64,000 nt of DNA from contig NZ_CP031217.1 of the NCBI RefSeq assembly GCF_003346815.1, positions 1,736,001-1,800,000 on the forward strand. The letters run 5' to 3'. Source of the stretch: Halarcobacter bivalviorum (lineage in GTDB: Bacteria; Campylobacterota; Campylobacteria; Campylobacterales; Arcobacteraceae). Under the pieces are notes generated by a model. It was not told the origin of the DNA. It worked only from the letters and a program-made list of their open reading frames with translations, and made no database searches. Position numbers and translations under genes: made by a program. The first letter of the stretch is position 1; every line of letters begins with the position of its first letter. Shown piece after piece: positions 1-64,000 of the stretch.

Positions 1-1365
1 CAAACTTTTATAGGAAATGATGTTTCAAGTACTAATAGTGCTATTCAAATTATTTTAACTCTTGTTTCTATTATTGTTCTTACTTTTATTGCATTAATAG
101 CAATTTTTATTCCTAGAAATATTAGTAGTGAATTAAAAGAGTTCCAAGAAGGTTTATTAAACTTTTTTAAATATGTTAATAGAGAAATATCTGATATTGA
201 ATTATTTAAAAGTAATTCAAAAACAGAGATTGGAATTATGGCAGAAATAGTAAATAAAAATATTTTAAAAACTAAAAAGAGTATTGAAGAAGATAAAAAG
301 ATAATAGAAGAGACTGTTTTAGTTCTAAGTGAGTTTGAACAAGGAGACTTATGTCAAAGAATCACTACTGAAGTATCTAATCCCTCTTTAAATAAATTAA
401 AAGATGTATTAAATAATATGGGAAATACTTTAGAAAATAATATTGAGAATATTTTAGATGTTTTAGAAGAATTCTCAAACTACAACTATCTTAAAAAAGT
501 CGATACAAAAGGGATAAAAGAGCATTTAGAAAAACTTGCTACAGGAGTAAATAGTTTGGGTATCTCTATTACAAAAATGTTAATTGAAAACAAAAAAAAT
601 GGTTTAGTTTTAAATGATAGTGCAAAAACTCTTTTAGGAAATGTTGATATTTTAAATAGAAGTTCAAATGAAGCAGCAACATCATTAGAAGAGACAGCTT
701 CTGCTTTAGAAGAGATTACAAGTAATATTGCTCTTACAACAAATAAAATCTCTCAAATGAATAACTTAACAAAAAATGTAACAAACTCTGCAAATAAAGG
801 AGAAAGCTTAGCCCTTAAAACAAATGAAGCTATGAATGAAATAGATAAACAAGTTAGTTCCATAAATGAAGCTATTTCTGTAATAGACCAAATTGCTTTT
901 CAAACAAATATTCTTTCTCTTAATGCAGCAGTTGAAGCTGCAACAGCTGGAGAAGCAGGTAAAGGTTTTGCTGTGGTATCAGCAGAAGTAAGAAATCTTG
1001 CAAATAGATCAGCAGAAGCTGCAAAACAGATAAAAACCTTAGTAGAAACTGCAACAATAAAAGCAAATGAAGGTAAAGAAATAGCAAATGAGATGAAAGA
1101 AGGATATTCAAATTTAAAAGAGAATATCAATGAAACTGTAGAACTTATTTCTGATATTTCAAATGCATCAAGAGAACAGCAAATAGGTATTTTACAAATA
1201 AATAGTGCTATTAACTCTTTAGATACACAAACACAAAACAATGTACAAATTGCTAGCAAGACACAAAATATTGCAATCAATACCTCAGAAATTGCCAATA
1301 CTATTGTAAAAAATGCTGATGAAAAAGAGTTTGAAGGGAAAAATACAATTAAGATAAATAGTTAG
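1..1365 (+). CDS. Methyl-accepting chemotaxis protein, 5' end outside window
   Basis: Chemoreceptor that feeds signals to the CheA/CheW kinase complex. The frame is open from base 1: before the Met at base 238 it encodes a hydrophobic segment (about bases 55-110, [19 protein letters not shown]), the second transmembrane helix. A HAMP-like linker follows, so the true start and the sensory domain lie upstream of the window. The signalling domain has the conserved hairpin tip around bases 885-970 ([20 protein letters not shown]) followed by [15 protein letters not shown], flanked by Ala/Ser/Glu-rich coiled-coil helices with likely methylation sites ([16 protein letters not shown]). No CheR/CheB-binding pentapeptide is evident at the C terminus, which reads KNTIKINS. 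Ligand unknown because the sensor domain is not in view. Confidence 0.95.
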
Positions 1366-1380
1366 AAAATTCTAACTATT
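1357..1380. terminator. Hairpin at the convergent end of the chemoreceptor gene
   Basis: AATAGTTAGA pairs perfectly with TCTAACTATT around a 4-nt loop, spanning the receptor stop codon. It lies between two convergent genes and could serve both strands. The U-tracts on either side are weak, so this is a moderate call. Confidence 0.45.
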
Positions 1381-1383
1381 TAT

Positions 1384-1800
1384 TTAAAATACAAAAGCAA
1401 TATCACTTATTGAGATATTATAAATATTTACTTTTACTCCAGAATTATCTAAAATACTATATGAAATAATTAACTCAGCTGGATTTTCAATTGTCTCATT
1501 TAAAGCTACAAACTCTTTATACTTATCAAAATCAATAATGCTATAAATAAATTTTGCTTTATCTTTGAAATTTTGATTATTGATATATCTTTCATAAACT
1601 TCTTTATATGCTACTTCATCATATTTATCATAAAAGTTTTGTTTATACATCTCTTCACAATACTCATCTCTATCAAAATCTTTAGTTCCATATTTTTGAT
1701 AATCTTTATGAATTATAGCTTCTAAATCTGGATGTATTTCAAAAAAATTATATCTTGAATATCCATCTTCAGTTGAGATTTCATTAGTTGTTTTAATCAT
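1384..1800 (-). CDS. Conserved hypothetical protein, 138 aa
   Basis: Unrecognised acidic, tyrosine-rich cytosolic protein without signal peptide or membrane segment. The N-terminal two thirds is charged and probably helical (FDRDEYCEEMYKQNFYDKYD). The C-terminal part (ELIISYSILDNSGVKVNIYN) looks like beta strands. The ATG at 1798-1800 is preceded by a good Shine-Dalgarno (AAGGAAAC on the minus strand), which together with the ordinary codon use supports it as a real gene. It is a single gene convergent with the chemoreceptor; context gives no function. Confidence 0.7.
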   Translation of the reverse strand: MIKTTNEISTEDGYSRYNFFEIHPDLEAIIHKDYQKYGTKDFDRDEYCEEMYKQNFYDKYDEVAYKEVYERYINNQNFKDKAKFIYSIIDFDKYKEFVALNETIENPAELIISYSILDNSGVKVNIYNISISDIAFVF

Positions 1801-1824
1801 CTGTTTCCTTTTTAAAGTTTATAA

Positions 1825-1856
1825 AAAAAGCAGAGACCTAAGCCTCTGCTTTTTAT
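1825..1856 (-). terminator. Rho-independent terminator of the NSS transporter gene
   Basis: AAAAAGCAGAG (1825-1835) pairs with CTCTGCTTTTT (1844-1854). Read on the minus strand the stem is followed by a run of T residues, directly downstream of the transporter stop codon. The A/T runs on both sides could let it work in both directions. Confidence 0.8.
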
Positions 1857-1882
1857 TTTTTCTAATTGTACATTTTTTTAGA

Positions 1883-3229
1883 TTAGAATTTAAAAATTCC
1901 TGTCTCATTTAAAATTACAATGATTAGTGCAAATGGAATTACAAATCTAACCATAAAGAACCAGAATTTTGTTAAAGCAGTACCCATTAATGGAATAAGC
2001 TCATTTTCAACTGCTTCTTTATCCATATAATGTCCAATAAATACAACAACTAAGATTCCACCTATTGGTACTAAAATTGTAGAACAAACAAAATCTAACC
2101 AATCAAATAAACCCTTTTCTCCTATCATAAGAACAGAAGAGTAAGATTCAATATTAGATAATAGTGCAGCAATACCTAATACATAAAAGAAAATACTACA
2201 AATCATTGCAGCTTTAATTCTTGAGAAGTTAAATCTATTTTCAAAATACTCTACTGTTGGCTCTAACATAGAGATTGCAGAAGTAATACCAGCAAAAGCA
2301 ATAGCAATAAAAAATAATAATGCTAAAAAAGAACCAATTGAACCAAACTCATAAAATACTGATGGTAAAGAGATAAATACTAATCCAGCCCCTTTTGTTG
2401 ATTCAGCTCCTTTATCAAATAAAAGAGTAAAGATGATAAGACCAGCAACAATTGCAACCATTGTATCAATAATTGAGATTAAAATAGATGATTTAACAAC
2501 ATTACTATCTTTTGGTAATGAAGCTGCATATGTAATAATAATACCCATACCTAAAGATAGTGTATAAAATGCTTGTCCAATTGCAACAACTACTGCTTCA
2601 GAAGATAGTTTTGTAAAATCAGGGTTAAACATAAATTGGAAAGCTTTAGAGAAACTATCCACATTAATTGAATAAACAAGTAAAATTGCTAAGATAATAC
2701 CTAATAATGGCATTAAAATTTTATTTATTTTTTCAATTCCGTCTTTAATACCTTGTAAAATAATTGCAGTAACTAATACAAAAACAACAGTATGATAAAG
2801 TAATTGAGTCTGAATATCAGTAGTTAAAAGACCTATAAAAATATCTTTTGACTGCTCTACTGTTTGAGGTAAACCTTGAATAGAGATTGCAATATAATGG
2901 AAAATCCAACCAATAACAACAGAATAATAAGCAAGAATAATTAATGGAACAATTATAATAAAACCTGCATATTTCCATAACTTTTTATGTTTTGTTGCTA
3001 AAGTTTCAAACATAGTTACAGCATCACTTCTTCCTAATTTACCAATAACTAATTCAGAAATAAGAACAAAAACACCAATAAAAAGTGCAGTAATTAAATA
3101 AACAAGTACAAATGCACCACCACCATACTCTCCAGTAACATATGGAAATTTCCAGATATTACCTAAACCAACTGCCGATCCTACAGCAGCTAAAATGAAT
3201 CCTAGTTTACTAAATCTTGAAGTAATCAA
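1883..3229 (-). CDS. Sodium-dependent transporter, neurotransmitter:sodium symporter (SNF/NSS) family
   Basis: Inner-membrane Na+-coupled symporter with the LeuT fold, probably for an amino acid. The N terminus has the family hallmark of helix 1, an AAVGSAVGLGNIWKFPY stretch containing the unwound GLGN Na+/substrate site, followed by about ten more hydrophobic helices. The length of 448 aa fits bacterial members of the Tyt1/MhsT type with 11 helices. Helix 6 carries the usual TLSLGMGIIITYAS region (about residues 223-237). The start is TTG at 3229, with AAGGAG five bases upstream. It is monocistronic, with its own terminator. The substrate (Tyr, Trp, Leu or other) cannot be fixed from sequence alone. 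Confidence 0.93.
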   Translation of the reverse strand: MITSRFSKLGFILAAVGSAVGLGNIWKFPYVTGEYGGGAFVLVYLITALFIGVFVLISELVIGKLGRSDAVTMFETLATKHKKLWKYAGFIIIVPLIILAYYSVVIGWIFHYIAISIQGLPQTVEQSKDIFIGLLTTDIQTQLLYHTVVFVLVTAIILQGIKDGIEKINKILMPLLGIILAILLVYSINVDSFSKAFQFMFNPDFTKLSSEAVVVAIGQAFYTLSLGMGIIITYAASLPKDSNVVKSSILISIIDTMVAIVAGLIIFTLLFDKGAESTKGAGLVFISLPSVFYEFGSIGSFLALLFFIAIAFAGITSAISMLEPTVEYFENRFNFSRIKAAMICSIFFYVLGIAALLSNIESYSSVLMIGEKGLFDWLDFVCSTILVPIGGILVVVFIGHYMDKEAVENELIPLMGTALTKFWFFMVRFVIPFALIIVILNETGIFKF

Positions 3230-3355
3230 TGCTTCTCCTTAATACAAAGCAACGATTCTAGCAAAATTTAAGTTAAATAAAGTTGTGACTTTTATGTAAT
3301 TTTTTGAAATTTTGAAAAAACTTTATATTTATGATAAATGATATTATTTAGTTAT

Positions 3356-3385
3356 AAACCTAGGATAATAGTAGCTCCTAGGTTT
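3356..3385. terminator. Hairpin between the lipoprotein and transporter genes
   Basis: AAACCTAGG (3356-3364) and CCTAGGTTT (3377-3385) form a perfect 9-bp stem. It lies just after the stop of the minus-strand lipoprotein gene and is its likely terminator. The T-richer tail is on the plus side, so directionality is uncertain. Confidence 0.55.
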
Positions 3386-3393
3386 AATTTTTA

Positions 3394-5001
3394 TTAATTA
3401 ACTTTTTCTTCTATTATTTTTTCAAATTCTATTGCTTCAAAAGCAGGAGCACTAGGATCTTTTAAATTAAAAATAGGTTTATTTCTACCTTTAAAAAAGT
3501 ATTTTTTTATCATTACTACTTTATCATTATTTTTAATTTTTTGTTCAGCTACTAACTTCATACCATCATTTTCTTTTAATAAGTAAACTTTATCATAGTT
3601 AGACCTATTATATAAATCATTTGTAGAAAATGATTTGAAATCTCTTACTTTAAAAGTAGAGATTTTATCTTTTTCTGACTTTGTTTTTACAAATTTTTTA
3701 AGTACTGGGCTCCATCCATCTTTATCAATTCCATACTTATTTTCACCATTTTTTGTAAAACCATTTTTGTCATATTTTGTTTGAGTATCTTTATTAATTC
3801 CTTCTTTATTCCAACCATTTATATCATATCCATTTATATCATACTTTGTTTTTGTTAAACTATTATCTCCAAAAGTATTCCACCCTAAATTATTTGAACC
3901 ATAAATAGTTTGCCATAATTGAGTATTTTTATTTAAAGTAAAAGCTTTTTTAAATTTATTAAAACACATTTCATCCATTTGAACTAGGTTTTTATCATAA
4001 ATTCTATTTTCAAAAGTTTTACTGTTTTCCAAATAATATTCTTTTATTTTATCTTTTTTACAAGAAATAAAATTAACTTCATTTATATTATCTATTTCAC
4101 ATTTATTATCATAATATTTTAATAATTGATTTTTATATGTATCTCTTAAACTAACAGTATCATCTTCTTTTTTTCCGCTTGCATAAGTTAAAACTAAATC
4201 TTTGCATGTAGTATTATCTATTTTATAATGCTTTTGTCCTGTAGCCATATTAAATATATCATTACTTGATTGTGAAAATTTTTGCTTAGCTTTTTGCAGT
4301 CCAATCTTTCCAATACATAAAGTCCCATTGTTTTTTTGCCATAAACCAAACTCTGTAGGGGCATTATCACAACTTATATATTTAAGTGCTTGCTCTTTTT
4401 TTACAGTTTCAAGATCTTTTGTTACTTTAGGAAGGTCAATTACCTTTGATAAAGCTTTTATTATAGTTTCTGCAAGAATATCACTATCTTTTTTCATAAT
4501 ATCAGCTTGGTTAAGAGTAAGAACTTTTCTATAAATAATATTACTATCTTTTAATTCTGTTAAATCTTTTATACTATTTTTCTTTTCTTGACTTTTCCAT
4601 TTTTGAGTAACTTCTTCTATATCATAAAGAGAAACTTCAACATCAACTAATTTATATGCACAATTATACAAAGCAGGTCTTACTATTAAAACTCTTGATA
4701 TTGGCTCACTATTATCTGTTATAAATTTAATATCAATATCTCTCATAATAAACTTTTCTTCTAAAAAAGCAAGCTTCATTACTTTATTACTAATTAACTC
4801 ATAATCAGCTTTACATTTATTAAGTGTCCTTTTACGATACTTAATTTCAGTTCCTTTTTTATAACCAATCATTGTTATCTCATTTAATTTAGAATAATCT
4901 TCTTTTTTAGAAACATTATTTATATTCTGAACATTTACAGAACATCCGGTAAATATAAAAACTGAAGTAATTGCACCAAATATAATTGACAAACTTTTCA
5001 T
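3394..5001 (-). CDS. Large lipoprotein with Asp/Asn-Gly repeat block, function unknown
   Basis: 535 aa. The N terminus is a lipoprotein signal with lipobox FTGC (Cys20), so the protein should be membrane-anchored on the periplasmic or outer side. Residues about 40-350 have eight or so scattered Cys and no domain I recognise. Residues about 374-430 form a degenerate repeat with units such as YDINGYDINGWNKEG and YDKNGFTKNGENKYG. This is an x-D/N-x-x-G-aromatic pattern seen in surface-exposed repeat proteins. The start ATG at 5001 has GGAAGAAG upstream. It sits 67 bp downstream of hypF on the same strand and might be read through from the hydrogenase operon, but nothing in it suggests a hydrogenase role. 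Confidence 0.75.
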   Translation of the reverse strand: MKSLSIIFGAITSVFIFTGCSVNVQNINNVSKKEDYSKLNEITMIGYKKGTEIKYRKRTLNKCKADYELISNKVMKLAFLEEKFIMRDIDIKFITDNSEPISRVLIVRPALYNCAYKLVDVEVSLYDIEEVTQKWKSQEKKNSIKDLTELKDSNIIYRKVLTLNQADIMKKDSDILAETIIKALSKVIDLPKVTKDLETVKKEQALKYISCDNAPTEFGLWQKNNGTLCIGKIGLQKAKQKFSQSSNDIFNMATGQKHYKIDNTTCKDLVLTYASGKKEDDTVSLRDTYKNQLLKYYDNKCEIDNINEVNFISCKKDKIKEYYLENSKTFENRIYDKNLVQMDEMCFNKFKKAFTLNKNTQLWQTIYGSNNLGWNTFGDNSLTKTKYDINGYDINGWNKEGINKDTQTKYDKNGFTKNGENKYGIDKDGWSPVLKKFVKTKSEKDKISTFKVRDFKSFSTNDLYNRSNYDKVYLLKENDGMKLVAEQKIKNNDKVVMIKKYFFKGRNKPIFNLKDPSAPAFEAIEFEKIIEEKVN

Positions 5002-5068
5002 TCTTCTTCCTTATAGTTTTTTATATTTTAAAATAATATTTCTTTATATATTATTATAATATTATATA

Positions 5069-7297
5069 TTATAAAGAATGGTAGATTTGCCCAACTGAAA
5101 TTCCCCCATCATTTAAAGGAATTTCTTTTGAATAGTAATATTTTATTTGCTTATGATTTAAAGCCTTTGATAGTTGTTCTAATAAGCTTTTATTTTGGAA
5201 GACTCCACCACTAAACAGCAGTGGTAAATTTTCATGATTTTTTGAGATAGTTAAAATTATTTTAACTAAAGTATTTAAAAATTTAGAACAAATAACTTTT
5301 ATATCATTTTCTTGTACTATTTGTTTAATCATCAGGGATAAGTCAATTTGCTTTTCAATAATTTCAAAATCAAAACTCTCAACAATAGTTTCATCATAAT
5401 TTTGTTCAATTGCAAGTCCAGTTTCCCCTTCAAAACTCTGAAAATGTACAAGATTAGCCAAAGATGCTATTGCATCAAATAGTCTTCCCATAGAACTAGT
5501 AAGAGGAGTATTTAAACCTTTTAACCAAACCATATGAAACATTTTAATTTCTTGCTCACTAAACTGCTTTACAATACTATTATCTAAAGATAAAACCTCT
5601 TCTAAAGTAAAAGTATCAAAAAGTAAGGATAATGCAACTCTTCTAGGTTCTTTTACTGCCTTTTCCCCACCTAAAAGTTTAAAATATTTTAGATGATAGG
5701 CTCTTTCATAGGTTTTATTATTACAAATAAAAACCTCTCCACCCCAAATATTTCCATCATCTCCATATCCTGTTCCATCAAAAGCAAAACCAAGAACTTT
5801 TTCTTTTAACTTATACTCTGCCATTGTTGACAAGATATGAGCATAATGATGTTGTATAAAAATAAGCTCTTTATTTAAACTCTTTGCCCATTTTGTACTC
5901 TCATAATTTGGATGTTTATCACAAACTATTAAATCAGGCTCAAAATCATAAAAGTTTTTAAAAGTCTCAATAGTCCTTGTAAAATACTCCATTGACTCAA
6001 TTGAGTTTAAATCCCCAATATGAGGTGATAAAATAAGATTATCTTCAAAGGCTAAAGCTATGGTTGATTTTTGATTTGCACCAAGGGCTAATATTTTTTT
6101 AGAAACTTTTTTCTCTAATTTCAAAGAAGTAGGAGCATAACCTCTTGCATTTCTTAATTTAGAAATCTCATCATTTACAACTTGAACAACAGAGTCATCA
6201 CAAGCATTTACAATATCTCTATTAAAATCCAGTACAAAATCTATAACATTTCCAAGTTTTTCTAAGACTTCATCTTTAAATCTTATGATTGGTTCATCTT
6301 TTAAGTTTGCACTTGTTGCAACTATTGGATTATCTAAAAACCTAAAAAGCAGATGATGTAAAGGTGTGTATGGAAGAAAACACCCTAACCTATTTATATT
6401 TGGGGCAACACTATTTGATAAACTACTCTTATCTTTTTTTCTAACTAAAACTATGGGTTTCTCTTTTGAAGTTAAAAGCTCTTCCTCTTTTTTTGTTAAA
6501 GAGGTATTCTCTTTTATTTGCACTATACTTTTAAACATCACTGCAAAGGGTTTAGTAGGTCTATTTTTCCTTTGCCGTAAAATATTTACAACTTCCTCAT
6601 TTGTTGCATCACAAACTAAATGAAAGCCACCTAAGCCTTTTATGGCTACTATTTTTCCACTATTTATTAAAGTTGCTACTTCTTTTATAGCTTTAAAAGA
6701 TGAAAGGATTTTCTCATTATTTTTATCATAAAGTTTAACTTGTGGTCCACATTTTTCACAAGCAACTGGTTGAGCATGATATCTTCTATTTGTTGGGTCT
6801 TCATACTCTTTTTTACAAGTTTCACAAAGTATAAACTCTGCCATTGAAGTATTACATCTATCATAGGGAACTGTTTTAATTATAGAGTATCTTGGTCCAC
6901 AGTTGGTGCAATTTGTTAAAGCATAGTTTGCTCTAAAGTTTGATTCATCATTTATATCATCAATACAATCTTGGCAAATAGCCATATCAGGACTTATAAT
7001 TGTTGATTTGTTATTATTTGTTTCACTTTTTTTTATTTCAAATTTCGTATATATCTTTGTTGAGTTTAATTCTTCTATATCTATAGAATCAATTTTTGAA
7101 AGAGGTGGTGGGTTTTCTTTTAACTCTTTTATAAAGTTTTCAATATTTTCTTTTGATGAAAAAGCAAGTATATTTACTCCTTTTTCATCATTATTTACCC
7201 AACCATTTATAGAATATTTTGAGGCTAAATTAAAAACAAAAGGTCTAAATCCAACTCCTTGAACAATACCTTTTACTCTAATTTTATATGTAAGCAT
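5069..7297 (-). CDS. hypF: Carbamoyltransferase HypF, [NiFe] hydrogenase maturation
   Basis: Makes the thiocarboxamide on HypE from carbamoyl phosphate and ATP, the source of the CN ligands of the NiFe centre. All domains of the family are present over 742 aa. An N-terminal acylphosphatase domain carries GVGFRPF (Arg18). Two zinc fingers of the C-x2-C-x18-C-x2-C type use Cys108/111/130/133 and Cys158/161/180/183. A YrdC-like domain spans about 200-380. A Kae1-like C-terminal domain has the HHYAH metal motif and DGTGYGDDG. It ends with LFSGGVFQN and a LNDGG-type loop. It is the last gene of the hydA1-B1-C1-D1-E1-hypF run, 9 bp after hydE1. The other hyp genes (ABCDE) are not in the window. Confidence 0.97.
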   Translation of the reverse strand: MLTYKIRVKGIVQGVGFRPFVFNLASKYSINGWVNNDEKGVNILAFSSKENIENFIKELKENPPPLSKIDSIDIEELNSTKIYTKFEIKKSETNNNKSTIISPDMAICQDCIDDINDESNFRANYALTNCTNCGPRYSIIKTVPYDRCNTSMAEFILCETCKKEYEDPTNRRYHAQPVACEKCGPQVKLYDKNNEKILSSFKAIKEVATLINSGKIVAIKGLGGFHLVCDATNEEVVNILRQRKNRPTKPFAVMFKSIVQIKENTSLTKKEEELLTSKEKPIVLVRKKDKSSLSNSVAPNINRLGCFLPYTPLHHLLFRFLDNPIVATSANLKDEPIIRFKDEVLEKLGNVIDFVLDFNRDIVNACDDSVVQVVNDEISKLRNARGYAPTSLKLEKKVSKKILALGANQKSTIALAFEDNLILSPHIGDLNSIESMEYFTRTIETFKNFYDFEPDLIVCDKHPNYESTKWAKSLNKELIFIQHHYAHILSTMAEYKLKEKVLGFAFDGTGYGDDGNIWGGEVFICNNKTYERAYHLKYFKLLGGEKAVKEPRRVALSLLFDTFTLEEVLSLDNSIVKQFSEQEIKMFHMVWLKGLNTPLTSSMGRLFDAIASLANLVHFQSFEGETGLAIEQNYDETIVESFDFEIIEKQIDLSLMIKQIVQENDIKVICSKFLNTLVKIILTISKNHENLPLLFSGGVFQNKSLLEQLSKALNHKQIKYYYSKEIPLNDGGISVGQIYHSL

Positions 7298-7306
7298 TTA
7301 ACCTCT

Positions 7307-8938
7307 TTATTTATCTATTACAAACTCCCTATTGAAATGGATTCTATAGTTCTTTGTAATATTTTTTAAAACTAATTTAGTAAATATATCATATGTAAAC
7401 ATATCACCACATAAACTTACACCTTCAACTTCATAAAAGTCATTTATATTATCAACTTCACTTGCAATAAAACTAGCTAAACTATCAATAAAACCTAAAG
7501 ACAGAGTAACTTCATCTACTCCTGCTAGTTTAAAACTCATTGCTGATTTAAACATAGAAACATAATCAAACTCTCTTAATGAGAGTTTTTCATTCTCTAT
7601 CATTTTAAAATCAACTCTAGGTCCTTTTTCTAAATGACAATTTTGTGCATTTATCAAAATCTCATTTTCAAAACCTAAAATCTCTTTTGCTACTTTAAAA
7701 TATGATAAAAATGATTTTATTCCTAAAGCTTTAAAATCAAAAGATAAAGAGTTTTCATACTCAAGCGAAAACTTCTTTTTATAGTTTTCTAAAAGTCTAT
7801 CTCCACTTTTTGATTCACTTATTTGTTTATAAAGTTCACTCATATCTTTAGGTAAAGAAAAGCTTTTTGAAATATCAACAAAACCATTTAACTCTTCAGA
7901 ATAAAAAGTAAATCTATCATCATTTTTTCTTGAAAGATAGAAGTTTAAAATTGCTTTATCAAAAAGCATATTTTCTGATAAAACAGTCATAAATTGAGCT
8001 TTATTTTTTTCTTCAAATCTTTCATAAATCACATCAAGATTCTTAGGATAAGAGTTTGAAGCAAGTATAAGCTTCTTATTCTCACAATAGATAATTTTTG
8101 GAATATCAATATTTACTTCAACATCAGCTTTTACATCTAAAAAACTATTATAAGAAGAATTTTCATCTTCTATTTGTAAAAAATCTATTTCATATTTTTC
8201 AAGCTCTTTAGAGAGTAAATAAAGAGTTAAATCATTTGCAACTCTTATTTCTATACTCTCTTTTATAGCTTGATTTTTCATCTTATAAATTTCATTTATT
8301 CTAAATTTAATTTGAGGTTTTTCAATACTTGCAAGAGCTACAATTGCTTGTTTATCTTCTACTACTAATTTTGAAATATTTTTTAAATTAGTACATAAAA
8401 GAACATCTACATCTTCAAGAGATTCAAGTTTTTTGAAAACAAATATCCCACTAACACTTTTTATTTTTATTCGTTTGTTTTCATTTATTAAAAAAGCTAA
8501 TCTTTCAAATAACTCTTTTGATGATTTCTCTTCTTTATTATCTAAAATAAATGTAGCATTCTCAAATGTACTACAGGTCTTGCAGAAATTGAAAGCATTA
8601 TAAAAGTTCGCACTTGATTCTTTTTCTACTTCTTCTAAACAAGAAGGACAAAATGAGTTTAAGGATTTCACTTCTGCTTTTATTGACTCAATTTGTGGCA
8701 TTTTTTTTACAACATCAACTTCAAGTCCTTCATAGTAAATTGACATTGGTAAATATTTAGAAAGGTCATTTGATAACTCTTCTATAATTTTTTCATCTTG
8801 TGCTTCAACTAATAAATAAACATGCTCTAAATCCTGCAAGATTTTATACTCACACTCATACTTTTCTACAATAGAGTATAAAATATTTACATAAGTTTTA
8901 TTTGTAGCTTTATATTTAAATTTATATTTTAGGACCAT
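7307..8938 (-). CDS. hydE: HydE-type hydrogenase accessory protein, degenerate HypF paralogue (copy 1)
   Basis: 543 aa. By position it matches HydE of the Helicobacter/Wolinella hydABCDE operons, which is needed for hydrogenase activity but of unclear mechanism (family knowledge). It is unrelated to the radical-SAM HydE of [FeFe] enzymes. In the sequence I see a remnant of HypF. Residues 97-122 form one C-x2-C-x18-C-x2-C zinc finger with exactly HypF spacing. Near the C terminus, GVSLCGDMFTYDIF aligns with LLFSGGVFQNKSLL of HypF. The catalytic acylphosphatase loop, the HHxAH motif and DGTGYG are missing, so it is unlikely to be an active carbamoyltransferase. It overlaps hydD1 by 17 bp and precedes hypF by 9 bp. 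Confidence 0.8.
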   Translation of the reverse strand: MVLKYKFKYKATNKTYVNILYSIVEKYECEYKILQDLEHVYLLVEAQDEKIIEELSNDLSKYLPMSIYYEGLEVDVVKKMPQIESIKAEVKSLNSFCPSCLEEVEKESSANFYNAFNFCKTCSTFENATFILDNKEEKSSKELFERLAFLINENKRIKIKSVSGIFVFKKLESLEDVDVLLCTNLKNISKLVVEDKQAIVALASIEKPQIKFRINEIYKMKNQAIKESIEIRVANDLTLYLLSKELEKYEIDFLQIEDENSSYNSFLDVKADVEVNIDIPKIIYCENKKLILASNSYPKNLDVIYERFEEKNKAQFMTVLSENMLFDKAILNFYLSRKNDDRFTFYSEELNGFVDISKSFSLPKDMSELYKQISESKSGDRLLENYKKKFSLEYENSLSFDFKALGIKSFLSYFKVAKEILGFENEILINAQNCHLEKGPRVDFKMIENEKLSLREFDYVSMFKSAMSFKLAGVDEVTLSLGFIDSLASFIASEVDNINDFYEVEGVSLCGDMFTYDIFTKLVLKNITKNYRIHFNREFVIDK

Positions 8939-9482
8939 TTATAATATCTCTTTTAAAAGAGATTTGAGCAATCTCTTCAATTGTCACTTCTCTTTTAATC
9001 TTCATTTCAATATCTAATTTTTGAAGATGTTTAATTATTACTTCTTCCATTAATTTAACGGCATCAATAATCTCTTTACTTAACTCAAAAGTAGTATCAT
9101 CAGCTACTCTTTTTGGAATAACTCCTAATACATTTGTTTGAGGTAAATCTTTATTCATATCAATCATATTAAGTGTTTGAAGCATCTCTACTTCATGGGC
9201 ACTTCCTTGCCAATTGATAAAAGAAGGAGCTTTATGATAATCAAAGAAATAAACATCTCCAGGTTTTGAGTTATCTGCATCAATACAATCAATTACAATA
9301 ACCTCATCATATTTTACAATTTCAGGAATAAGTCTTTGTGCTAAAGTACCACCATCAACAATACTAACAGTAGATTCTTTAGCTTCAAACTCATATTTTT
9401 CATCTAAATAATGAATAAAGTGAGCCCCTATTCCTTCGTCTTGGAATAGGATATTTCCTATTCCTAATATTAAAATATTCAT
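8922..9482 (-). CDS. hydD: Hydrogenase maturation endopeptidase (HyaD/HupD family), copy 1
   Basis: Ni-dependent protease that removes the C-terminal extension of the hydrogenase large subunit once nickel is inserted. 186 aa, typical of the M52 family. The opening ILGIGNILFQDEGIG contains Glu16, a nickel ligand in this family, followed by VDGGTLAQRL, IDCIDAD and GSAHEVEM, which supply the conserved Asp and His. It overlaps hydC1 by 4 bp and hydE1 by 17 bp, so all are translationally coupled. Its presumed substrate is HydB1, whose tail after the last His is 22 residues. Confidence 0.93.
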   Translation of the reverse strand: MNILILGIGNILFQDEGIGAHFIHYLDEKYEFEAKESTVSIVDGGTLAQRLIPEIVKYDEVIVIDCIDADNSKPGDVYFFDYHKAPSFINWQGSAHEVEMLQTLNMIDMNKDLPQTNVLGVIPKRVADDTTFELSKEIIDAVKLMEEVIIKHLQKLDIEMKIKREVTIEEIAQISFKRDIINGPKI

Positions 9483-10147
9483 TTATGTTCATCTTCCCAT
9501 TTATAACCAGAAATAATAGAATCCATTGCTCCACTTTTTCCATAAACAGAATTAAAAATTGCAAGATAAATATGTACTGGTAAAAAGATTATAAAAAACC
9601 ACATAGCTATATGATGAAGTTGTCTAACCCAAGCTAGTCCACCTAACATAACTTCTAATGGTCTTAAATAATCATATAAAAATCCACCAAGACCTCCATG
9701 ATAAACATGAATATGTAAAATTAAACCTGTAATACAAATTATTACTAAAGTAATATATACACCTAAATAAGCAACAAATTGTAAAGGATTATATACACCT
9801 TTTAATCTTGCATGTTTTCCTATTAATAAATAGTATTTAATCTGTTTAACCCAAACTTTTGGATTAATAAAATCCCAAAAAGAAACTCTTTCTATCTTAC
9901 TTTGTTTATCAAATAAAAATAGATAAAATTTTCCTATTGTAACTGCAATTAAAAGGAAACCAAAAATAATATGCCATGATCTCATTAAAGCATATAGATA
10001 GTTATTTGGCTCTCCTTGATTAAGTGCTGGTGCAATAAAAGGAATTGCAAGATAAAACCCAGTAAAAGTAAGAACTACAATTGCTATAGCTCTTACCCAG
10101 TGAGTAACTCTAACCCAAAACGAGAACTCATAATGTTTTTTTATCAT
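9479..10147 (-). CDS. hydC: Ni/Fe-hydrogenase b-type cytochrome subunit, copy 1
   Basis: 222-aa di-heme cytochrome b that anchors the hydrogenase in the inner membrane and passes electrons from H2 to menaquinone. Four long hydrophobic helices are visible, with His residues in and next to them (THWVRAIA, SWHIIFGF, LHIHVYHGG, QLHHIAMWF, PVHIYL) placed as expected for the two hemes. The start has AAGGGAG upstream. It lies 10 bp after hydB1 and overlaps hydD1 by 4 bp. Confidence 0.93.
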   Translation of the reverse strand: MIKKHYEFSFWVRVTHWVRAIAIVVLTFTGFYLAIPFIAPALNQGEPNNYLYALMRSWHIIFGFLLIAVTIGKFYLFLFDKQSKIERVSFWDFINPKVWVKQIKYYLLIGKHARLKGVYNPLQFVAYLGVYITLVIICITGLILHIHVYHGGLGGFLYDYLRPLEVMLGGLAWVRQLHHIAMWFFIIFLPVHIYLAIFNSVYGKSGAMDSIISGYKWEDEHK

Positions 10148-10157
10148 GACTACTCCC

Positions 10158-11888
10158 TTAACAAGATAGTCCGTAAATTGGATCTACTTTATATGTTCCT
10201 AAATCATTACCTTTTTTGTCCATTACGTGAACAGCACAAGCAATACAAGGGTCAAAAGAGTGGATAACTCTAATAATCTCTAAAGGTTGAGATAAATCTT
10301 GAACCTTTAATCCTACTAAGTTTGCTTCATAAGGTCCCATTTGTCCTAATGAATCAATTGGTCCAGCATTCCATGTTGAAGGAACAACTGCTTGGTAATT
10401 TTCTACAACACCATTTTTAATTCTAATCCAGTGAGAAAGCATACCTCTTGGAACATCACCAATAAATCTTCCTCTATACTCTTTATCTTTATCAATTTTA
10501 TATGAAGTATATGTATCTTGGTCTACTTTTAAATTCTCAATTAAAGTATTAAATGCTTCTAATCCATGTTTTGCAATTGCACGTGACTGAATCATTCTAG
10601 CTGCTGTTCTTCCTAAAGTTGTAAATAGTGCTGCTTTTGGAAGACCTGTTTTAGCTAAGAAATCATTTACAAGTGGAACAATTTTTTCATTTCCTTTTGC
10701 ATAAGAGATTAAAATAGCTGCTAATGGTCCAACTTCCATTGGTTTTCCATCATATCTAGGAGATTTAATCCAAGAGTATTTTCCTTTTTCATCAACTACT
10801 TTAGAGTGAATCATTTTACCATCAGGTCCAACTGTATCCATATCTCTAAAGCCAGTATAGTTAGGATTTGTTTTCCCTTCATATGGATGTAAAGCTTCAT
10901 TATCAGAGTACCAAGAGTGAGTTGCCTCTTCAGTAATTAAATCCTCATTGATTTCAAATACTTTTGCTAAATCCCCATTTTCAATAATTCCAGAATCAAA
11001 TAAAAACTCTGTTCTATTTAATTGCATCTCTTTATGAGACATGAAATTCATAACACCAGCTGGTGCAGTAACAGATGGCTCATCTTTAAACATCTTTGCA
11101 GCCATTACAACATCTGCTTGATATGCATTTTCAATAAAGTCTGCTCCAACTTTAAATAGAGTTAAATACTCACCCATTCTACTTGGGTCTAATAAATCCA
11201 TCACACATGTTACACCACCAACAGTTAAACTTTGTGGGTGTGGTTGTTTACCACCAAACATAGCCATAAGTTTTGCTAACTCTCTTTGAACTTCTAAAGC
11301 TTTTAAATAGTGTGATAAAAGAATTAAGTTTTGTTCAGGAGTTAATCTATAAGTTTTATGTCCCCAATAAGCATTTGCGAAAGGTCCTAATTGTCCTTTA
11401 GCAACAAACTCTTTTACTCTTGTTTTAACTTTTTTAAGGTCATTTTCTCCAGTTGCAATTGGAAACTCTGCATAATCAAATGCCTCTTTAGAAGCTTTTG
11501 CAGGGTCTGCATCAAGTGCAGAAACAACATCAACCCAATCAAGTCCATGTAAATGATAAAAGTGAACCACATGGTCATGCATAAATAAAGCCATGTTCAT
11601 TAAAGACCTAGTAAGTTTTGCATTTAATGGAGGAACAATACCTAGTGCATCTTCAACTGCTTCAATTCCTGCTCGATAGTGAGAGAAAGTACAAACACCA
11701 CAAATTCTTTGCATTAAAAAACCTGCATCTCTTGGGTCTCTATTTTTAACAATTGTCTCTAAACCTCTCCACAAAGTAGAAGTAGAATAAGCATTTTGAA
11801 TTACATTGTTTTCATCAACTTCAACCTCAATTCTTAAGTGTCCTTCAATCCTTGTAATTGGGTCTACGATAACTCTTTTATTTGCCAT
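10158..11888 (-). CDS. hydB: [NiFe] hydrogenase large subunit, copy 1 (group 1 uptake type)
   Basis: Catalytic subunit holding the NiFe(CN)2CO centre, exported with HydA to the periplasmic side. 576 aa. The N-terminal ligand pair is RICGVC (Cys63, Cys66) and the C-terminal pair DPCIACAVH (Cys548, Cys551, His554). A 22-residue extension (VMDKKGNDLG...YGLSC) after His554 is removed by HydD. The gas-channel residues are the standard Val65 and Leu113, as in catalytic hydrogenases. It starts 3 bp after hydA1. The strong SD AGGAG lies inside the hydA1 end. Together with the TAT signal on HydA1 and HydC1 this fits the H2-oxidising respiratory (group 1b-like) enzymes of Campylobacterota. Confidence 0.97.
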   Translation of the reverse strand: MANKRVIVDPITRIEGHLRIEVEVDENNVIQNAYSTSTLWRGLETIVKNRDPRDAGFLMQRICGVCTFSHYRAGIEAVEDALGIVPPLNAKLTRSLMNMALFMHDHVVHFYHLHGLDWVDVVSALDADPAKASKEAFDYAEFPIATGENDLKKVKTRVKEFVAKGQLGPFANAYWGHKTYRLTPEQNLILLSHYLKALEVQRELAKLMAMFGGKQPHPQSLTVGGVTCVMDLLDPSRMGEYLTLFKVGADFIENAYQADVVMAAKMFKDEPSVTAPAGVMNFMSHKEMQLNRTEFLFDSGIIENGDLAKVFEINEDLITEEATHSWYSDNEALHPYEGKTNPNYTGFRDMDTVGPDGKMIHSKVVDEKGKYSWIKSPRYDGKPMEVGPLAAILISYAKGNEKIVPLVNDFLAKTGLPKAALFTTLGRTAARMIQSRAIAKHGLEAFNTLIENLKVDQDTYTSYKIDKDKEYRGRFIGDVPRGMLSHWIRIKNGVVENYQAVVPSTWNAGPIDSLGQMGPYEANLVGLKVQDLSQPLEIIRVIHSFDPCIACAVHVMDKKGNDLGTYKVDPIYGLSC

Positions 11889-11891
11889 ATT

Positions 11892-13085
11892 TTACTCCTC
11901 TCCATCTTTCGGGTTTTTAAATTTTGAAATAGCTGCGTGTGCTGCAATACCGATACCTGTAACAGTTAATAATCCTACACCGATTTTATCTGCTGTTGCA
12001 TCTGCACCAAGCCCTTTAAATACTGTGTTATATAATCTATTTGCAACTGGTTCTTCAAATGGTCCCATAGTATCCCAAAAATCAGGTTCACTACATCCAA
12101 TACATCCATGTCCTGCTTGAATAGGCCAAGACATATGCGAGTTAAATTTATTTTTTGAACAGTTATTAAAAGTATATGGTCCTTTACAACCTACTTTATA
12201 TAAACAATAACCTTTTTTAGCACCTTCATCACCAAATTCTTCAACAAATTCACCTGCATCAAAGTGCCCTCTTCTTTCACATAAGTCGTGTACTCTTTTT
12301 GCATAAGCCCATTTTGGTCTATTATATGCATCAAGTGCAGGAAGTGTTCCATAAAGAATATAGTGTAATAAAGTTCCAACAATATTTTTCTCACTTGGAG
12401 GACAACCTGGAACATTAATAACTGGTTTATCAGTGATTTTCGAAAGAGCAACGGCTCCTGTAGGATTTGGAATTGCTGCTTGAACTCCACCATAAGAAGA
12501 ACATGTACCAATAGCAAATATTGCTGCAGCATTTTTAGATGCTTTTTTAGCAGAATACTCACCCGTATGTCCATGTCCACCAATAGTTAAATAGTGAGCA
12601 CTATTTCCAGAAGGAATTCCACCTTCTACCATTAAAATATATTGCCCTTTATAAGCCTCAATTGCATGTTCTAAATTATGTTCAGCTTGCCAACCTGCTG
12701 CTGCCATTAATGTTTCATGGTATTCTAATGAAATATAATCAAAAATCAATGAATCAATAGTTGGGGCATCTGTTCTAAGAAGTGATTCACTACATCCTGT
12801 ACACTCAGCCATATGTAACCAGATAATTGGAAGTCTATCACTTAATTTAGCAGCTTTTGCAACAAGTGGTGTAAAAGAACCAGGAAGAGCAAGCATTGCA
12901 GTAATAGCAGTAGCCCACTTCATAAAATCTCTTCTTGAAACACCATTTTCTTCTAAATGACTCTCTATAGATTTATTCTCTTTTAGTCTAGGAAGTCTCT
13001 CTAAGTCATTTAACCTTTTAGTCAGTTTTTCATATAGTCTTTGCTCTTGCAAAATCCATCCTTCGCCTAATGAATGAATATTCAT
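11892..13085 (-). CDS. hydA: [NiFe] hydrogenase small subunit with TAT signal, copy 1
   Basis: Electron-transfer subunit with three FeS clusters. A long N-terminal region leads to a twin-arginine signal (SRRDFMKW, Arg51-Arg52), which exports the folded HydA-HydB pair. The proximal cluster has all four canonical Cys: CTGC (Cys95, Cys98), GTCSSYGG and VPGCPP. The sequence is CTGCSES rather than CTCCSES, so the extra Cys of O2-tolerant enzymes is absent. HGCIGCSEPDFWD supplies further ligands, and a C-terminal membrane anchor follows. The ATG at 13085 has no clear SD and falls within a palindrome. A TTG at 13052 (codon 12) has GAAGGA six bases upstream and may be the real start. Confidence 0.95.
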   Translation of the reverse strand: MNIHSLGEGWILQEQRLYEKLTKRLNDLERLPRLKENKSIESHLEENGVSRRDFMKWATAITAMLALPGSFTPLVAKAAKLSDRLPIIWLHMAECTGCSESLLRTDAPTIDSLIFDYISLEYHETLMAAAGWQAEHNLEHAIEAYKGQYILMVEGGIPSGNSAHYLTIGGHGHTGEYSAKKASKNAAAIFAIGTCSSYGGVQAAIPNPTGAVALSKITDKPVINVPGCPPSEKNIVGTLLHYILYGTLPALDAYNRPKWAYAKRVHDLCERRGHFDAGEFVEEFGDEGAKKGYCLYKVGCKGPYTFNNCSKNKFNSHMSWPIQAGHGCIGCSEPDFWDTMGPFEEPVANRLYNTVFKGLGADATADKIGVGLLTVTGIGIAAHAAISKFKNPKDGEE

Positions 13086-13086
13086 T
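13073..13086. promoter_or_regulatory. Palindromic operator candidate at hydA1
   Basis: AATGAATATTCATT is a perfect 14-bp palindrome. Its 12-bp core ATGAATATTCAT is identical to the one upstream of the tetR gene, and ten of the twelve core bases are the paired arms also found at hydA2. It lies downstream of a possible minus-strand -10 box (TATAGT, 13110-13115) and covers the annotated ATG. If the TTG at 13052 is the start, the site falls in the leader. Likely binding site of the TetR-family protein encoded at 21637-22227 (inference). Confidence 0.6.
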
Positions 13087-13174
13087 TTATTAATTTAATA
13101 AAATTCTATACTATAAAAGGTTAAAGTTTCTTGACCGAAATCAAAAAACATGAATGATTGTTCATTTTTTTAAA

Positions 13175-13209
13175 TAAATTGACTCATTTTGTAACTTTGA
13201 GCCAATTTA
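13175..13209 (-). terminator. Hairpin after hydE2
   Basis: TAAATTG-A-CTCA pairs with TGAG-C-CAATTTA (11 pairs with one A/C mismatch) 12 bp beyond the hydE2 stop. The minus-strand tail is only moderately T-rich, so it may be a weak terminator between the two hydrogenase units. Confidence 0.5.
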
Positions 13210-13220
13210 TTGTAAATTAT

Positions 13221-14756
13221 TTAGTAATCTAAAGGATATTCTTTTGGAATTAAAATATTGATAGAGTTAAGTTTTTTCTTTACTTTTGAAAGTAAAATAG
13301 AGTTTGCAAACATATCACCACAAAGAATAATATCTTTTGCATTTATTTCATTTTGTATTTCACTTATATTATCTGAAATAAAATCACATAAAGACTCATA
13401 AAAAGAGTATGCAAGTAGACTATTTTCTACTCCTGCCATTTTATAACTCATTGTACTTTGAATTATTCTTCTATAGTCTAAATAGTTTTTATCATCTATT
13501 TTTACAACTTTCATATCTATTTGAAGTCCACTTTTTCCAGTAAACATTAAAGCAGTATCTTCAAACTGTTTATAATCTTTCATTCCTAAAACATAAGCTA
13601 ACATATTTAAAATAGCTTCAAAACCATCTAAATCTTTGTCTTTAAATTCTTTTTCAAAATAGTTTGAAAATTTATTTTTATAATTATCAATTAATCTATT
13701 TGTATTCTCATCAATACTTTTTATATCTTCAAAACATTTTTCAATATTATTTACTACATTTGGAACTAAAATTATATCTTTTTCACCATGTTCAACACTA
13801 TTAATTTTTATTGCTGATTCATCACTTTTATATGAGAAATAAACTCCAATTGTAGATACTAATCTTTTATTAAATTGTGCAATACATGCTTTATAAACAG
13901 AGCCATACTCTTCAAAATAATCTAAACTAGAATTTACTCTTCTTTTTAAATCAAAATCATATTTAGGGAAAAGGCCCTTTTCTCCATGAATTATAATATT
14001 TTGTTCTTCATTATATGTAACTTTTAAGCCATCTTGATAAACCTCATCATTAATATAAAGTAAATAATCAATTCCTGCTTCTTTTAAAGCTTGCGCAAAA
14101 AGTAGAGTCTCTTTATCATCTGGTATTTTTGCATAAATAAATCTTGTACTTGAAAATTCTGATTTAGCATTTTTTAAAAGTTTAAATTTAAGTTTAATAA
14201 GTGGTCTCTCTATTGAACATAATAGTTGTAAATCTTTTTGTGAAATATCAACTAGATTTGAGATTTTATTTATATTTGTTATTAAAAGTTTTACTTCATA
14301 ACCTAGTTTTTCAAACTTTTCCCTTTGTTCAACTGAAGGTAAAAATAAATCTTTTAAGCCATTATGAGTCTCAAATCTAGATACTCCACCTCCTTTTATT
14401 TTTTCAATATCATTAGAAAAATCTATATTGTTTTCATTTATAGTTTTTGTAATTTCATCATTTGTAAGTAATGAAAGATTTAACTTTACATCTTGTTCTT
14501 CTAACTCTTCAAATGCTTCAAAATCAAACTTTTCAAGAACTTGTGCTTTTGAAATGAAGATTGATAAAGGTAATTTCTCTTCAAGTATTTTAAAAAAATT
14601 CTCAATTTTTTCAGCTTCATCTTCACAAACTAAAAGAATAAATCCTCTATACATTTTAGAATATGCATTTATAGTAGATTCTTGAATTAAATCATCTATA
14701 ATATGTTTAAAATAGAAATTTGTACTATTAAAATCAATTTTATAAATTAGTTCCAT
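13221..14756 (-). CDS. hydE: HydE-type hydrogenase accessory protein, degenerate HypF paralogue (copy 2)
   Basis: 511 aa, clearly a relative of the HydE at 7307-8938: both share the C-terminal block (IILCGDMFANSILLSK here, GVSLCGDMFTYDIFTK there) and a preceding YKMAGVENSLLAYSFYESL-like helix. FTGKSGLQIDMKV aligns with the FEGETGLAIE region of HypF, tying it to the HypF Kae1-like domain. It lacks the Cys4 zinc finger seen in copy 1 and all HypF catalytic motifs. It overlaps hydD2 by 10 bp, so it is coupled to the second hydrogenase unit. The role is inferred as scaffold or chaperone for HydB2 or HydA2. Confidence 0.75.
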   Translation of the reverse strand: MELIYKIDFNSTNFYFKHIIDDLIQESTINAYSKMYRGFILLVCEDEAEKIENFFKILEEKLPLSIFISKAQVLEKFDFEAFEELEEQDVKLNLSLLTNDEITKTINENNIDFSNDIEKIKGGGVSRFETHNGLKDLFLPSVEQREKFEKLGYEVKLLITNINKISNLVDISQKDLQLLCSIERPLIKLKFKLLKNAKSEFSSTRFIYAKIPDDKETLLFAQALKEAGIDYLLYINDEVYQDGLKVTYNEEQNIIIHGEKGLFPKYDFDLKRRVNSSLDYFEEYGSVYKACIAQFNKRLVSTIGVYFSYKSDESAIKINSVEHGEKDIILVPNVVNNIEKCFEDIKSIDENTNRLIDNYKNKFSNYFEKEFKDKDLDGFEAILNMLAYVLGMKDYKQFEDTALMFTGKSGLQIDMKVVKIDDKNYLDYRRIIQSTMSYKMAGVENSLLAYSFYESLCDFISDNISEIQNEINAKDIILCGDMFANSILLSKVKKKLNSINILIPKEYPLDY

Positions 14757-15322
14757 GTTGTATCTTCCTCATTTGGAATTCTTGTTAAATGTTCACCATT
14801 ATAACTTCCAATTAATCCTTGTGCAACTGTTTTTAAATCTTTATTATCAACTTTTTTAATAGTTACACCAATATTCTCAATCTCTTGCAAAGCTTGTGAA
14901 ATAAAAGCCTCAAACTTCTCTTCTAGTTTTGGAGTTAATCCTATCTCTACTGATTCAATATCTTCTGGAATAATTCCAAGAATTGTAACTGTTGCATGTT
15001 TATCTAAAACTGAACAAATCTCAAGCATCTCTACAATCTCAACTTCATGTGCAGTTTTTCTATATTGCCCCATTCCAAGAAGAACCTCAGAAGGCAATCT
15101 ATAAATTGAACCTGCTTCATCTTCCACAGAAACTGTATCTAAAATAATAACATTATCATACTCTTGAAAATATGTCATTAGTTTAAAACCTAAAGTACCA
15201 CCATCAATTATCTCTAAACTATCATCAAACTCATAATTTTCCTGTAAAAATTTAGAAGCATAAATTCCTACACCCTCATCTTTAAACAATACATTTCCAA
15301 CCCCAACTACAATATTTTTCAT
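14747..15322 (-). CDS. hydD: Hydrogenase maturation endopeptidase (HyaD/HupD family), copy 2
   Basis: 191-aa M52-type protease for the second hydrogenase. It starts IVVGVGNVLFKDEGVGIYA (Glu16 at the nickel site) and continues with IIDGGTLGFKL, ILDTVSVED and KTAHEVEIVEML carrying the conserved Asp and His. The presumed substrate is HydB2, which has its own 22-residue extension. Having one protease per catalytic hydrogenase follows the known specificity of this family. It is separated from hydC2 by 119 bp containing a terminator hairpin and overlaps hydE2 by 10 bp. The start ATG at 15322 has TAGGA upstream. Confidence 0.92.
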   Translation of the reverse strand: MKNIVVGVGNVLFKDEGVGIYASKFLQENYEFDDSLEIIDGGTLGFKLMTYFQEYDNVIILDTVSVEDEAGSIYRLPSEVLLGMGQYRKTAHEVEIVEMLEICSVLDKHATVTILGIIPEDIESVEIGLTPKLEEKFEAFISQALQEIENIGVTIKKVDNKDLKTVAQGLIGSYNGEHLTRIPNEEDTTWN

Positions 15323-15386
15323 AAAAAATCCTATTAAATTAAAAAACTCACTAAAATCAAAATTATTGATTTTAATGAATCTTCAT

Positions 15387-15418
15387 AAAAAAAGGCTATA
15401 GCATTGTAGCCATAGCCT
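15387..15418 (-). terminator. Terminator between hydABC2 and hydDE2
   Basis: AGGCTAT (15393-15399) pairs with ATAGCCT (15412-15418), with an inner GC/GC pair. On the minus strand the stem is followed by seven T residues. It lies right after hydC2 and before hydD2, so it probably lowers expression of the accessory genes relative to the structural genes. Confidence 0.8.
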
Positions 15419-15441
15419 CTTGAAGTAAAAATAAAACTATC

Positions 15442-16173
15442 TTAATCGTTTTTTTCTACTTCACCTTTTGAATTAACAATATTTTTGTTAACAAATTTTG
15501 TTCCACCAAATACAATATTGATGTCACCTTCTCTCCAGAAAATTGTTCTCCATATTTGGTAATAAATATGACACATAACCCACATAAGAATTAAATACAT
15601 AGCTGTATGATGAGCAATTCTAACTCCCATATTTCCACCAAATACATCTAAAGTCCAATCAGTTGCAAAGTGTAACATCCAAGGCCACCAAGCTCCAATA
15701 GAACTAGTACCAGATGCTAAACCATGAACATAAAGTTGAAGTCCTGTTAATAACATAAATACTAATAGAATATGAAAAAGTGTAAAAAACATAATGTTAT
15801 AAGAATCACTATGTGTTGAATCAAATTTCTTTCTTCTATTAAATGTCATTAAGTTAAAGAATACTTCACAAAACTCTATAAAGTTTTTCTTTGTTGGTAA
15901 AATCTTTTTATATGGCTTTTCAAACCTAGAAAAAAGATATAAATAACCAATTAAGATAGCTGTAACATCAAAGATAATTGCAGCTATGAAGTGTCCCCAT
16001 CTATTCCATGCCATCACATATTTATCAACTGCAGGGTCTGCAATTAATGTTTGATAGTATGGGTATCCAATATATAGCCCGGTTGCAACCGCTACAATCA
16101 TACAAATAGCATTCATCCAGTGAATGATTCGCATGATTGGGGTCATTCTTTCAACCCGCTTCATTTTAGGCAC
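15442..16173 (-). CDS. hydC: Ni/Fe-hydrogenase b-type cytochrome subunit, copy 2
   Basis: 243-aa membrane cytochrome b that takes electrons from HydA2 to the quinone pool. Four hydrophobic helices with heme-ligand His candidates are visible: IIHWMNAI, RWGHFIAAI, LFHILLVF, YVHGL, IAHHTAMYL and MCHIYYQ. It starts with GTG at 16173, overlapping the hydB2 stop by 8 bp, with the SD AGGAGG formed by the last codons of hydB2. Compared with HydC1 it has a longer hydrophilic insert in the middle (FNRRKKFDSTHSDSYN). It is followed by a terminator. Confidence 0.93.
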   Translation of the reverse strand: MPKMKRVERMTPIMRIIHWMNAICMIVAVATGLYIGYPYYQTLIADPAVDKYVMAWNRWGHFIAAIIFDVTAILIGYLYLFSRFEKPYKKILPTKKNFIEFCEVFFNLMTFNRRKKFDSTHSDSYNIMFFTLFHILLVFMLLTGLQLYVHGLASGTSSIGAWWPWMLHFATDWTLDVFGGNMGVRIAHHTAMYLILMWVMCHIYYQIWRTIFWREGDINIVFGGTKFVNKNIVNSKGEVEKND

Positions 16174-17902
16174 GGCATCCTCCTAAAGGATCTACTTTAT
16201 AAACGGCTAACTCTTTACCATTTGTATCTACAATATGAACTGCACAAGCGATACAAGGGTCAAAACTATGCACTGTTCTAATAATCTCTAAAGGCTCATC
16301 AGGATTTACAACTTTAGTTCCAACTAATGAAGCTTCATATGCTCCTAATCTACCTTTATAATCTTTTGGTGCTGCATTCCAAGTTGAAGGAACAACAGCT
16401 TGATAATTCATAACTTTTCCATCTTTGATTTTAACCCAGTGACCTAAACCACCTCTTGGTGCTTCTGCCATACCATAACCTTGTGCATCTTTTGCAACTT
16501 TGTCAAAATCAAACTCAGTCCAAGTAGATAAATCACCACTTGCAACATTTGCTGCTAATTCATCACACCAGTTAATAACTTCTTCACACATTAATTCAGT
16601 TTCAATTGCACGTGCTGCTGTTCTTCCTACTGTTGAAAAAAGAACTTTTGTTGGTAAGTTTCCATTTTTTAAGAATGTTGTTACATATTTAGTAATTCTT
16701 TCATCACCTCTTGCAACTCCTACAACCATTCTTGCTAATGGTCCTACTTCCATTCTCTCATCATCATATAATGGAGATTTAATCCAAGAGTATTTTTTAT
16801 CAGTATCTAAATATGCAATACCATCTTTTTTCTCTTTAAACCCTGTATAATTAGGATTAGTAACTCCATCATATGGATGTTTATTTGTTGTACCTTCATA
16901 CCAAGCGTGAGTTACATCTTCTGTAATTTTTGTTTGGTCTAAATCATAAACTTTTGATAAATCTTTGTTCATAACTACACCTGAAGGGAATAGTTTTGCA
17001 GAGTCATAGAATGGTAAATCATCTAAGTTAAAGTCTCCATAAGACATAAAGTTACCAAGACCACCACCAACACCAGCAAGTGCTTCATCAGCATACATTG
17101 TTCCAGCCATATAAACATCTGGTAAATATGCTTGTTTAGTAAACTTAAGAGCTCTTTGAATAATATCTTTAAACTCTGCAACTCTTACAGGATTTTTAAT
17201 ATCTTGAACACAAGTTACTCCACCAACTACAATTGATTGAGGGTGTGGATTTTTACCACCAAAAATAGCTTGTGCTTTTGCTACTTCTCTTTGTAATTCT
17301 AAAGCATCTAAATAGTGAGAAAGACCAATTAAGTTTTGCTCAGGAGTTAATTTATATGCTTTACTTCCCCAATATGCATTTCCAAAAATACCAAGTCTTC
17401 CTTGTTTTACATACTTAGCAACTCTTTCTTGAACTGCTGCATAATTATCTTCAGAAGCATTCCATGGTCTTTGACCTGAAAGTTTTGCCCACTTTTGAGC
17501 CTCTTCAACTGTCTTTTTAGGGTCAGCTTCTAAAGCTTTTGTAATATCTACCCAGTCAAGTGCATGTAAATGATAGAAATGAACAATATGGTCATGAATA
17601 TATAATCCACCTTGCATAAGGTTTCTAACAAGTCTTGCATTTTTTGGAATAGTAACACCAAAAGCATGTTCAACTGCTTCAATACTTCTTTGATAGTGAG
17701 TTCCTGTACATACACCACAAATTCTCATAGCTAAAAGACCACAATCTCTAGGGTCTCTACCTTTTAAAATTTCTTCAATACCTCTAAACATCGTTGAAGA
17801 ACTATAAGCCTCTTGAATAACATTATTGTCATCAATTACTGCTTCAATTCTAAGATGTCCTTCGATTCTTGTTATTGGATCTATTACTACATGTTTACTC
17901 AT
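16166..17902 (-). CDS. hydB: [NiFe] hydrogenase large subunit, copy 2 (group 1 uptake type)
   Basis: 578-aa catalytic subunit, a close relative of HydB1. Active-site Cys are at RICGVC (Cys62, Cys65) and DPCIACAVH (Cys550, Cys553, His556). A 22-residue cleavable extension follows (IVDTNGKELA...GGCRA). The gas-channel positions are the catalytic-type Val64 and Leu in HFYHL. Together with HydA2 and HydC2 it forms a second periplasmic membrane-bound hydrogenase. Whether it oxidises H2, as expected for this subgroup, or works in reverse cannot be told from sequence. Confidence 0.97.
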   Translation of the reverse strand: MSKHVVIDPITRIEGHLRIEAVIDDNNVIQEAYSSSTMFRGIEEILKGRDPRDCGLLAMRICGVCTGTHYQRSIEAVEHAFGVTIPKNARLVRNLMQGGLYIHDHIVHFYHLHALDWVDITKALEADPKKTVEEAQKWAKLSGQRPWNASEDNYAAVQERVAKYVKQGRLGIFGNAYWGSKAYKLTPEQNLIGLSHYLDALELQREVAKAQAIFGGKNPHPQSIVVGGVTCVQDIKNPVRVAEFKDIIQRALKFTKQAYLPDVYMAGTMYADEALAGVGGGLGNFMSYGDFNLDDLPFYDSAKLFPSGVVMNKDLSKVYDLDQTKITEDVTHAWYEGTTNKHPYDGVTNPNYTGFKEKKDGIAYLDTDKKYSWIKSPLYDDERMEVGPLARMVVGVARGDERITKYVTTFLKNGNLPTKVLFSTVGRTAARAIETELMCEEVINWCDELAANVASGDLSTWTEFDFDKVAKDAQGYGMAEAPRGGLGHWVKIKDGKVMNYQAVVPSTWNAAPKDYKGRLGAYEASLVGTKVVNPDEPLEIIRTVHSFDPCIACAVHIVDTNGKELAVYKVDPLGGCRA

Positions 17903-17905
17903 CTC

Positions 17906-19144
17906 TTATTCCTCATCTTCACTGTGAACTGTTCTTTTCCCTGCAACTGCACTTGCAACTGCATGTACACCAATACCAATTGTTGTTGCTGTTAATAATC
18001 CTAAACCAAACTCATCAACAGTTTTTTCTACTCCACCAGTAGGAGCTTTAATATTTGCATCTGCCATTGGTCTTTCATATGCATATTTATCCCAGAAATC
18101 TGGTTCAGAACATCCAATACATCCACGTCCAACACCAATAGGCCAGTTCGCACCTTCGTTATATCTAATAATTGAACAGTTATTAAATGTCATAGGCCCT
18201 TTACAACCTACTTTATATAAACAGAAATTATTTTGAGCTCCAATATCTCCCCACTCTTCAACAAATTCACCAGCATCAAAGTGAGCTCTTCTTTCACAAT
18301 TATCATGGATTCTATAACCAAAAGCAAATTTTGGTCTAAGAAGTGAATCTAGTTCTGGAACTTGACCTGTTAATACATAATGTAAAACTACACCAACCAT
18401 ATTTGCAGGATTTGCGGGACAAGCAGGAATATTAATAACAGGTTTACCTTTTACTAAATCCATTACACCAACTGCACCTGTTGGATTTGGAGCTGCTGCA
18501 GGAACACCTCCATAAGTTGCACATGTACCAACTGCTACAACTGCTGCTGCATCTTTTGATAATCTAGCTAAATGCTCTTGGAAAGTCTCTCCACTAGGAC
18601 CAATAGTTCCATATTGACCATTTAATGCTGTCGGGATAGCTCCCTCAACAAATAATAGATACTTTCCTTTGAAATGATGCATTGCATCTTCTAATTGATG
18701 CTCTGCTTGATGTCCTGAAGCTGCCATTAAAGTATGGTGAAACTCTAATGAAAGAACATCAAAAAGTAAATCATCTACAGTAGGAGTAGAAGACCTTAAA
18801 ATAGCTTCTGAATTACCAGCACAGTCTTGTAATTCAATCCAAATTACAGGAACTCTATTCATAAGCTCAGTTGCTTCAGCAACTAAAGGAGTAAACATAG
18901 GAGGTAACATAAGTGTTGCAGTTGTAGCACTTGCCCACTTCATAAAATCTCTTCTGTTTACACCTTCACTCTCCACTACTTCCATCATATCGATATCTTT
19001 TAGTGCAGGTTGTGCTCTTAATGCTTTAAGTCTCTCTTTTGCCTTTTCAAAAAGCGAGTTGTAATAAGCATCACCTTTGTTTGTATCAATTCTTGCAGAA
19101 TTCTGGGTAAAAACTTTTTTTACCATCTCTTGAGAATCAACCAT
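17906..19144 (-). CDS. hydA: [NiFe] hydrogenase small subunit with TAT signal, copy 2; variant proximal cluster
   Basis: 412 aa. The twin-arginine signal is NRRDFMKW (Arg64-Arg65). Three proximal-cluster Cys are present: Cys108 in DCAGNSEA, then GTCATYGG and IPACPANP. The fourth canonical Cys (CxxC, Cys98 in HydA1) is Asn111 here. This predicts an altered proximal cluster, either [3Fe-4S] or a [4Fe-4S] with a non-Cys ligand. Medial and distal ligands (DNCERRAHFD, YKVGCKGP, NNCS, GCIGCSEPDFWD) are intact, and a C-terminal hydrophobic anchor follows. The start ATG has a strong SD (AAGGAGAGG). The promoter and operator lie immediately upstream. Confidence 0.95.
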   Translation of the reverse strand: MVDSQEMVKKVFTQNSARIDTNKGDAYYNSLFEKAKERLKALRAQPALKDIDMMEVVESEGVNRRDFMKWASATTATLMLPPMFTPLVAEATELMNRVPVIWIELQDCAGNSEAILRSSTPTVDDLLFDVLSLEFHHTLMAASGHQAEHQLEDAMHHFKGKYLLFVEGAIPTALNGQYGTIGPSGETFQEHLARLSKDAAAVVAVGTCATYGGVPAAAPNPTGAVGVMDLVKGKPVINIPACPANPANMVGVVLHYVLTGQVPELDSLLRPKFAFGYRIHDNCERRAHFDAGEFVEEWGDIGAQNNFCLYKVGCKGPMTFNNCSIIRYNEGANWPIGVGRGCIGCSEPDFWDKYAYERPMADANIKAPTGGVEKTVDEFGLGLLTATTIGIGVHAVASAVAGKRTVHSEDEE

Positions 19145-19164
19145 TTCCTCTCCTTTTTACTTAT

Positions 19165-19192
19165 TAAATGAACATTCATTTATCTCATTATA
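19165..19192 (-). promoter_or_regulatory. hydA2 promoter (-10) overlapped by a palindromic operator
   Basis: TAAATGAACATTCATTTA (19165-19182) is palindromic except for its two central bases. It lies 4 bp downstream of a perfect minus-strand -10 box, TATAAT (19187-19192). The predicted transcription start, about 19180, is inside the palindrome, so a bound repressor would block initiation. Same motif as at hydA1 and tetR. Confidence 0.65.
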
Positions 19193-19322
19193 AACTTAAC
19201 TTTTTCTTACTTAATGTCAAATTACTAAAAATAACAATTTCTTATAATAACGTAGCATGAGCGTAGCATTGAAAAATAAGACAATCTTTTTAAAGGGAAA
19301 TTTAAGAAAGCTAAGTTCTAAA

Positions 19323-19341
19323 ACTACATAAGATATGTAGT
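19323..19341. terminator. Hairpin in the hupV-hydA2 intergenic region
   Basis: ACTACATA and TATGTAGT form a perfect 8-bp stem with a 3-nt loop. It lies about 50 bp beyond the hupV stop and could end the tetR-hupU-hupV transcript, although the minus-strand T-tract is weak. The gap also has a direct repeat, CGTAGCAT at 19251 and 19262, with no known meaning. Confidence 0.4.
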
Positions 19342-19392
19342 CTTTAAAGTTTTTTTTATTTTTTCAAGATTTGTTTCTAAATGAAACAAAAA

Positions 19393-20748
19393 TTAGTGAG
19401 TAGTACAAACAGAGCAAACATCAAAACTTCGTAAAATAAGTTTTGCTTTTTCTATAGAGTTTGTTCCTATTATTGCTTTTTGCGAAGTTGAAAGTTTTCC
19501 ATCTATACCAGGACCTAAATTCCAAACAGTAGGAGTAATAACATCATATTTAGATATTTTTCCATCTTCAATTTCTACTTCATGATATAGTGAACCTCGA
19601 CAAGCTTCAACTGCAACTTCTGCTAATCCATGTTTAAACTCATTTATAGAAATCTTAGGTTTGATAAAAGAATCTTCACTTATATCAACTCTTTTTATTA
19701 ATTCTTTTGTTTTTTTAAGTAAAAAACCAAGTTCATCCATTCTTGCCATTACTCTTGTAAACATCGAGTCTTTATAGTGTTTATGTACACTTGAAATAAA
19801 TTTTCTATTTTGTACTAAAGTTCTTGATAAAGGACCTGTTTCATAAAAGTTATTTGCATATAAAGCACTTTTAGACCAAGTATATGCATCTTTTGAATTT
19901 TTACTTTTATCAATATTAAAAGTGTTTAAAGAGAGTTCTTCTATATTTTCGAAATCAATATTTTTGATTAGTTTTTTATTGATTTTTCCCTCTTCAAAAG
20001 ATAAAGAACTTCCTAACACTAAATGTCTATTATATGATTTTCCTATTTTTTCAAAACCATTTTCAAAAGATAAAGTAATAAAATCTTTTAAATCTGCTTT
20101 TACTTTATAAAGGTCTTCTGCTTCATTAAAAGATAAATAGTTTTCAATTTCCATACCAACTAAATTATTTTCAAAAAACTTAATTCCATAATCAATATAA
20201 TTTTGCATAGTAGTTAAATCAAGTAAAGTAGGATCACTAACAACTCCACCAGGTATCATATATGAAGTATGAGGCCATTGACCACCAATAATAGCTAATA
20301 CTTTTATAACTTCACTTGCACAAGCAGAAGCCTCTAACCATTTTTTACCTTTTAACGCTTTATATTCTGAATAATCATTATTAGAAAACTTAACTACATC
20401 AGGCATAATAAACATATAAAACCATTTTATATGAGAATCAATAATCTCTATATTTAAGCCTACTTCTCTAAGTAATTTTGCTTTATTTGTTATAATTAAT
20501 TCTTCATTATGATTTTTATAAATTTGTTCTAAAGCTTCAACTGTTGCTTTTAAGTGAGCTTGTCCACAAATCCCACAAATTCTTGGAGTATAAACTAAAG
20601 CATCTAAAGGAGCTTTCCCTTTTAAAATATATTCAAAGCCTCTAAAATTTAAAAACTCTACTCTTACATCAGAAATTTTATTTTTTTCCCATTGACAAAC
20701 TAATTTTGCTTCACCCTCTATTCTTTCTACAATATCAACAGTTTTCAT
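19393..20748 (-). CDS. hupV: Cytoplasmic group-2 [NiFe] hydrogenase large subunit, probable H2 sensor (HupV/HoxC-like)
   Basis: 451 aa, shorter than HydB. Active-site Cys are at RICGIC (Cys58, Cys61) and DVCSVCTTH (Cys445, Cys448, His451). The protein ends at that His, so it lacks the extension that normally needs a maturation protease; this is a feature of HoxC/HupV sensor hydrogenases. Ile60 and Phe113 occupy the gas-channel positions that are Val and Leu in HydB1/HydB2. The same Val-to-Ile and Leu-to-Phe change is known in regulatory hydrogenases and linked to O2 insensitivity. The ATG overlaps the hupU stop by 4 bp. An alternative is a group-2d-like catalytic cytosolic enzyme; no partner kinase or cyclase is nearby. 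Confidence 0.85.
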   Translation of the reverse strand: MKTVDIVERIEGEAKLVCQWEKNKISDVRVEFLNFRGFEYILKGKAPLDALVYTPRICGICGQAHLKATVEALEQIYKNHNEELIITNKAKLLREVGLNIEIIDSHIKWFYMFIMPDVVKFSNNDYSEYKALKGKKWLEASACASEVIKVLAIIGGQWPHTSYMIPGGVVSDPTLLDLTTMQNYIDYGIKFFENNLVGMEIENYLSFNEAEDLYKVKADLKDFITLSFENGFEKIGKSYNRHLVLGSSLSFEEGKINKKLIKNIDFENIEELSLNTFNIDKSKNSKDAYTWSKSALYANNFYETGPLSRTLVQNRKFISSVHKHYKDSMFTRVMARMDELGFLLKKTKELIKRVDISEDSFIKPKISINEFKHGLAEVAVEACRGSLYHEVEIEDGKISKYDVITPTVWNLGPGIDGKLSTSQKAIIGTNSIEKAKLILRSFDVCSVCTTH

Positions 20749-21647
20749 TTAATAATTCTTTCATGTAATCTTTCAATTTTAAAAGTTTTTGCAACTCCAG
20801 CAAGAGATAGATATGCTCTTTTACTAACACCAATTGGTACTTGGTCAGGAATACCTATATTCTTTTTTGTTTCCAACATATTATCCCTTGGGAAATCAAA
20901 CTCTGTACAACCAATACAAGGCATTCCTGCTCTTGTTTTAGTATTTACATCATTCCATAATACTCTATTGCAATTTGAGTGAGTCATAGGTCCTCGACAC
21001 CCTTGCTCATAAAAAAGGCAGCCCTCTTTTAATCCAAAAGATTTGGCTTCAACTTTCCATTCAAAATATTCATTTCTAGTACAACCATGATGTGCTAAAT
21101 GAGAATATATCTCTTTAGGCCTTCCTTTTTCATCAAGTCCAATTTTTTTATACTCTTTTAATGAAAATAGAGTTTGAAAAATCCATTCAGGATGTACAGG
21201 ACAGCCAGTAAGATTTATTATAGGATGAAATAAAGAAGATATCTCTTTTTTTTCTAAAGCCTCTTCTAAACCAAAAATATCACTATTTTGTTCAAATTTT
21301 TTATGAACTCCACCATAAGAAGCACATGAACCGACAGCAATTAAATATTTTGATTTTAAAACAAGCTTTTTTAAAACTTCACTTGTAGTTTGATTAGATA
21401 TTTGAAAGAAATCTTTATTTGAAGTAATTGCTCCTTCAACAAGTAAAAAGTCAATCTCTTCATTTTGTTGAAGTAACTCTTCTAATAGAAGTTCTGTAGT
21501 TAAAGAAGGATGATAAATAAGATTAAAACTATCTAAAAATAGTTTTAATCTATTTGCATTTGCACTTAAAAGTGAGTGAGTATTTCCATTGCAAGTTATA
21601 GCTTGAAGCCAAACTATTTTAGGTTTACTACACTCCCTACTCGTCAT
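20745..21647 (-). CDS. hupU: Cytoplasmic group-2 [NiFe] hydrogenase small subunit (HupU/HoxB-like)
   Basis: 300 aa, with no twin-arginine signal and no C-terminal anchor, so the pair should stay in the cytoplasm. FeS ligands visible are Cys19 in TCNGNTHS (group-2 form, Asn where group 1 has the second Cys), GSCASYGG and LTGCPVHP, then HHGCTRNEYFE, GCLFYEQGCRGP, SNCNRV and GMPCIGC. The ATG lies inside the end of the tetR gene (11-bp overlap) and its stop overlaps hupV, so the regulator and both subunits should be made together. The function is inferred as H2 detection for the regulator encoded just upstream. Confidence 0.87.
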   Translation of the reverse strand: MTSRECSKPKIVWLQAITCNGNTHSLLSANANRLKLFLDSFNLIYHPSLTTELLLEELLQQNEEIDFLLVEGAITSNKDFFQISNQTTSEVLKKLVLKSKYLIAVGSCASYGGVHKKFEQNSDIFGLEEALEKKEISSLFHPIINLTGCPVHPEWIFQTLFSLKEYKKIGLDEKGRPKEIYSHLAHHGCTRNEYFEWKVEAKSFGLKEGCLFYEQGCRGPMTHSNCNRVLWNDVNTKTRAGMPCIGCTEFDFPRDNMLETKKNIGIPDQVPIGVSKRAYLSLAGVAKTFKIERLHERIIK

Positions 21648-22227
21648 ACTTTAAAGCTCTATAGATGTTTTGGGCTACAGCATCAGAATAAGATACAATC
21701 TCTTTATCTAAAACCTTTTCTCCTGAAAGAAAAGCAAAACCACCAAGAGCACCCATAATCATAGCAAAAGCAGGGAAAAAGTCTTGTTGTCTAAACTCTT
21801 TACTCGCTGCACCTTCATCTAGTAAAATCATAACTTCTGTTACAAATTCACTTACACATAAAAAGCCTTCACAATCTTTATTAAAAACTTCTCTATTTGA
21901 TAAATAAACCCTTAAAAAATACTCAATTACTTCAGGTGATTTTTGAACATTTTCTAAATATTTTTTTGTAAATAAGAATACTTTATCTTTAGATGAAATT
22001 TGCAGTTGATTGATTTCTCTTAAATCTCTAGCTAAGATATTAGTTGAATACTTAATGGCAAACTTTGCTAACTCTTCTTTTGATTTAAAATAGTTATACA
22101 TATTCCCAACACTCATACTCATAGCTTTTGCTATATCAGGAATTGTTGTATTATAAAAACCATTTTTAGAGAACAGTAGTAAAGACTTTTCAATAATTGA
22201 ATTTTTCTTTTCTTCTTTTAAAGTCAC
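21637..22227 (-). CDS. TetR/AcrR-family transcriptional regulator, coupled to hupUV
   Basis: 196 aa. The N-terminal helix-turn-helix is typical of TetR proteins: LLLFSKNGFYNTTIPDIAKA, then MSVGNMYNYFKSKEELAK (residues about 16-55). The rest is helical and would be the ligand-binding and dimer domain. It has Cys119 and Cys124 (CEGFLC), which could sense redox state or a metal (inference). The start is GTG at 22227 with AAGGA five bases upstream. The gene overlaps hupU by 11 bp. A palindrome matching sites at hydA1 and hydA2 lies in its own promoter region, so it probably controls itself and both hydrogenase operons. Confidence 0.88.
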   Translation of the reverse strand: MTLKEEKKNSIIEKSLLLFSKNGFYNTTIPDIAKAMSMSVGNMYNYFKSKEELAKFAIKYSTNILARDLREINQLQISSKDKVFLFTKKYLENVQKSPEVIEYFLRVYLSNREVFNKDCEGFLCVSEFVTEVMILLDEGAASKEFRQQDFFPAFAMIMGALGGFAFLSGEKVLDKEIVSYSDAVAQNIYRALKYDE

Positions 22228-22286
22228 ATTGTTCCTTGGATTTAAAATTTGTTATTTTTATTATAATATGAAAAAAGTTAATAGTA

Positions 22287-22300
22287 AATGAATATTCATA
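22287..22300. promoter_or_regulatory. Palindromic operator candidate upstream of tetR
   Basis: AATGAATATTCATA contains the perfect 12-bp palindrome ATGAATATTCAT (22288-22299). It sits about 25 bp upstream of a minus-strand -10-like TATAAT (22260-22265), overlapping where the -35 element would be. Autoregulation is the likely role. Confidence 0.6.
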
Positions 22301-22318
22301 TAATATTTATATGAAAAA

Positions 22319-22349
22319 AAAAGATAAAGAGAAAATCTCTTTATCTTTT
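22319..22349 (-). terminator. Rho-independent terminator of acnB
   Basis: AAAAGATAAAGAGA and TCTCTTTATCTTTT form a perfect 14-bp stem with a 3-nt loop, followed on the minus strand by eight T residues. It is just beyond the acnB stop and separates it from tetR. Confidence 0.88.
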
Positions 22350-22355
22350 GAAGTA

Positions 22356-24932
22356 TTATCTTGAAGTAACTAATGTAGTTAAATGCTCTTTTGATACTTG
22401 GTGGAAGTTTAAGTATTTATAAACTCCATCTTTATTTTGCTCAGTAATTTTCTTAGGTACAATTTCCATGTACTCTGCAACTGTAGGAATTCTTCCTAAA
22501 AGTGCTGCAACTGCTGCAACTTCTGCAGAACCTAAATATACTTTAGAGTTTTTACCAAGTCTGTTATCAAAGTTTCTTGTAGACGTAGAGAATACAGTTG
22601 AACCCTCACTTACTTGTGCTTGGTTACCCATACATAAAGAACATCCAGGAATTTCAAGTCTCGCACCAGCTGCTGCGAATACTGCATAATATCCCTCTTC
22701 TGTTAATTGAGCTTCATCCATTTTTGTTGGAGGAGCAACCCATAATTTAGCAGGAACTTCACCCTCACCTTTTAATACTTCACCTAAAGCTCTAAATAAT
22801 CCGATATTAGTCATACAAGAACCTACGAATACTTCATCAATTTTCTTAGGTCTGTTATCATCAGCTAAAATCTCTGATAATGTAGCAACATCATCTGGAT
22901 CATTAGGACAAGCTAAAATTGGCTCTTTAATTTGATCTAAATCGATTTCAATAACTGCTTTATATTCAGCATCTGCATCTGGTTCAATTAATTCAGGGTT
23001 TGCTAACCACTCTTTCATTTTATCAGCTCTTCTTTGAAGAGTTCTTGCATCTTCATAACCCTCTTCAATCATTTTTTCAATTAATGCAATATTTGAAGAT
23101 AAGTACTCAATAATTGGCTCTTTGTTTAATTGAACAGAACAAGCTGCTGCTGATCTTTCTGCTGCTGCATCAGATAATTCAAATGCTTGCTCAACTTTAA
23201 GATCTGGTAAACCTTGAATCTCAATAATTGTACCAGCAAAAACATTCTTTTTATTTTTCTTAGGAACAGTTAATAATCCATCTTGAATTGCTTGATATGG
23301 AATTGCATTAACTAAATCTCTTAAAGTAATTCCTGGTTGCATTTTACCTTTAAATCTTACTAATACAGACTCAGGCATAGTTAAAGGCATCATTCCAGTA
23401 ACACCTGCGAAAGCAATAAGACCAGAACCTGCAGGAAAAGAGATACCAATTGGGAATCTTGTATGAGAATCTCCACCAGTACCTACTGTATCTGGTAAAC
23501 ATAATCTATTTAACCAAGAGTGAATAACACCATCACCTGGCTTAAGTGTAACACCACCTCTTGAGTTGATGAAATCTGGTAAAGTGTGTCTTAATTTAAT
23601 ATCTGCTGGTTTTGGATAAGCAGCAGTGTGACAGAATGATTGCATAACCATATCAGCACCAAAAGATAGTGCAGCAAGTTCTTTAATCTCATCTCTAGTC
23701 ATTGGTCCAGTTGTATCTTGTGACCCAACAGTAGTTGCGATTGGCTCAACATACATACCTGGTCTAACACCTTCAATTCCACAAGCTCTACCAACCATTT
23801 TTTGTGCTTGAGAGAAACCTTTTCCAGAATCTGCTGGTTGCTCAGGAGTAATAAACATATCAGATGCACTTAATCCTAATACATCTCTAGCTTTAGCAGT
23901 TAATCCTTTACCAATAATTAAAGGAATTCTTCCACCTGCTCTCATCTCATCAGTCATAGTATTTGGAGCTAATTTGAATTCAGAAACTACTTCACCATTT
24001 TTAAGAATTTGTCCTGCATATGGTTTAACGATAATTTCATCACCAGTTTCTAAAGCATCAACTGGAGCTTCGATTGGTAAACAACCTGAATCTTCTGCAG
24101 TATTGAAGAAAATTGGAGCAATAATAGAACCAATTACAACACCACCAGTTCTTTTATTTGGAACACCTGGAATATCTCTACCCATATGCCATTGAACAGA
24201 GTTAATACCAGACTTTCTTGATGAACCAGTACCAACAACATCACCAACGTATGCTAAAGGATTACCTTTTTGTCTTAACTCTTCCATTTTTTCTAATGGT
24301 TTTTCCATTCTTGATTGTAACATTGCAGTTGCGTGTAATGGAATATCAGGTCTTGTAAATGCAACAGTTGCAGGAGATAAATCATCTGTATTTGTTTCAC
24401 CTGGGATTTTATAAACAGTTAATTTAATTTCTTCTTCTAATGCTGGCTTGTTTGTGAACCATTCTGCATTTGCCCATGACTCAATAACTTCTTTTGCTTT
24501 AGCATTTCCAGCATCCATTAAATCTTTTACATCATTGAATGCATCATAAACTAAAATAGTGTTTTTTAATTGAGTAGCTGCAACTTCTGCAACTTCTTCT
24601 ACTTTTAATGCTTCAATAAGTGGAGTAACATTAAATCCACCCATCATTGTTCCTAAAATTTCAACAGCTTCAGTCTTAGAAAGAACTGAACATGTAACAT
24701 TTCCTTGAACAATGTCATTTAAAAATGCAGCTTTTACATATGCAGCATCATCAACACCTGGGTTGATTTTATTTTTAAATAAATCTAAGCAGTACTCTGC
24801 TTCTTGAACTGGGTTAGCTTTTAATAATTCAACTAACTCTGCAGTTTGCTCAGCAGTTAACGCTAATGGTGGTAATCCACCTTCGTTTAATCTCTCTTGG
24901 GTATGTGCTTTATAAGTAGCTAATAAACTCAT
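22356..24932 (-). CDS. acnB: Bifunctional aconitate hydratase 2 / 2-methylisocitrate dehydratase
   Basis: Isomerises citrate and isocitrate in the TCA cycle through a [4Fe-4S] cluster. 858 aa, the usual AcnB length. The N-terminal HEAT-like domain (about 1-160) and the swivel domain with the [13 protein letters not shown] loop come before the catalytic core. The cluster Cys are in [11 protein letters not shown] and [13 protein letters not shown] near the C terminus. [13 protein letters not shown] is a further signature. The SD AGGAG precedes the ATG. It is a single gene with a strong terminator. It belongs to central metabolism, not to the neighbouring hydrogenase genes. Confidence 0.97.
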
Positions 24933-25269
24933 ATAGATCTCCTAATAAATTTGTAGCACTAGTATAGCATAATGTTTATTTGCTTTAATGTACAATTTCT
25001 GTTAAGTAAGTTACAATTTTTTATTCTTTAAAAAAAAGTTACAAAAAGTAATAAAAAAGATATTTACTAGCCTAAGCCAAAGCCCTTTCGAACAATAGGG
25101 GAAGCTTAAAAATATTAAAATAAATAAAAAACTTTTTTTAGATTTTTATCGTGTACAATTTTTGTACATTAAAGCATTGGATTGTACATATATATTAAAT
25201 AAAAAATAATTAATAAAGTACAAAAATTTTTTATATTAAAATATAACCATTAAAAATAAAAGGATTTTT
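24933..25269. promoter_or_regulatory. Divergent promoter region between acnB and the thioesterase gene
   Basis: 337 bp without a gene. It holds a perfect inverted repeat TGTACAA-TTT-TTGTACA (25152-25168) and two further half-sites, TGTACAAT (24989-24996) and ATTGTACA (25181-25188), which look like binding sites of an unknown regulator. Bases 25073-25108 can fold as TAAGC/GCTTA around CCCT/AGGG, the only GC-richer patch here; it could be a leader structure or a small RNA. Confidence 0.5.
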
Positions 25270-25713
25270 TTGCTTAAAAAACTAGAAAACAAACTTCATG
25301 AACAAATACCTTTAACAAAATATATGCAAATGAAAATAGAAAAAATTGAAGAAAACAAATTATTTACTTCTGCACCCATTGGGCCAAATATCAATGATAA
25401 GAAAACTGCTTTTGCTGGAAGTTTAAGTACCTTAGTTACAATTTCTTCGTGGAGTGCTTGTTATTTAATTGTTGAAGAACAACTAAAATATAAAGATACA
25501 ATGATTGCAGTAATTAAAAGTGATACAGCATATAGAGCACCTGTAAAAAAAGCTTTATATTGTAAAACACTATTCCCAAATCAAAAGGAAATAGAAAGAT
25601 TAAAAGAGAAGCTTGAAACAAAAGGAAGTGGCTCGTTAAGAATTAAATCTCAAATTATAGAAGATAATAAAGTATGTGTTGATTTTGAAGGAATTTATGT
25701 AATTAAGATTTAA
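25270..25713 (+). CDS. Thioesterase-like protein (YiiD C-terminal domain type, hotdog fold)
   Basis: 147 aa. The pattern EQIPLTKYMQMKIEKIE, then APIGPNINDKKTAFAGSLSTL matches the putative thioesterase domain found at the C terminus of E. coli YiiD, here as a stand-alone protein. That suggests a hotdog-fold acyl-CoA or acyl-ACP thioesterase or a non-catalytic relative; the substrate is unknown. The start is TTG at 25270, after AAAGGA. It converges with the DMT transporter gene and overlaps it by 11 bp at the 3' end. Cytosolic, with no signal peptide. Confidence 0.75.
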   Translation: MLKKLENKLHEQIPLTKYMQMKIEKIEENKLFTSAPIGPNINDKKTAFAGSLSTLVTISSWSACYLIVEEQLKYKDTMIAVIKSDTAYRAPVKKALYCKTLFPNQKEIERLKEKLETKGSGSLRIKSQIIEDNKVCVDFEGIYVIKI

Positions 25714-26593
25714 AAAGAACTTTTTTTATCATTTTTAAATATTGTTTAGAGCTAATTAAAGAACCTAAGATAATAAAACTACAAGCTAAAGCAATTATTA
25801 TAGTCATTTCTGAAATTCCAACTAAAACTAAAAGTAATGTAGATAGTAATGGTGCTAAATAAGATAAAGAACCTAAAAGTTTTATATCTCCATTTTTTAA
25901 AGCATAATCCCATAAATAAAAAGCTCCTCCAACGGGACCTAATCCTAACATGATTGCTGAAAAAAGTTCTAAAGAATTAGGCAAATAACTTGTTTCAAAA
26001 ATTAGATGAGAAACTAATGACAAAATTGCAGTAAGAATACAAAAACCCGTAACAGCAAAAGTTGGAACATGGGTTAAAGTTTTTGAAACTACTGAATAAG
26101 ATGACCATAAAAAAGCAGCAACTAAAGCAAAACTATATCCTAAAATATATTTTGTATCAAACTCTAAACTTCCATCTTTTAAAACAAGTAAAAAAGCTCC
26201 AATAAAAGCAAGAATAGTTCCTAAAATATGAAACCATTTTAATTTTTCATTTGGTAAAAATGCAGAAAAAAGTACTATTAATAAAGGCCATAAATAATTG
26301 ATTAGATTTGCTTCAATAGCAGGTGCATTTTTTATTGCTAAAAAATAGAAAAAGTGATAACCAAAAAGACCCACTATTCCAATTAAATAAACTTTTGGAG
26401 AGATTTTTAATAACTCTTTAAAAGATTTTTTCTGTTTTTTTAATACAAAAAAACCTATAAAAGAAGCTACACTAAAAGAGATAGATAATAATAAAAAAGG
26501 TGGAATATTTCCTGAAAAAACAGTAAATAAGGCTAAAGAAGACCATAATAGTATTGTAATTAGTCCTAATATATTTCCTTTTGAGTGATTCAT
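25703..26593 (-). CDS. EamA/DMT-family membrane transporter
   Basis: 296 aa with about ten hydrophobic helices in two EamA halves (residues about 7-135 and 150-285). The helix 3-4 signature (FLAIKNAPAIEANLINYLWPLLIVL) and its echo in the second half are typical of RhaT/EamA drug-metabolite transporters. It is probably an exporter of a small metabolite or amino acid; the substrate is not predictable. The ATG at 26593 is close to the divergent protease gene. The short C terminus is basic (KQYLKMIKKVLFKS). Confidence 0.9.
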   Translation of the reverse strand: MNHSKGNILGLITILLWSSLALFTVFSGNIPPFLLLSISFSVASFIGFFVLKKQKKSFKELLKISPKVYLIGIVGLFGYHFFYFLAIKNAPAIEANLINYLWPLLIVLFSAFLPNEKLKWFHILGTILAFIGAFLLVLKDGSLEFDTKYILGYSFALVAAFLWSSYSVVSKTLTHVPTFAVTGFCILTAILSLVSHLIFETSYLPNSLELFSAIMLGLGPVGGAFYLWDYALKNGDIKLLGSLSYLAPLLSTLLLVLVGISEMTIIIALACSFIILGSLISSKQYLKMIKKVLFKS

Positions 26594-26692
26594 TCTATCT
26601 TATACTCCTCTTATACTAAAATTGGATTTTACTCTCTTATTCTTAAAATAATTTTTTTTCTGATAAAATTAAATCACAAAAAAGGAGTCACT

Positions 26693-27448
26693 TTGAAACT
26701 AAAACAGATATTTTTTCTAATCTTTCTTTCAATGTTTTTTATTGCATGTACAAATAAAGCACCATATACAAATAGAAATCAAATGATTTTAATCTCAACA
26801 GAGAGTGAGTTAGCTTTAGGTGAAGAGAGTTATAAAAAAGCCTTAAAAGAATCAAAAGTTATAACTAATAGTAAAGATGCAAAAAGAGTAGCTGAAATTG
26901 GTAAGAAAATTGCAAAAGTTGCAAATAAAAATTATAAGTGGGAATTTAATTTAGTAGAAAATAAAGCTAAAAATGCCTTTTGCCTTCCAGGAGGTAAAGT
27001 TGTAGTTTATACTGGAATTTTAGAAGTTGCTAAAAATGATGACCAGCTTGCTACAGTTATTTCCCATGAGATAGCCCATGCTTTAGCAAGACATGGAGCA
27101 GAAAGAGTAAGTGCAAGTATGCTTTCTCAAGGACTACAAGCAATAGGTAATATTGCCCTAAATTCCCAAGCTCCTCAATATTCTCAAGCTTTTAATATTG
27201 CTTATGGTTTAGGAGCTCAATATGGAGTTTTAATGCCATATGGAAGAATGCAAGAAAGTGAAGCTGATGAAATTGGGATATATCTAATGTATAAAGCAGG
27301 ATATAATTTAAGTGAAGCAATTAAGTTTTGGGAAAATATGAGTGAAGGTAAAAAAGAAAGTATTGAATTTCTTTCAACTCACCCTAACTCAACTAGTAGA
27401 ATTAATAATATTAAAAATATAATTAATAAAATTCAAAAGAGTAAATAA
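26693..27448 (+). CDS. M48-family metalloprotease lipoprotein (LoiP/YcaL-like)
   Basis: Periplasmic membrane-anchored zinc protease. The TTG at 26693 with AAAGGAG upstream gives a 251-aa protein starting with a lipoprotein signal ending FFIAC (Cys about 19). A longer reading from 26585 would overlap the divergent gene and bury the signal. The catalytic motif HEIAHALARH and the downstream ESEADEIG glutamate are both present, so it should be active. It likely takes part in outer-membrane protein quality control like E. coli LoiP/BepA relatives (family knowledge). A bidirectional hairpin follows. Confidence 0.92.
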   Translation: MKLKQIFFLIFLSMFFIACTNKAPYTNRNQMILISTESELALGEESYKKALKESKVITNSKDAKRVAEIGKKIAKVANKNYKWEFNLVENKAKNAFCLPGGKVVVYTGILEVAKNDDQLATVISHEIAHALARHGAERVSASMLSQGLQAIGNIALNSQAPQYSQAFNIAYGLGAQYGVLMPYGRMQESEADEIGIYLMYKAGYNLSEAIKFWENMSEGKKESIEFLSTHPNSTSRINNIKNIINKIQKSK

Positions 27449-27468
27449 CATAGAAATCTATGTTATTT
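27443..27468. terminator. Bidirectional terminator between the M48 protease and yebC
   Basis: AAATAACATAG and CTATGTTATTT form a perfect 11-bp stem around AAAT. It lies between convergent genes, overlaps the protease stop, and has T-rich sequence on both sides. Confidence 0.7.
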
Positions 27469-27469
27469 A

Positions 27470-28177
27470 TTACTCCATATTTGTAAATACTGCTTGAACA
27501 TCATCATCATCTTCAAGCTTTTCTAATAATTTACCAATCTCTTCTTGTTGCTCTTCTGTAAACTCTTGTGGATTGTTTGAAATTCTTTTTAATTCAGCTT
27601 TTTTAAGCTCAATTTCTAACTCTTCAAATTTAGTATTCATATTTCCAAAGTCAGTATAATTTGCAATTGCAATACATAAACCATCTTCTTCTTCAATCTC
27701 TTCTAATCCAGCATCAATTAGTTCAAGTTCTAGCTCTTCTAATTCCATCTCTGGTTTATCAAATTCAAAAATAGCTTTTCTATCAAACATAAACTCTAAA
27801 GAACCAGTAGGAACAACTTGTCCTCCATTTTTATTAAAATGCATTTTAACATTTGCTACGGTTCTTGTATTATTATCAGTTGCACACTCAACAAAAATTA
27901 GAACACCATGAGGACCTTTCCCTTCAAAATTTACATCAACATAGTTTGTCGCATCTTTTCCTGTTGCTCTTTTAATAGCTGCATCAATATTTGCTTTTGG
28001 TAAGTTTTGTGCTTTAGCATTTAGTATTGCAGTTCTTAAAACAGGATTCATGTCAGGGTCACCACCACCAGCTTTTGCTGCAATTTCAATTGCTTTTGCT
28101 AGTTTTGGGAAAACTCTTGACATATTTCCCCATCTTTTCATTTTTGCTGCTTTTCTATACTCAAAGGCTCTACCCAT
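27470..28177 (-). CDS. YebC/PmpR-family protein
   Basis: 235 aa. The family N terminus [19 protein letters not shown] starts at 28177. The upstream ATG at 28189 is less likely, because its ATGGAG supplies the SD for the second ATG. The [21 protein letters not shown] and [19 protein letters not shown] blocks are diagnostic. YebC proteins bind DNA as regulators in some bacteria, and more recent work ties the family to translation of proline-rich stretches on ribosomes; which holds here is not visible. The C-terminal third is acidic. Confidence 0.94.
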
Positions 28178-28276
28178 AAAAAACTCCATAAACTTTTTTA
28201 ATTTTCGCGTATTATACCCTTTTTGTTATAATAGCTTTATAAGATAGTAATAATATTTTTTTGCTAATATTCCTTT

Positions 28277-29125
28277 ATGAAAAAAATCCTAATACTTTTA
28301 TTTATTATTAATCAATTAATTTTTGCACTTGATATCTCATCTCAAAAAATAAAAAATGCAAATACTCTGTTTTTAAAACTTGAAGAGAAAAATATCAAAA
28401 ATCCAAAATTAACAATTGATTCACACAACATTGACTTTTTTGAAATACCAAATAAAAAAGATAGCTATTATGCTTTAGTACCAATCTCTTATTATAAAGA
28501 GTTTGATAAGTACAAGATAATAGTTTCATATATAAAGAACAATAAAAAAGTTTTTAAAGGTATTAATATTGAAGTAATTGATGGAAACTATAAAAGTGAA
28601 ATTATCAAAGTAACAGATAACTCAAAAGTAACTTTAAATGATAAAAATAAGAAGCGTGTAGACAAAGAATACAAGCGAGCAATGAATATCTATAATAAAA
28701 CTACCCCAAAATTATATATAAAAGATGATTTTATTTATCCTATAAATAGTAAAATTACTAGTGATTTTGGTAAAAAAAGAGTCTATAATGGAACTTTAAA
28801 ATCTTATCATAGTGGTACTGATTTTAGAGCAAAAAATGGAACAATTATTAAAGCTATAAATAATGGAAAAATAGTGATTGCAGAAGATAGGTTTTATGCA
28901 GGAAAATCTATTGTTATAGATCATGGACAAGGAATTTATAGTGGTTACTATCATTTAAGTAAAAAGAACTTTAAAGTAGGTGACTTTGTAAAGAAAGGCG
29001 ATATTATCGGCTTAAGCGGTAGTACAGGAAGAATAACAGGTCCACATTTACACTTCTCTTTCAGAATTCATGGTATCCTAGTAGATCCGCTACAAGCCAT
29101 TGAGTTATTAAATAATAATCTATAG
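28277..29125 (+). CDS. M23-family murein endopeptidase, periplasmic
   Basis: 282 aa with a signal peptide (residues 1-17, ILLFIINQLIFA). An N-terminal domain of beta-strand character comes before the LytM/M23 domain (about 160-280). Zinc ligands are visible as YHSGTDFRA (H-x3-D) and GPHLHFSFR (HxH), so the site is complete. It probably cleaves peptidoglycan cross-links, like the Csd/Pgp cell-shape hydrolases of Campylobacterota (inference). No clear SD precedes the ATG. It is upstream of the mla operon but separated from it by 67 bp. Confidence 0.92.
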   Translation: MKKILILLFIINQLIFALDISSQKIKNANTLFLKLEEKNIKNPKLTIDSHNIDFFEIPNKKDSYYALVPISYYKEFDKYKIIVSYIKNNKKVFKGINIEVIDGNYKSEIIKVTDNSKVTLNDKNKKRVDKEYKRAMNIYNKTTPKLYIKDDFIYPINSKITSDFGKKRVYNGTLKSYHSGTDFRAKNGTIIKAINNGKIVIAEDRFYAGKSIVIDHGQGIYSGYYHLSKKNFKVGDFVKKGDIIGLSGSTGRITGPHLHFSFRIHGILVDPLQAIELLNNNL

Positions 29126-29192
29126 TATTAAGCTACTTTTATAATATTATTTGCTATCCTAAATTCTTTTACACACACAAGGAAAAGTTAAA

Positions 29193-29915
29193 ATGAGAAA
29201 ACTGGTTGTTCTTTTTTTGATGCTTACAAGCATTTGTTTTGCACAAGAAATAGAAAAAGATGATTTTAGTAATGAATTTAGTACAAAGACTGAAAGTTTT
29301 GATCCTCTTTCAGGATACAATCGTTCTATGACTTCATTTAATCATTATGTTTATTTAAACATTGTAGCACCAACTGCAAAAGGATATGCAAAGGTTGTTC
29401 CTGAAGTAGCGAGAACAGGTATTTCAAACTTCATTGATAATATCACTTTCCCTATTAGGTTTGTTAATAATCTTCTTCAATTGAAATTCGCATATGCATT
29501 TGAAGAGTTAGGTAGATTTACAATTAATTCTACTTTTGGACTTGCAGGATTGATGGATCCCGCAACAAAAATGGATTTAGAAAAAAGAGATGAAGACTTT
29601 GGTCAAACTCTTGCTTTTTATGGAATAGGAGAAGGTTTTCATATTGTATTACCATTTTTTGGACCATCAAACTTAAGAGACAGTATTGGTCTTGTTGCGG
29701 ATGGTTATATAAGTCCTTTAACAGACATGAGTTCTTATGGATATAAAATACCTAATAATACAGAGAAAACAGTAGCAATTCAAGCAATTAAATTTGTAAA
29801 TCATTCATCATTAAATCAAGGTAAATATGAAGCCTTTACAAAAGATGCTATTGATTTATACTCTCTTCTAAAAGATGCTTATAATCAAAGAAGAGAAAAA
29901 GAGATTAAGGAATAA
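29193..29915 (+). CDS. mlaA: MlaA (VacJ) family outer-membrane phospholipid transport protein
   Basis: 240 aa. The core FDPLSGYNRSMTSFNHYVY, the NFIDNITFPIRFVNNLLQ stretch and GLAGLMDPA are family hallmarks. MlaA removes misplaced phospholipid from the outer leaflet and hands it to the periplasmic carrier MlaC. The signal peptide seems to be a plain SPase I type (ICFAQ) and not a lipobox, unlike E. coli MlaA. It is the first gene of mlaA-mlaC-RND-LOG, 2 bp before mlaC. Confidence 0.93.
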   Translation: MRKLVVLFLMLTSICFAQEIEKDDFSNEFSTKTESFDPLSGYNRSMTSFNHYVYLNIVAPTAKGYAKVVPEVARTGISNFIDNITFPIRFVNNLLQLKFAYAFEELGRFTINSTFGLAGLMDPATKMDLEKRDEDFGQTLAFYGIGEGFHIVLPFFGPSNLRDSIGLVADGYISPLTDMSSYGYKIPNNTEKTVAIQAIKFVNHSSLNQGKYEAFTKDAIDLYSLLKDAYNQRREKEIKE

Positions 29916-29917
29916 TT

Positions 29918-30490
29918 ATGTTAAAAAAATATTTTATACTTCTTTTAGTTTCTACAACTCTACTATTTGCAGTAAAGAAAGAGAATATTGAACCTTTTAT
30001 GGTAGAAAAAGTAAATAGTGTATTATCAATTTTAAAAAATAAAGAGTTAAAAAAAGAAGAAAAATCATCTAAAATTATCTCAATTATGGACCCAGTTTTT
30101 GACTACACACTAATGGCTAGATTATCGTTAGGAAAAGAATGGAATTCATTATCAAGTGAAAAACAAAAAGAGTTTTCTTTTTTATTTACAGAAGTTTTAA
30201 AAAAATCTTATTTAAATAAACTTGATTTATATACAGACCAAAAAGTTAAATTCTTAGGAACTCAAGAGCCAAAGAAAAATAGATTGGTAGTAAATACTAC
30301 GTTAATTGGTGAGAAAGACAACTTTGACATTGATTATAAATTTTATCAAAAAACAGAAGATGAATGGAAAATTTATGATATCAACTTAGTTGGAGTAAGT
30401 ATTATTCAAACATATAGACAACAATTTGCAGGATTTTTAAAAGATAAATCTTTTGATGAATTACTAAAAAATTTAGATACAAAAAAATAG
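29918..30490 (+). CDS. mlaC: MlaC (Ttg2D) family periplasmic phospholipid carrier
   Basis: 190 aa with a signal peptide (about 1-18, LLLVSTTLLFA). The body is a typical MlaC: MDPVFDYTLMARLSLGKEWN, then FTEVLKKSYLNKLDLY, and DWKIYDI-type end strands (DEWKIYDINLVGVSIIQTYR). It shuttles phospholipid between membranes. It is placed directly between mlaA and the RND gene. Confidence 0.93.
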   Translation: MLKKYFILLLVSTTLLFAVKKENIEPFMVEKVNSVLSILKNKELKKEEKSSKIISIMDPVFDYTLMARLSLGKEWNSLSSEKQKEFSFLFTEVLKKSYLNKLDLYTDQKVKFLGTQEPKKNRLVVNTTLIGEKDNFDIDYKFYQKTEDEWKIYDINLVGVSIIQTYRQQFAGFLKDKSFDELLKNLDTKK

Positions 30491-30497
30491 TTAAGAT

Positions 30498-32981
30498 ATG
30501 ACAAAAAAGATTTTCGACTTAACTGTTATTAAGCACCCTTTTAAAACAGTTTTTATTCTTCTTTTAGGAGTAATATTTTTAGGATATTACTCTACAAAGT
30601 TAGAAATTGATGCCTCTTCTGAAACTCTATTATTAGATAATGACAAAGATTTACAATTTGCAAGAAAAGTTTCTAAACTTTACTATAATCCAGACTTTTT
30701 ACTTATTACTTACTCTCCTAAAGAGGATTTATTATCAGAAGAATCATTAAAAACTTTAAAGAAATTATCTGATGAATTAGTAAAATTAGAAAATATTGAC
30801 TCAGTTACTTCTATTTTAAATGTTCCTTTACTTCAATCTCCAGTTCAAAAACTATCAAAGCTAGTTGATAATGTAAGAACTTTAGAAAAAAGTAATCCAA
30901 ATAAAGAGTTAGTGAAAAAAGAGTTTTTAGAATCAGAAATATATAAAAATGCTTTAGTTAGTGCTGATTTTAAGACAACTGCTTTAGTTTTAAATTTAAA
31001 AGAAAATAAAGAGTATTTTAACTTTATTGATAAAAGAAAAGAGCTTTTAGATAAAAAAAGAGCTAACACTATCTCAAAAGAAGAATTAATAAAACTAAAT
31101 CAAATCCAGATTGACTTTAAAAAGTTTAGAGATATTCAAAGAGCAGAAAACAGTCAAACAATTTCAGAAATAAGAGATATCATATCAAAATATCAAAATG
31201 AAGCTTCACTCTTTTTAGGTGGAGTAAATATGATTGCTGATGATATTATCACTTTTGTTAAAAACGATTTAGTGATTTATGGTTCAACTTTAATTTTACT
31301 GCTTATTTTTATTTTATGGATTATTTTCAAACAAAGTATTTGGATTACTCTTCCTTTATTGATTTGTATTTTATCTGTAGTTTCAACAGCAGGTGCTTTA
31401 GGTTTCTTTGCTTGGGAAGTTACAGTTATTTCATCTAACTTTATTGCTTTACAATTAATTATTACTATCTCTATTGTTTTACACTTAATTGTAAGATATA
31501 GAGAACTTAGTTCTAAATATAAACACGCTTCTCAATATAAACTTGTAATAAATACTATTCTTTCAAAACTAAACCCCTCTTTCTTTGCTATTATTACTAC
31601 AATTGCAGGATTTGGTTCTTTAGTTTTATCAGGAATTCAGCCAGTTAAAAACCTTGGTTGGATGATGAGTACAGGAATTGCTATCTCTTTATTAATTGCC
31701 TTTATTGTTTTTCCTGCTATATTAATTCTTCTAAAAAGAGTTAATAGTACAAAAGAGTCTAACTTTAAATTAAATACTATTTCAATCTCTACATATTTAG
31801 TAGAAAATCATGGTAAAAAGATTATTCTAGGTAGTATTCTTGTTGTTATTTTTTCATTAACTGGTACTACAAAATTAATCGTTGAAAACAGTTTTATTAA
31901 CTATTTTAAAGAATCTACTCAAATTTATAAAGGAATGAAAGTAATTGATGAAAATTTAGGAGGAACAACCCCTTTAGATGTTGTTCTTACTTTTAAAGAA
32001 GAGAAACAAAAGAAAAAACAAGAGAGTGGTTTTGACTCTTTTGAAGATGAATTTGCAATAGATTCAAATGATAAACAATATTGGTTTACAAAAGATAAAT
32101 TAGATGCTATTACAAGAGTACATGACTATTTAGAGACAATTGATGAGATAGGAAAAGTACAATCATTAGCAACTTTAACTAAAGTAGGAAAACTATTAAA
32201 TGAAGATAAAGAGTTAGATAGTTTTACCCTTGCTTTATTATATAATAAATTACCACCAGAGTATAAAAAAATCATTTTAAGCCCATATATAAATATTGAA
32301 AATAATCAAGCAAGAATCACTACAAGAATAATTGATTCAAATCCAGAGTTAAGAAGAGATGAACTTTTAAAAAAAATAAACTCTGAGCTACCTAAAGTTA
32401 TTAATAGTTCAAATATTGAATTTAGATTATCAAATCTAATGGTTTTATATAATAATATGCTTCAATCACTATTTGATTCACAAATAAAAACTCTTGGTTT
32501 TGTTGTAGTTATTCTATTTATTATGTTTTTAATTCTATTTAGGTCTGTATTAATTGCAACAATTGCAATACTTGTAAATATTGTACCTATTTCAATTATC
32601 TTTGGGATTATGGGCTGGTTAAATATTCCACTTGATATTATGACTATAACTATTGCAGCTATCTCTATTGGAATTGGAGTTGATGATACAATTCACTATA
32701 TTCACAGATTCCATGAAGAGTATAAAAAAGACCATAATTATTTAGAAGCAATGAAAAGAAGTCATGAAAGTATAGGATATGCAATGACTTATACCTCATT
32801 AGTAGTAATTGTTGGTTTCTCTATTTTAGTTTTATCAAATTTAATTCCAACTATTTATTTTGGACTACTAACAGTAATTGTTATGGCAACAATGTTAAGC
32901 TCTGCCCTACTTTTACTTCCTAAATTATTAATCTTATTAAAACCATATGGAGATAAAAAGATGAGGACTTTAAAAATATGA
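30498..32981 (+). CDS. RND/MMPL-family inner-membrane transporter, likely lipid partner of MlaA-MlaC
   Basis: 827 aa. It has a membrane helix near residue 20, a large periplasmic loop (about 40-260), five helices (about 265-415), one helix near 455, a second periplasmic loop (to about 665) and five more helices to the end: the 2 x 6 topology of RND/MMPL exporters such as HpnN. GIGVDDTIHYIHRF in the second half is the family signature. No MlaB, D, E or F gene is nearby. The mlaA-mlaC-RND order is also found in Campylobacter (Cj1371-Cj1373), so it probably replaces the ABC complex (inference). Confidence 0.9.
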   Translation: MTKKIFDLTVIKHPFKTVFILLLGVIFLGYYSTKLEIDASSETLLLDNDKDLQFARKVSKLYYNPDFLLITYSPKEDLLSEESLKTLKKLSDELVKLENIDSVTSILNVPLLQSPVQKLSKLVDNVRTLEKSNPNKELVKKEFLESEIYKNALVSADFKTTALVLNLKENKEYFNFIDKRKELLDKKRANTISKEELIKLNQIQIDFKKFRDIQRAENSQTISEIRDIISKYQNEASLFLGGVNMIADDIITFVKNDLVIYGSTLILLLIFILWIIFKQSIWITLPLLICILSVVSTAGALGFFAWEVTVISSNFIALQLIITISIVLHLIVRYRELSSKYKHASQYKLVINTILSKLNPSFFAIITTIAGFGSLVLSGIQPVKNLGWMMSTGIAISLLIAFIVFPAILILLKRVNSTKESNFKLNTISISTYLVENHGKKIILGSILVVIFSLTGTTKLIVENSFINYFKESTQIYKGMKVIDENLGGTTPLDVVLTFKEEKQKKKQESGFDSFEDEFAIDSNDKQYWFTKDKLDAITRVHDYLETIDEIGKVQSLATLTKVGKLLNEDKELDSFTLALLYNKLPPEYKKIILSPYINIENNQARITTRIIDSNPELRRDELLKKINSELPKVINSSNIEFRLSNLMVLYNNMLQSLFDSQIKTLGFVVVILFIMFLILFRSVLIATIAILVNIVPISIIFGIMGWLNIPLDIMTITIAAISIGIGVDDTIHYIHRFHEEYKKDHNYLEAMKRSHESIGYAMTYTSLVVIVGFSILVLSNLIPTIYFGLLTVIVMATMLSSALLLLPKLLILLKPYGDKKMRTLKI

Positions 32982-33562
32982 ATATAGCAATATATTGTGG
33001 CTCAAGTTTTGGGAAAAATGAGATTTATAAAACAACTGCTTTAAATATGGTTGATTTTTTAGCAAAGAAGTCTTGTTCTATTGTATATGGAGGAAGTAAA
33101 GCAGGATTAATGGGTGTTATCTCTAATTATGCCCTAGAGAAAGATATTCCTGTTTATGGAGTTATAACTCATGATTTGGCAAATAAAGAACTAGAGAATG
33201 AAAAACTTTCTAATATTATTAAAGTAGATAGTATTAGAGAAAGAAAAGCAAAGATGGAAGAACTTTCTGATGCTTTTATTGCATATCCAGGTGGTTGTGG
33301 AACATTAGAGGAGATTTCAGAGATACTTACTTCTATTCAAGTAGGTTATTCTAATAAACCTTGTGCTTTTTATAATGTAAATGGCTATTATGATAAATTG
33401 ATTGGATTTTTAAATACAGCAGTAAATGAAGGCTTTATGCTAAAGGAACATTTAGATTCAATTATTGTTAGTGATGATATTGAAAAGATATATACAAACT
33501 TCAAAAACTATACTCCACCAAAGAATAAATGGGAGATTTTAAAGGCATTAACCAACTGTTAA
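32978..33562 (+). CDS. LOG-family protein (lysine decarboxylase-like, Rossmann fold)
   Basis: 194 aa. It begins IAIYCGSSFGKNEIY and contains VYGGSKAGLMG, RERKAKM and PGGCGTLEEISE; the last is the PGGxGTxxE motif of nucleoside 5'-monophosphate phosphoribohydrolases (LOG enzymes). The likely reaction is hydrolysis of a nucleotide such as AMP to base and ribose 5-phosphate. The often-seen name lysine decarboxylase is a misnomer. It overlaps the RND gene by 4 bp, so it is co-transcribed, but no lipid role is implied. Confidence 0.92.
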   Translation: MNIAIYCGSSFGKNEIYKTTALNMVDFLAKKSCSIVYGGSKAGLMGVISNYALEKDIPVYGVITHDLANKELENEKLSNIIKVDSIRERKAKMEELSDAFIAYPGGCGTLEEISEILTSIQVGYSNKPCAFYNVNGYYDKLIGFLNTAVNEGFMLKEHLDSIIVSDDIEKIYTNFKNYTPPKNKWEILKALTNC

Positions 33563-33606
33563 TTTTTTGTTACTATTCAATTAATTGTTAACTATTATAA
33601 TTTTAT

Positions 33607-33704
33607 TAAGCGATGAGTAACCGCGAACTTACTCAGAGCATTTTTGCGAACAAACAATCTCCTTTATAAAAAGCAGAGCTTCTCCTTGCTCTGCTTTTTT
33701 TTTA
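33607..33704 (+). ncRNA. Candidate small RNA, about 98 nt
   Basis: A perfect -10 box TATAAT (33595-33600) lies just upstream. The next ~60 bases are richer in G+C than the surrounding gaps and non-coding. They can fold as GAGTAA/TTACTC (33615-33634) with CCGCGAAC in the loop, and GCGAAC recurs at 33646-33651. A strong terminator closes the unit. Alternatively it is only the long 3' end of the LOG operon. No known RNA family recognised. Confidence 0.45.
33668..33704 (+). terminator. Strong rho-independent terminator
   Basis: AAAAAGCAGAGC (33668-33679) pairs with GCTCTGCTTTTT (33688-33699), followed by more T residues. It ends the candidate small RNA and/or the mla operon. The stem is very similar to the one at 1825-1854. 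Confidence 0.9.
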
Positions 33705-33786
33705 ATATAAATATGATTATCACATATGCTACACATTAGTATGTTATAATTGTAAAATTCAAAAAATTTTAAGGCTATATAAATTA

Positions 33787-34194
33787 ATGAAAAAACTTGA
33801 TAATATTCAAAGAGATTTACTTCTTACAAATCTTGATGAAGATGGTAAACTTTCATGCTTAAAAGCATTTAAAGTTGCTAGACTTATAGGTATGAAGCCA
33901 AAAGACATGGCAGAAATAACAAGATCAATGAATATTAAAATTACTAACTGTGAACTTGGTGTTTTTGGTAAACTAAACTTCTCAGAGCTAGATGATAACA
34001 TCTATGATAAACTCTCTAAAAATTTTGCCCAAGATAAAAAAATTGATTGTGAAGTAGCTTGGTATACAGCAAGAGATAAAGGTTCAAGTTTAAGAAAAGT
34101 TGGTTCAACAATTAATAACTCAGATATAAAAGTAAGACATTGTCAACTTGGATGTTTTTATGATGAAGAGTTTGAAAAATATGATGATAAATGA
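33787..34194 (+). CDS. Small protein with two tandem CxLGxF repeats, function unknown
   Basis: 135 aa built of two copies of a ~45-residue module. Copy one (about residues 20-60) is LSCLKAFKVARLIG, then IKITNCELGVFG. Copy two (about 80-125) is IDCEVAWYTARDKG, then IKVRHCQLGCF. Each has a Cys near its start, an Ala-Arg helix and a terminal C-x-L-G-x-F. The helical spacing recalls a small DNA- or partner-binding fold. Similar modules occur in proteins of anaerobes near molybdenum-cofactor genes, from memory and unverified. Its stop overlaps the HAD gene by 4 bp, so they are co-translated. Confidence 0.75.
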   Translation: MKKLDNIQRDLLLTNLDEDGKLSCLKAFKVARLIGMKPKDMAEITRSMNIKITNCELGVFGKLNFSELDDNIYDKLSKNFAQDKKIDCEVAWYTARDKGSSLRKVGSTINNSDIKVRHCQLGCFYDEEFEKYDDK

Positions 34195-34829
34195 AAAAAT
34201 TTATTTTATTTGACAATGATGGAGTTTTAGTAGAAACAGAAAAGTGGTATTATGAAGCCAATGTAAAGGCTTTAAAAGAGCTAAATATTCATCTTGAACT
34301 AAATAGATATCTTCAAATTATGGCAAGAGGTGGAACTGCATGGGAACTTGCTTTTGAAGAAGGAGTTTCAAAAGAGCTTGTAAACAAACAAAGAGAAAAA
34401 AGAGACCTTTTTTATCAAGACTTCCTACAAACAAAAAATATCGAAATAAAAGGGGTTAAAACTCTTTTAGAAGAACTTTCAAAATCTTATAGAATGGCAA
34501 TTATTACAACATCAAGAAGAGTTGACTTTGAATTAATTCATAAAAATAGAGGTATCGTTGATTTTATGGATTTTTCTTTATGTGTTGAAGAGTATGTAAA
34601 GGCTAAACCAGCACCAGACCCCTATCTTGCAGGACTAAAAAGATTTAATGCAAAAAAAGAAGAGGCAATAGTTGTTGAAGATTCTCAAAGAGGTTTAAGT
34701 TCTGCTTTTAATGCAGGAATTGAATGTGTAATAGTTCATAATGAATTTACAAAAACTCATGATTTTACAAATGCAAGTTATCATATAAAAAAACTTGAAG
34801 AGTTAAAAGAGCTCTTATCTACTCTTTAG
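34191..34829 (+). CDS. HAD-superfamily hydrolase (subfamily IA, phosphatase or phosphomutase)
   Basis: 212 aa. Motif I is FDNDGVLVETE (nucleophile Asp, with a second acidic DNDG in place of the common DxDGT). Motif II is the ITTSRR Thr/Ser region. KAKPAPDPYLAGL gives the motif III Lys and VVEDSQRGLSSAFNAG gives motif IV. A helical cap (about 15-85) marks subfamily IA, as in phosphoglycolate phosphatase and beta-phosphoglucomutase. The substrate is not predictable. It overlaps the upstream gene by 4 bp and the convergent aminotransferase gene by 15 bp. Confidence 0.9.
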   Translation: MKKFILFDNDGVLVETEKWYYEANVKALKELNIHLELNRYLQIMARGGTAWELAFEEGVSKELVNKQREKRDLFYQDFLQTKNIEIKGVKTLLEELSKSYRMAIITTSRRVDFELIHKNRGIVDFMDFSLCVEEYVKAKPAPDPYLAGLKRFNAKKEEAIVVEDSQRGLSSAFNAGIECVIVHNEFTKTHDFTNASYHIKKLEELKELLSTL

Positions 34830-35930
34830 ATACTCTTTTAACCTATTAATTCCCTCTTTCATATGCTCTATATCTCTTGTATAGGCAAATCTCAGATACT
34901 TATTTGTTTCATTTTTACCAAAATCTTTACCAGGTGTTGTAGCAAGATGAATATTCTCTAAAAGCTCTTTAGCAAAAGCAAAACTATCATCTGTATATTT
35001 TGAAACATCAACCCAAAGATAAAAAGCTCCATCAGGTTTTGCATCAACACTAAAAATCTCATTTAGTTCTGTATATAAATAATCTCTTCTTGCTTTAAAC
35101 TTATTTTTTATCTGCTCTAAATATTCATAATCAAATGCTTCTAAAGCAGCATATTGAGATAAAGTAGGAGCTGAAATAAATATATTTTGTGCAATAATCT
35201 CTGCTTCTCTTACTAAATTTTTAGGAACTACTATCCATCCTAGCCTTAAACCTGGCATACAATAATACTTTGAAAAACCATTAATAACAAAAACATTTTC
35301 ACTAAATTCTAAAGCAGTTGCTGCTTCTTTTTCATAAATAAGTCCATGATAAAGCTCATCAGAAATAAAATGAATCTTATTTTCTTCACAATAATTAATT
35401 AACTCTTTTAAATTTTCATTTGAATAGATATTTCCGGTAGGATTAGAAGGTGAAGAGATTTGTAAAGCATCTAACTTGTGTTTTTTTAGATGTTCTACTT
35501 TTAATTCATAATCACACTCTTTATTAATATTCATAAAAATAGGTTCAATATCTAGCATATTTGCAAAGTTCTTATAACAAGGATAAGAAGGGTCACTAAG
35601 TCCTAATTTACCATTATGTTTTAACGTTAATGTATAAGCAATTAAAAAAGCACCCGAAGTTCCTGGAGTCAATAAAATTTGAGATTCATCAATATTTACA
35701 CCATACTCTTTTTTATAATGTTTTGCAATTTTCTCTCTTAGTTCAAAAAGACCTAAACTCTCAGTATAAGAAAACTTATTTTCATCAACAGCTTTTTTAA
35801 GAGCCTCTTTTACCTTTTCATTTGGAGTTAAATCTGGTTGCCCTATTTCAAAATGTATAGTATCTTCATATTTTTGTGCTTCTCTTACTATATCCATAAC
35901 AATAAAAGAATTCATATTTTCATATCTCAT
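34815..35930 (-). CDS. PLP-dependent aminotransferase, class I/II
   Basis: 371 aa, fold-type I aminotransferase. Visible motifs are IGQPDLTPNEKV, SPSNPTGNIY (substrate-binding PNPTG), and NGFSKYYCMPGLRLGW, with the Schiff-base Lys and the phosphate-binding Arg. Close in type to the aspartate/aromatic aminotransferases of Campylobacterota. The amino-acid specificity is not decidable. The SD AGGA is present. It is a single gene, convergent with the HAD phosphatase. Confidence 0.93.
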   Translation of the reverse strand: MRYENMNSFIVMDIVREAQKYEDTIHFEIGQPDLTPNEKVKEALKKAVDENKFSYTESLGLFELREKIAKHYKKEYGVNIDESQILLTPGTSGAFLIAYTLTLKHNGKLGLSDPSYPCYKNFANMLDIEPIFMNINKECDYELKVEHLKKHKLDALQISSPSNPTGNIYSNENLKELINYCEENKIHFISDELYHGLIYEKEAATALEFSENVFVINGFSKYYCMPGLRLGWIVVPKNLVREAEIIAQNIFISAPTLSQYAALEAFDYEYLEQIKNKFKARRDYLYTELNEIFSVDAKPDGAFYLWVDVSKYTDDSFAFAKELLENIHLATTPGKDFGKNETNKYLRFAYTRDIEHMKEGINRLKEYLKSR

Positions 35931-35988
35931 AAGTAATCCTAATAATTAAAAAGTGGATTATACTATAAATGAAGTTAGATTTATAAAA

Positions 35989-36041
35989 TAATGAGAGCAA
36001 GCATTAGCGAAGGAGAAGAATAAAAAATGTCGCTCTCATTA
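35989..36041. repeat. Inverted repeat with a purine-rich loop in a 295-bp gap
   Basis: TAATGAGAGC (35989-35998) and GCTCTCATTA (36032-36041) are perfect 10-bp arms, with an inner CATT/AATG pair and a loop containing AGCGAAGGAGAAG. No T-tract follows on either strand, so it is not a standard terminator. The gap (35931-36225) separates divergent genes and otherwise shows only their promoters. Candidate structured RNA or protein-binding site. Confidence 0.45.
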
Positions 36042-36225
36042 AGTTTTGGCTGTGTAGTTTACATCAAAATTTTTTAATGTATTGAAATCTTATCAAACTA
36101 CTCTTAACTAAAAAACAGAGTTTAAAACAAATAGGAGTATTTTAGTCTTATTTAAGTTTTAATCTTCTTTTAACAAATTATGAGAATTCTTTAGATACTA
36201 TTTCAAGACTATTATAAGGATTAAC

Positions 36226-36975
36226 ATGCAATATTTTGGAACACTTGAAACTAAGTATGAAGAGGTGTTTTTAACATCTAGTTATTTATACTTTAATAAA
36301 GAAAATGAAGAGATTGATGCCAAACAATTAAAACAATTAATAAAAACAACTAAAGATAAAAAGAAAAATATTATTGGTACTATAATTTTATATAACCCAG
36401 TAGTTACTCCTATTGGCTATGATTCAAATAAGTATTTACTTGATCAAGACTTTGATAAATTTGATGAAATGATTGAATTAAAATGTGAGAACTATATTAC
36501 TTTATTTAAACATGCAATGCAAGGTAAGTTTGATGGTAAACTTGTTGAAATAATTAACCTATTTAATCTTGTAGAAAAAAATATTGATGCTTCATCACTA
36601 TTAATGAAGTTTGATAGTGATTTAGAAATTTATTATTCTCAACAAAACACTGAATTTGATAGAGATATCATGTATTTAGATTGTAAAAATATTATTCCAA
36701 AAGGAAAATTTGTATTTTTTGCTTGGGGAGAAAAAGTAAATCCTAAAGAGTTTATCTATATTAATAACTATGCACAAACTATTTTTAGAAGATGTAAAGA
36801 TGAACTAAACAAAAATGTTGCTTTTGCTTATAAAAGAGAAAAAACTTTACAATGGTCTGAAGACTTTATCCAATTTGCTTCACCAATGCAAGCTTCAAAG
36901 TTTAAAGGCTCTATTGAAAAAGCAATAAAAAAATCCTTTGAAAGCTTTCCTCCTATTAGTGAGCCTTATAATTAA
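36226..36975 (+). CDS. Hypothetical protein, 249 aa
   Basis: Not recognised. Soluble and charged, with no signal peptide. The first 70 residues look alpha/beta (EEVFLTSSYLYFNKENEEID, then IIGTIILYNPVVTPIGY). A conserved-looking stretch is GKFVFFAWGEKVNPKEF near residue 170. The ATG has AAGGA upstream and the codon use is ordinary, so it is a real gene. It stands alone between the inverted-repeat gap and the ferritin-like gene. Confidence 0.7.
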   Translation: MQYFGTLETKYEEVFLTSSYLYFNKENEEIDAKQLKQLIKTTKDKKKNIIGTIILYNPVVTPIGYDSNKYLLDQDFDKFDEMIELKCENYITLFKHAMQGKFDGKLVEIINLFNLVEKNIDASSLLMKFDSDLEIYYSQQNTEFDRDIMYLDCKNIIPKGKFVFFAWGEKVNPKEFIYINNYAQTIFRRCKDELNKNVAFAYKREKTLQWSEDFIQFASPMQASKFKGSIEKAIKKSFESFPPISEPYN

Positions 36976-37054
36976 AACATAAATATTCATTGACTTTATT
37001 TTTTTTGTTTGATATTATAGTAATACTAATTGTTACTTCAAGAGGGAGAAGAAA

Positions 37055-37522
37055 ATGAATGTCTATGAATATGCAATGAAGGTAGAAAAAGAGGGAGAAG
37101 CCTACTATAGAGAGATGGCTGAAATATCACCTAATGCAGGTTTAAAAAGAATATTTACTATGCTTGCAGATGAAGAAGTAAAACACTACAATGTTTTTAA
37201 AAGCATGATGAAAAAAGAAAAATTAGATTTAGAAAATCTAAACTTACTTACTGATACTGATACTATCTTTGCAACTCTTTCAAAAGAGAAAGATAATGTA
37301 GCTTTTGATGAGAAACAGATAAACTACTATAAAGATGCAATTTCTAGAGAAGAAAACTCTCATAATTTTTATATTGAAAAATCAAAAGATATTGATGATG
37401 AGAATGAAAGACAGATTTTTCTAGAAATAGCTCATGAAGAGGTTAAACACAAAAAAATACTTGAAGAGATTGTTCATTTTCTTGAAGAACCAGAAAACTG
37501 GGTTGCTAGTGCAGAGTTTTAA
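37055..37522 (+). CDS. Ferritin-like di-iron protein (rubrerythrin/erythrin domain, no rubredoxin)
   Basis: 155 aa, an all-helical four-helix bundle. Iron-ligand motifs are visible: EKEGEAYYREMAE and LADEEVKHYNVF in the first half, REENSHNFY and AHEEVKHKKILEEI in the second (E and ExxH pairs). The C-terminal rubredoxin domain of classical rubrerythrin is absent. The likely role is peroxide reduction or iron handling under microaerobic conditions. The SD GAGGGAGAAG precedes the ATG. Its last base abuts the stop of the convergent small membrane gene. Confidence 0.88.
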   Translation: MNVYEYAMKVEKEGEAYYREMAEISPNAGLKRIFTMLADEEVKHYNVFKSMMKKEKLDLENLNLLTDTDTIFATLSKEKDNVAFDEKQINYYKDAISREENSHNFYIEKSKDIDDENERQIFLEIAHEEVKHKKILEEIVHFLEEPENWVASAEF

Positions 37523-37816
37523 TTAAAAAGAGGCTAGCCTTTGAATTAAGGCTTTAGCTTCTTTCTCTGTAAAAAAAATATTATTGTGTAACTGATTACT
37601 TGCTTTCTTTAAATACTCGATTTTCTTAGTTGTTAATAATGAAGAATCATTTTTATATTTTTCAATAATTTCTAGCATCTCATCTTCATATTTTTGAATT
37701 AATTCCTCTTTTTTTAAAGCTGATGAACGATACTCTTTATTTTTTGTTTTATCAGCAAAAAAGAAGAATAAAAAAGCAAATAAAGCTACAATTAGTACAA
37801 ATAAAAGAAGTTCCAA
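37523..37816 (-). CDS. Small membrane-anchored protein, unknown function
   Basis: 97 aa. An N-terminal helix (LLLFVLIVALFAFLFFFFA, residues about 3-21) anchors a charged, helical cytoplasmic domain. It is 8 bp downstream of the 401-aa membrane gene on the same strand and so probably in one transcript with it. I recognise no family. Confidence 0.65.
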   Translation of the reverse strand: MELLLFVLIVALFAFLFFFFADKTKNKEYRSSALKKEELIQKYEDEMLEIIEKYKNDSSLLTTKKIEYLKKASNQLHNNIFFTEKEAKALIQRLASF

Positions 37817-37824
37817 ATTAGACC

Positions 37825-39030
37825 TTAATCAACTCTTGGCTGAACTACTGGTTTTTCTTTCTTTTTAGAACTTGACTGATTAAAAGATTTTGCTTCAATT
37901 GCAATTGACTCTGCTCTTTTTGCAATCATTAAAGCCTCTTCAATCTTTTTATTATTTTCAATATCAGTTTTAATTCTATCAACTCTTTCAATTAAACTTC
38001 TAAACTCAGTATGTCCTAAAACTTCTAAAACACCAGGAGATTTTGATACAAATTCAATATGCTCTTTATCTCTCCAATTTGTAGTTAAAGAGTTATCTAT
38101 ATAATCTTTGTACTCATTTTCAATTTTAGTAGGATTTGCAATAAAAGCTAAATCTAAATTTAAATCCTCTTTTTTATTGAATAGTTGATTATAAAGCTGT
38201 TGTAAATAAAAACTATTTTTTAAACTTTTAATATATTCATATACTCTATTTTTTTCATCTTTATTATATAAATACTCTAAGATATTGATTGATACCTCAT
38301 CTTCACCAGAAGAGAATATCTTTTCAATTTTTTCATTACAATAATCAAAGATTTGATTAGAGTTCTCTTTATCTAATTTCTCTATAAATTTAAATAATTC
38401 TAAATTATATGAAAAACTAAACTTACTTAAATTTGCAAAAAATTTATCTAGGATTTGCCAAGGTGAGTTTTGCTTATTTGCATATTTAATAATTGAGTTT
38501 ACATTTTCTACTTCTTCACAAGTAAAATATGTTGAATTAAAATATTCTTCTATCTCTTTATTTAAGTCAGTACTTAAAAGAGAAGAAGCTTTTTCTTTAA
38601 AATACGAACTAAGCTTATCATTGTTATATTTTTTTGAATTAGAAGATAAAGAGTCAAATCTTTTACTTATAATTTGATACTTCTCTATCTTTTCTTTTAT
38701 AGAAAAAGATGATAAAACTTTTAAAGTTTTATAAAAAAGTTTCTCTTTATTCTCATCAAGTGAGTTTGCAATACGAACTCCTCTTTTTGGTAATTCATTT
38801 ACAAAAAGTACTAATTTAGCATTTAAGTCATTGAAATTTTTAATTTCATCAATTTTTGAAAGTTCTTTTAAAACAAGTGAACGTTTTATACTATTATTTA
38901 TAAAAAAATATGCAAGTGCTACTAAAACTAGTAGCCCTGCAATAATTATTAAAGTCTCATTTGGTGCTTGTTTATAAATTTGAAATAAATTATAGTTAGA
39001 TTCTTTTGCAATAGTTAAAAAATCATTCAT
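37825..39030 (-). CDS. Membrane protein with large helical cytoplasmic domain, unknown function
   Basis: 401 aa. One transmembrane helix near residues 28-46 (TLIIIAGLLVLVALAYFFI) is followed by ~350 residues of Lys/Glu/Asn-rich helices without Cys pairs or recognisable catalytic motifs. The end is basic (SSKKKEKPVVQPRVD). The SD AAAGGA precedes the ATG. Together with the 97-aa membrane protein just downstream it may form a small complex, a guess based on operon order. Confidence 0.7.
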   Translation of the reverse strand: MNDFLTIAKESNYNLFQIYKQAPNETLIIIAGLLVLVALAYFFINNSIKRSLVLKELSKIDEIKNFNDLNAKLVLFVNELPKRGVRIANSLDENKEKLFYKTLKVLSSFSIKEKIEKYQIISKRFDSLSSNSKKYNNDKLSSYFKEKASSLLSTDLNKEIEEYFNSTYFTCEEVENVNSIIKYANKQNSPWQILDKFFANLSKFSFSYNLELFKFIEKLDKENSNQIFDYCNEKIEKIFSSGEDEVSINILEYLYNKDEKNRVYEYIKSLKNSFYLQQLYNQLFNKKEDLNLDLAFIANPTKIENEYKDYIDNSLTTNWRDKEHIEFVSKSPGVLEVLGHTEFRSLIERVDRIKTDIENNKKIEEALMIAKRAESIAIEAKSFNQSSSKKKEKPVVQPRVD

Positions 39031-39090
39031 AATAAACTATCCTTTAAGTGTAAAAAATAGTTATTAGTATACTAAAATAAACCTCATAAA

Positions 39091-39651
39091 CTATTTACTA
39101 AGATAGTTTTCTAAGTCCTTTTCTCCAACTTCTCCAACATATTTCTTTAAAAATCTTCCATCTTTTCCATAAAGAAAAGATTCTGGTATTTTATTAACAT
39201 CATCAAAAGCTTTTGCCATTCTAAAGTTTTCTTCACCTACTGTAATAGGAAATTTAATATTATGTTTTTCCATAAAAGCTGCTAACTCTTGAGCATCTTT
39301 ATCTCTTTCAAATAAAATCCCTATTAGCTCAAACTTATCTTTATATTTTTCATACATTTTATTAAATACAGGCATCTCTTTTATACAAGGAGGACACCAA
39401 GTTGCCCAAAAATTAAGTAAAACATACTTTCCTTTTAACTCTTCTGATGTTAAAACATCATTTTCAACTTTTAAAGTAATAACTCTACCATCTGTTGTTT
39501 TTAAGTTATATGTCTTATTACTCTGTTTTTTTAGCTCTTCAAAATTTGTGTTATTTTCTACTACTGTTGCTGCTTCATCATTTGAGTTACAACCAGTAAA
39601 TAAGAAAACCGCTAACAATGAAATAAAAACTAAAGATAATTTTTTTATCAT
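39091..39651 (-). CDS. TlpA/ResA-family thioredoxin-like lipoprotein
   Basis: 186 aa. The lipoprotein signal ends FLFTGC (Cys21), and a thioredoxin fold follows with the active site WATWCPPC and a cis-Pro region (KIPESFLYG). Proteins of this family keep periplasmic thiols reduced, often for cytochrome c heme attachment. It sits 11 bp downstream of dsbB-like, so an oxidase and a thioredoxin-like protein are made together. Confidence 0.92.
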   Translation of the reverse strand: MIKKLSLVFISLLAVFLFTGCNSNDEAATVVENNTNFEELKKQSNKTYNLKTTDGRVITLKVENDVLTSEELKGKYVLLNFWATWCPPCIKEMPVFNKMYEKYKDKFELIGILFERDKDAQELAAFMEKHNIKFPITVGEENFRMAKAFDDVNKIPESFLYGKDGRFLKKYVGEVGEKDLENYLSK

Positions 39652-39662
39652 ATTTTTTCCTT

Positions 39663-40082
39663 TTATGATTTGATTTTTTTCTGTCCACTTATTAATAATA
39701 TTGCAATTAAAACATAAGCAGCAAGTGATAAAAATGGAATATTAATAAATCCTAGATATTCAAAATATTCTGTTGAACAAGGAACTCCTTGTTTACAAGG
39801 AACTGCACTTTCTGGAATAATACCCCACATTAATAGATTATGATAAATTGCAAAAAGTAAACCTACTACAACAAGTGGAGCTGAATATTTAAATAACTTA
39901 TCATCTGGATATAACAGATTAAGTAAAAATATTAAAACTAAAGGATACATAAAAATCCTTTGATACCAACACATACTACAAGGAATAAACTCCATTACCT
40001 CACTAAAAAAAAGTGATCCCAAAGTAGCAAGCGAAGCTATAATAAACATCGCAAGTACAAAATTTGAATTAATTGTTTTCAT
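39663..40082 (-). CDS. DsbB-family disulfide bond formation protein
   Basis: 139-aa inner-membrane protein with four hydrophobic helices. The first periplasmic Cys pair is in PCSMCWYQR (C-x2-C at the loop, with the DsbB WYQR signature). The second pair is PCKQGVPCS. These re-oxidise DsbA and pass electrons to quinone. It is shorter than E. coli DsbB (176 aa) and of the size usual in small DsbB proteins. Paired with the TlpA-like gene. Confidence 0.9.
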   Translation of the reverse strand: MKTINSNFVLAMFIIASLATLGSLFFSEVMEFIPCSMCWYQRIFMYPLVLIFLLNLLYPDDKLFKYSAPLVVVGLLFAIYHNLLMWGIIPESAVPCKQGVPCSTEYFEYLGFINIPFLSLAAYVLIAILLISGQKKIKS

Positions 40083-40171
40083 TCTAACTAAACGTCCTAT
40101 TTTTTCTTTTATTTTATAATTTTCTTGTGTAAAGTCTGTGTAAATAAAGCCTTATTATAGAAAATACTTTT

Positions 40172-41101
40172 TTATGATGTTCTTATAGAAGTAGCAGTAA
40201 GTAAAGTATAATATTTACCTGTAAGTGTTACTCTAAACTTTTTTTGTTGCAAATACTTTTTACAAAAGAAAGCATCTTTATATAATAATGATTGTTCGCA
40301 AAAACTATAATTTGGAGCTTTTGCACCATATATAACCTCTCCTCCAACCCATCTACAATTAGGAAAACCTAAAATAACTGCACCATCTTTTTTTAAATAA
40401 TTTTGAACTATATGCATAAAAATAGAATTAAATTCTAAATTTGAACTTTGTAAAGTTCCTATAGAAATAATAAGATCAAATTTACCTAGATTTAATTCAT
40501 CTAAACAATTAATATCATGTACATAAAACTTTACATTTTTATCTTCTTTGAACTTTTCACTAGCACTTTTTATAGCAGAAGAACAATAATCAATCCCAGT
40601 AAACTCAATATTTTTAAACTCTTCGTTGAAAGCACTTTTTATTAATTCAAATTCTTCAGCATTGTTTACACCTAAATTTAAAACTCTTTTTCTTTTTTCA
40701 ATTTTTGTATTCTTTAAAGCTTGCAGATATGAATAAAAAAACTCCGGCTCTTCATTTTTATTAATTCTTGAAAATTCAGAAGTAACCCCATATTTTTCTT
40801 CAACCTCTTTGATTGAATGAAAACTCTTTTCTTCTAGCTTTATGAAACTTAGCTCAACAAAATGTTTATCAACTATTTTAGGAGTCATCATTCTAAAATA
40901 AAATTTCTCTGCTAAATCATTCCAAGACTTATATGACCTTGAAATATACTCTTTTTCATCAATTATTATTATTTCCCCTGCATAATTATTTAAACATAAA
41001 TCTGGATTAATAACATTTATTTTTATTATTTCTTCATTTTTTTTATTATTAAAAAAAGTATAAATCTCAATTAAAGGTTGATTTGTAAAAAAATTTTTCA
41101 T
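40172..41101 (-). CDS. SAM-dependent methyltransferase, class I
   Basis: 309 aa. The C-terminal half is a Rossmann-like SAM domain: VLNLGVNNAEEFELI (motif I; the usual GxGxG is G-V-N-N-A here), FTGIDYCSSAIKSA (motif II acidic residue), VKFYVHDIN and FDLIISIGTLQSS (motif IV). The N-terminal ~130 residues are a separate domain. The final residues LTATSIRTS end without further motifs. The substrate is unknown. It is divergent from the histidine kinase gene. Confidence 0.8.
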   Translation of the reverse strand: MKNFFTNQPLIEIYTFFNNKKNEEIIKINVINPDLCLNNYAGEIIIIDEKEYISRSYKSWNDLAEKFYFRMMTPKIVDKHFVELSFIKLEEKSFHSIKEVEEKYGVTSEFSRINKNEEPEFFYSYLQALKNTKIEKRKRVLNLGVNNAEEFELIKSAFNEEFKNIEFTGIDYCSSAIKSASEKFKEDKNVKFYVHDINCLDELNLGKFDLIISIGTLQSSNLEFNSIFMHIVQNYLKKDGAVILGFPNCRWVGGEVIYGAKAPNYSFCEQSLLYKDAFFCKKYLQQKKFRVTLTGKYYTLLTATSIRTS

Positions 41102-41183
41102 ATTTTTCCATTTTTTATAGGAAGTATATCTAAGTTTAACTACTAAAAAGTTATAATTTTATACATTTTTTAGGCTATGTGGG

Positions 41184-43100
41184 ATGATATTTCAAAACGA
41201 AAAACAACTTTTAAAAATAATTAAATATACACCTTCCTTTTTTATTATTATTTTATCATTAATAATTATTATTTTTCAATTTATTGATAAGAACCAAACA
41301 TTTGAAAAAGAAAAAAATAGAATTACACAAGAATACATAGAAGAGAATAAAAAAATCATTGAAACAAGAGTTAATTCAACATATGATTTTATTGTAAGAG
41401 AAAAACAAAATACTCAACAAGAATTAGAACACTCTTTAAAAAATGCAGTTGAGAATGCTTATTCAATTGCTAACTCAATATATCAAAAGAACAAAGATAA
41501 AGAACCTGCTTTAATAAAAAAACTTATAATTGATGCCTTAAGAGATATTAGATTCAATGAAGGAAGAGGATACTATTTTATCTATGAAAAAAGTGGAAAG
41601 AATTTACTACTTCCTTATAAAGAAGAGTGGGAAGGTAAAAATCTAATAAATCATCAAGATTCAAAAGGAACTTATATTATTCAAGATATGAAAGAAATTC
41701 TTTCTAAAAAAGATGAAACTTTCTATTCTTGGTATTGGTATAATCCTAAAAAACCAGATATTATGAGAGAAAAACTTGGTTTCGTAAAGAACTTTACACC
41801 TTTTGATTGGTTTATAGGTACAGGAGAATATGTAAAAGAGTTTGAAAAACGAGTTCAAGAAAAAGTTTTAGGACATATTAAGAAATTAAGATTTGGTAAA
41901 AATGGGTATATCTTTATAATCACTTATGACTCTATTTATTTAAGCCACATAAAAAAAGAGTATATAGGCAATGATGCTATAACTAATAACGACACAGAAA
42001 AAGTAAAAAGTGTAATTGATAAGTTAATAGAAATATCAAAAAAAGGTCAAGGTTTTTATGAATATATTCAGCATACAAAACCTGATGGAACAGAATCTAT
42101 TAAAAAAATTAGTTATGTAAAAGGATTAGAAGATTGGCAATGGGTTGTAGGAACAGGTTTTTATGAAGATGAATTAAAAGAAGCAATTAATAGAAAAAAA
42201 GAGGAGATAGAAAATAAATATAAAGAGAGTTTTTATAATACCTTAAAAGTATCTATTTTCTTAGCAATTTTCTTACTTATTAGTTCTATTTATTTTTCAA
42301 AAGTTTTACAAAGAAAATTTAAAAAATATAAAAATGAAATTAGACAACATCTATTAGAAAATACTAGACAACAAAATATCTTAGCTCAACAATCAAAAAT
42401 GGCAGCAATGGGCGAAATGATAGGAAATATTGCTCATCAATGGAGACAACCACTTTCTACTATCTCTACAACAGCAACAGGATTAAAACTTCAAAAAGAA
42501 CTAGGAATCCTAGATGAAAGCTTTTTAGAAGATAGTCTTGAAGGAATCAATAATTCAGCACAATATTTATCTAAAACTATTGATGACTTTAGAAACTTTT
42601 TTAGAATAGATAAAAATAAAATAGAGTTCTCTATTCAGAAAGCTTTAGATAAAGCTTTATCATTAGTTTATGTACAATTCCATAATAAAGATATTGAAAT
42701 TATAAAAAATAGTTTTGATATGAATATTACAAATTTAGAAAATGAATTTATCCAAGTAGTAATAAATATTTTAAACAATGCGAGAGATGAACTTATAAAA
42801 AAAGAGTCTTCATATAAAAAATATATTTTTATAAATGTCTCAAAAAAAGGCAAACTTCTTAAAATAAATATTAAAGATAATGCTGGAGGAATAAAAGAAG
42901 ATATTATTTCAAGAATCTTTGAACCTTATTTTACAACAAAACATAAAGCACAAGGTACAGGAATAGGTTTATATATGAGTCAAGAGATTATTACTAAAAA
43001 TATGAATGGTGAAATCTTTGTTGAAAATATCTCTTTCAACTATAATAATATTGATTATAAAGGTGCTTCTTTTATTATTTATCTACCATGTGATAATTAA
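41184..43100 (+). CDS. Sensor histidine kinase with two Cache domains
   Basis: 638 aa. A membrane helix (about 14-32) is followed by a periplasmic region with two successive single-Cache domains (GRGYYFIYEKSGKNLLLPYK, then GKNGYIFIITYDSIYLSH), each with the WF/WQ-VGTGxY signature (DWFIGTGEYVKEF, DWQWVVGTGFYEDEL). A second helix lies near 350-370. The kinase core has the H-box IAHQWRQPL (His418) typical of Campylobacterota, an N-box NILNNARDEL, NAGGI and GTGIGLYMSQEII. It probably senses a small organic ligand. No response-regulator gene is adjacent. Confidence 0.93.
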   Translation: MIFQNEKQLLKIIKYTPSFFIIILSLIIIIFQFIDKNQTFEKEKNRITQEYIEENKKIIETRVNSTYDFIVREKQNTQQELEHSLKNAVENAYSIANSIYQKNKDKEPALIKKLIIDALRDIRFNEGRGYYFIYEKSGKNLLLPYKEEWEGKNLINHQDSKGTYIIQDMKEILSKKDETFYSWYWYNPKKPDIMREKLGFVKNFTPFDWFIGTGEYVKEFEKRVQEKVLGHIKKLRFGKNGYIFIITYDSIYLSHIKKEYIGNDAITNNDTEKVKSVIDKLIEISKKGQGFYEYIQHTKPDGTESIKKISYVKGLEDWQWVVGTGFYEDELKEAINRKKEEIENKYKESFYNTLKVSIFLAIFLLISSIYFSKVLQRKFKKYKNEIRQHLLENTRQQNILAQQSKMAAMGEMIGNIAHQWRQPLSTISTTATGLKLQKELGILDESFLEDSLEGINNSAQYLSKTIDDFRNFFRIDKNKIEFSIQKALDKALSLVYVQFHNKDIEIIKNSFDMNITNLENEFIQVVINILNNARDELIKKESSYKKYIFINVSKKGKLLKINIKDNAGGIKEDIISRIFEPYFTTKHKAQGTGIGLYMSQEIITKNMNGEIFVENISFNYNNIDYKGASFIIYLPCDN

Positions 43101-43114
43101 TATACTCTTTGTTA

Positions 43115-43142
43115 TTGACTTGCAACTAATTAATGCTATAAT
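43115..43142 (+). promoter_or_regulatory. Near-consensus sigma70 promoter of the phoH-like gene
   Basis: TTGACT (43115-43120) and TATAAT (43137-43142) are 16 bp apart. The ATG at 43149 starts 7 bp after the -10 box, exactly where transcription should begin, and there is no SD, so the mRNA is predicted to be leaderless. Confidence 0.7.
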
Positions 43143-43148
43143 TTTTCT

Positions 43149-44531
43149 ATGAAAGATAAAATTTATGTAATAGACACAAATATTATTTTGCAAAATATGC
43201 AAAATCTAAATAGAATCTCAGATAACAGCACAAATACAATTGTAATCCCAGAAACTGTTTTATTAGAACTTGAAGACAAAAAAAAGTTAACTAATGAGCT
43301 AGGATTTTATTCAAGAGAGTTTGCAAGACTTTTAGCAAAAATGAAAATAAAAGAAGTTGATTATAAACTAGGCTTTAAAGTTGTAAAACTTTATAATGAT
43401 GAACTAACTTTACATATTATTTCTAAAGATAAATATGAATCAGAAATTGAGCAAACTCATCTTAGTGAAAGTAATGATAAAAGAATAATCGAAGTTGCTG
43501 CAATAGCACAAGATTATTATAAAGGTCATCAAACTATCTTTTTATCTTTAGATGTTTATGCAAGAACTTTTGCCCTATTTAAAGGTATTAAAGCTGAAAC
43601 TCTACATGATGATAAATCTACAGTTCCAGATTTTGAATTTGTAAAATATATAAAACTTGACTCTTCTCTTTTTAATTCTTTAGATAAAGCTGATATAAAA
43701 GAGTATGATAAAGAGTACAAAAATGAAAACTTTTGCTATATCTTTGAGAGTGAAGATGGAAACTCTTGCCATGGAATAATTATCAATGAAAAAATAAACC
43801 TTTTAAGTGAAGCCGATTTTAAATCCTTACAAGTAAAACCTGTAAATCTAAAACAAAAACTATTTATGAAAGCTATCTTAACAGATATGTTTGATTTACT
43901 TGTAATTGATGCAAAAGCTGGTTCAGGTAAAACATTAATGTCTATTGTAAGTGCCATGAGATTAATTGATTTAGGGCATTATGATAAAATTGTTTATGTA
44001 AGAAACTCTATTGAATCTCTTGATAAAGGTGCAGATGTAGGATATTTAGCAGGAAATGATGAAAAATTTCGTATTTATAATATGGCACTTCAAGATACTT
44101 TAGAATTCATTGCAAAGAAACATCTTAAAAAAAATGAAAGCAGAGAAAATAAAGAGTCAATAGAATCTAAAATCTCTGAGCTTACTTCTAAATATTGTAT
44201 TGAAACACTTTGGCCTGGAGAAGCAAGAGGTAGAACTCTTTCTAGTGCAGTTGTTATTATGGATGAGTGGCAAAACTCATCAGAGAAAACTACTCAACTT
44301 ATCTTAAGTAGACTTGATGAATCTTGTATGGCGATTGTAATTGGTTCAAATAGACAAATCGATAATTTATATTTAAATAAATATAATAATGGTCTTACAA
44401 CTCTTCTAAAACAAACCAGACATAAACATGATGAGATAAATATGTTTGCCATTGAGTTAGAAAAAGCAGTAAGAGGTAAATTTGCTGAATTTACAGAAAG
44501 AATATTTGAAAGGAAACACAATACAAAATAG
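43149..44531 (+). CDS. PIN-PhoH protein (YlaK type), RNase/ATPase
   Basis: 460 aa. An N-terminal PIN nuclease domain (residues about 1-145) has the acidic DTN at residue 9 and ETVLLELEDKKK. A PhoH ATPase domain (about 225-455) has Walker A AKAGSGKT (255-262) and a Walker B VVIMDEWQN, where DEAQN is usual. Proteins of this kind couple ATP-driven RNA unwinding to PIN cleavage (family knowledge). Its 3' end overlaps the HD gene, so the two are likely co-expressed. Confidence 0.9.
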   Translation: MKDKIYVIDTNIILQNMQNLNRISDNSTNTIVIPETVLLELEDKKKLTNELGFYSREFARLLAKMKIKEVDYKLGFKVVKLYNDELTLHIISKDKYESEIEQTHLSESNDKRIIEVAAIAQDYYKGHQTIFLSLDVYARTFALFKGIKAETLHDDKSTVPDFEFVKYIKLDSSLFNSLDKADIKEYDKEYKNENFCYIFESEDGNSCHGIIINEKINLLSEADFKSLQVKPVNLKQKLFMKAILTDMFDLLVIDAKAGSGKTLMSIVSAMRLIDLGHYDKIVYVRNSIESLDKGADVGYLAGNDEKFRIYNMALQDTLEFIAKKHLKKNESRENKESIESKISELTSKYCIETLWPGEARGRTLSSAVVIMDEWQNSSEKTTQLILSRLDESCMAIVIGSNRQIDNLYLNKYNNGLTTLLKQTRHKHDEINMFAIELEKAVRGKFAEFTERIFERKHNTK

Positions 44532-46194
44532 ATTAATAAACGATACGATATATAATCATATTCCATATACAAAACTTGAAGATAAAATTTTACAAACAAA
44601 AATACTTAATAGGCTACAGTTTATTACACAAAATGCTTTAGCCTATTTCTCTTATCCTTCAATTACAACAAAAAGATTTATTCACTCTTTAGGAACAATG
44701 CATTTAAGCTCTTATATCTTTAAAAATTCACTCTTAAATGCAAACAAAGAGACAAAAAATCAGTTTTTAAAAGATTTAAAAAGAGTTATAAAAGCAATAG
44801 TTCAAGAAGAGAAATTAAATATCAATTTTGATGATTTAAGTTATTTTGATAATAAAGCTTTATATGAATTTACTATTCCAACAAAAAATAAAAAAGATAG
44901 AGCAGTTTATACTATTTTTTTACAAGCAATAAGAATTGCAGGATTAATGCATGATGTAGGACACCTACCTTTTTCTCATCAAATAGAAAATGCTTTAAAA
45001 AAAGTATATTATGAAATTTCTAAAAAAGAAAAGCTTGAAGAAAAAGAACTTGAATTTATAAAACTTTATGAGGATATTACTAAAAACTCTACTTTAGTAT
45101 TACACGAAGCAATAGGAAAAGAGTTAATCAAACTTCTTTTTGAATTTGAAATTTTTGATTTTATAAAAGATAGCAATGAAAAAGAGTTAATTAAGCTTAT
45201 TAAAACATTATGTATTTATATCTTAGAAGATAGAGTTTACAAAGAGTTTAACTTTTCAACTCTACACAAGATTATTGACTCAACGGTAGATGCTGATAGG
45301 CTTGATTATATTAATAGAGATATGCTAGCAAGTGGTTATATTACAGGACCAAGTGATCATATAAGAATTACAAAACAAGCTGTATTAGTAAAAGAAGAAA
45401 ACTCATACCATCTAAGCTTTTTTGATATGGGATTAATTGATATTGAGCATATGTTAGAGATGAGATTTAACCTTTATAAAAAAGTGATTTATAATCACGG
45501 AATTGCAAAAACAGATGCTTTACTAGAAAATGTGGTACAGTTTTTATCTTCAAAGTATTTTGAAAGCAAAGAGAAAAAAACTGATTTTTTAAATGGTATT
45601 TCATTACTTTGGGATTTTCAAAAAGAGACAAATACTGATAAAAAACTAGATTTAATCTCAATTTTAGATGAAAACTGGTTAATCTCTTTATTTAAAAATG
45701 AGTACTTTACTTTAAAAAATAAAAACACTCTTTCTCACTTAGAAAAAAAGTATAAATACTGTTTTGAAGAAGTACTTTTTGGAAAAAGATTTTTTAGAAG
45801 TCCATGGAAGAATTTAAATGAATTTTATAAAGTACTTGGTTTTTCTACTGTTGAAAGATACCAATTTAGAGAGAGTTTTGGTTATATCACTCCTAAAAAT
45901 TTAGTAAAACTTCAAGGTTTACTTGATAACTTTATAAAAAAATGGGAGAACCAAGAAGAAGAACTATTTTTTACCTATCAAACAGTATCTTTTAAAATAG
46001 GTATTCAAAAAGATTTTTCTCTTTATGATTGTGAAAATTTAATCAATTTAGATGAAATCTCAACGCTAAGAAAAAGATTAAAACAATCTATGAGAAATAC
46101 TGTTCCTTTTTATCTATATACAAATAAAAAAAATATGAATGAAGAGATGAAAGAGGAATTAAAAACTCTAGTACTATCTGTTTTTAAAGATTAA
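44482..46194 (+). CDS. HD-domain phosphohydrolase (dGTPase/SAMHD1-like)
   Basis: About 570 aa. The HD metal site is seen as FIHSLGTMHLS (His), GLMHDVGHLPFSHQIE (HD) and STVDADRLDYINRD (Asp). This matches the SAMHD1/dGTPase branch, which hydrolyses dNTPs, though substrate is unproven. The 5' end is uncertain: TTG at 44482 overlaps phoH by 50 bp, a second TTG is at 44506, and the best SD (AAAGGA, 44509-44514) points to an ATA codon at 44521. The protein body from LINDTIYNHIPY onward is secure. Confidence 0.88.
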   Translation: MLNLQKEYLKGNTIQNRLINDTIYNHIPYTKLEDKILQTKILNRLQFITQNALAYFSYPSITTKRFIHSLGTMHLSSYIFKNSLLNANKETKNQFLKDLKRVIKAIVQEEKLNINFDDLSYFDNKALYEFTIPTKNKKDRAVYTIFLQAIRIAGLMHDVGHLPFSHQIENALKKVYYEISKKEKLEEKELEFIKLYEDITKNSTLVLHEAIGKELIKLLFEFEIFDFIKDSNEKELIKLIKTLCIYILEDRVYKEFNFSTLHKIIDSTVDADRLDYINRDMLASGYITGPSDHIRITKQAVLVKEENSYHLSFFDMGLIDIEHMLEMRFNLYKKVIYNHGIAKTDALLENVVQFLSSKYFESKEKKTDFLNGISLLWDFQKETNTDKKLDLISILDENWLISLFKNEYFTLKNKNTLSHLEKKYKYCFEEVLFGKRFFRSPWKNLNEFYKVLGFSTVERYQFRESFGYITPKNLVKLQGLLDNFIKKWENQEEELFFTYQTVSFKIGIQKDFSLYDCENLINLDEISTLRKRLKQSMRNTVPFYLYTNKKNMNEEMKEELKTLVLSVFKD

Positions 46195-46264
46195 TATTGC
46201 ATTTTGCCAAATATTTTAATCCAAATACTCTTTTTTGATAAAATTAGAAGAAAAAAGGTTTTTA

Positions 46265-46624
46265 ATGATACTTGGCAAATGCCCTTATTGTGATGGTAAT
46301 GTTATCTCTAAAAAAATAAATGTAAAAGGTAAAAATATCAAACTTTACTCTTGTGAAAATGCAAAAAAAGAGTATGATGAAAGTGAACAATATGTTTTTA
46401 CTGCTGATTCAACTTGTAGATTTAGAGTATATTCAAATGCTTTTTTAAGATGGAATAAAAGAAGTTTCTCTGAAAATGAAATGAAAAACCTTTTAAATAA
46501 TGAACAAATTATAGTAAGACTTCATGGAAAAGCAGGAACAAAAGAGTATTATAAATATGTGATAACTGATTTAGAATATGGAGTATCAGTTCTTTGGGAT
46601 GAAGAGATAGAAGAAAGAGCATAA
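46265..46624 (+). CDS. Small zinc-ribbon-like protein, unknown function
   Basis: 119 aa from the ATG at 46265, which has AAAAAAGG upstream; the reading from TTG at 46235 lacks support. GKCPYCDGNVISKK starts it with one CxxC pair, and single Cys at KLYSCENA and DSTCRF could complete a zinc site. This looks like a topoisomerase-type zinc ribbon followed by a small beta domain with RLHGKAGTKEYYKYVI. The function is unknown. Confidence 0.7.
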   Translation: MILGKCPYCDGNVISKKINVKGKNIKLYSCENAKKEYDESEQYVFTADSTCRFRVYSNAFLRWNKRSFSENEMKNLLNNEQIIVRLHGKAGTKEYYKYVITDLEYGVSVLWDEEIEERA

Positions 46625-46651
46625 AACTCTCTCTTTTAATCTATATTGCTA

Positions 46652-46966
46652 TTAAGAAACTTTTTCAAAAGAGCAACAATAATCTACTAAAGAAGTTACT
46701 CTTAATTTATATTTACAGTTTTGAGCAATTTTAAATGTTGCAGGAGCTACATACTCAACCCAATCTTCAGCAGGTAACATAACTGAAACCACACCTGAAC
46801 TAATATCCATTGTTGCTTTATTTACTGTGTTTAATTCATATTCTCCTGGAAGCATAATTCCTAAAGTTTTTTTACTTCCATCTTCAAATGTAATACTTCT
46901 ACTTGTAATATTTCCATCAAATAAGATATTTGCTTCTTTAGCAATACTTACGTTACTAAATTCCAT
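46652..46966 (-). CDS. ppnP: Pyrimidine/purine nucleoside phosphorylase PpnP
   Basis: 104-aa cupin-like protein (formerly DUF1255/YaiE). The stretch SRSITFEDGSKKTLGIMLPG followed by YELNT and VMLPAEDW is characteristic. It cleaves nucleosides with phosphate to base and ribose 1-phosphate. ATG at 46966 is preferred over the TTG one codon upstream because of the spacing from AGGGA. The two adjacent Cys near the end (VDYCCSFEKV) are unusual. Confidence 0.88.
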   Translation of the reverse strand: MEFSNVSIAKEANILFDGNITSRSITFEDGSKKTLGIMLPGEYELNTVNKATMDISSGVVSVMLPAEDWVEYVAPATFKIAQNCKYKLRVTSLVDYCCSFEKVS

Positions 46967-47081
46967 CAATTTTCCCTTTTAATTCAAAAAATTTGTTTTA
47001 TTCTATCATAATAAATATTTGAAGCAAATATCTATTTTATCTTTGTTATAATTTTTTTCCAATTTTAGAGAAAAGAAGAGA

Positions 47082-47699
47082 ATGCAAGGTTATATTATAG
47101 ATGTAAAAAAGGTTAAAGATGATGACCTTATCGTTACTATATTAACAGAAAATCATGTTTATACCTGTTATAGATTTTATGGAGCAAGACATTCTAATAT
47201 AAATATTGGATATAAAATTGATTTTGAATTAGAAACAAATATAAAAACATCTATTCCTAGATTAAAAGATGTTATTCAATTAGGTTTTCAATGGATATTT
47301 GATACAGAAAAACTTTATTGCTGGCAAAGATTTATAAAATTATTTTATCCACACTTAAAAGATGTGGAGACAATAGATGATTTTTATTTTAATCTTCTTG
47401 ATAAACTTGTTCATGAAATGATAAAACAAAATCCTAAAAGAGCTATTTGTAAAAATTATCTTGAAATACTGGATTATGAAGGAAGACTTCATACAGATTT
47501 TGAGTGTTTTTTATGTGAATCTAAAATTACTAAAAATTTTTCACTAGTTAGAAGTTTTATGCCTACTCATAGTTCTTGTAGTTATAGTAAAAAATTTGAT
47601 GAAAAAAAGATTAAAGAGTTGTTTTTAAATAAGAATTTAATACTTTTTGATGATAAAGAGATTGAATACTTATGGAATATTCTACTTCAAGGGCTATAA
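47082..47699 (+). CDS. recO: RecO-like recombination protein, short epsilonproteobacterial form
   Basis: 205 aa. The N-terminal OB-fold opening MQGYIIDVKKVKDDDLIVTIL fits RecO, which loads RecA at gaps with RecR. It is about 35 residues shorter than E. coli RecO. A Cys pair (CFLCESK) near residue 145 and one further Cys could be the remains of the zinc site seen in some RecO proteins. Convergent with the HDOD gene. Confidence 0.8.
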   Translation: MQGYIIDVKKVKDDDLIVTILTENHVYTCYRFYGARHSNINIGYKIDFELETNIKTSIPRLKDVIQLGFQWIFDTEKLYCWQRFIKLFYPHLKDVETIDDFYFNLLDKLVHEMIKQNPKRAICKNYLEILDYEGRLHTDFECFLCESKITKNFSLVRSFMPTHSSCSYSKKFDEKKIKELFLNKNLILFDDKEIEYLWNILLQGL

Positions 47700-47705
47700 G
47701 ATAGA

Positions 47706-48539
47706 TTACTCTTCTAATAACCTATCTTCTAGTTTTTCTATAGCCTCTTTTAAAGTTTTAGTGTCTAATTTATAAGAAGTTGCTTTTGCAATACCTTTTT
47801 CAATATTTTCAACACTTAAAGGGTCTTGTATATTACAGATTGTTTTAATTACTTCTAAAATTTGAGATTTAGCAATACAAGTTTCATCACAATCATCTAA
47901 ATTATCAACATGTTCAATTACAGAGATTAAATTCTCACTTAACTTCCAATGTCTAAAAATACTAGCTGTAATTTGAGAAGTAGTAACACCTAAGCACTCT
48001 CTCTCAGCTTGTGCAATTGTATATCCTGAAGAGATTAACTTTTTAAACTCTTCTGCTTTATCTTCACTATCTAAAACATCGGCAAGAATAAACTTTCCTG
48101 CTTCTTGTAATAATGCAGGAAGAACAAGCTCCTCTTTTAAATCATATGATACTTTATTTAACCATAAAGCAGTTAAAGTTGTAGCTAAATTTGAAGCTCT
48201 CATAAAATCATCACTATTTATTCCATAAACAGATAAGTTTGATTTTAAAAGATTTTGTACTGTTCCACCAATTGCAATAGAGATTGTAAAGTTAATTCCA
48301 AGTAAGTTAATTGCTTTACTTACTGTTTCAACTTTACTTCTAAATCCAAACATTGCAGAATTAGATACTTTTAATAATGTTGAAGTGATTAAAGCATCTT
48401 TTTCAATGATCTGTAATAATTCAAAAGCCTCTTTCTCATTCTTTTTTCTAAACTCTTCTATATCAAGAATTGTTTTTGGAAGAGGTGGTAAGGCTTCAAT
48501 TTTTTCAATAATAGTACCAGTCATTTTATTCTCCTGCAA
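47706..48539 (-). CDS. HDOD-domain signalling protein
   Basis: 277 aa. The HDOD domain (residues about 10-210) opens with KIEALPPLPKTILDIEE and includes LLKVSNSAMFGFRSKVETVSKAINLLG and FILADVL. HDOD domains resemble HD hydrolases but lack the full metal set and act in signalling and motility (family knowledge). No other domain is fused. It lies 31 bp downstream of ychF. Confidence 0.88.
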   Translation of the reverse strand: MQENKMTGTIIEKIEALPPLPKTILDIEEFRKKNEKEAFELLQIIEKDALITSTLLKVSNSAMFGFRSKVETVSKAINLLGINFTISIAIGGTVQNLLKSNLSVYGINSDDFMRASNLATTLTALWLNKVSYDLKEELVLPALLQEAGKFILADVLDSEDKAEEFKKLISSGYTIAQAERECLGVTTSQITASIFRHWKLSENLISVIEHVDNLDDCDETCIAKSQILEVIKTICNIQDPLSVENIEKGIAKATSYKLDTKTLKEAIEKLEDRLLEE

Positions 48540-48570
48540 CTATATTTTTTTGTAACATAATTATATCAAA

Positions 48571-49674
48571 TTATACGTTAAATCTAAAGTGCATTACATC
48601 ACCATCTTGAACAACATAATCTTTACCTTCTAGTCTTAACTTTCCAGCCTCTTTACATTTAGCTTCTCCACCTAAAGAGATAAAATCCTCATAAGAGATA
48701 ACTTCAGCTTTAATAAATCCTTTTTCAAAATCATTATGGATTACTGCTGCTGCTTGAGGAGCTTTCGTTCCTTTTCTAATAGTCCAAGCTCTAACTTCAA
48801 TTTTTCCAGCTGTAAAATATGATTGAAGACCTAATTTATCAAAAGCTTTATGAATAATTTGTTCTAAACCTGATTCTTCTACACCTAAATCAGTTAAAAG
48901 TTCTTTTGCTTCATCATCATCCATTCCAACTAATTCTTCTTCAATCTTTGCACAAAGAGTAATTACATCAGCATTTACTTCACTTGCATGAGCTCTTAAT
49001 ACTTCAACATACTCATTTGTACCTTCCATTAAAGAGTCTTCATCCATATTTGCACCATAGATTACATCTTTATTTGATAAAAACCTTAACTCTTTGTCCA
49101 TTTGAAGAAATAAATCATTTTCAATATCTTCAAAAGTTTTTACAGGTTGAAGATCTTCTAAGTGTTTTAATAAAGCCTCTGCTACAACTAACATAGCTGC
49201 TGCTTCTTTAGAACCTTTAGATTGTTTTTTTAATTTTTCAATTTTCTTTTCACACTGAGTAATATCAGCATAAATAAGTTCTGTTTCAATAATTTCAATA
49301 TCTCTTAAAGGATTTACATCCCCTTCTACGTGAGTAATATTTCCATCATCAAAACATCTAACCATGTGTAAGATAACTTCTACTTCTCTAATATTTGATA
49401 AAAATTGATTTCCTAGACCTTCACCTTTACTAGCACCTCTAACAAGACCTGCAATATCTACAAAATCAATTGTTGAATGTTGAATCTTATCTGGATTAAC
49501 AATTTTTGCTAATTCATCTAATCTTTTATCTGGTACGGGAACTATTGCTTTATTTGGTTCAATTGTACAGAAAGGATAATTTTGAGCCTCTGCATTTTGT
49601 GCTTTTGTTAAAGCATTAAAAGTTGTTGATTTACCTACGTTTGGAAGCCCTACTATACCTACACCTAATCCCAT
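48571..49674 (-). CDS. ychF: Ribosome-binding ATPase YchF
   Basis: 367 aa, Obg-related P-loop ATPase. G1 is GLPNVGKSTTFNALT, the switch region is DFVDIAGLVRGASKGEGLGN, and the C-terminal TGS domain contains TIRKGTKAPQAAAVIHNDFE and GDVMHFRFNV. It binds the 50S subunit and hydrolyses ATP. The start has AAGGAAAT upstream. The 283-bp gap above it (49675-49957) contains no recognisable gene. Confidence 0.96.
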   Translation of the reverse strand: MGLGVGIVGLPNVGKSTTFNALTKAQNAEAQNYPFCTIEPNKAIVPVPDKRLDELAKIVNPDKIQHSTIDFVDIAGLVRGASKGEGLGNQFLSNIREVEVILHMVRCFDDGNITHVEGDVNPLRDIEIIETELIYADITQCEKKIEKLKKQSKGSKEAAAMLVVAEALLKHLEDLQPVKTFEDIENDLFLQMDKELRFLSNKDVIYGANMDEDSLMEGTNEYVEVLRAHASEVNADVITLCAKIEEELVGMDDDEAKELLTDLGVEESGLEQIIHKAFDKLGLQSYFTAGKIEVRAWTIRKGTKAPQAAAVIHNDFEKGFIKAEVISYEDFISLGGEAKCKEAGKLRLEGKDYVVQDGDVMHFRFNV

Positions 49675-49911
49675 TTATTTCCTTTTTCTATTTTTTATAT
49701 AAATTCATTTGTTTTAATAATTCTAAATACTTTTCAAGCTAGTAATTTAATAAACAAAATTGGAATATTCTTAAAATAGATTATAAACGAAAAAGGCAAA
49801 AAAACAGCTAAAAGCGTCAACTTTTGCAAATCAAAAATATTTAATGATATTTATATATGAAAATAGAATTTATTCCATATATCTTAAGTTTTAAAATTAT
49901 AAATCAAAAAT

Positions 49912-49951
49912 TATCCTATACCAAAAAAATTTTAATCTATTGATATAGGAT
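49912..49951 (-). terminator. Possible terminator after the response regulator gene
   Basis: ATCCTATA (49913-49920) pairs with TATAGGAT (49944-49951) across a 23-nt loop, with a T-rich minus-strand tail (AATTTTTGATTT). The long loop makes the call uncertain. The rest of the gap 49675-49957 shows only AT-rich spacer and the ychF promoter region. Confidence 0.5.
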
Positions 49952-49957
49952 AGTTAA

Positions 49958-50638
49958 TTAATAATTTAAAATATAACCACTACCATAAATACTATCAATA
50001 ATATCTACTGGTAATTTTTTTCTTAATCTTTTTACTAAGTTTCTAATACTTGCATCATTTATGTTATTTTCAGTGTTCCATACATATGATGAAATCTCTA
50101 CTGGTTTTACAATTTGATTCTTTTTATTTAATAGTAATTCAAAAAGAATTCTCTCATTTTTTGTTAAATCTACGATTTTATCTTTAAAGAAAAGAATTCT
50201 AGATCTTGCATCCCAATAGCACTTATTGTTGATAACAACTTTATCTTCATGCTCAACAGTATTATTTTTTAATCTATCAAAAGAGCTTTCGATAACCTCT
50301 TTAAATTCATTTCTGTTAATTGGTTTAATTAAATAGTCTACTAGATTTAATTTAATTGCTTCAAAAAGGTACTCTTTATGAGAGTGAGCACTTAAAACAA
50401 TAATTGGTGTAGTTTGGTCAACTTCTCTAATCTTTCTAATAACTTCTAAACCATTTAACTGTGGCATAGTAATATCCAGAAGTAAGATATTTGGCTTTTT
50501 ATCTTTATATAGATTTAAAGCTTCTAATCCATCACTTGCTTCATAGATTTTGTCAAAATATTTTTCTAAATATAAAACATAGTTTTTTCTTACGTTTTCG
50601 TCATCTTCTGCATATAAAACTGAATAACTGTTTTCCAT
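49958..50638 (-). CDS. OmpR/PhoB-family response regulator
   Basis: 226 aa. The receiver domain has the acidic pocket YAEDDENVRK, the phosphoacceptor Asp55 in LLLDITMPQLNG, and the Lys in YLIKPINR. The winged-helix C-terminal domain shows DLTKNERILFELLLNKKN and the recognition region DASIRNLVKRLRKKL, ending GSGYILNY. No kinase gene is adjacent. It is the last of the ten-gene run, 17 bp after the HldE-type gene. Confidence 0.95.
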   Translation of the reverse strand: MENSYSVLYAEDDENVRKNYVLYLEKYFDKIYEASDGLEALNLYKDKKPNILLLDITMPQLNGLEVIRKIREVDQTTPIIVLSAHSHKEYLFEAIKLNLVDYLIKPINRNEFKEVIESSFDRLKNNTVEHEDKVVINNKCYWDARSRILFFKDKIVDLTKNERILFELLLNKKNQIVKPVEISSYVWNTENNINDASIRNLVKRLRKKLPVDIIDSIYGSGYILNY

Positions 50639-50655
50639 GTCGTTTCCTATTTTTG

Positions 50656-51648
50656 TTATTTTACTTTACAAGCTAAATTTTTTTCAATTAGTTTTCTATC
50701 TAAATAAACCTGATCAGATTGAATCTCCTCAATTGAAACTGTAGCTGTTCCTGTTTTTCTTAGTACTACACCTGTAGCTAAATTAGCAAATTCAACTGAA
50801 TCATAAATGCTATTATTTAAAGATAATGCATACCCAATAGATGCTAAAACAGTATCTCCAGAACCTGTTACATCATATACTTCTAATGGTACAGTTGGCA
50901 TTACTGATAACTTATTCTCTTTTAATACTGCAATTCCTTCTTCTGCTAAAGTTATAATTGCATATTCTGTCTCAAAATCTTTTTTAATAACTTTTAAAGC
51001 ATCTAACAATTTATCATCATTAGAAATTTCTATTTTTGTTACTGCTTGTGCTTCTTCTTTATTTGGAATAATTAAAGTTGCACCTTTATATTTTGAATAG
51101 TCACTTCCATATGGATCAACAATTGTTTTAACAGAATTTTTATTTGCATAAGAGATAATCTTTTGTGTAAAGTCTTTTGTTAAAACTCCCTTTCCATAAT
51201 CAGCTAATAAGATTACATCATATGCTTTAATCTTTTCTACTAATTTGGAATAAAGACTTTTTACATTATCAAAGGAGATATTGTTTTTACTTTCGTGGTC
51301 AAATCTAAATACTTGAGAAATTCCTGCCATAATTCTAGTTTTTTTAGATGTTTTTCTTCCTTTTTGTTCAATTAAAAAAGATTTTGTTTGAATTTCATCT
51401 AATAGATGCTTTAAAAGTTTAGCATTGTCATCATTTCCAACAACAGACATTACACTAACTTTAGCACCAAGGGAAGCAAGGTTTCTAATAACATTACCTG
51501 CACCACCTAATACTGACTTTTCTTCTTTTATATCAACAACAGGAATAGGTGCATCTGTAGCAATCCTATCACAAGAACCAATAAGATAAGAATCAATCAT
51601 TAAGTCACCAATTACTAAAACTTTAGGTTTCTTCTCAATATTTATCAT
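50656..51648 (-). CDS. D-glycero-beta-D-manno-heptose-7-phosphate kinase (HldE kinase domain only)
   Basis: 330-aa PfkB-family sugar kinase of ADP-heptose synthesis for the LPS core. Motifs: VLVIGDLMIDSY at the start, LGGAGNVIRNLASLGAKV, LLADYGKGVLT and VYDVTGSGDTVLASIGYAL (catalytic Asp). Most HldE proteins have a second, adenylyltransferase domain (about 477 aa in E. coli). Here the protein stops after the kinase domain, so the nucleotidyltransferase must be separate. gmhB for the next pathway step is in the same gene run at 55592-56119. Confidence 0.92.
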   Translation of the reverse strand: MINIEKKPKVLVIGDLMIDSYLIGSCDRIATDAPIPVVDIKEEKSVLGGAGNVIRNLASLGAKVSVMSVVGNDDNAKLLKHLLDEIQTKSFLIEQKGRKTSKKTRIMAGISQVFRFDHESKNNISFDNVKSLYSKLVEKIKAYDVILLADYGKGVLTKDFTQKIISYANKNSVKTIVDPYGSDYSKYKGATLIIPNKEEAQAVTKIEISNDDKLLDALKVIKKDFETEYAIITLAEEGIAVLKENKLSVMPTVPLEVYDVTGSGDTVLASIGYALSLNNSIYDSVEFANLATGVVLRKTGTATVSIEEIQSDQVYLDRKLIEKNLACKVK

Positions 51649-51678
51649 TTTTTCTCCTAATGAAAATATACTATAACA

Positions 51679-53085
51679 TTATTTAATATTCTTTAAAAAC
51701 TCAAGAGTCATTCTAACTCCTGCACCACTTCCTCCAAATGGATTATACCCCCAAGGCTTCTCTACATATGCTGGTCCAGCTATATCATGATGTACCCATT
51801 TTTCTTTATTTTCTTTTAAAATAAATTTTTCTAAAAAGATTCCAGCAGTTATAGAACCACCATATCTTGTATTTGCAATATTACAAATATCAGCTACTTC
51901 TGATTTAATAGTCTTCTTTAAAAATCTATTGAAATGTAATACAGTTGCATACTCACCTGCTTTATGAGCACAAGAAACAACTTCATTTGCTAACTCATTA
52001 TTATTCCCCATAATTCCAGAAGTATACTCTCCAACACCTACAACACAAGCACCTGTTAATGTTGCATAATCAAAAATATAATCAATATCTTTAATCTCAT
52101 CTTGTGCATAACATAAACAATCAGCAAGTACTAATCTTCCCTCTGCATCAGTATTTTTAACTTCAATTGTTGTTCCATTTTTAGCTTTTAAAACATCATC
52201 TGGTTTATATGCATCTCCACCAATCATATTCTCAACTGCACCAACAACTGCATGAACTTCAATTGGTAATTCTAATTTAGAAATAATACTCATAACACCT
52301 AAAATTGCACAACCACCACTTTTATCTGATTTCATTGTAGTCATAAAATCAGCTGGTTTTAAAGATAAACCACCAGAATCATAAGTTAACCCCTTACCTA
52401 CTAAAACTACTTTTTTCTTTGCATCTTTTGGTTTATATGTTAAATGAATAAGTTGAGACTCATGTCTTGAAGCTCTTCCTACACTTAACATTGCATTCAT
52501 TGCATTCTTTTCTAAATATTTTTCACCATGAATAGTACAAGATAGGTTTGCCTCTTTTGCAATTTTTCTTGCTTCATTTGCCATAGTTTCAGGATAAAAA
52601 TCTTCTGGAACTGTATTTACCATATCTCTAGTTCTATTAACAGCTGTTGCTATTTCAATTGATTCTTCAAAAATCTTTTTAGTAGTTTTTGTAAGTTTTT
52701 CAATACAAAAAATTAGCTCTTTTTCTTTCTCTTCTTTTTTCTCTGATTTATATTTATCAAAAGTATAAGCACCTAATAAAGCACCCTCAGTTAAAGCTTT
52801 TAAATTTTGTTTTTCAACAACAATTTTTGCACTTGTAAATTTTGTAGAAGTAAACTTTTTAACTGCTGTTGCTATTGCAATTGCAATAGAGTCATAATCT
52901 TTTGCTTCATGACCTACAAATATTTTTTTTGATTCAGGAAGAAGAACTACTGCTTCGTCTTTTGCTTCAAAACTTAAATTTTCTAATATCTCTTTTTCTT
53001 TAATATTTTTAATAGAATCTGTAATAATAATTTCTAAATCTGCATTAACTTTTTTTATATTTTTTTCAACTAAATTTAAAATCAT
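51679..53085 (-). CDS. pepA: Leucyl aminopeptidase, M17 family
   Basis: 468-aa cytosolic di-metal aminopeptidase that trims N-terminal residues from peptides. Metal and catalytic residues are in LVGKGLTYDSGGLSLKP, MKSDKSGGC and the signature NTDAEGRLVLAD. An N-terminal macro-like domain covers about residues 1-150. It hexamerises in known members. It starts directly after dedA (1-bp gap). Confidence 0.96.
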   Translation of the reverse strand: MILNLVEKNIKKVNADLEIIITDSIKNIKEKEILENLSFEAKDEAVVLLPESKKIFVGHEAKDYDSIAIAIATAVKKFTSTKFTSAKIVVEKQNLKALTEGALLGAYTFDKYKSEKKEEKEKELIFCIEKLTKTTKKIFEESIEIATAVNRTRDMVNTVPEDFYPETMANEARKIAKEANLSCTIHGEKYLEKNAMNAMLSVGRASRHESQLIHLTYKPKDAKKKVVLVGKGLTYDSGGLSLKPADFMTTMKSDKSGGCAILGVMSIISKLELPIEVHAVVGAVENMIGGDAYKPDDVLKAKNGTTIEVKNTDAEGRLVLADCLCYAQDEIKDIDYIFDYATLTGACVVGVGEYTSGIMGNNNELANEVVSCAHKAGEYATVLHFNRFLKKTIKSEVADICNIANTRYGGSITAGIFLEKFILKENKEKWVHHDIAGPAYVEKPWGYNPFGGSGAGVRMTLEFLKNIK

Positions 53086-53760
53086 CTATTTCTCCTTTTT
53101 CTTTGTCATTATATGAAAATAATAAACTATACTTCCACCGATAAGTAATGCAAATGGAAGTGCATAATACCAATGTTCTTTTAACCATTTTAATACAATT
53201 AAAATCTCTTCACCAAAATACCAAACAGGCACAATAGTAATAGCTGCCCAACACCAAGCACTTATTAGATTAATAAAAGCAAAAGTTTTTGCGCTATATC
53301 TTGTTAATCCAATAGAAATTGGAATAATCGTTCTCATTCCATACATGTATCTTTGTACAAAAATAATTGGCCAACCATATTTTTGTAATAAAATATGTGC
53401 TAAAGCAAATTTTCTTCTTTGACCCTTGAATTTTTTATGAACATAAGATTTGTTAAATCTTCCAGTATAAAAATAGATTTGATCCCCTGCAAAACCACCA
53501 AGTCCTGCAATAAATATTGCCATATACATATTCATATCACCAGTATGTGATAATAGTCCTGCCATCACAAGACCAGCTTCACCTTCTAAAATACTCCAAG
53601 CAAATAAAATTATATATCCATAAGTTTTTAGAAGATAAATAAATCTATTTTCAATACCCTCAACAGGTGCTTGATATAAGCTATAACCTAAAAAAATTAC
53701 AAATAAGGCTACTACTACAAAAAGTATTTTTCCTGAATTATTTTTTAGAACTACTTTCAT
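53086..53760 (-). CDS. DedA-family membrane protein
   Basis: 224 aa with about five hydrophobic stretches. The DedA/SNARE-associated motif region AGLGGFAGDQIYFYTGRFNK and the following VQRYMYGMRTIIPISIGLTRYS (with the functional Arg residues) are clear. Members are lipid scramblases or undecaprenyl-phosphate flippases (family knowledge); which one is not visible here. It ends in a basic tail (HIMTKKKEK). Confidence 0.92.
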   Translation of the reverse strand: MKVVLKNNSGKILFVVVALFVIFLGYSLYQAPVEGIENRFIYLLKTYGYIILFAWSILEGEAGLVMAGLLSHTGDMNMYMAIFIAGLGGFAGDQIYFYTGRFNKSYVHKKFKGQRRKFALAHILLQKYGWPIIFVQRYMYGMRTIIPISIGLTRYSAKTFAFINLISAWCWAAITIVPVWYFGEEILIVLKWLKEHWYYALPFALLIGGSIVYYFHIMTKKKEK

Positions 53761-53768
53761 TTTTAGCC

Positions 53769-54986
53769 TTAATCAAAATCTAAAATTTCTTTAGCTTGAA
53801 CCATATCCTTATCACCTCTACCCGATAAATTAACAATAACTGTTTTACCTTTTAATTTATCTTTTGCTTTTTTTAAATAAGCAATTGCATGAGCAGATTC
53901 AAAAGCTGGGATAATTCCCTCTTTTTGACTTAACCAAACAAATGCATTTATAGCTTCTTCATCAGTGATTGAGTCATATGAAACACTTTTATTATCTTTA
54001 TGAAAAGAGTGTTCAGGTCCAATGCCAGGATAATCAAGCCCTGCACTAATAGAGTGAGCTTCTAAAACCTGTCCATTTTCGTCTTGTAAAAGATATGAAC
54101 ACTGTCCATGTAATATTCCTGGTTTTCCTTTTTCTAAAGAACAACCATGCATATTTGTATCTAGTCCTAAACCACCTGCTTCTATTCCCACACAAGTCAC
54201 TTCTTTATCTTCTAAGAAGTGTGAGAACATTCCAATTGCATTTGATCCTCCACCGATACAGGCTACTACATAATCAGGAAGTTTTCCCTCTTTTTGTAGA
54301 ATCTGTTTTCTTGCTTCATATCCAATGATTGCTTGAAAATCTCTAACCATTAAAGGATAAGGATGTGGTCCAGCAACAGTTCCAATGATATAAAAAGTAT
54401 CTCTTGCATTTGTAACCCAATATCTAATTGCATCATTCATTGCATCTTTTAAAGTTCTACTTCCACTCTCAACTGCAACTACTTTTGCACCTAGAAGTTT
54501 CATTCTAAATACATTTAACTCTTGTCTAGCAACATCTTTTGCACCCATAAAAACAGTACATTCTAAACCTAAAAGTGCTGCAATAGTTGCTGTAGCAACG
54601 CCGTGTTGCCCAGCTCCTGTCTCAGCAATAACTTTTGTTTTTCCTAGTTTTTTTGCTAATAGACCTTGTGCAATTACATTATTTACTTTATGCGCACCAG
54701 TATGGTTTAAATCTTCTCTTTTTAAATATACTTTTGCACCTATTTCTTCAGAAATATTTTTTGCATGATATAAAGGGTTTTCTCTACCTACATAATCTTT
54801 TAATAAAGCATTAACCTCTTCCCAAAACTCTTTATCAAATCTATATTTATTGTATTCTGCTTCTAACTCTTTTAAAATAGGCATTAAAGTTTCAGGAACA
54901 AATCTTCCTCCAAACTCTCCAAAGTGACCATTTTCATCTGGATCATATTTACTTTTTTGTGGAATATAAATGTTATTTTCTTTCAT
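53769..54986 (-). CDS. trpB: Tryptophan synthase beta chain
   Basis: 405 aa, PLP enzyme that joins indole and serine. [14 protein letters not shown] carries the PLP Lys. [19 protein letters not shown] and [10 protein letters not shown] (phosphate loop) are present. The N terminus [14 protein letters not shown] is typical. There is no trpA next to it; trpE begins at 63766 on the other strand, so the trp genes are scattered. Confidence 0.97.
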
Positions 54987-54995
54987 ATCGCTTCT

Positions 54996-55538
54996 TTAAA
55001 TATCTAATATTGAATATACAGGTGCATGTTCTCTTACTTTTTTGGCACCATCTAAAAATGTAAGATTTAATAAAAAACAAACTTCAACTAAATCTGCATT
55101 TACATGTTTTATTAATTTTGCTGCAGCATTTGCAGTACCACCAGTAGCAATTAAGTCATCAATTAATAATACTCTTGCCTTAGCTTTTGGAAAAGCATCT
55201 AAATGAATTTCAACTTCATCAAAACCATATTCCAGTTCATACTTTTCACAAACTGTTGTACTTGGTAGTTTTCCTTTTTTTCTAACAGGAACAAAACCTA
55301 CTTTTAGTCTGTCAGCTAACGCTGCACCAAAAATGAAACCTCTTGAGTCAATTCCAGCTACATAATCTAAATTATATGAGTTATATCTTTCTTCTAAGTG
55401 ATTCATTAAGGTTTGGTAAGCTTCTTTATTATTTAAAAGTGTTGTAATATCTTTAAATACGATTCCCTCTTTAGGAAAATCTTTTATATCTCTAATAGAA
55501 TTACTTATTATTTTTTTATCTTCTTTAGTCAATTCCAT
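54996..55538 (-). CDS. apt: Adenine phosphoribosyltransferase
   Basis: 180 aa. It salvages adenine to AMP with PRPP. The PRPP loop [20 protein letters not shown] and the [19 protein letters not shown]-terminal hallmark are present, and also [15 protein letters not shown]. Located between gmhB and trpB. Confidence 0.96.
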
Positions 55539-55591
55539 TTTAATCCTAACAATATTTTTTACAAAGTGTAATTATTCTATCTAAATAAATA

Positions 55592-56119
55592 TTATGTCTG
55601 TATAATTTCCGAAATATCTTTTATAGTTTCACAAATATATTTAGCTTCTGACTCATTTTCATCAAAATCATGACCTGATTTAACTTGAATTGTATTGCTT
55701 ATTCCGGCATTTTTTGCACATTTTATATCAGAAGATTTGTCTCCTACTAACCAAGAATTTTCTAAATCAATTTGGTGTTTTTCTAAGATTTTATCAATCA
55801 TACCAGTTTTAGGTTTTCTACATGTACAATTATCATTTGGTCCATGGGGACAAAACTCAACTTGCGATATTACAATCTCATTATTTTTAAACTCTTTTAT
55901 CATCCAAGAAGTTAATTTTTCAAAATCTTCAACTGAATAATATCCTCTTCCTATACCTGATTGATTTGTAATTATAAAAATTTTATATCCAAGCTTTTGT
56001 ATTTTTTTTAGAGAATCAAATATCCCATCAAAAAACTCAAATTCTTCTATTTTATAAAGATAGTTTTTTTCAATATTTACAACACCATCTCTATCTAAAA
56101 AAAGTCCTTTTGTCATCAA
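55592..56119 (-). CDS. gmhB: D-glycero-beta-D-manno-heptose-1,7-bisphosphate 7-phosphatase
   Basis: 175-aa HAD phosphatase of the histidinol-phosphatase type. LFLDRDGVVNIEKNYLYK is motif I. Zinc-loop Cys/His residues are in FCPHGPNDNCTCRKPKTGM. LVGDKSSDIKCAKNAG is motif IV. It makes heptose 1-phosphate for ADP-heptose and fits with the HldE-type kinase four genes further along (apt, trpB, dedA and pepA lie between). Confidence 0.93.
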   Translation of the reverse strand: MMTKGLFLDRDGVVNIEKNYLYKIEEFEFFDGIFDSLKKIQKLGYKIFIITNQSGIGRGYYSVEDFEKLTSWMIKEFKNNEIVISQVEFCPHGPNDNCTCRKPKTGMIDKILEKHQIDLENSWLVGDKSSDIKCAKNAGISNTIQVKSGHDFDENESEAKYICETIKDISEIIQT

Positions 56120-56124
56120 TTTCC

Positions 56125-56514
56125 TTAAATTAAATCAAATGTTTCATTCTTTACTCCCATCTCATCAAGTATTTTACATACTCTTCCTTTTGAGGGATCA
56201 ATTGTAATAATTATACTAGACTCTTTTAGTTCTAAGCTTAGACACTCCTCTTTTTTGTCATTAAAAACTAATTTTTTATCATCAATTTTCCAATTTGATT
56301 CATTTAAACTTACAGCATCAGATATTTTTTCAATTTTATTATTTATTAAATAGTAACTTTGAACAGAAGTAATAACGGTAATTAAATCCCGTTTTATAGT
56401 AGAAGCAAGAGCACTATCTCTAGTATCAATATATTTAGGAATTGCAAAAGATGCAATAATGCCTATAACAACAATGGCGAAGATTAATTCAAGTAAAGAG
56501 AAAGCTTTTTTCAT
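56125..56514 (-). CDS. Type IV pilin/pseudopilin-like protein
   Basis: 129 aa. The N terminus KKAFSLLELIFAIVVIGIIA is a class III prepilin signal with hydrophobic helix and Glu at position 5 of the mature form. The globular part is short, with two Cys (ECLSLE and GRVCKIL). It may be a minor pseudopilin of a competence or secretion system. No pilus assembly genes are adjacent. Confidence 0.88.
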   Translation of the reverse strand: MKKAFSLLELIFAIVVIGIIASFAIPKYIDTRDSALASTIKRDLITVITSVQSYYLINNKIEKISDAVSLNESNWKIDDKKLVFNDKKEECLSLELKESSIIITIDPSKGRVCKILDEMGVKNETFDLI

Positions 56515-56581
56515 AATAAAACCTTTAAAAAAGATTTATAATTATGACCTTAGCTTTCTTAAATACAAATAATTTAAAATA

Positions 56582-58021
56582 TTATAAAATCTGAGGAACT
56601 TCTATATTTGCTTCTTTTTCAGTATCTGCAATTGACTCAAAAACTACTTCAATTGGAGCATCATTTGCATTTTCTTTATCAATAAATCTTGTAAATTGTT
56701 TTTGGAAGTCAAGTTTTACTGTTCCAATAGGACCATTTCTTTGTTTTCCTATAATAATCTCAGCCTCTTCTACAGGTTTATTTACGAATTTAGATTTATA
56801 CTCTTCTCCTTTATCAGAAGCCTCTTTCTCTTTTCTTGCTTCTTCTCTCTCTTTATAAACATCATCTCTATAAACAAACATGATAATATCAGCATCTTGC
56901 TCGATAGCTCCTGATTCCCTAAGGTCAGAAAGCATTGGTCTCTTATCTGGTCTATTTTCAAGTCCCCTGTTTAACTGAGAAAGAGCAATAATAGGAATTT
57001 TCATCTCCCTAGCAAGCATCTTAAGTCCCCTTGAAATATCAGAAACCTCTTGGTGTCTATCTTTATTCCCTGTACCTTGCATAAGTTGAAGGTAATCGAT
57101 GATTACCATAGAGATTTTATTCTCTTCATTTTGTGCTAGTTTTCTAACTCTTGCTCTTAATTGATTAATATTAATACTTCCACCATCATCAACAAAAAGC
57201 TTTTTTTGATTTAAATCTTCAAAGGCAGCTGTTAAGTTTGCCCATTGATTATCATCCATATCACCTTTTCTAAGATTTTGTAAAGGAATGGAAGTTTTAG
57301 CTGCAAGCATCCTTAACATAAGTTGCTCTGCTGGCATCTCTAGTGAAAAGAAGATAACACCATTTCCTGCTTCAACATTGGCTAAAGCCATATTTAAAAC
57401 AAGGGCTGTTTTACCCATTGCTGGTCTTGCTGCAAGAATTACTAAATCCCCTTCATTAAAACCAGTTGTTCTTTTATCTAAATCATAAAACCCTGTTGTT
57501 CTTCCTGTTAAGTGAGTATTACCTCTCTCTTTCATTTTTTTAATATAAGTAAGAGTATCACTTGTGATAGTTTCCATATGCTTTAATTCACTTGTTGCAC
57601 TATCTGTAGAGATTTTATAAAGTTCTCCTTGTACCACATCTAAAGCATCATTTGCACTAACTTCATCTTCAATTGCAACTTTTTTAATTGTTGTTGCAAG
57701 AGTAGCAAGCTCTCTTTTTACAGAGCCATCTTTTATCTCTCTTACATAAGCTAGCGTATTAGTAATAGGATTTGCAGAAAGAATTTCAAGTAAAATAGAG
57801 TCATCAACATCTTTTGAGTTAACTCTTTTTTTAATAAACTCCTCATCAATAGGCATTGACTCATCATGAAGTCTAGTCATTACCTCAAAGATTTTTTGAT
57901 GAGCAGGAAGATAGAAATCTTTAGGTTTTAAAACTCCTAAAATATCCTCTAACTCTTCAGGATTAAAAAGTACTGAACTTAAAACTGCTCTTTCTATATT
58001 TATACTATATACACTATCCAC
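56582..58021 (-). CDS. dnaB: Replicative DNA helicase DnaB
   Basis: 479 aa, hexameric fork helicase. The N-terminal domain (1-100) and the RecA-like core are present: Walker A ARPAMGKTALVLNMAL, ISMVIIDYLQLMQG (Walker B) and LSQLNRGLENRPDKRP. No intein. Its first base is shared with the last base of ispG (1-bp overlap). Confidence 0.97.
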   Translation of the reverse strand: MDSVYSINIERAVLSSVLFNPEELEDILGVLKPKDFYLPAHQKIFEVMTRLHDESMPIDEEFIKKRVNSKDVDDSILLEILSANPITNTLAYVREIKDGSVKRELATLATTIKKVAIEDEVSANDALDVVQGELYKISTDSATSELKHMETITSDTLTYIKKMKERGNTHLTGRTTGFYDLDKRTTGFNEGDLVILAARPAMGKTALVLNMALANVEAGNGVIFFSLEMPAEQLMLRMLAAKTSIPLQNLRKGDMDDNQWANLTAAFEDLNQKKLFVDDGGSININQLRARVRKLAQNEENKISMVIIDYLQLMQGTGNKDRHQEVSDISRGLKMLAREMKIPIIALSQLNRGLENRPDKRPMLSDLRESGAIEQDADIIMFVYRDDVYKEREEARKEKEASDKGEEYKSKFVNKPVEEAEIIIGKQRNGPIGTVKLDFQKQFTRFIDKENANDAPIEVVFESIADTEKEANIEVPQIL

Positions 58022-59094
58022 TAATTCTTACTCTCTTTCTTTGCTTCAAACTCGACCTCTTTTAAAAATCTATCTAAAAGTTGGTCAGTTGGAAGCTTTG
58101 CAATTGTTTCACCTTTTTTAATAATAAGTCCTACACCTTTTCCATAAGCAATTGCAACATCAGCTGCTTTTGCTTCACCCAAGGCATTCACAACACATCC
58201 CATTACAGAGACATTTAAAGGTGTTTTAATATGTTTTGTTTTCTCTTCTACTTCTGCAACTGCACTTACTAAATCAGCTTCAATTCTTCCACAAGTTGGA
58301 CATGAAATAATATTTAATCCCTCTTGAACTAAACCTGCATCTTTTAGTATTGCTCGTCCTACTTCAATCTCTTTTTCAAGTTCTCCCGTCATAGATACTC
58401 TTAAAGTATCTCCTATTCCATCAAGAAGTAAACTTCCTAGGGCAATTGAAGATTTAATTGTAGAGTGAAACTGTGTTCCAGCTTCTGTAACACCTAAATG
58501 AAATGGATAGTTATTCATAGGTCTTAACATTCTATATGCTTCTACAGTTCTTTGTACATCACTAGCTTTTAAAGATACTTTAATATCATCAAAACCTAAG
58601 TCCTCTAAATATTTAATATTATAATCAGCACTTTCAACCATACCTCGAGCAGTTTGACCATATTTATCTTCAAATTGAGACTCTAAAGAACCACAATTAA
58701 CCCCAATTCTAATTGGAAGATTTCTTTGTTTACAAGCCTTCACAACCTCTGTAACCCTTTTTTTATCTCCTATATTTCCAGGGTTAATTCTAATACAATC
58801 TACTACTTCTGCTGCAATTAATGCTAATTTATAATTAAAATGTATGTCTGCAACAAGCGGTAATGAAGTTTGTTCTTTAATAGCTTTTAAGGCATTAGCT
58901 GCACTTAAATCAGGTACTGCAACTCTTACAATATCTGCTCCTGCAAAATGCAATGCTCTAATTTGTTCTACTGTTGCTTCCACATCGGAAGTCTTACTGT
59001 ATGTCATAGATTGAACTGATATTGGAGCATCTCCTCCAATAGCAACATCACCTACGAAAATCTTTTTTGTTGGATATCTTTTTACATTGTTCAT
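58021..59094 (-). CDS. ispG: 4-hydroxy-3-methylbut-2-en-1-yl diphosphate synthase
   Basis: 357 aa, the [4Fe-4S] enzyme of the non-mevalonate isoprenoid route (also called gcpE). Cluster Cys are in [13 protein letters not shown] and [23 protein letters not shown]-terminal TIM-barrel opening [19 protein letters not shown]. It is the first gene of the minus-strand run and divergent from cvpA. Confidence 0.97.
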
Positions 59095-59194
59095 AATAGA
59101 AGAATTCTAGCAGAAAAAGATTAATTTCTCTTAAACTTTTATTTTAGAAAAACTAAGATATAATTGCGCCATATTATAAAATATAAGGATATTT

Positions 59195-59923
59195 ATGCAA
59201 GAGTTCACTGCATTTGATATAATAATCTTAAGTATTACTGTTTTACTTGGTCTAAAGGGACTTATGAAGGGCTTCATTAAAGAAGTATTTGGTTTAGTTG
59301 GAATAATAGGTGGTATTTTCATAGCATCAAGACTTTCAGAAGATATAGGAAATATCATTGCTCCTATTTTAGCACTAGAGAATGGTGCAACAATTAAACT
59401 TATTGGTTTTATTTTAGGTCTTATTGGATTTTGGATTATTTTATATGTTGCTGGAATTATTATAAGTAATATCTTCTCTGCAAGTGGACTTGGTATCTTT
59501 GATAGAATCTTAGGATTCCTATTTGGAAGTGCAAAAATATTTTTTATATTTTCAGTTATAACTTATGCTGTTTATCAAATTGAGTCATTTAGAAACCTTA
59601 TGAATGAAAAAGTTTCAAACTCTATTACTTTCCCTCTTTTAGTGAAATCGGGTGATTTTATTATTAAGTTAGACCCAGCAGATTTTACTAAAAAAATTGA
59701 AGAAAAAATCTCTCCAGAAGATGGACAAAAAGTAAATATTACAGAAGAAGCTAAGAAAACATTTGATGAATTAAAAACTAAAACAAATGAGACAATTGAA
59801 GCTACAAAAGAAGCAGTAAATCAAGAGATTGAAAATGCAACAAAAGAAGCAACTGAAAATATTGTTAATTCAATTTCAAATGAAGAAACAACTAATAATA
59901 CAAATACGGAAAAAGGAAATTAA
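59195..59923 (+). CDS. CvpA-family membrane protein
   Basis: 242 aa. Four hydrophobic helices in the first ~145 residues ([30 protein letters not shown] is the family start). The C-terminal ~75 residues are Glu/Thr/Asn-rich and probably a helical cytosolic or periplasmic tail. Named for colicin V production in E. coli; a general envelope role is likely. It is 2 bp before lysS. Confidence 0.9.
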
Positions 59924-59925
59924 TA

Positions 59926-61449
59926 TTGTTTGAAAATAAATATATACAACAAAGAATAGAAAAAGCGAATGTTTTAAGAGAATTAGGTGTAAACCCATAT
60001 GCAAATAATAGTGCTAGAAATACTACAATTAGTAAATATTTAAATGTTAATACAGATATTTTCCAAAAAGAAGACAAAAGAGATGAAAAAAGGCACTATA
60101 CAGTAGCTGGAAGAATTAAATTCTTTAGACTTATGGGAAAAGCATCTTTTTTAAAAATTGAAGATGAAAGTGGAATTTTACAAGTTTATGTAGCAAGAGA
60201 CAACTTACCTGAAGGTTTTTATAATGATGTTTTCAAGAAAAATATTGAAGTTGGAGATATTATTGAAGTAACTGGATACCCTTTTATTACTGGAAAAGGT
60301 GAATTATCTCTACATGTACATGCCTTAAAAATATTAACTAAAGCTATCTCTCCACTACCAGAAAAATACCACGGTATTCAGGATAAAGAGTTAAGATATA
60401 GACAAAGATATTTAGATTTAATTATGAACTCACAAGTTAGAAAAACTTTTCATATTAGATCAAAAGTTATCTCTTTAACAAGAAGATTTTTTGAAGATAA
60501 AGGTTTCTTAGAAGTTGAAACTCCAATGATGCACCCAATTCCTGGTGGAGCAAATGCTAAACCATTTGTTACTCATCACAATGCTTTAGGTGTAGATAGA
60601 TTTTTAAGAATTGCACCTGAATTATATTTAAAAAGATTAATTGTTGGTGGATTTGAAGCAGTATTTGAAATTAATAGAAATTTTAGAAATGAAGGTATGG
60701 ATGCAACTCACAACCCTGAGTTTACTTCAATTGAGTTTTATTGGGCATATAAAACTTATAAAGATTTAATTGAAATTACTAAAGAGTATTTTGAATATCT
60801 TTTTGAGCATTTAGATTTACCTATGACTCTTCCATATGGAGATGTTGAAATTGACTTTACTAAATTTTCTGAAGTTCCATTAATTGAATCACTTACTACA
60901 ATTGGTGGTGTTCCAGCTGATATTACTGAAGACAAAGATAAAATTATTGCTTTCATGAAAGAGAAAAACCTAGAAGTAAATGAAGCTATGAATTTAGGTC
61001 AATTACAAGGTGAGTTATTTGATGAGTATGTAGAAGATAAACTTATCAACCCTACATTTATTACTGAGTATCCAGTTGAAATTTCACCATTAGCTAGAAG
61101 AAGTGATGAAAAACCTCACTTAACTGATAGATTTGAATTATTTATTGCAGGTAAAGAGATTGCAAATGCTTTCTCAGAACTTAACGATCCACTTGACCAA
61201 CTTGAAAGATTTGAAGGTCAAATTGCAGCTAAAGATGCAGGAGATGATGAAGCACATGAGATGGATGAAGATTTTGTAAATGCGTTATCTTATGGTATGG
61301 CACCTTGTGCAGGTCAAGGTATTGGTATTGATAGACTTGTAATGATGTTAACAAATGAACACTCTATTAGAGATGTATTACTATTCCCAGCAATGAAACC
61401 AATCAAACATGAGATTGATTTACATGCTGATGAAGAAGATGAAAAATAG
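59926..61449 (+). CDS. lysS: Lysyl-tRNA synthetase, class II
   Basis: 507 aa. The N-terminal OB-fold anticodon domain (about 50-150) is followed by the class II core: motif 2 in [20 protein letters not shown] and motif 3 in [13 protein letters not shown]. The start is TTG at 59926, with AAAAGGA upstream. The end is followed by a terminator that overlaps the stop codon. Cytosolic. Confidence 0.97.
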
Positions 61450-61468
61450 TATTAAAAGTACTATTTTT
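61442..61468 (+). terminator. Terminator at the end of lysS
   Basis: AAAAATAGTA (61442-61451) pairs with TACTATTTTT (61459-61468) followed by more T. It includes the lysS stop. It separates cvpA-lysS from glyA, at least partly. Confidence 0.75.
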
Positions 61469-61506
61469 TTGAGCTAAGAAAACTAAGAACCAAAGAAGGA
61501 ATGATA

Positions 61507-62769
61507 ATGAGCTACGTAACAGAGGCAAGATTAGAGCAAGCAGATAAAGAGATCTATGATATCATAGAAGCAGAGTTAGAGAGACAAACAACACACTTAG
61601 AGATGATAGCCAGTGAGAACTTCACAAGTGCAGCAGTAATGGAAGCAATGGGTTCTGTATTTACAAACAAATATGCAGAAGGTTATCCATATAAAAGATA
61701 TTATGGTGGATGTGAGTTTGCTGACAAAGCAGAGCAATTAGCTATAGATAGAGCTTGTGAAATTTTTGGATGTTCTTATGCAAATGTTCAACCACATTCA
61801 GGAAGCCAAGCTAATGGTGCAGTATATGCAGCATTATTACAAGCAGGAGATAAAATTTTAGGTATGGATTTATCTCATGGTGGACACTTAACTCATGGTT
61901 CAAAACCATCATTTTCAGGGAAAAACTATCAAGCCTTCTATTATGGAGTAGAACTAGATGGTAGAATTAACTATGATAGAGTATTAGATATTGCAAAAAT
62001 CGTACAACCAAAAATCATAGTATGTGGTGCTTCAGCATATGCAAGAGAGATTGATTTTAAAAGATTTAAAGAGATAGCTGATGAAGTAGGAGCTATTTTA
62101 TTTGCAGATATTGCACACATTGCAGGATTAGTAGCAGCAGGAGAGCACCAATCTCCATTTCCATATGCAGATGTTGTAACAACTACAACTCATAAGACTT
62201 TAAGAGGTCCAAGAGGTGGTATGATTATGACAAATGATGAAGAGATTGCAAAGAAAATCAATTCAGCTATTTTCCCAGGATTACAAGGTGGACCATTAGT
62301 ACATGTAATAGCAGCAAAAGCAGTAGCATTTAAAGAGATTTTAGATCCATCATGGAAAGAGTATGCAAAACAAGTAAAAGCAAATGCAAAAAAACTAGGA
62401 GAGGTATTAGTTTCAAGAGGATATGATATTGTATCAGGTGGAACAGATAATCACTTAGTATTAGTAAGCTTTTTAAATAAAGATTTTTCAGGGAAAGATG
62501 CAGATGCAGCATTACAAAATGCAGGTATTACAGTAAATAAGAATACAGTACCAGGTGAGACAAGATCTCCATTTGTTACAAGTGGTGTAAGAATTGGTTC
62601 TCCTGCATTAACTGCACGTGGAATGAAAGAGAAAGAGTTCGAATTCATTGCAAATAAGATTGCTGATATTTTAGATGATATTAATAATACTGATTTACAA
62701 GAGCAAATCAAGTTAGAGCTTAAAGATTTAGCTAATAACTTTGTTATCTATAACCAGTCGACTTACTAA
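61507..62769 (+). CDS. glyA: Serine hydroxymethyltransferase
   Basis: 420 aa. PLP enzyme that converts serine and tetrahydrofolate to glycine and methylene-THF. [17 protein letters not shown] holds the PLP Lys; [18 protein letters not shown] and ADIAHIAGL are present. The ATG at 61507 is chosen because AAGAAGGA directly touches the ATG at 61501, leaving no room, while spacing to 61507 is normal. Confidence 0.96.
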
Positions 62770-62802
62770 AGGGAGTCAAACCGAAATTAATAAGGATTAA
62801 TT

Positions 62803-63750
62803 ATGGAAATTAAAGGCGAAGATTTTATAAAAAAAGTTCAGTTAAAACAAGAAGAAACTGAGATTGAACAAAGATTAAATGAAATTAAAAGTGCACAAGC
62901 TATTTATCAAGAACAACAAAATCATCAGGAACAACCAGAGCCTAGATTAAATCCTGATTTAGATAAAGAGATTAGAATGCAAGAAGAACAAGAATATAGC
63001 GATATTATGCTAGGAAAAGCTACTTCTTCAAGTACAAATAATGAAAACAAAAAGAAGTATTTAGTATTAGGTCTAGTTCTAGTAATTTTATTTTTACTTA
63101 CAATTATAATTATTCGTCTTTTAACAAATGATTCAACTGAAAATGAGTCTTTTTCTAAAGCAGGAAAAGAGAATACTCAAACTATTATCGAAGATGAGAA
63201 TATTGAAGAGCAATATCAAAAAATCATCAATGAGAAATTAAAGAATATTCAAGAAGAGAATCAAAAAGAGCCAGCTTCTGAAGTAGCTGATCCAAAACTT
63301 GATCTTCAAAAAATTGAAGAAAAAGAAAAGGTTGTTGAACAAAAAGTTGAAAAAACAGAACCAGATGTTTTCAATGTAACTAAAGAGACAAAACCAGAGC
63401 CTAAACCTGTAGTTAAAAAACCTGAGCCAAAACCAGTTGTTAAAAAAGAAGAACCTAAGCCTGTTGTAAAAAAGACAACTCCTAAAAAAGAAGTAACTCC
63501 AACTGTTACACAAAAACCAGTGGGAACTTATGTTCAAGTTGGTGCTTTTTCTAAAATGCCAAATGACAAATATTTAACAACAATTACTCAAAAAGGTTTC
63601 AAATATAAAATCTATAAAGTTTCAATAAACAATAAAATGTTCCATAAAGTTTTAATTGGTCCTTATAACTCAAGAGGTCAGGCAAAACTTGCGATAGACA
63701 ATATTAAAAAAGAACTTAATATTTCTGGGGCATTTATTTTAACATTCTAA
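62803..63750 (+). CDS. SPOR-domain cell-division/envelope protein
   Basis: 315 aa. A cytoplasmic N-terminal part (1-80) is followed by one membrane helix (about 86-105, YLVLGLVLVILFLLTIIII). Next come a charged coil and a Pro/Lys/Glu repeat of the PKPVVKKxEP type (about 203-232). The end is a SPOR domain (GTYVQVGAFSKMPNDKYL, then FHKVLIGPYNSRGQAK, about 242-315) that binds denuded glycan strands at the septum. Bitopic inner-membrane protein. Confidence 0.9.
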   Translation: MEIKGEDFIKKVQLKQEETEIEQRLNEIKSAQAIYQEQQNHQEQPEPRLNPDLDKEIRMQEEQEYSDIMLGKATSSSTNNENKKKYLVLGLVLVILFLLTIIIIRLLTNDSTENESFSKAGKENTQTIIEDENIEEQYQKIINEKLKNIQEENQKEPASEVADPKLDLQKIEEKEKVVEQKVEKTEPDVFNVTKETKPEPKPVVKKPEPKPVVKKEEPKPVVKKTTPKKEVTPTVTQKPVGTYVQVGAFSKMPNDKYLTTITQKGFKYKIYKVSINNKMFHKVLIGPYNSRGQAKLAIDNIKKELNISGAFILTF

Positions 63751-63765
63751 AAGGCTATATCTATA

Positions 63766-64000
63766 ATGCAATTTTATTCAAAAGAACTTTTTCTAGATCA
63801 ATTCACACCTGTTTCGATCTATGAAAAAGTTAAAGAACTATATAAAGATGAACTTACTTTTCTTTTTGAAAGTACAATAAACTCTAGTGATGGGAACTAC
63901 TCATTTATTTTTATTGGACAAAGAGAAAGGGTTTGGCATGAAAATAATAAAACCTATTTTAAGAATGAAGAGGGAAAGACAAAAGAAGTTAATTCAAATC
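63766..64000 (+). CDS. trpE: Anthranilate synthase component I, start only
   Basis: The first ~78 residues of an open reading frame, cut by the window end. FTPVSIYEKVKELY, FLFESTINSSDGNYSFIFIG resembles the N-terminal domain of TrpE/PabB proteins, in which such a segment binds the feedback inhibitor tryptophan. The length and the catalytic domain are not visible, so PabB cannot be excluded. It starts 15 bp after the SPOR gene. Confidence 0.75.
   Translation, partial: MQFYSKELFLDQFTPVSIYEKVKELYKDELTFLFESTINSSDGNYSFIFIGQRERVWHENNKTYFKNEEGKTKEVNSN

Follow-up and report, generated by a model that had tools for sequence, protein, structure and literature searches.

A TetR-family gene tied to a cytoplasmic [NiFe] hydrogenase across the Campylobacteria, with predicted operators at hydrogenase promoters

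In Halarcobacter bivalviorum, and wherever the upstream context is intact in the class Campylobacteria, the genes of a cytoplasmic [NiFe] hydrogenase, hupU and hupV, are directly preceded by the gene of a TetR-family regulator, and a defined palindrome stands before the uptake hydrogenase gene hydA in genomes that carry this TetR. The TetR protein is very probably the cognate regulator of the hydrogenase promoters, with these palindromes as its predicted operators. The most economical full explanation, which we consider probable, is that TetR represses the genes of H2 use and that HupUV relieves this repression without a kinase.

The tetR-hupU-hupV locus and its conservation

The window, that is the whole stretch of DNA analyzed (64,000 nucleotides), carries on its minus strand, in order, acnB, a terminator-like hairpin, tetR-hupU-hupV, hydA1B1CD, a HypF-like gene and hydA2B2-cytochrome b-protease, with hypB and further hyp genes adjoining just left of its edge (Table 1). 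The overlaps reported in the earlier note, 11 bp between tetR and hupU and 4 bp between hupU and hupV, are borne out by the coordinates. The regulator matches TetR_N (PF00440, E 3.6e-12), HupU matches Oxidored_q6 (PF01058) and NiFe_hyd_SSU_C (PF14720), and HupV matches NiFeSe_Hases (PF00374); no Tat motif was seen at the HupU N-terminus. Promoter-like matches around tetR are no more numerous than expected by chance, being frequent by chance in such AT-rich DNA. The start of hydA1 lies 248 nt past hupV, and hydA1 has promoter-like and operator sequences of its own upstream. Beside a full-length HypF gene there are two further open reading frames, each placed after the protease gene of a hydrogenase operon; the sole match of the 511-aa frame is to the HypF C-terminal subdomain.

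Table 1. Features of the hydrogenase region, in window positions
Feature	Position	Strand	Description
terminator-like hairpin	22349-22319		between acnB and tetR
predicted TetR operator ATGAATATTCAT	22288..22299	minus	5' of tetR; touches the -35 of the promoter-like site
sigma-70-like promoter of tetR-hupUV	22260..22288	minus	TTTACT-17-TATAAT, 10/12 matches
tetR	22227-21637	minus	GTG start, 196 aa; predicted FadR-like TetR-family repressor
tetR/hupU overlap	21637-21647
hupU (huaS)	21647-20745	minus	300 aa; cytoplasmic [NiFe] hydrogenase small subunit
hupU/hupV overlap	20745-20748
hupV (huaL)	20748-19393	minus	451 aa; [NiFe] hydrogenase large subunit
predicted operator ATGAATGTTCAT	19168..19179	minus	between TATAAT and the hydA1 ribosome site
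hydA1-hydB1-hydC-hydD	14747..19144	minus	Tat-exported uptake hydrogenase, cytochrome b, protease; predicted TetR target
weak operator-like site	15375..15386	minus	one mismatch; 5' of hydD protease gene
open reading frame	13221-14756		511 aa
second predicted operator ATGAACAATCAT	13154..13165	minus	imperfect, one mismatch; 5' of hydA2
predicted operator ATGAATATTCATTCA	13071..13085	minus	overlaps the hydA2 start codon
hydA2-hydB2-cytochrome b-protease	8922..13085	minus	second uptake hydrogenase; predicted TetR target
open reading frame	7307-8938		543 aa
hypF	5069-7297		full-length

Across the class, TetR forms a single orthologous family found in 115 of 397 genomes, and HupV was found in 107 of the 397 at the cut-offs used. 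The two occur together in 106 of the 107 HupV genomes; in the remaining one (G295) a contig edge falls inside hupU. Adjacency of tetR and hupUV, which the earlier note had proposed looking for in other genomes, is conserved: tetR lies directly upstream in each of the 106 HupV genomes whose upstream region is complete, and the tetR-to-hupV gap of 824-1643 nt provides space for hupU, or for hupU and an insert. The median tetR-hupU gap is -11 nt and the two genes overlap in 54 of 76 cases, with start codons assigned by a simple rule. Tight gene packing by itself is weak evidence; adjacency throughout a class is far beyond chance. The order tetR-hupUV-hydABC is kept across the families of the class, tetR stands 5' of hupUV at every locus of the named relatives that is long enough (one sequence, L017, ends before tetR), and the same arrangement is annotated on plasmids of Sulfurimonas paralvinellae and Sulfurovum mangrovi. 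A draft contig of Malaciobacter halophilus (L018) has an early stop in the tetR frame. TetR without adjacent HupUV is found in two genomes, G348 and G143, both of which keep tetR next to hydA with an operator. In the same check a third genome, G204, showed a fragment only, and several genomes of family f5 that had first been scored as TetR-only contain a divergent HupV. A phage collection returned distant matches only.

Some close relatives carry an insert of several hundred bases between hupU and hupV (L015:8241-9071; L161-L163), which in L015 holds an opposite-strand open reading frame resembling, when read by eye, a transglutaminase-like cysteine protease. In the same Arcobacter metagenome-assembled genome (L015; also G292, L161) an in-frame TAG replaces a conserved Glu codon of hupU (L015:7371-8246).

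Predicted operators and the predicted regulon

The candidate operator was found by side-by-side reading of hydA upstream sequences in sampled families. It is a palindrome just 5' of the ribosome site, TGAAT-N4-ATTCA, or TGAAYRTTCA in Arcobacteraceae, and reads mainly ATGAATRTTCAT or ATGAACATTCAT in Arcobacteraceae and mainly TGAATGATTATTCA or TGAATAATCATTCA in non-Arcobacter lineages. A scan for palindromes shared between tetR and hydA upstream sequences yielded mostly AT-rich noise. Because both patterns were fixed from TetR-positive sequences, counts in TetR-positive loci are not blind; the blind sets are the hydA genes of TetR-negative genomes (28 from 27 genomes, several of the same families and some of the same genus, g2, as TetR-positive ones) and the distant hydA copies of TetR-positive genomes.

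At the level of sequence, the presence of the operator depends on TetR. Among tetR-adjacent hydA genes the operator is exact in 57 of 73 and present in all 73 with at most one mismatch, against 0.2 and 5.7 expected from shuffled sequence, whereas TetR-negative hydA genes have it exactly in 0 of 28 and with at most one mismatch in 4 (0.1 and 2.3 expected). Fisher's test on exact sites gives p ~6e-14, a value that ignores relatedness; the pattern is nevertheless seen across 34 genera, of which 27 have an exact site. Distant hydA copies of TetR-positive genomes carry the exact operator in 6 of 11 cases. In 71 of 73 loci the hydA operator is closely preceded by a -10-like hexamer, so that a bound protein would occupy the transcription start, a repressor position. 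An exact operator precedes tetR in just 6 of 82 fetched loci, and autoregulation was therefore rejected as a universal trait.

The 2.68 Mb of the present genome contain ATGAAYRTTCAT at six places. Five occurrences precede tetR, hydA1, hydA2, hypB and nrfH, and the sixth lies inside pyrG; four of the six fall within a 24-kb stretch (p ~1e-7, taking the stretch as given). The remaining TGAATN4ATTCA sites genome-wide revealed no coherent further regulon. The operators thus tie TetR to hydA1 and hydA2, whose control the earlier note had suspected, while the predicted regulon is wider than it had supposed and includes hyp and nrfHA. The predicted sites fall at H2 and nitrite genes, not at fatty-acid genes.

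The predicted nrfH operator lies outside the window, 71 nt 5' of nrfHA (G000:C1:480162, L217:1563). Among 23 nrfH copies of Arcobacteraceae, TGAATN4ATTCA is exact in 14 and has one mismatch in 4. The nrfH copies of two genomes known to lack TetR (G030, G323) have no operator, and TetR-positive genomes of the same genus (G297, G337, G346, G370) have exact sites. The metagenome-assembled genome G292 carries an intact tetR and hydA1 operator, yet its nrfH operator is missing. Most nrfH operators are followed on the 3' side by an FNR/CRP-like TTGA...TCAA box, which suggests that nrf is probably under a second regulator besides TetR.

The hydrogenase, the regulator and known systems

The HupV tree resolves a separate campylobacterial clade (support 100/100) that includes neither HoxC/HupV (2b) nor 2a-like enzymes; the earlier note had set this sensor-like hydrogenase beside HoxBC/HupUV, and by phylogeny it falls outside that family. 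HoxC and the present HupV share 25% identity over their match. Like HoxBC and HupUV of the HoxBC-HoxJ-HoxA and HupUV-HupT-HupR systems, the enzyme is a cytoplasmic [NiFe] hydrogenase that lacks a C-terminal extension and is encoded beside its regulator, and uptake hydrogenase genes are the predicted targets to be switched on. In contrast to the kinase and NtrC-type regulator of HoxBC systems, the latter of the sigma-54 class in C. necator, there is here a TetR, with sigma-70-like promoters, a repressor-type operator and no sigma-54. HupV terminates at CSVCTTH with no maturation extension, and about 80 homologues of the class end right after CxxCxx[HQK]; by analogy with sensor hydrogenases, which also lack the extension, this would support a sensor-like role. 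The lack of a visible Tat motif is another trait in common with sensors. In Arcobacteraceae, HupV I60 and F113 correspond to Ile and Phe of HoxC at what we take to be gas-channel positions, the Phe being Val or Thr in Sulfurimonas and Sulfurovum. Near the proximal iron-sulphur cluster, HydA1-type small subunits (17906-19144 in the window) and most HupU have C-x-G-N, whereas other small subunits have C-x-G-C at the same position.

The organism, the gene order and the names used in the literature identify the enzyme as the Campylobacterota hydrogenase known as group 2d, HuaSL or HupSL, whose role is disputed between sensor and catalyst. The group 2d assignment is taken from the literature, in which the group is compared with Aquifex hydrogenase III, and the HupV tree was built without an Aquifex sequence. 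Published proposals for group 2d are that it supplies electrons for CO2 fixation, recycles H2 or senses without a named partner; none of those found connects the enzyme with hyd or nrf genes through a TetR operator.

The regulator has the TetR_N helix-turn-helix and the all-helical C-terminal domain of the TetR family, and its structure model is all-helical (mean pLDDT 90.4). Cys119 and Cys124, the two residues that the earlier note had picked out, are present and invariant in 81 orthologues; they sit in the loop that leads into helix 126-141, within or next to the part modelled with least certainty. The closest solved fold is that of Bacillus FadR, an acyl-CoA-responsive TetR-family protein (TM-score about 0.8). 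The two proteins differ in that identity is about 20%, the present regulator scores 40.1 bits where the NCBIfam FadR cut-off is 200, and its predicted sites are found at genes for hydrogenases and nitrite reductase. None of the four PDB alignments examined pairs the CX4C loop, which is either unmatched or beyond the aligned part.

Proposed coupling and its alternatives

We propose that TetR would act as a dedicated repressor on the TGAAT-N4-ATTCA and TGAAYRTTCA palindromes at sigma-70-type uptake hydrogenase promoters, its targets in Arcobacteraceae extending to hyp, nrfHA and, in part, its own operon. Cytoplasmic HupUV, co-produced with TetR, would serve as the H2 sensor and, when H2 is present, would lift repression, with neither kinase nor response regulator involved. 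The signal would probably reach TetR by direct contact or by a thiol-redox change of the Cys119/Cys124 loop; the sequence is compatible with either of these and also with a metabolite as the carrier. Stated in full, namely that the group 2d hydrogenase senses H2 and acts on TetR directly or by redox, with no phosphorelay, in many families of Campylobacteria, and that in Arcobacteraceae it gates nrfHA too, the proposal has our modest preference. Several observations count against it: the FadR-like fold, the Phe of HupV that is not kept in Sulfurimonas and Sulfurovum, the minority of loci with an operator before tetR, and, in S. multivorans, the expression of hydB regardless of added H2 together with barely any expression of hupL. 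In addition, G143 and G348 keep TetR, both cysteines and the operator without HupUV, and TetR may therefore have another input.

That input could be a small molecule, such as the acyl-CoA sensed by Bacillus FadR or some other reduced metabolite, with TetR still governing the hydrogenase regulon. The fold favors this possibility, as do the predicted operator, which resembles FadR-type sites, and the persistence of TetR in the two genomes just named; a further point in its favor is the hypothesis that group 2d enzymes feed the reductive TCA cycle (PMC5401914). However, hupUV was never found without TetR, and a shared regulon would not require so tight a linkage, as the operator is retained at distant hydA genes that are not adjacent to tetR. 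Group 2d is present in A. butzleri, yet key reductive TCA genes have not been identified there, and the location of the predicted sites does not point to fatty-acid genes. On balance a small-molecule input seems unlikely. A narrower role was proposed by Kruse et al. 2017, who noted the TetR upstream of hupSL in S. multivorans and suggested a local repressor of hupSL (PMC5357620), which would make the link to hyd incidental. The operator before tetR in part of the Arcobacteraceae fits such a repressor, but its presence at all 73 hydA loci of TetR-positive genomes with at most one mismatch, against 6 of 82 exact sites at tetR, and the two genomes that retain TetR and operator beside hydA with no hupUV, make it very improbable that the role ends there.

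Alternatively, a kinase encoded elsewhere could couple HupUV to hyd in the manner of HoxJ and HoxA, leaving TetR as a minor layer. The genome has many histidine kinases, and HoxJ as a query matched 86 stretches, but nearly all of these matches are confined to the kinase domain; HoxA matched receiver domains only, with weak AAA+ matches of up to 30.5 bits. Neither a HoxJ/HupT-type kinase gene near hupUV nor a HoxJ or HoxA counterpart or an NtrC-type activator in this genome was found, and sigma-54 is absent from it, in agreement with the earlier note's remark that kinase and NtrC-type regulator are missing from the locus. A. butzleri has likewise been reported to lack NtrC/NtrB homologues and RpoN (PMC2147049). 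With TetR as the conserved partner of HupUV, we regard a distant kinase as improbable.

Published expression data bear indirectly on the proposed relief of TetR repression by HupUV. In A. butzleri hDNRA1, nitrite ammonification is H2-dependent, and with H2 the level of nrfA went up 4-fold and those of the two hynAB sets 2.3-6.2-fold, while huaSL decreased, in a comparison of H2 with acetate in which 1191 genes changed (PMC12286921). The rise of the hydrogenases and nrfA agrees with the regulon predicted from other strains and, given the acetate comparison and the breadth of the change, is supportive but short of proof. The drop in huaSL argues against simple autoregulation in A. butzleri, and two Aliarcobacter loci (L020, L021) have the operator before hydA1 and none before tetR. 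In S. multivorans, hydB expression is found in nearly every condition, whether H2 is added or not, and hupL is barely expressed (PMC5357620). Sulfurospirillum is also described as producing H2 from pyruvate (PMC6242987), and such self-made H2 could mask regulation.

In a literature search with subscription journals mostly outside it, no paper was found that assigns regulation of hyd to this TetR, and none with the operator map, the linkage across the class, the comparison with TetR-negative genomes or the connection to nrfHA. If the proposal is true, H2 gating of nrfHA would go some way to explaining why nitrite ammonification in Aliarcobacter has been reported to depend on H2, and a kinase-free mode of H2 sensing would be added for bacteria. 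For the disputed role of group 2d, as sensor or as feeder of CO2 fixation, the operator map makes the question directly testable. A compact H2 biosensor could also be built from a small repressor and a sensor hydrogenase.

Two further hydrogenase loci were noted. A second group 2-like hydrogenase (G037, L270:3983-6414) clusters with an Ideonella enzyme whose gene adjoins a diguanylate cyclase/phosphodiesterase gene, and a 2a-like hydrogenase on a Runella plasmid (L030:1-1277) is preceded by two TetR-family genes.
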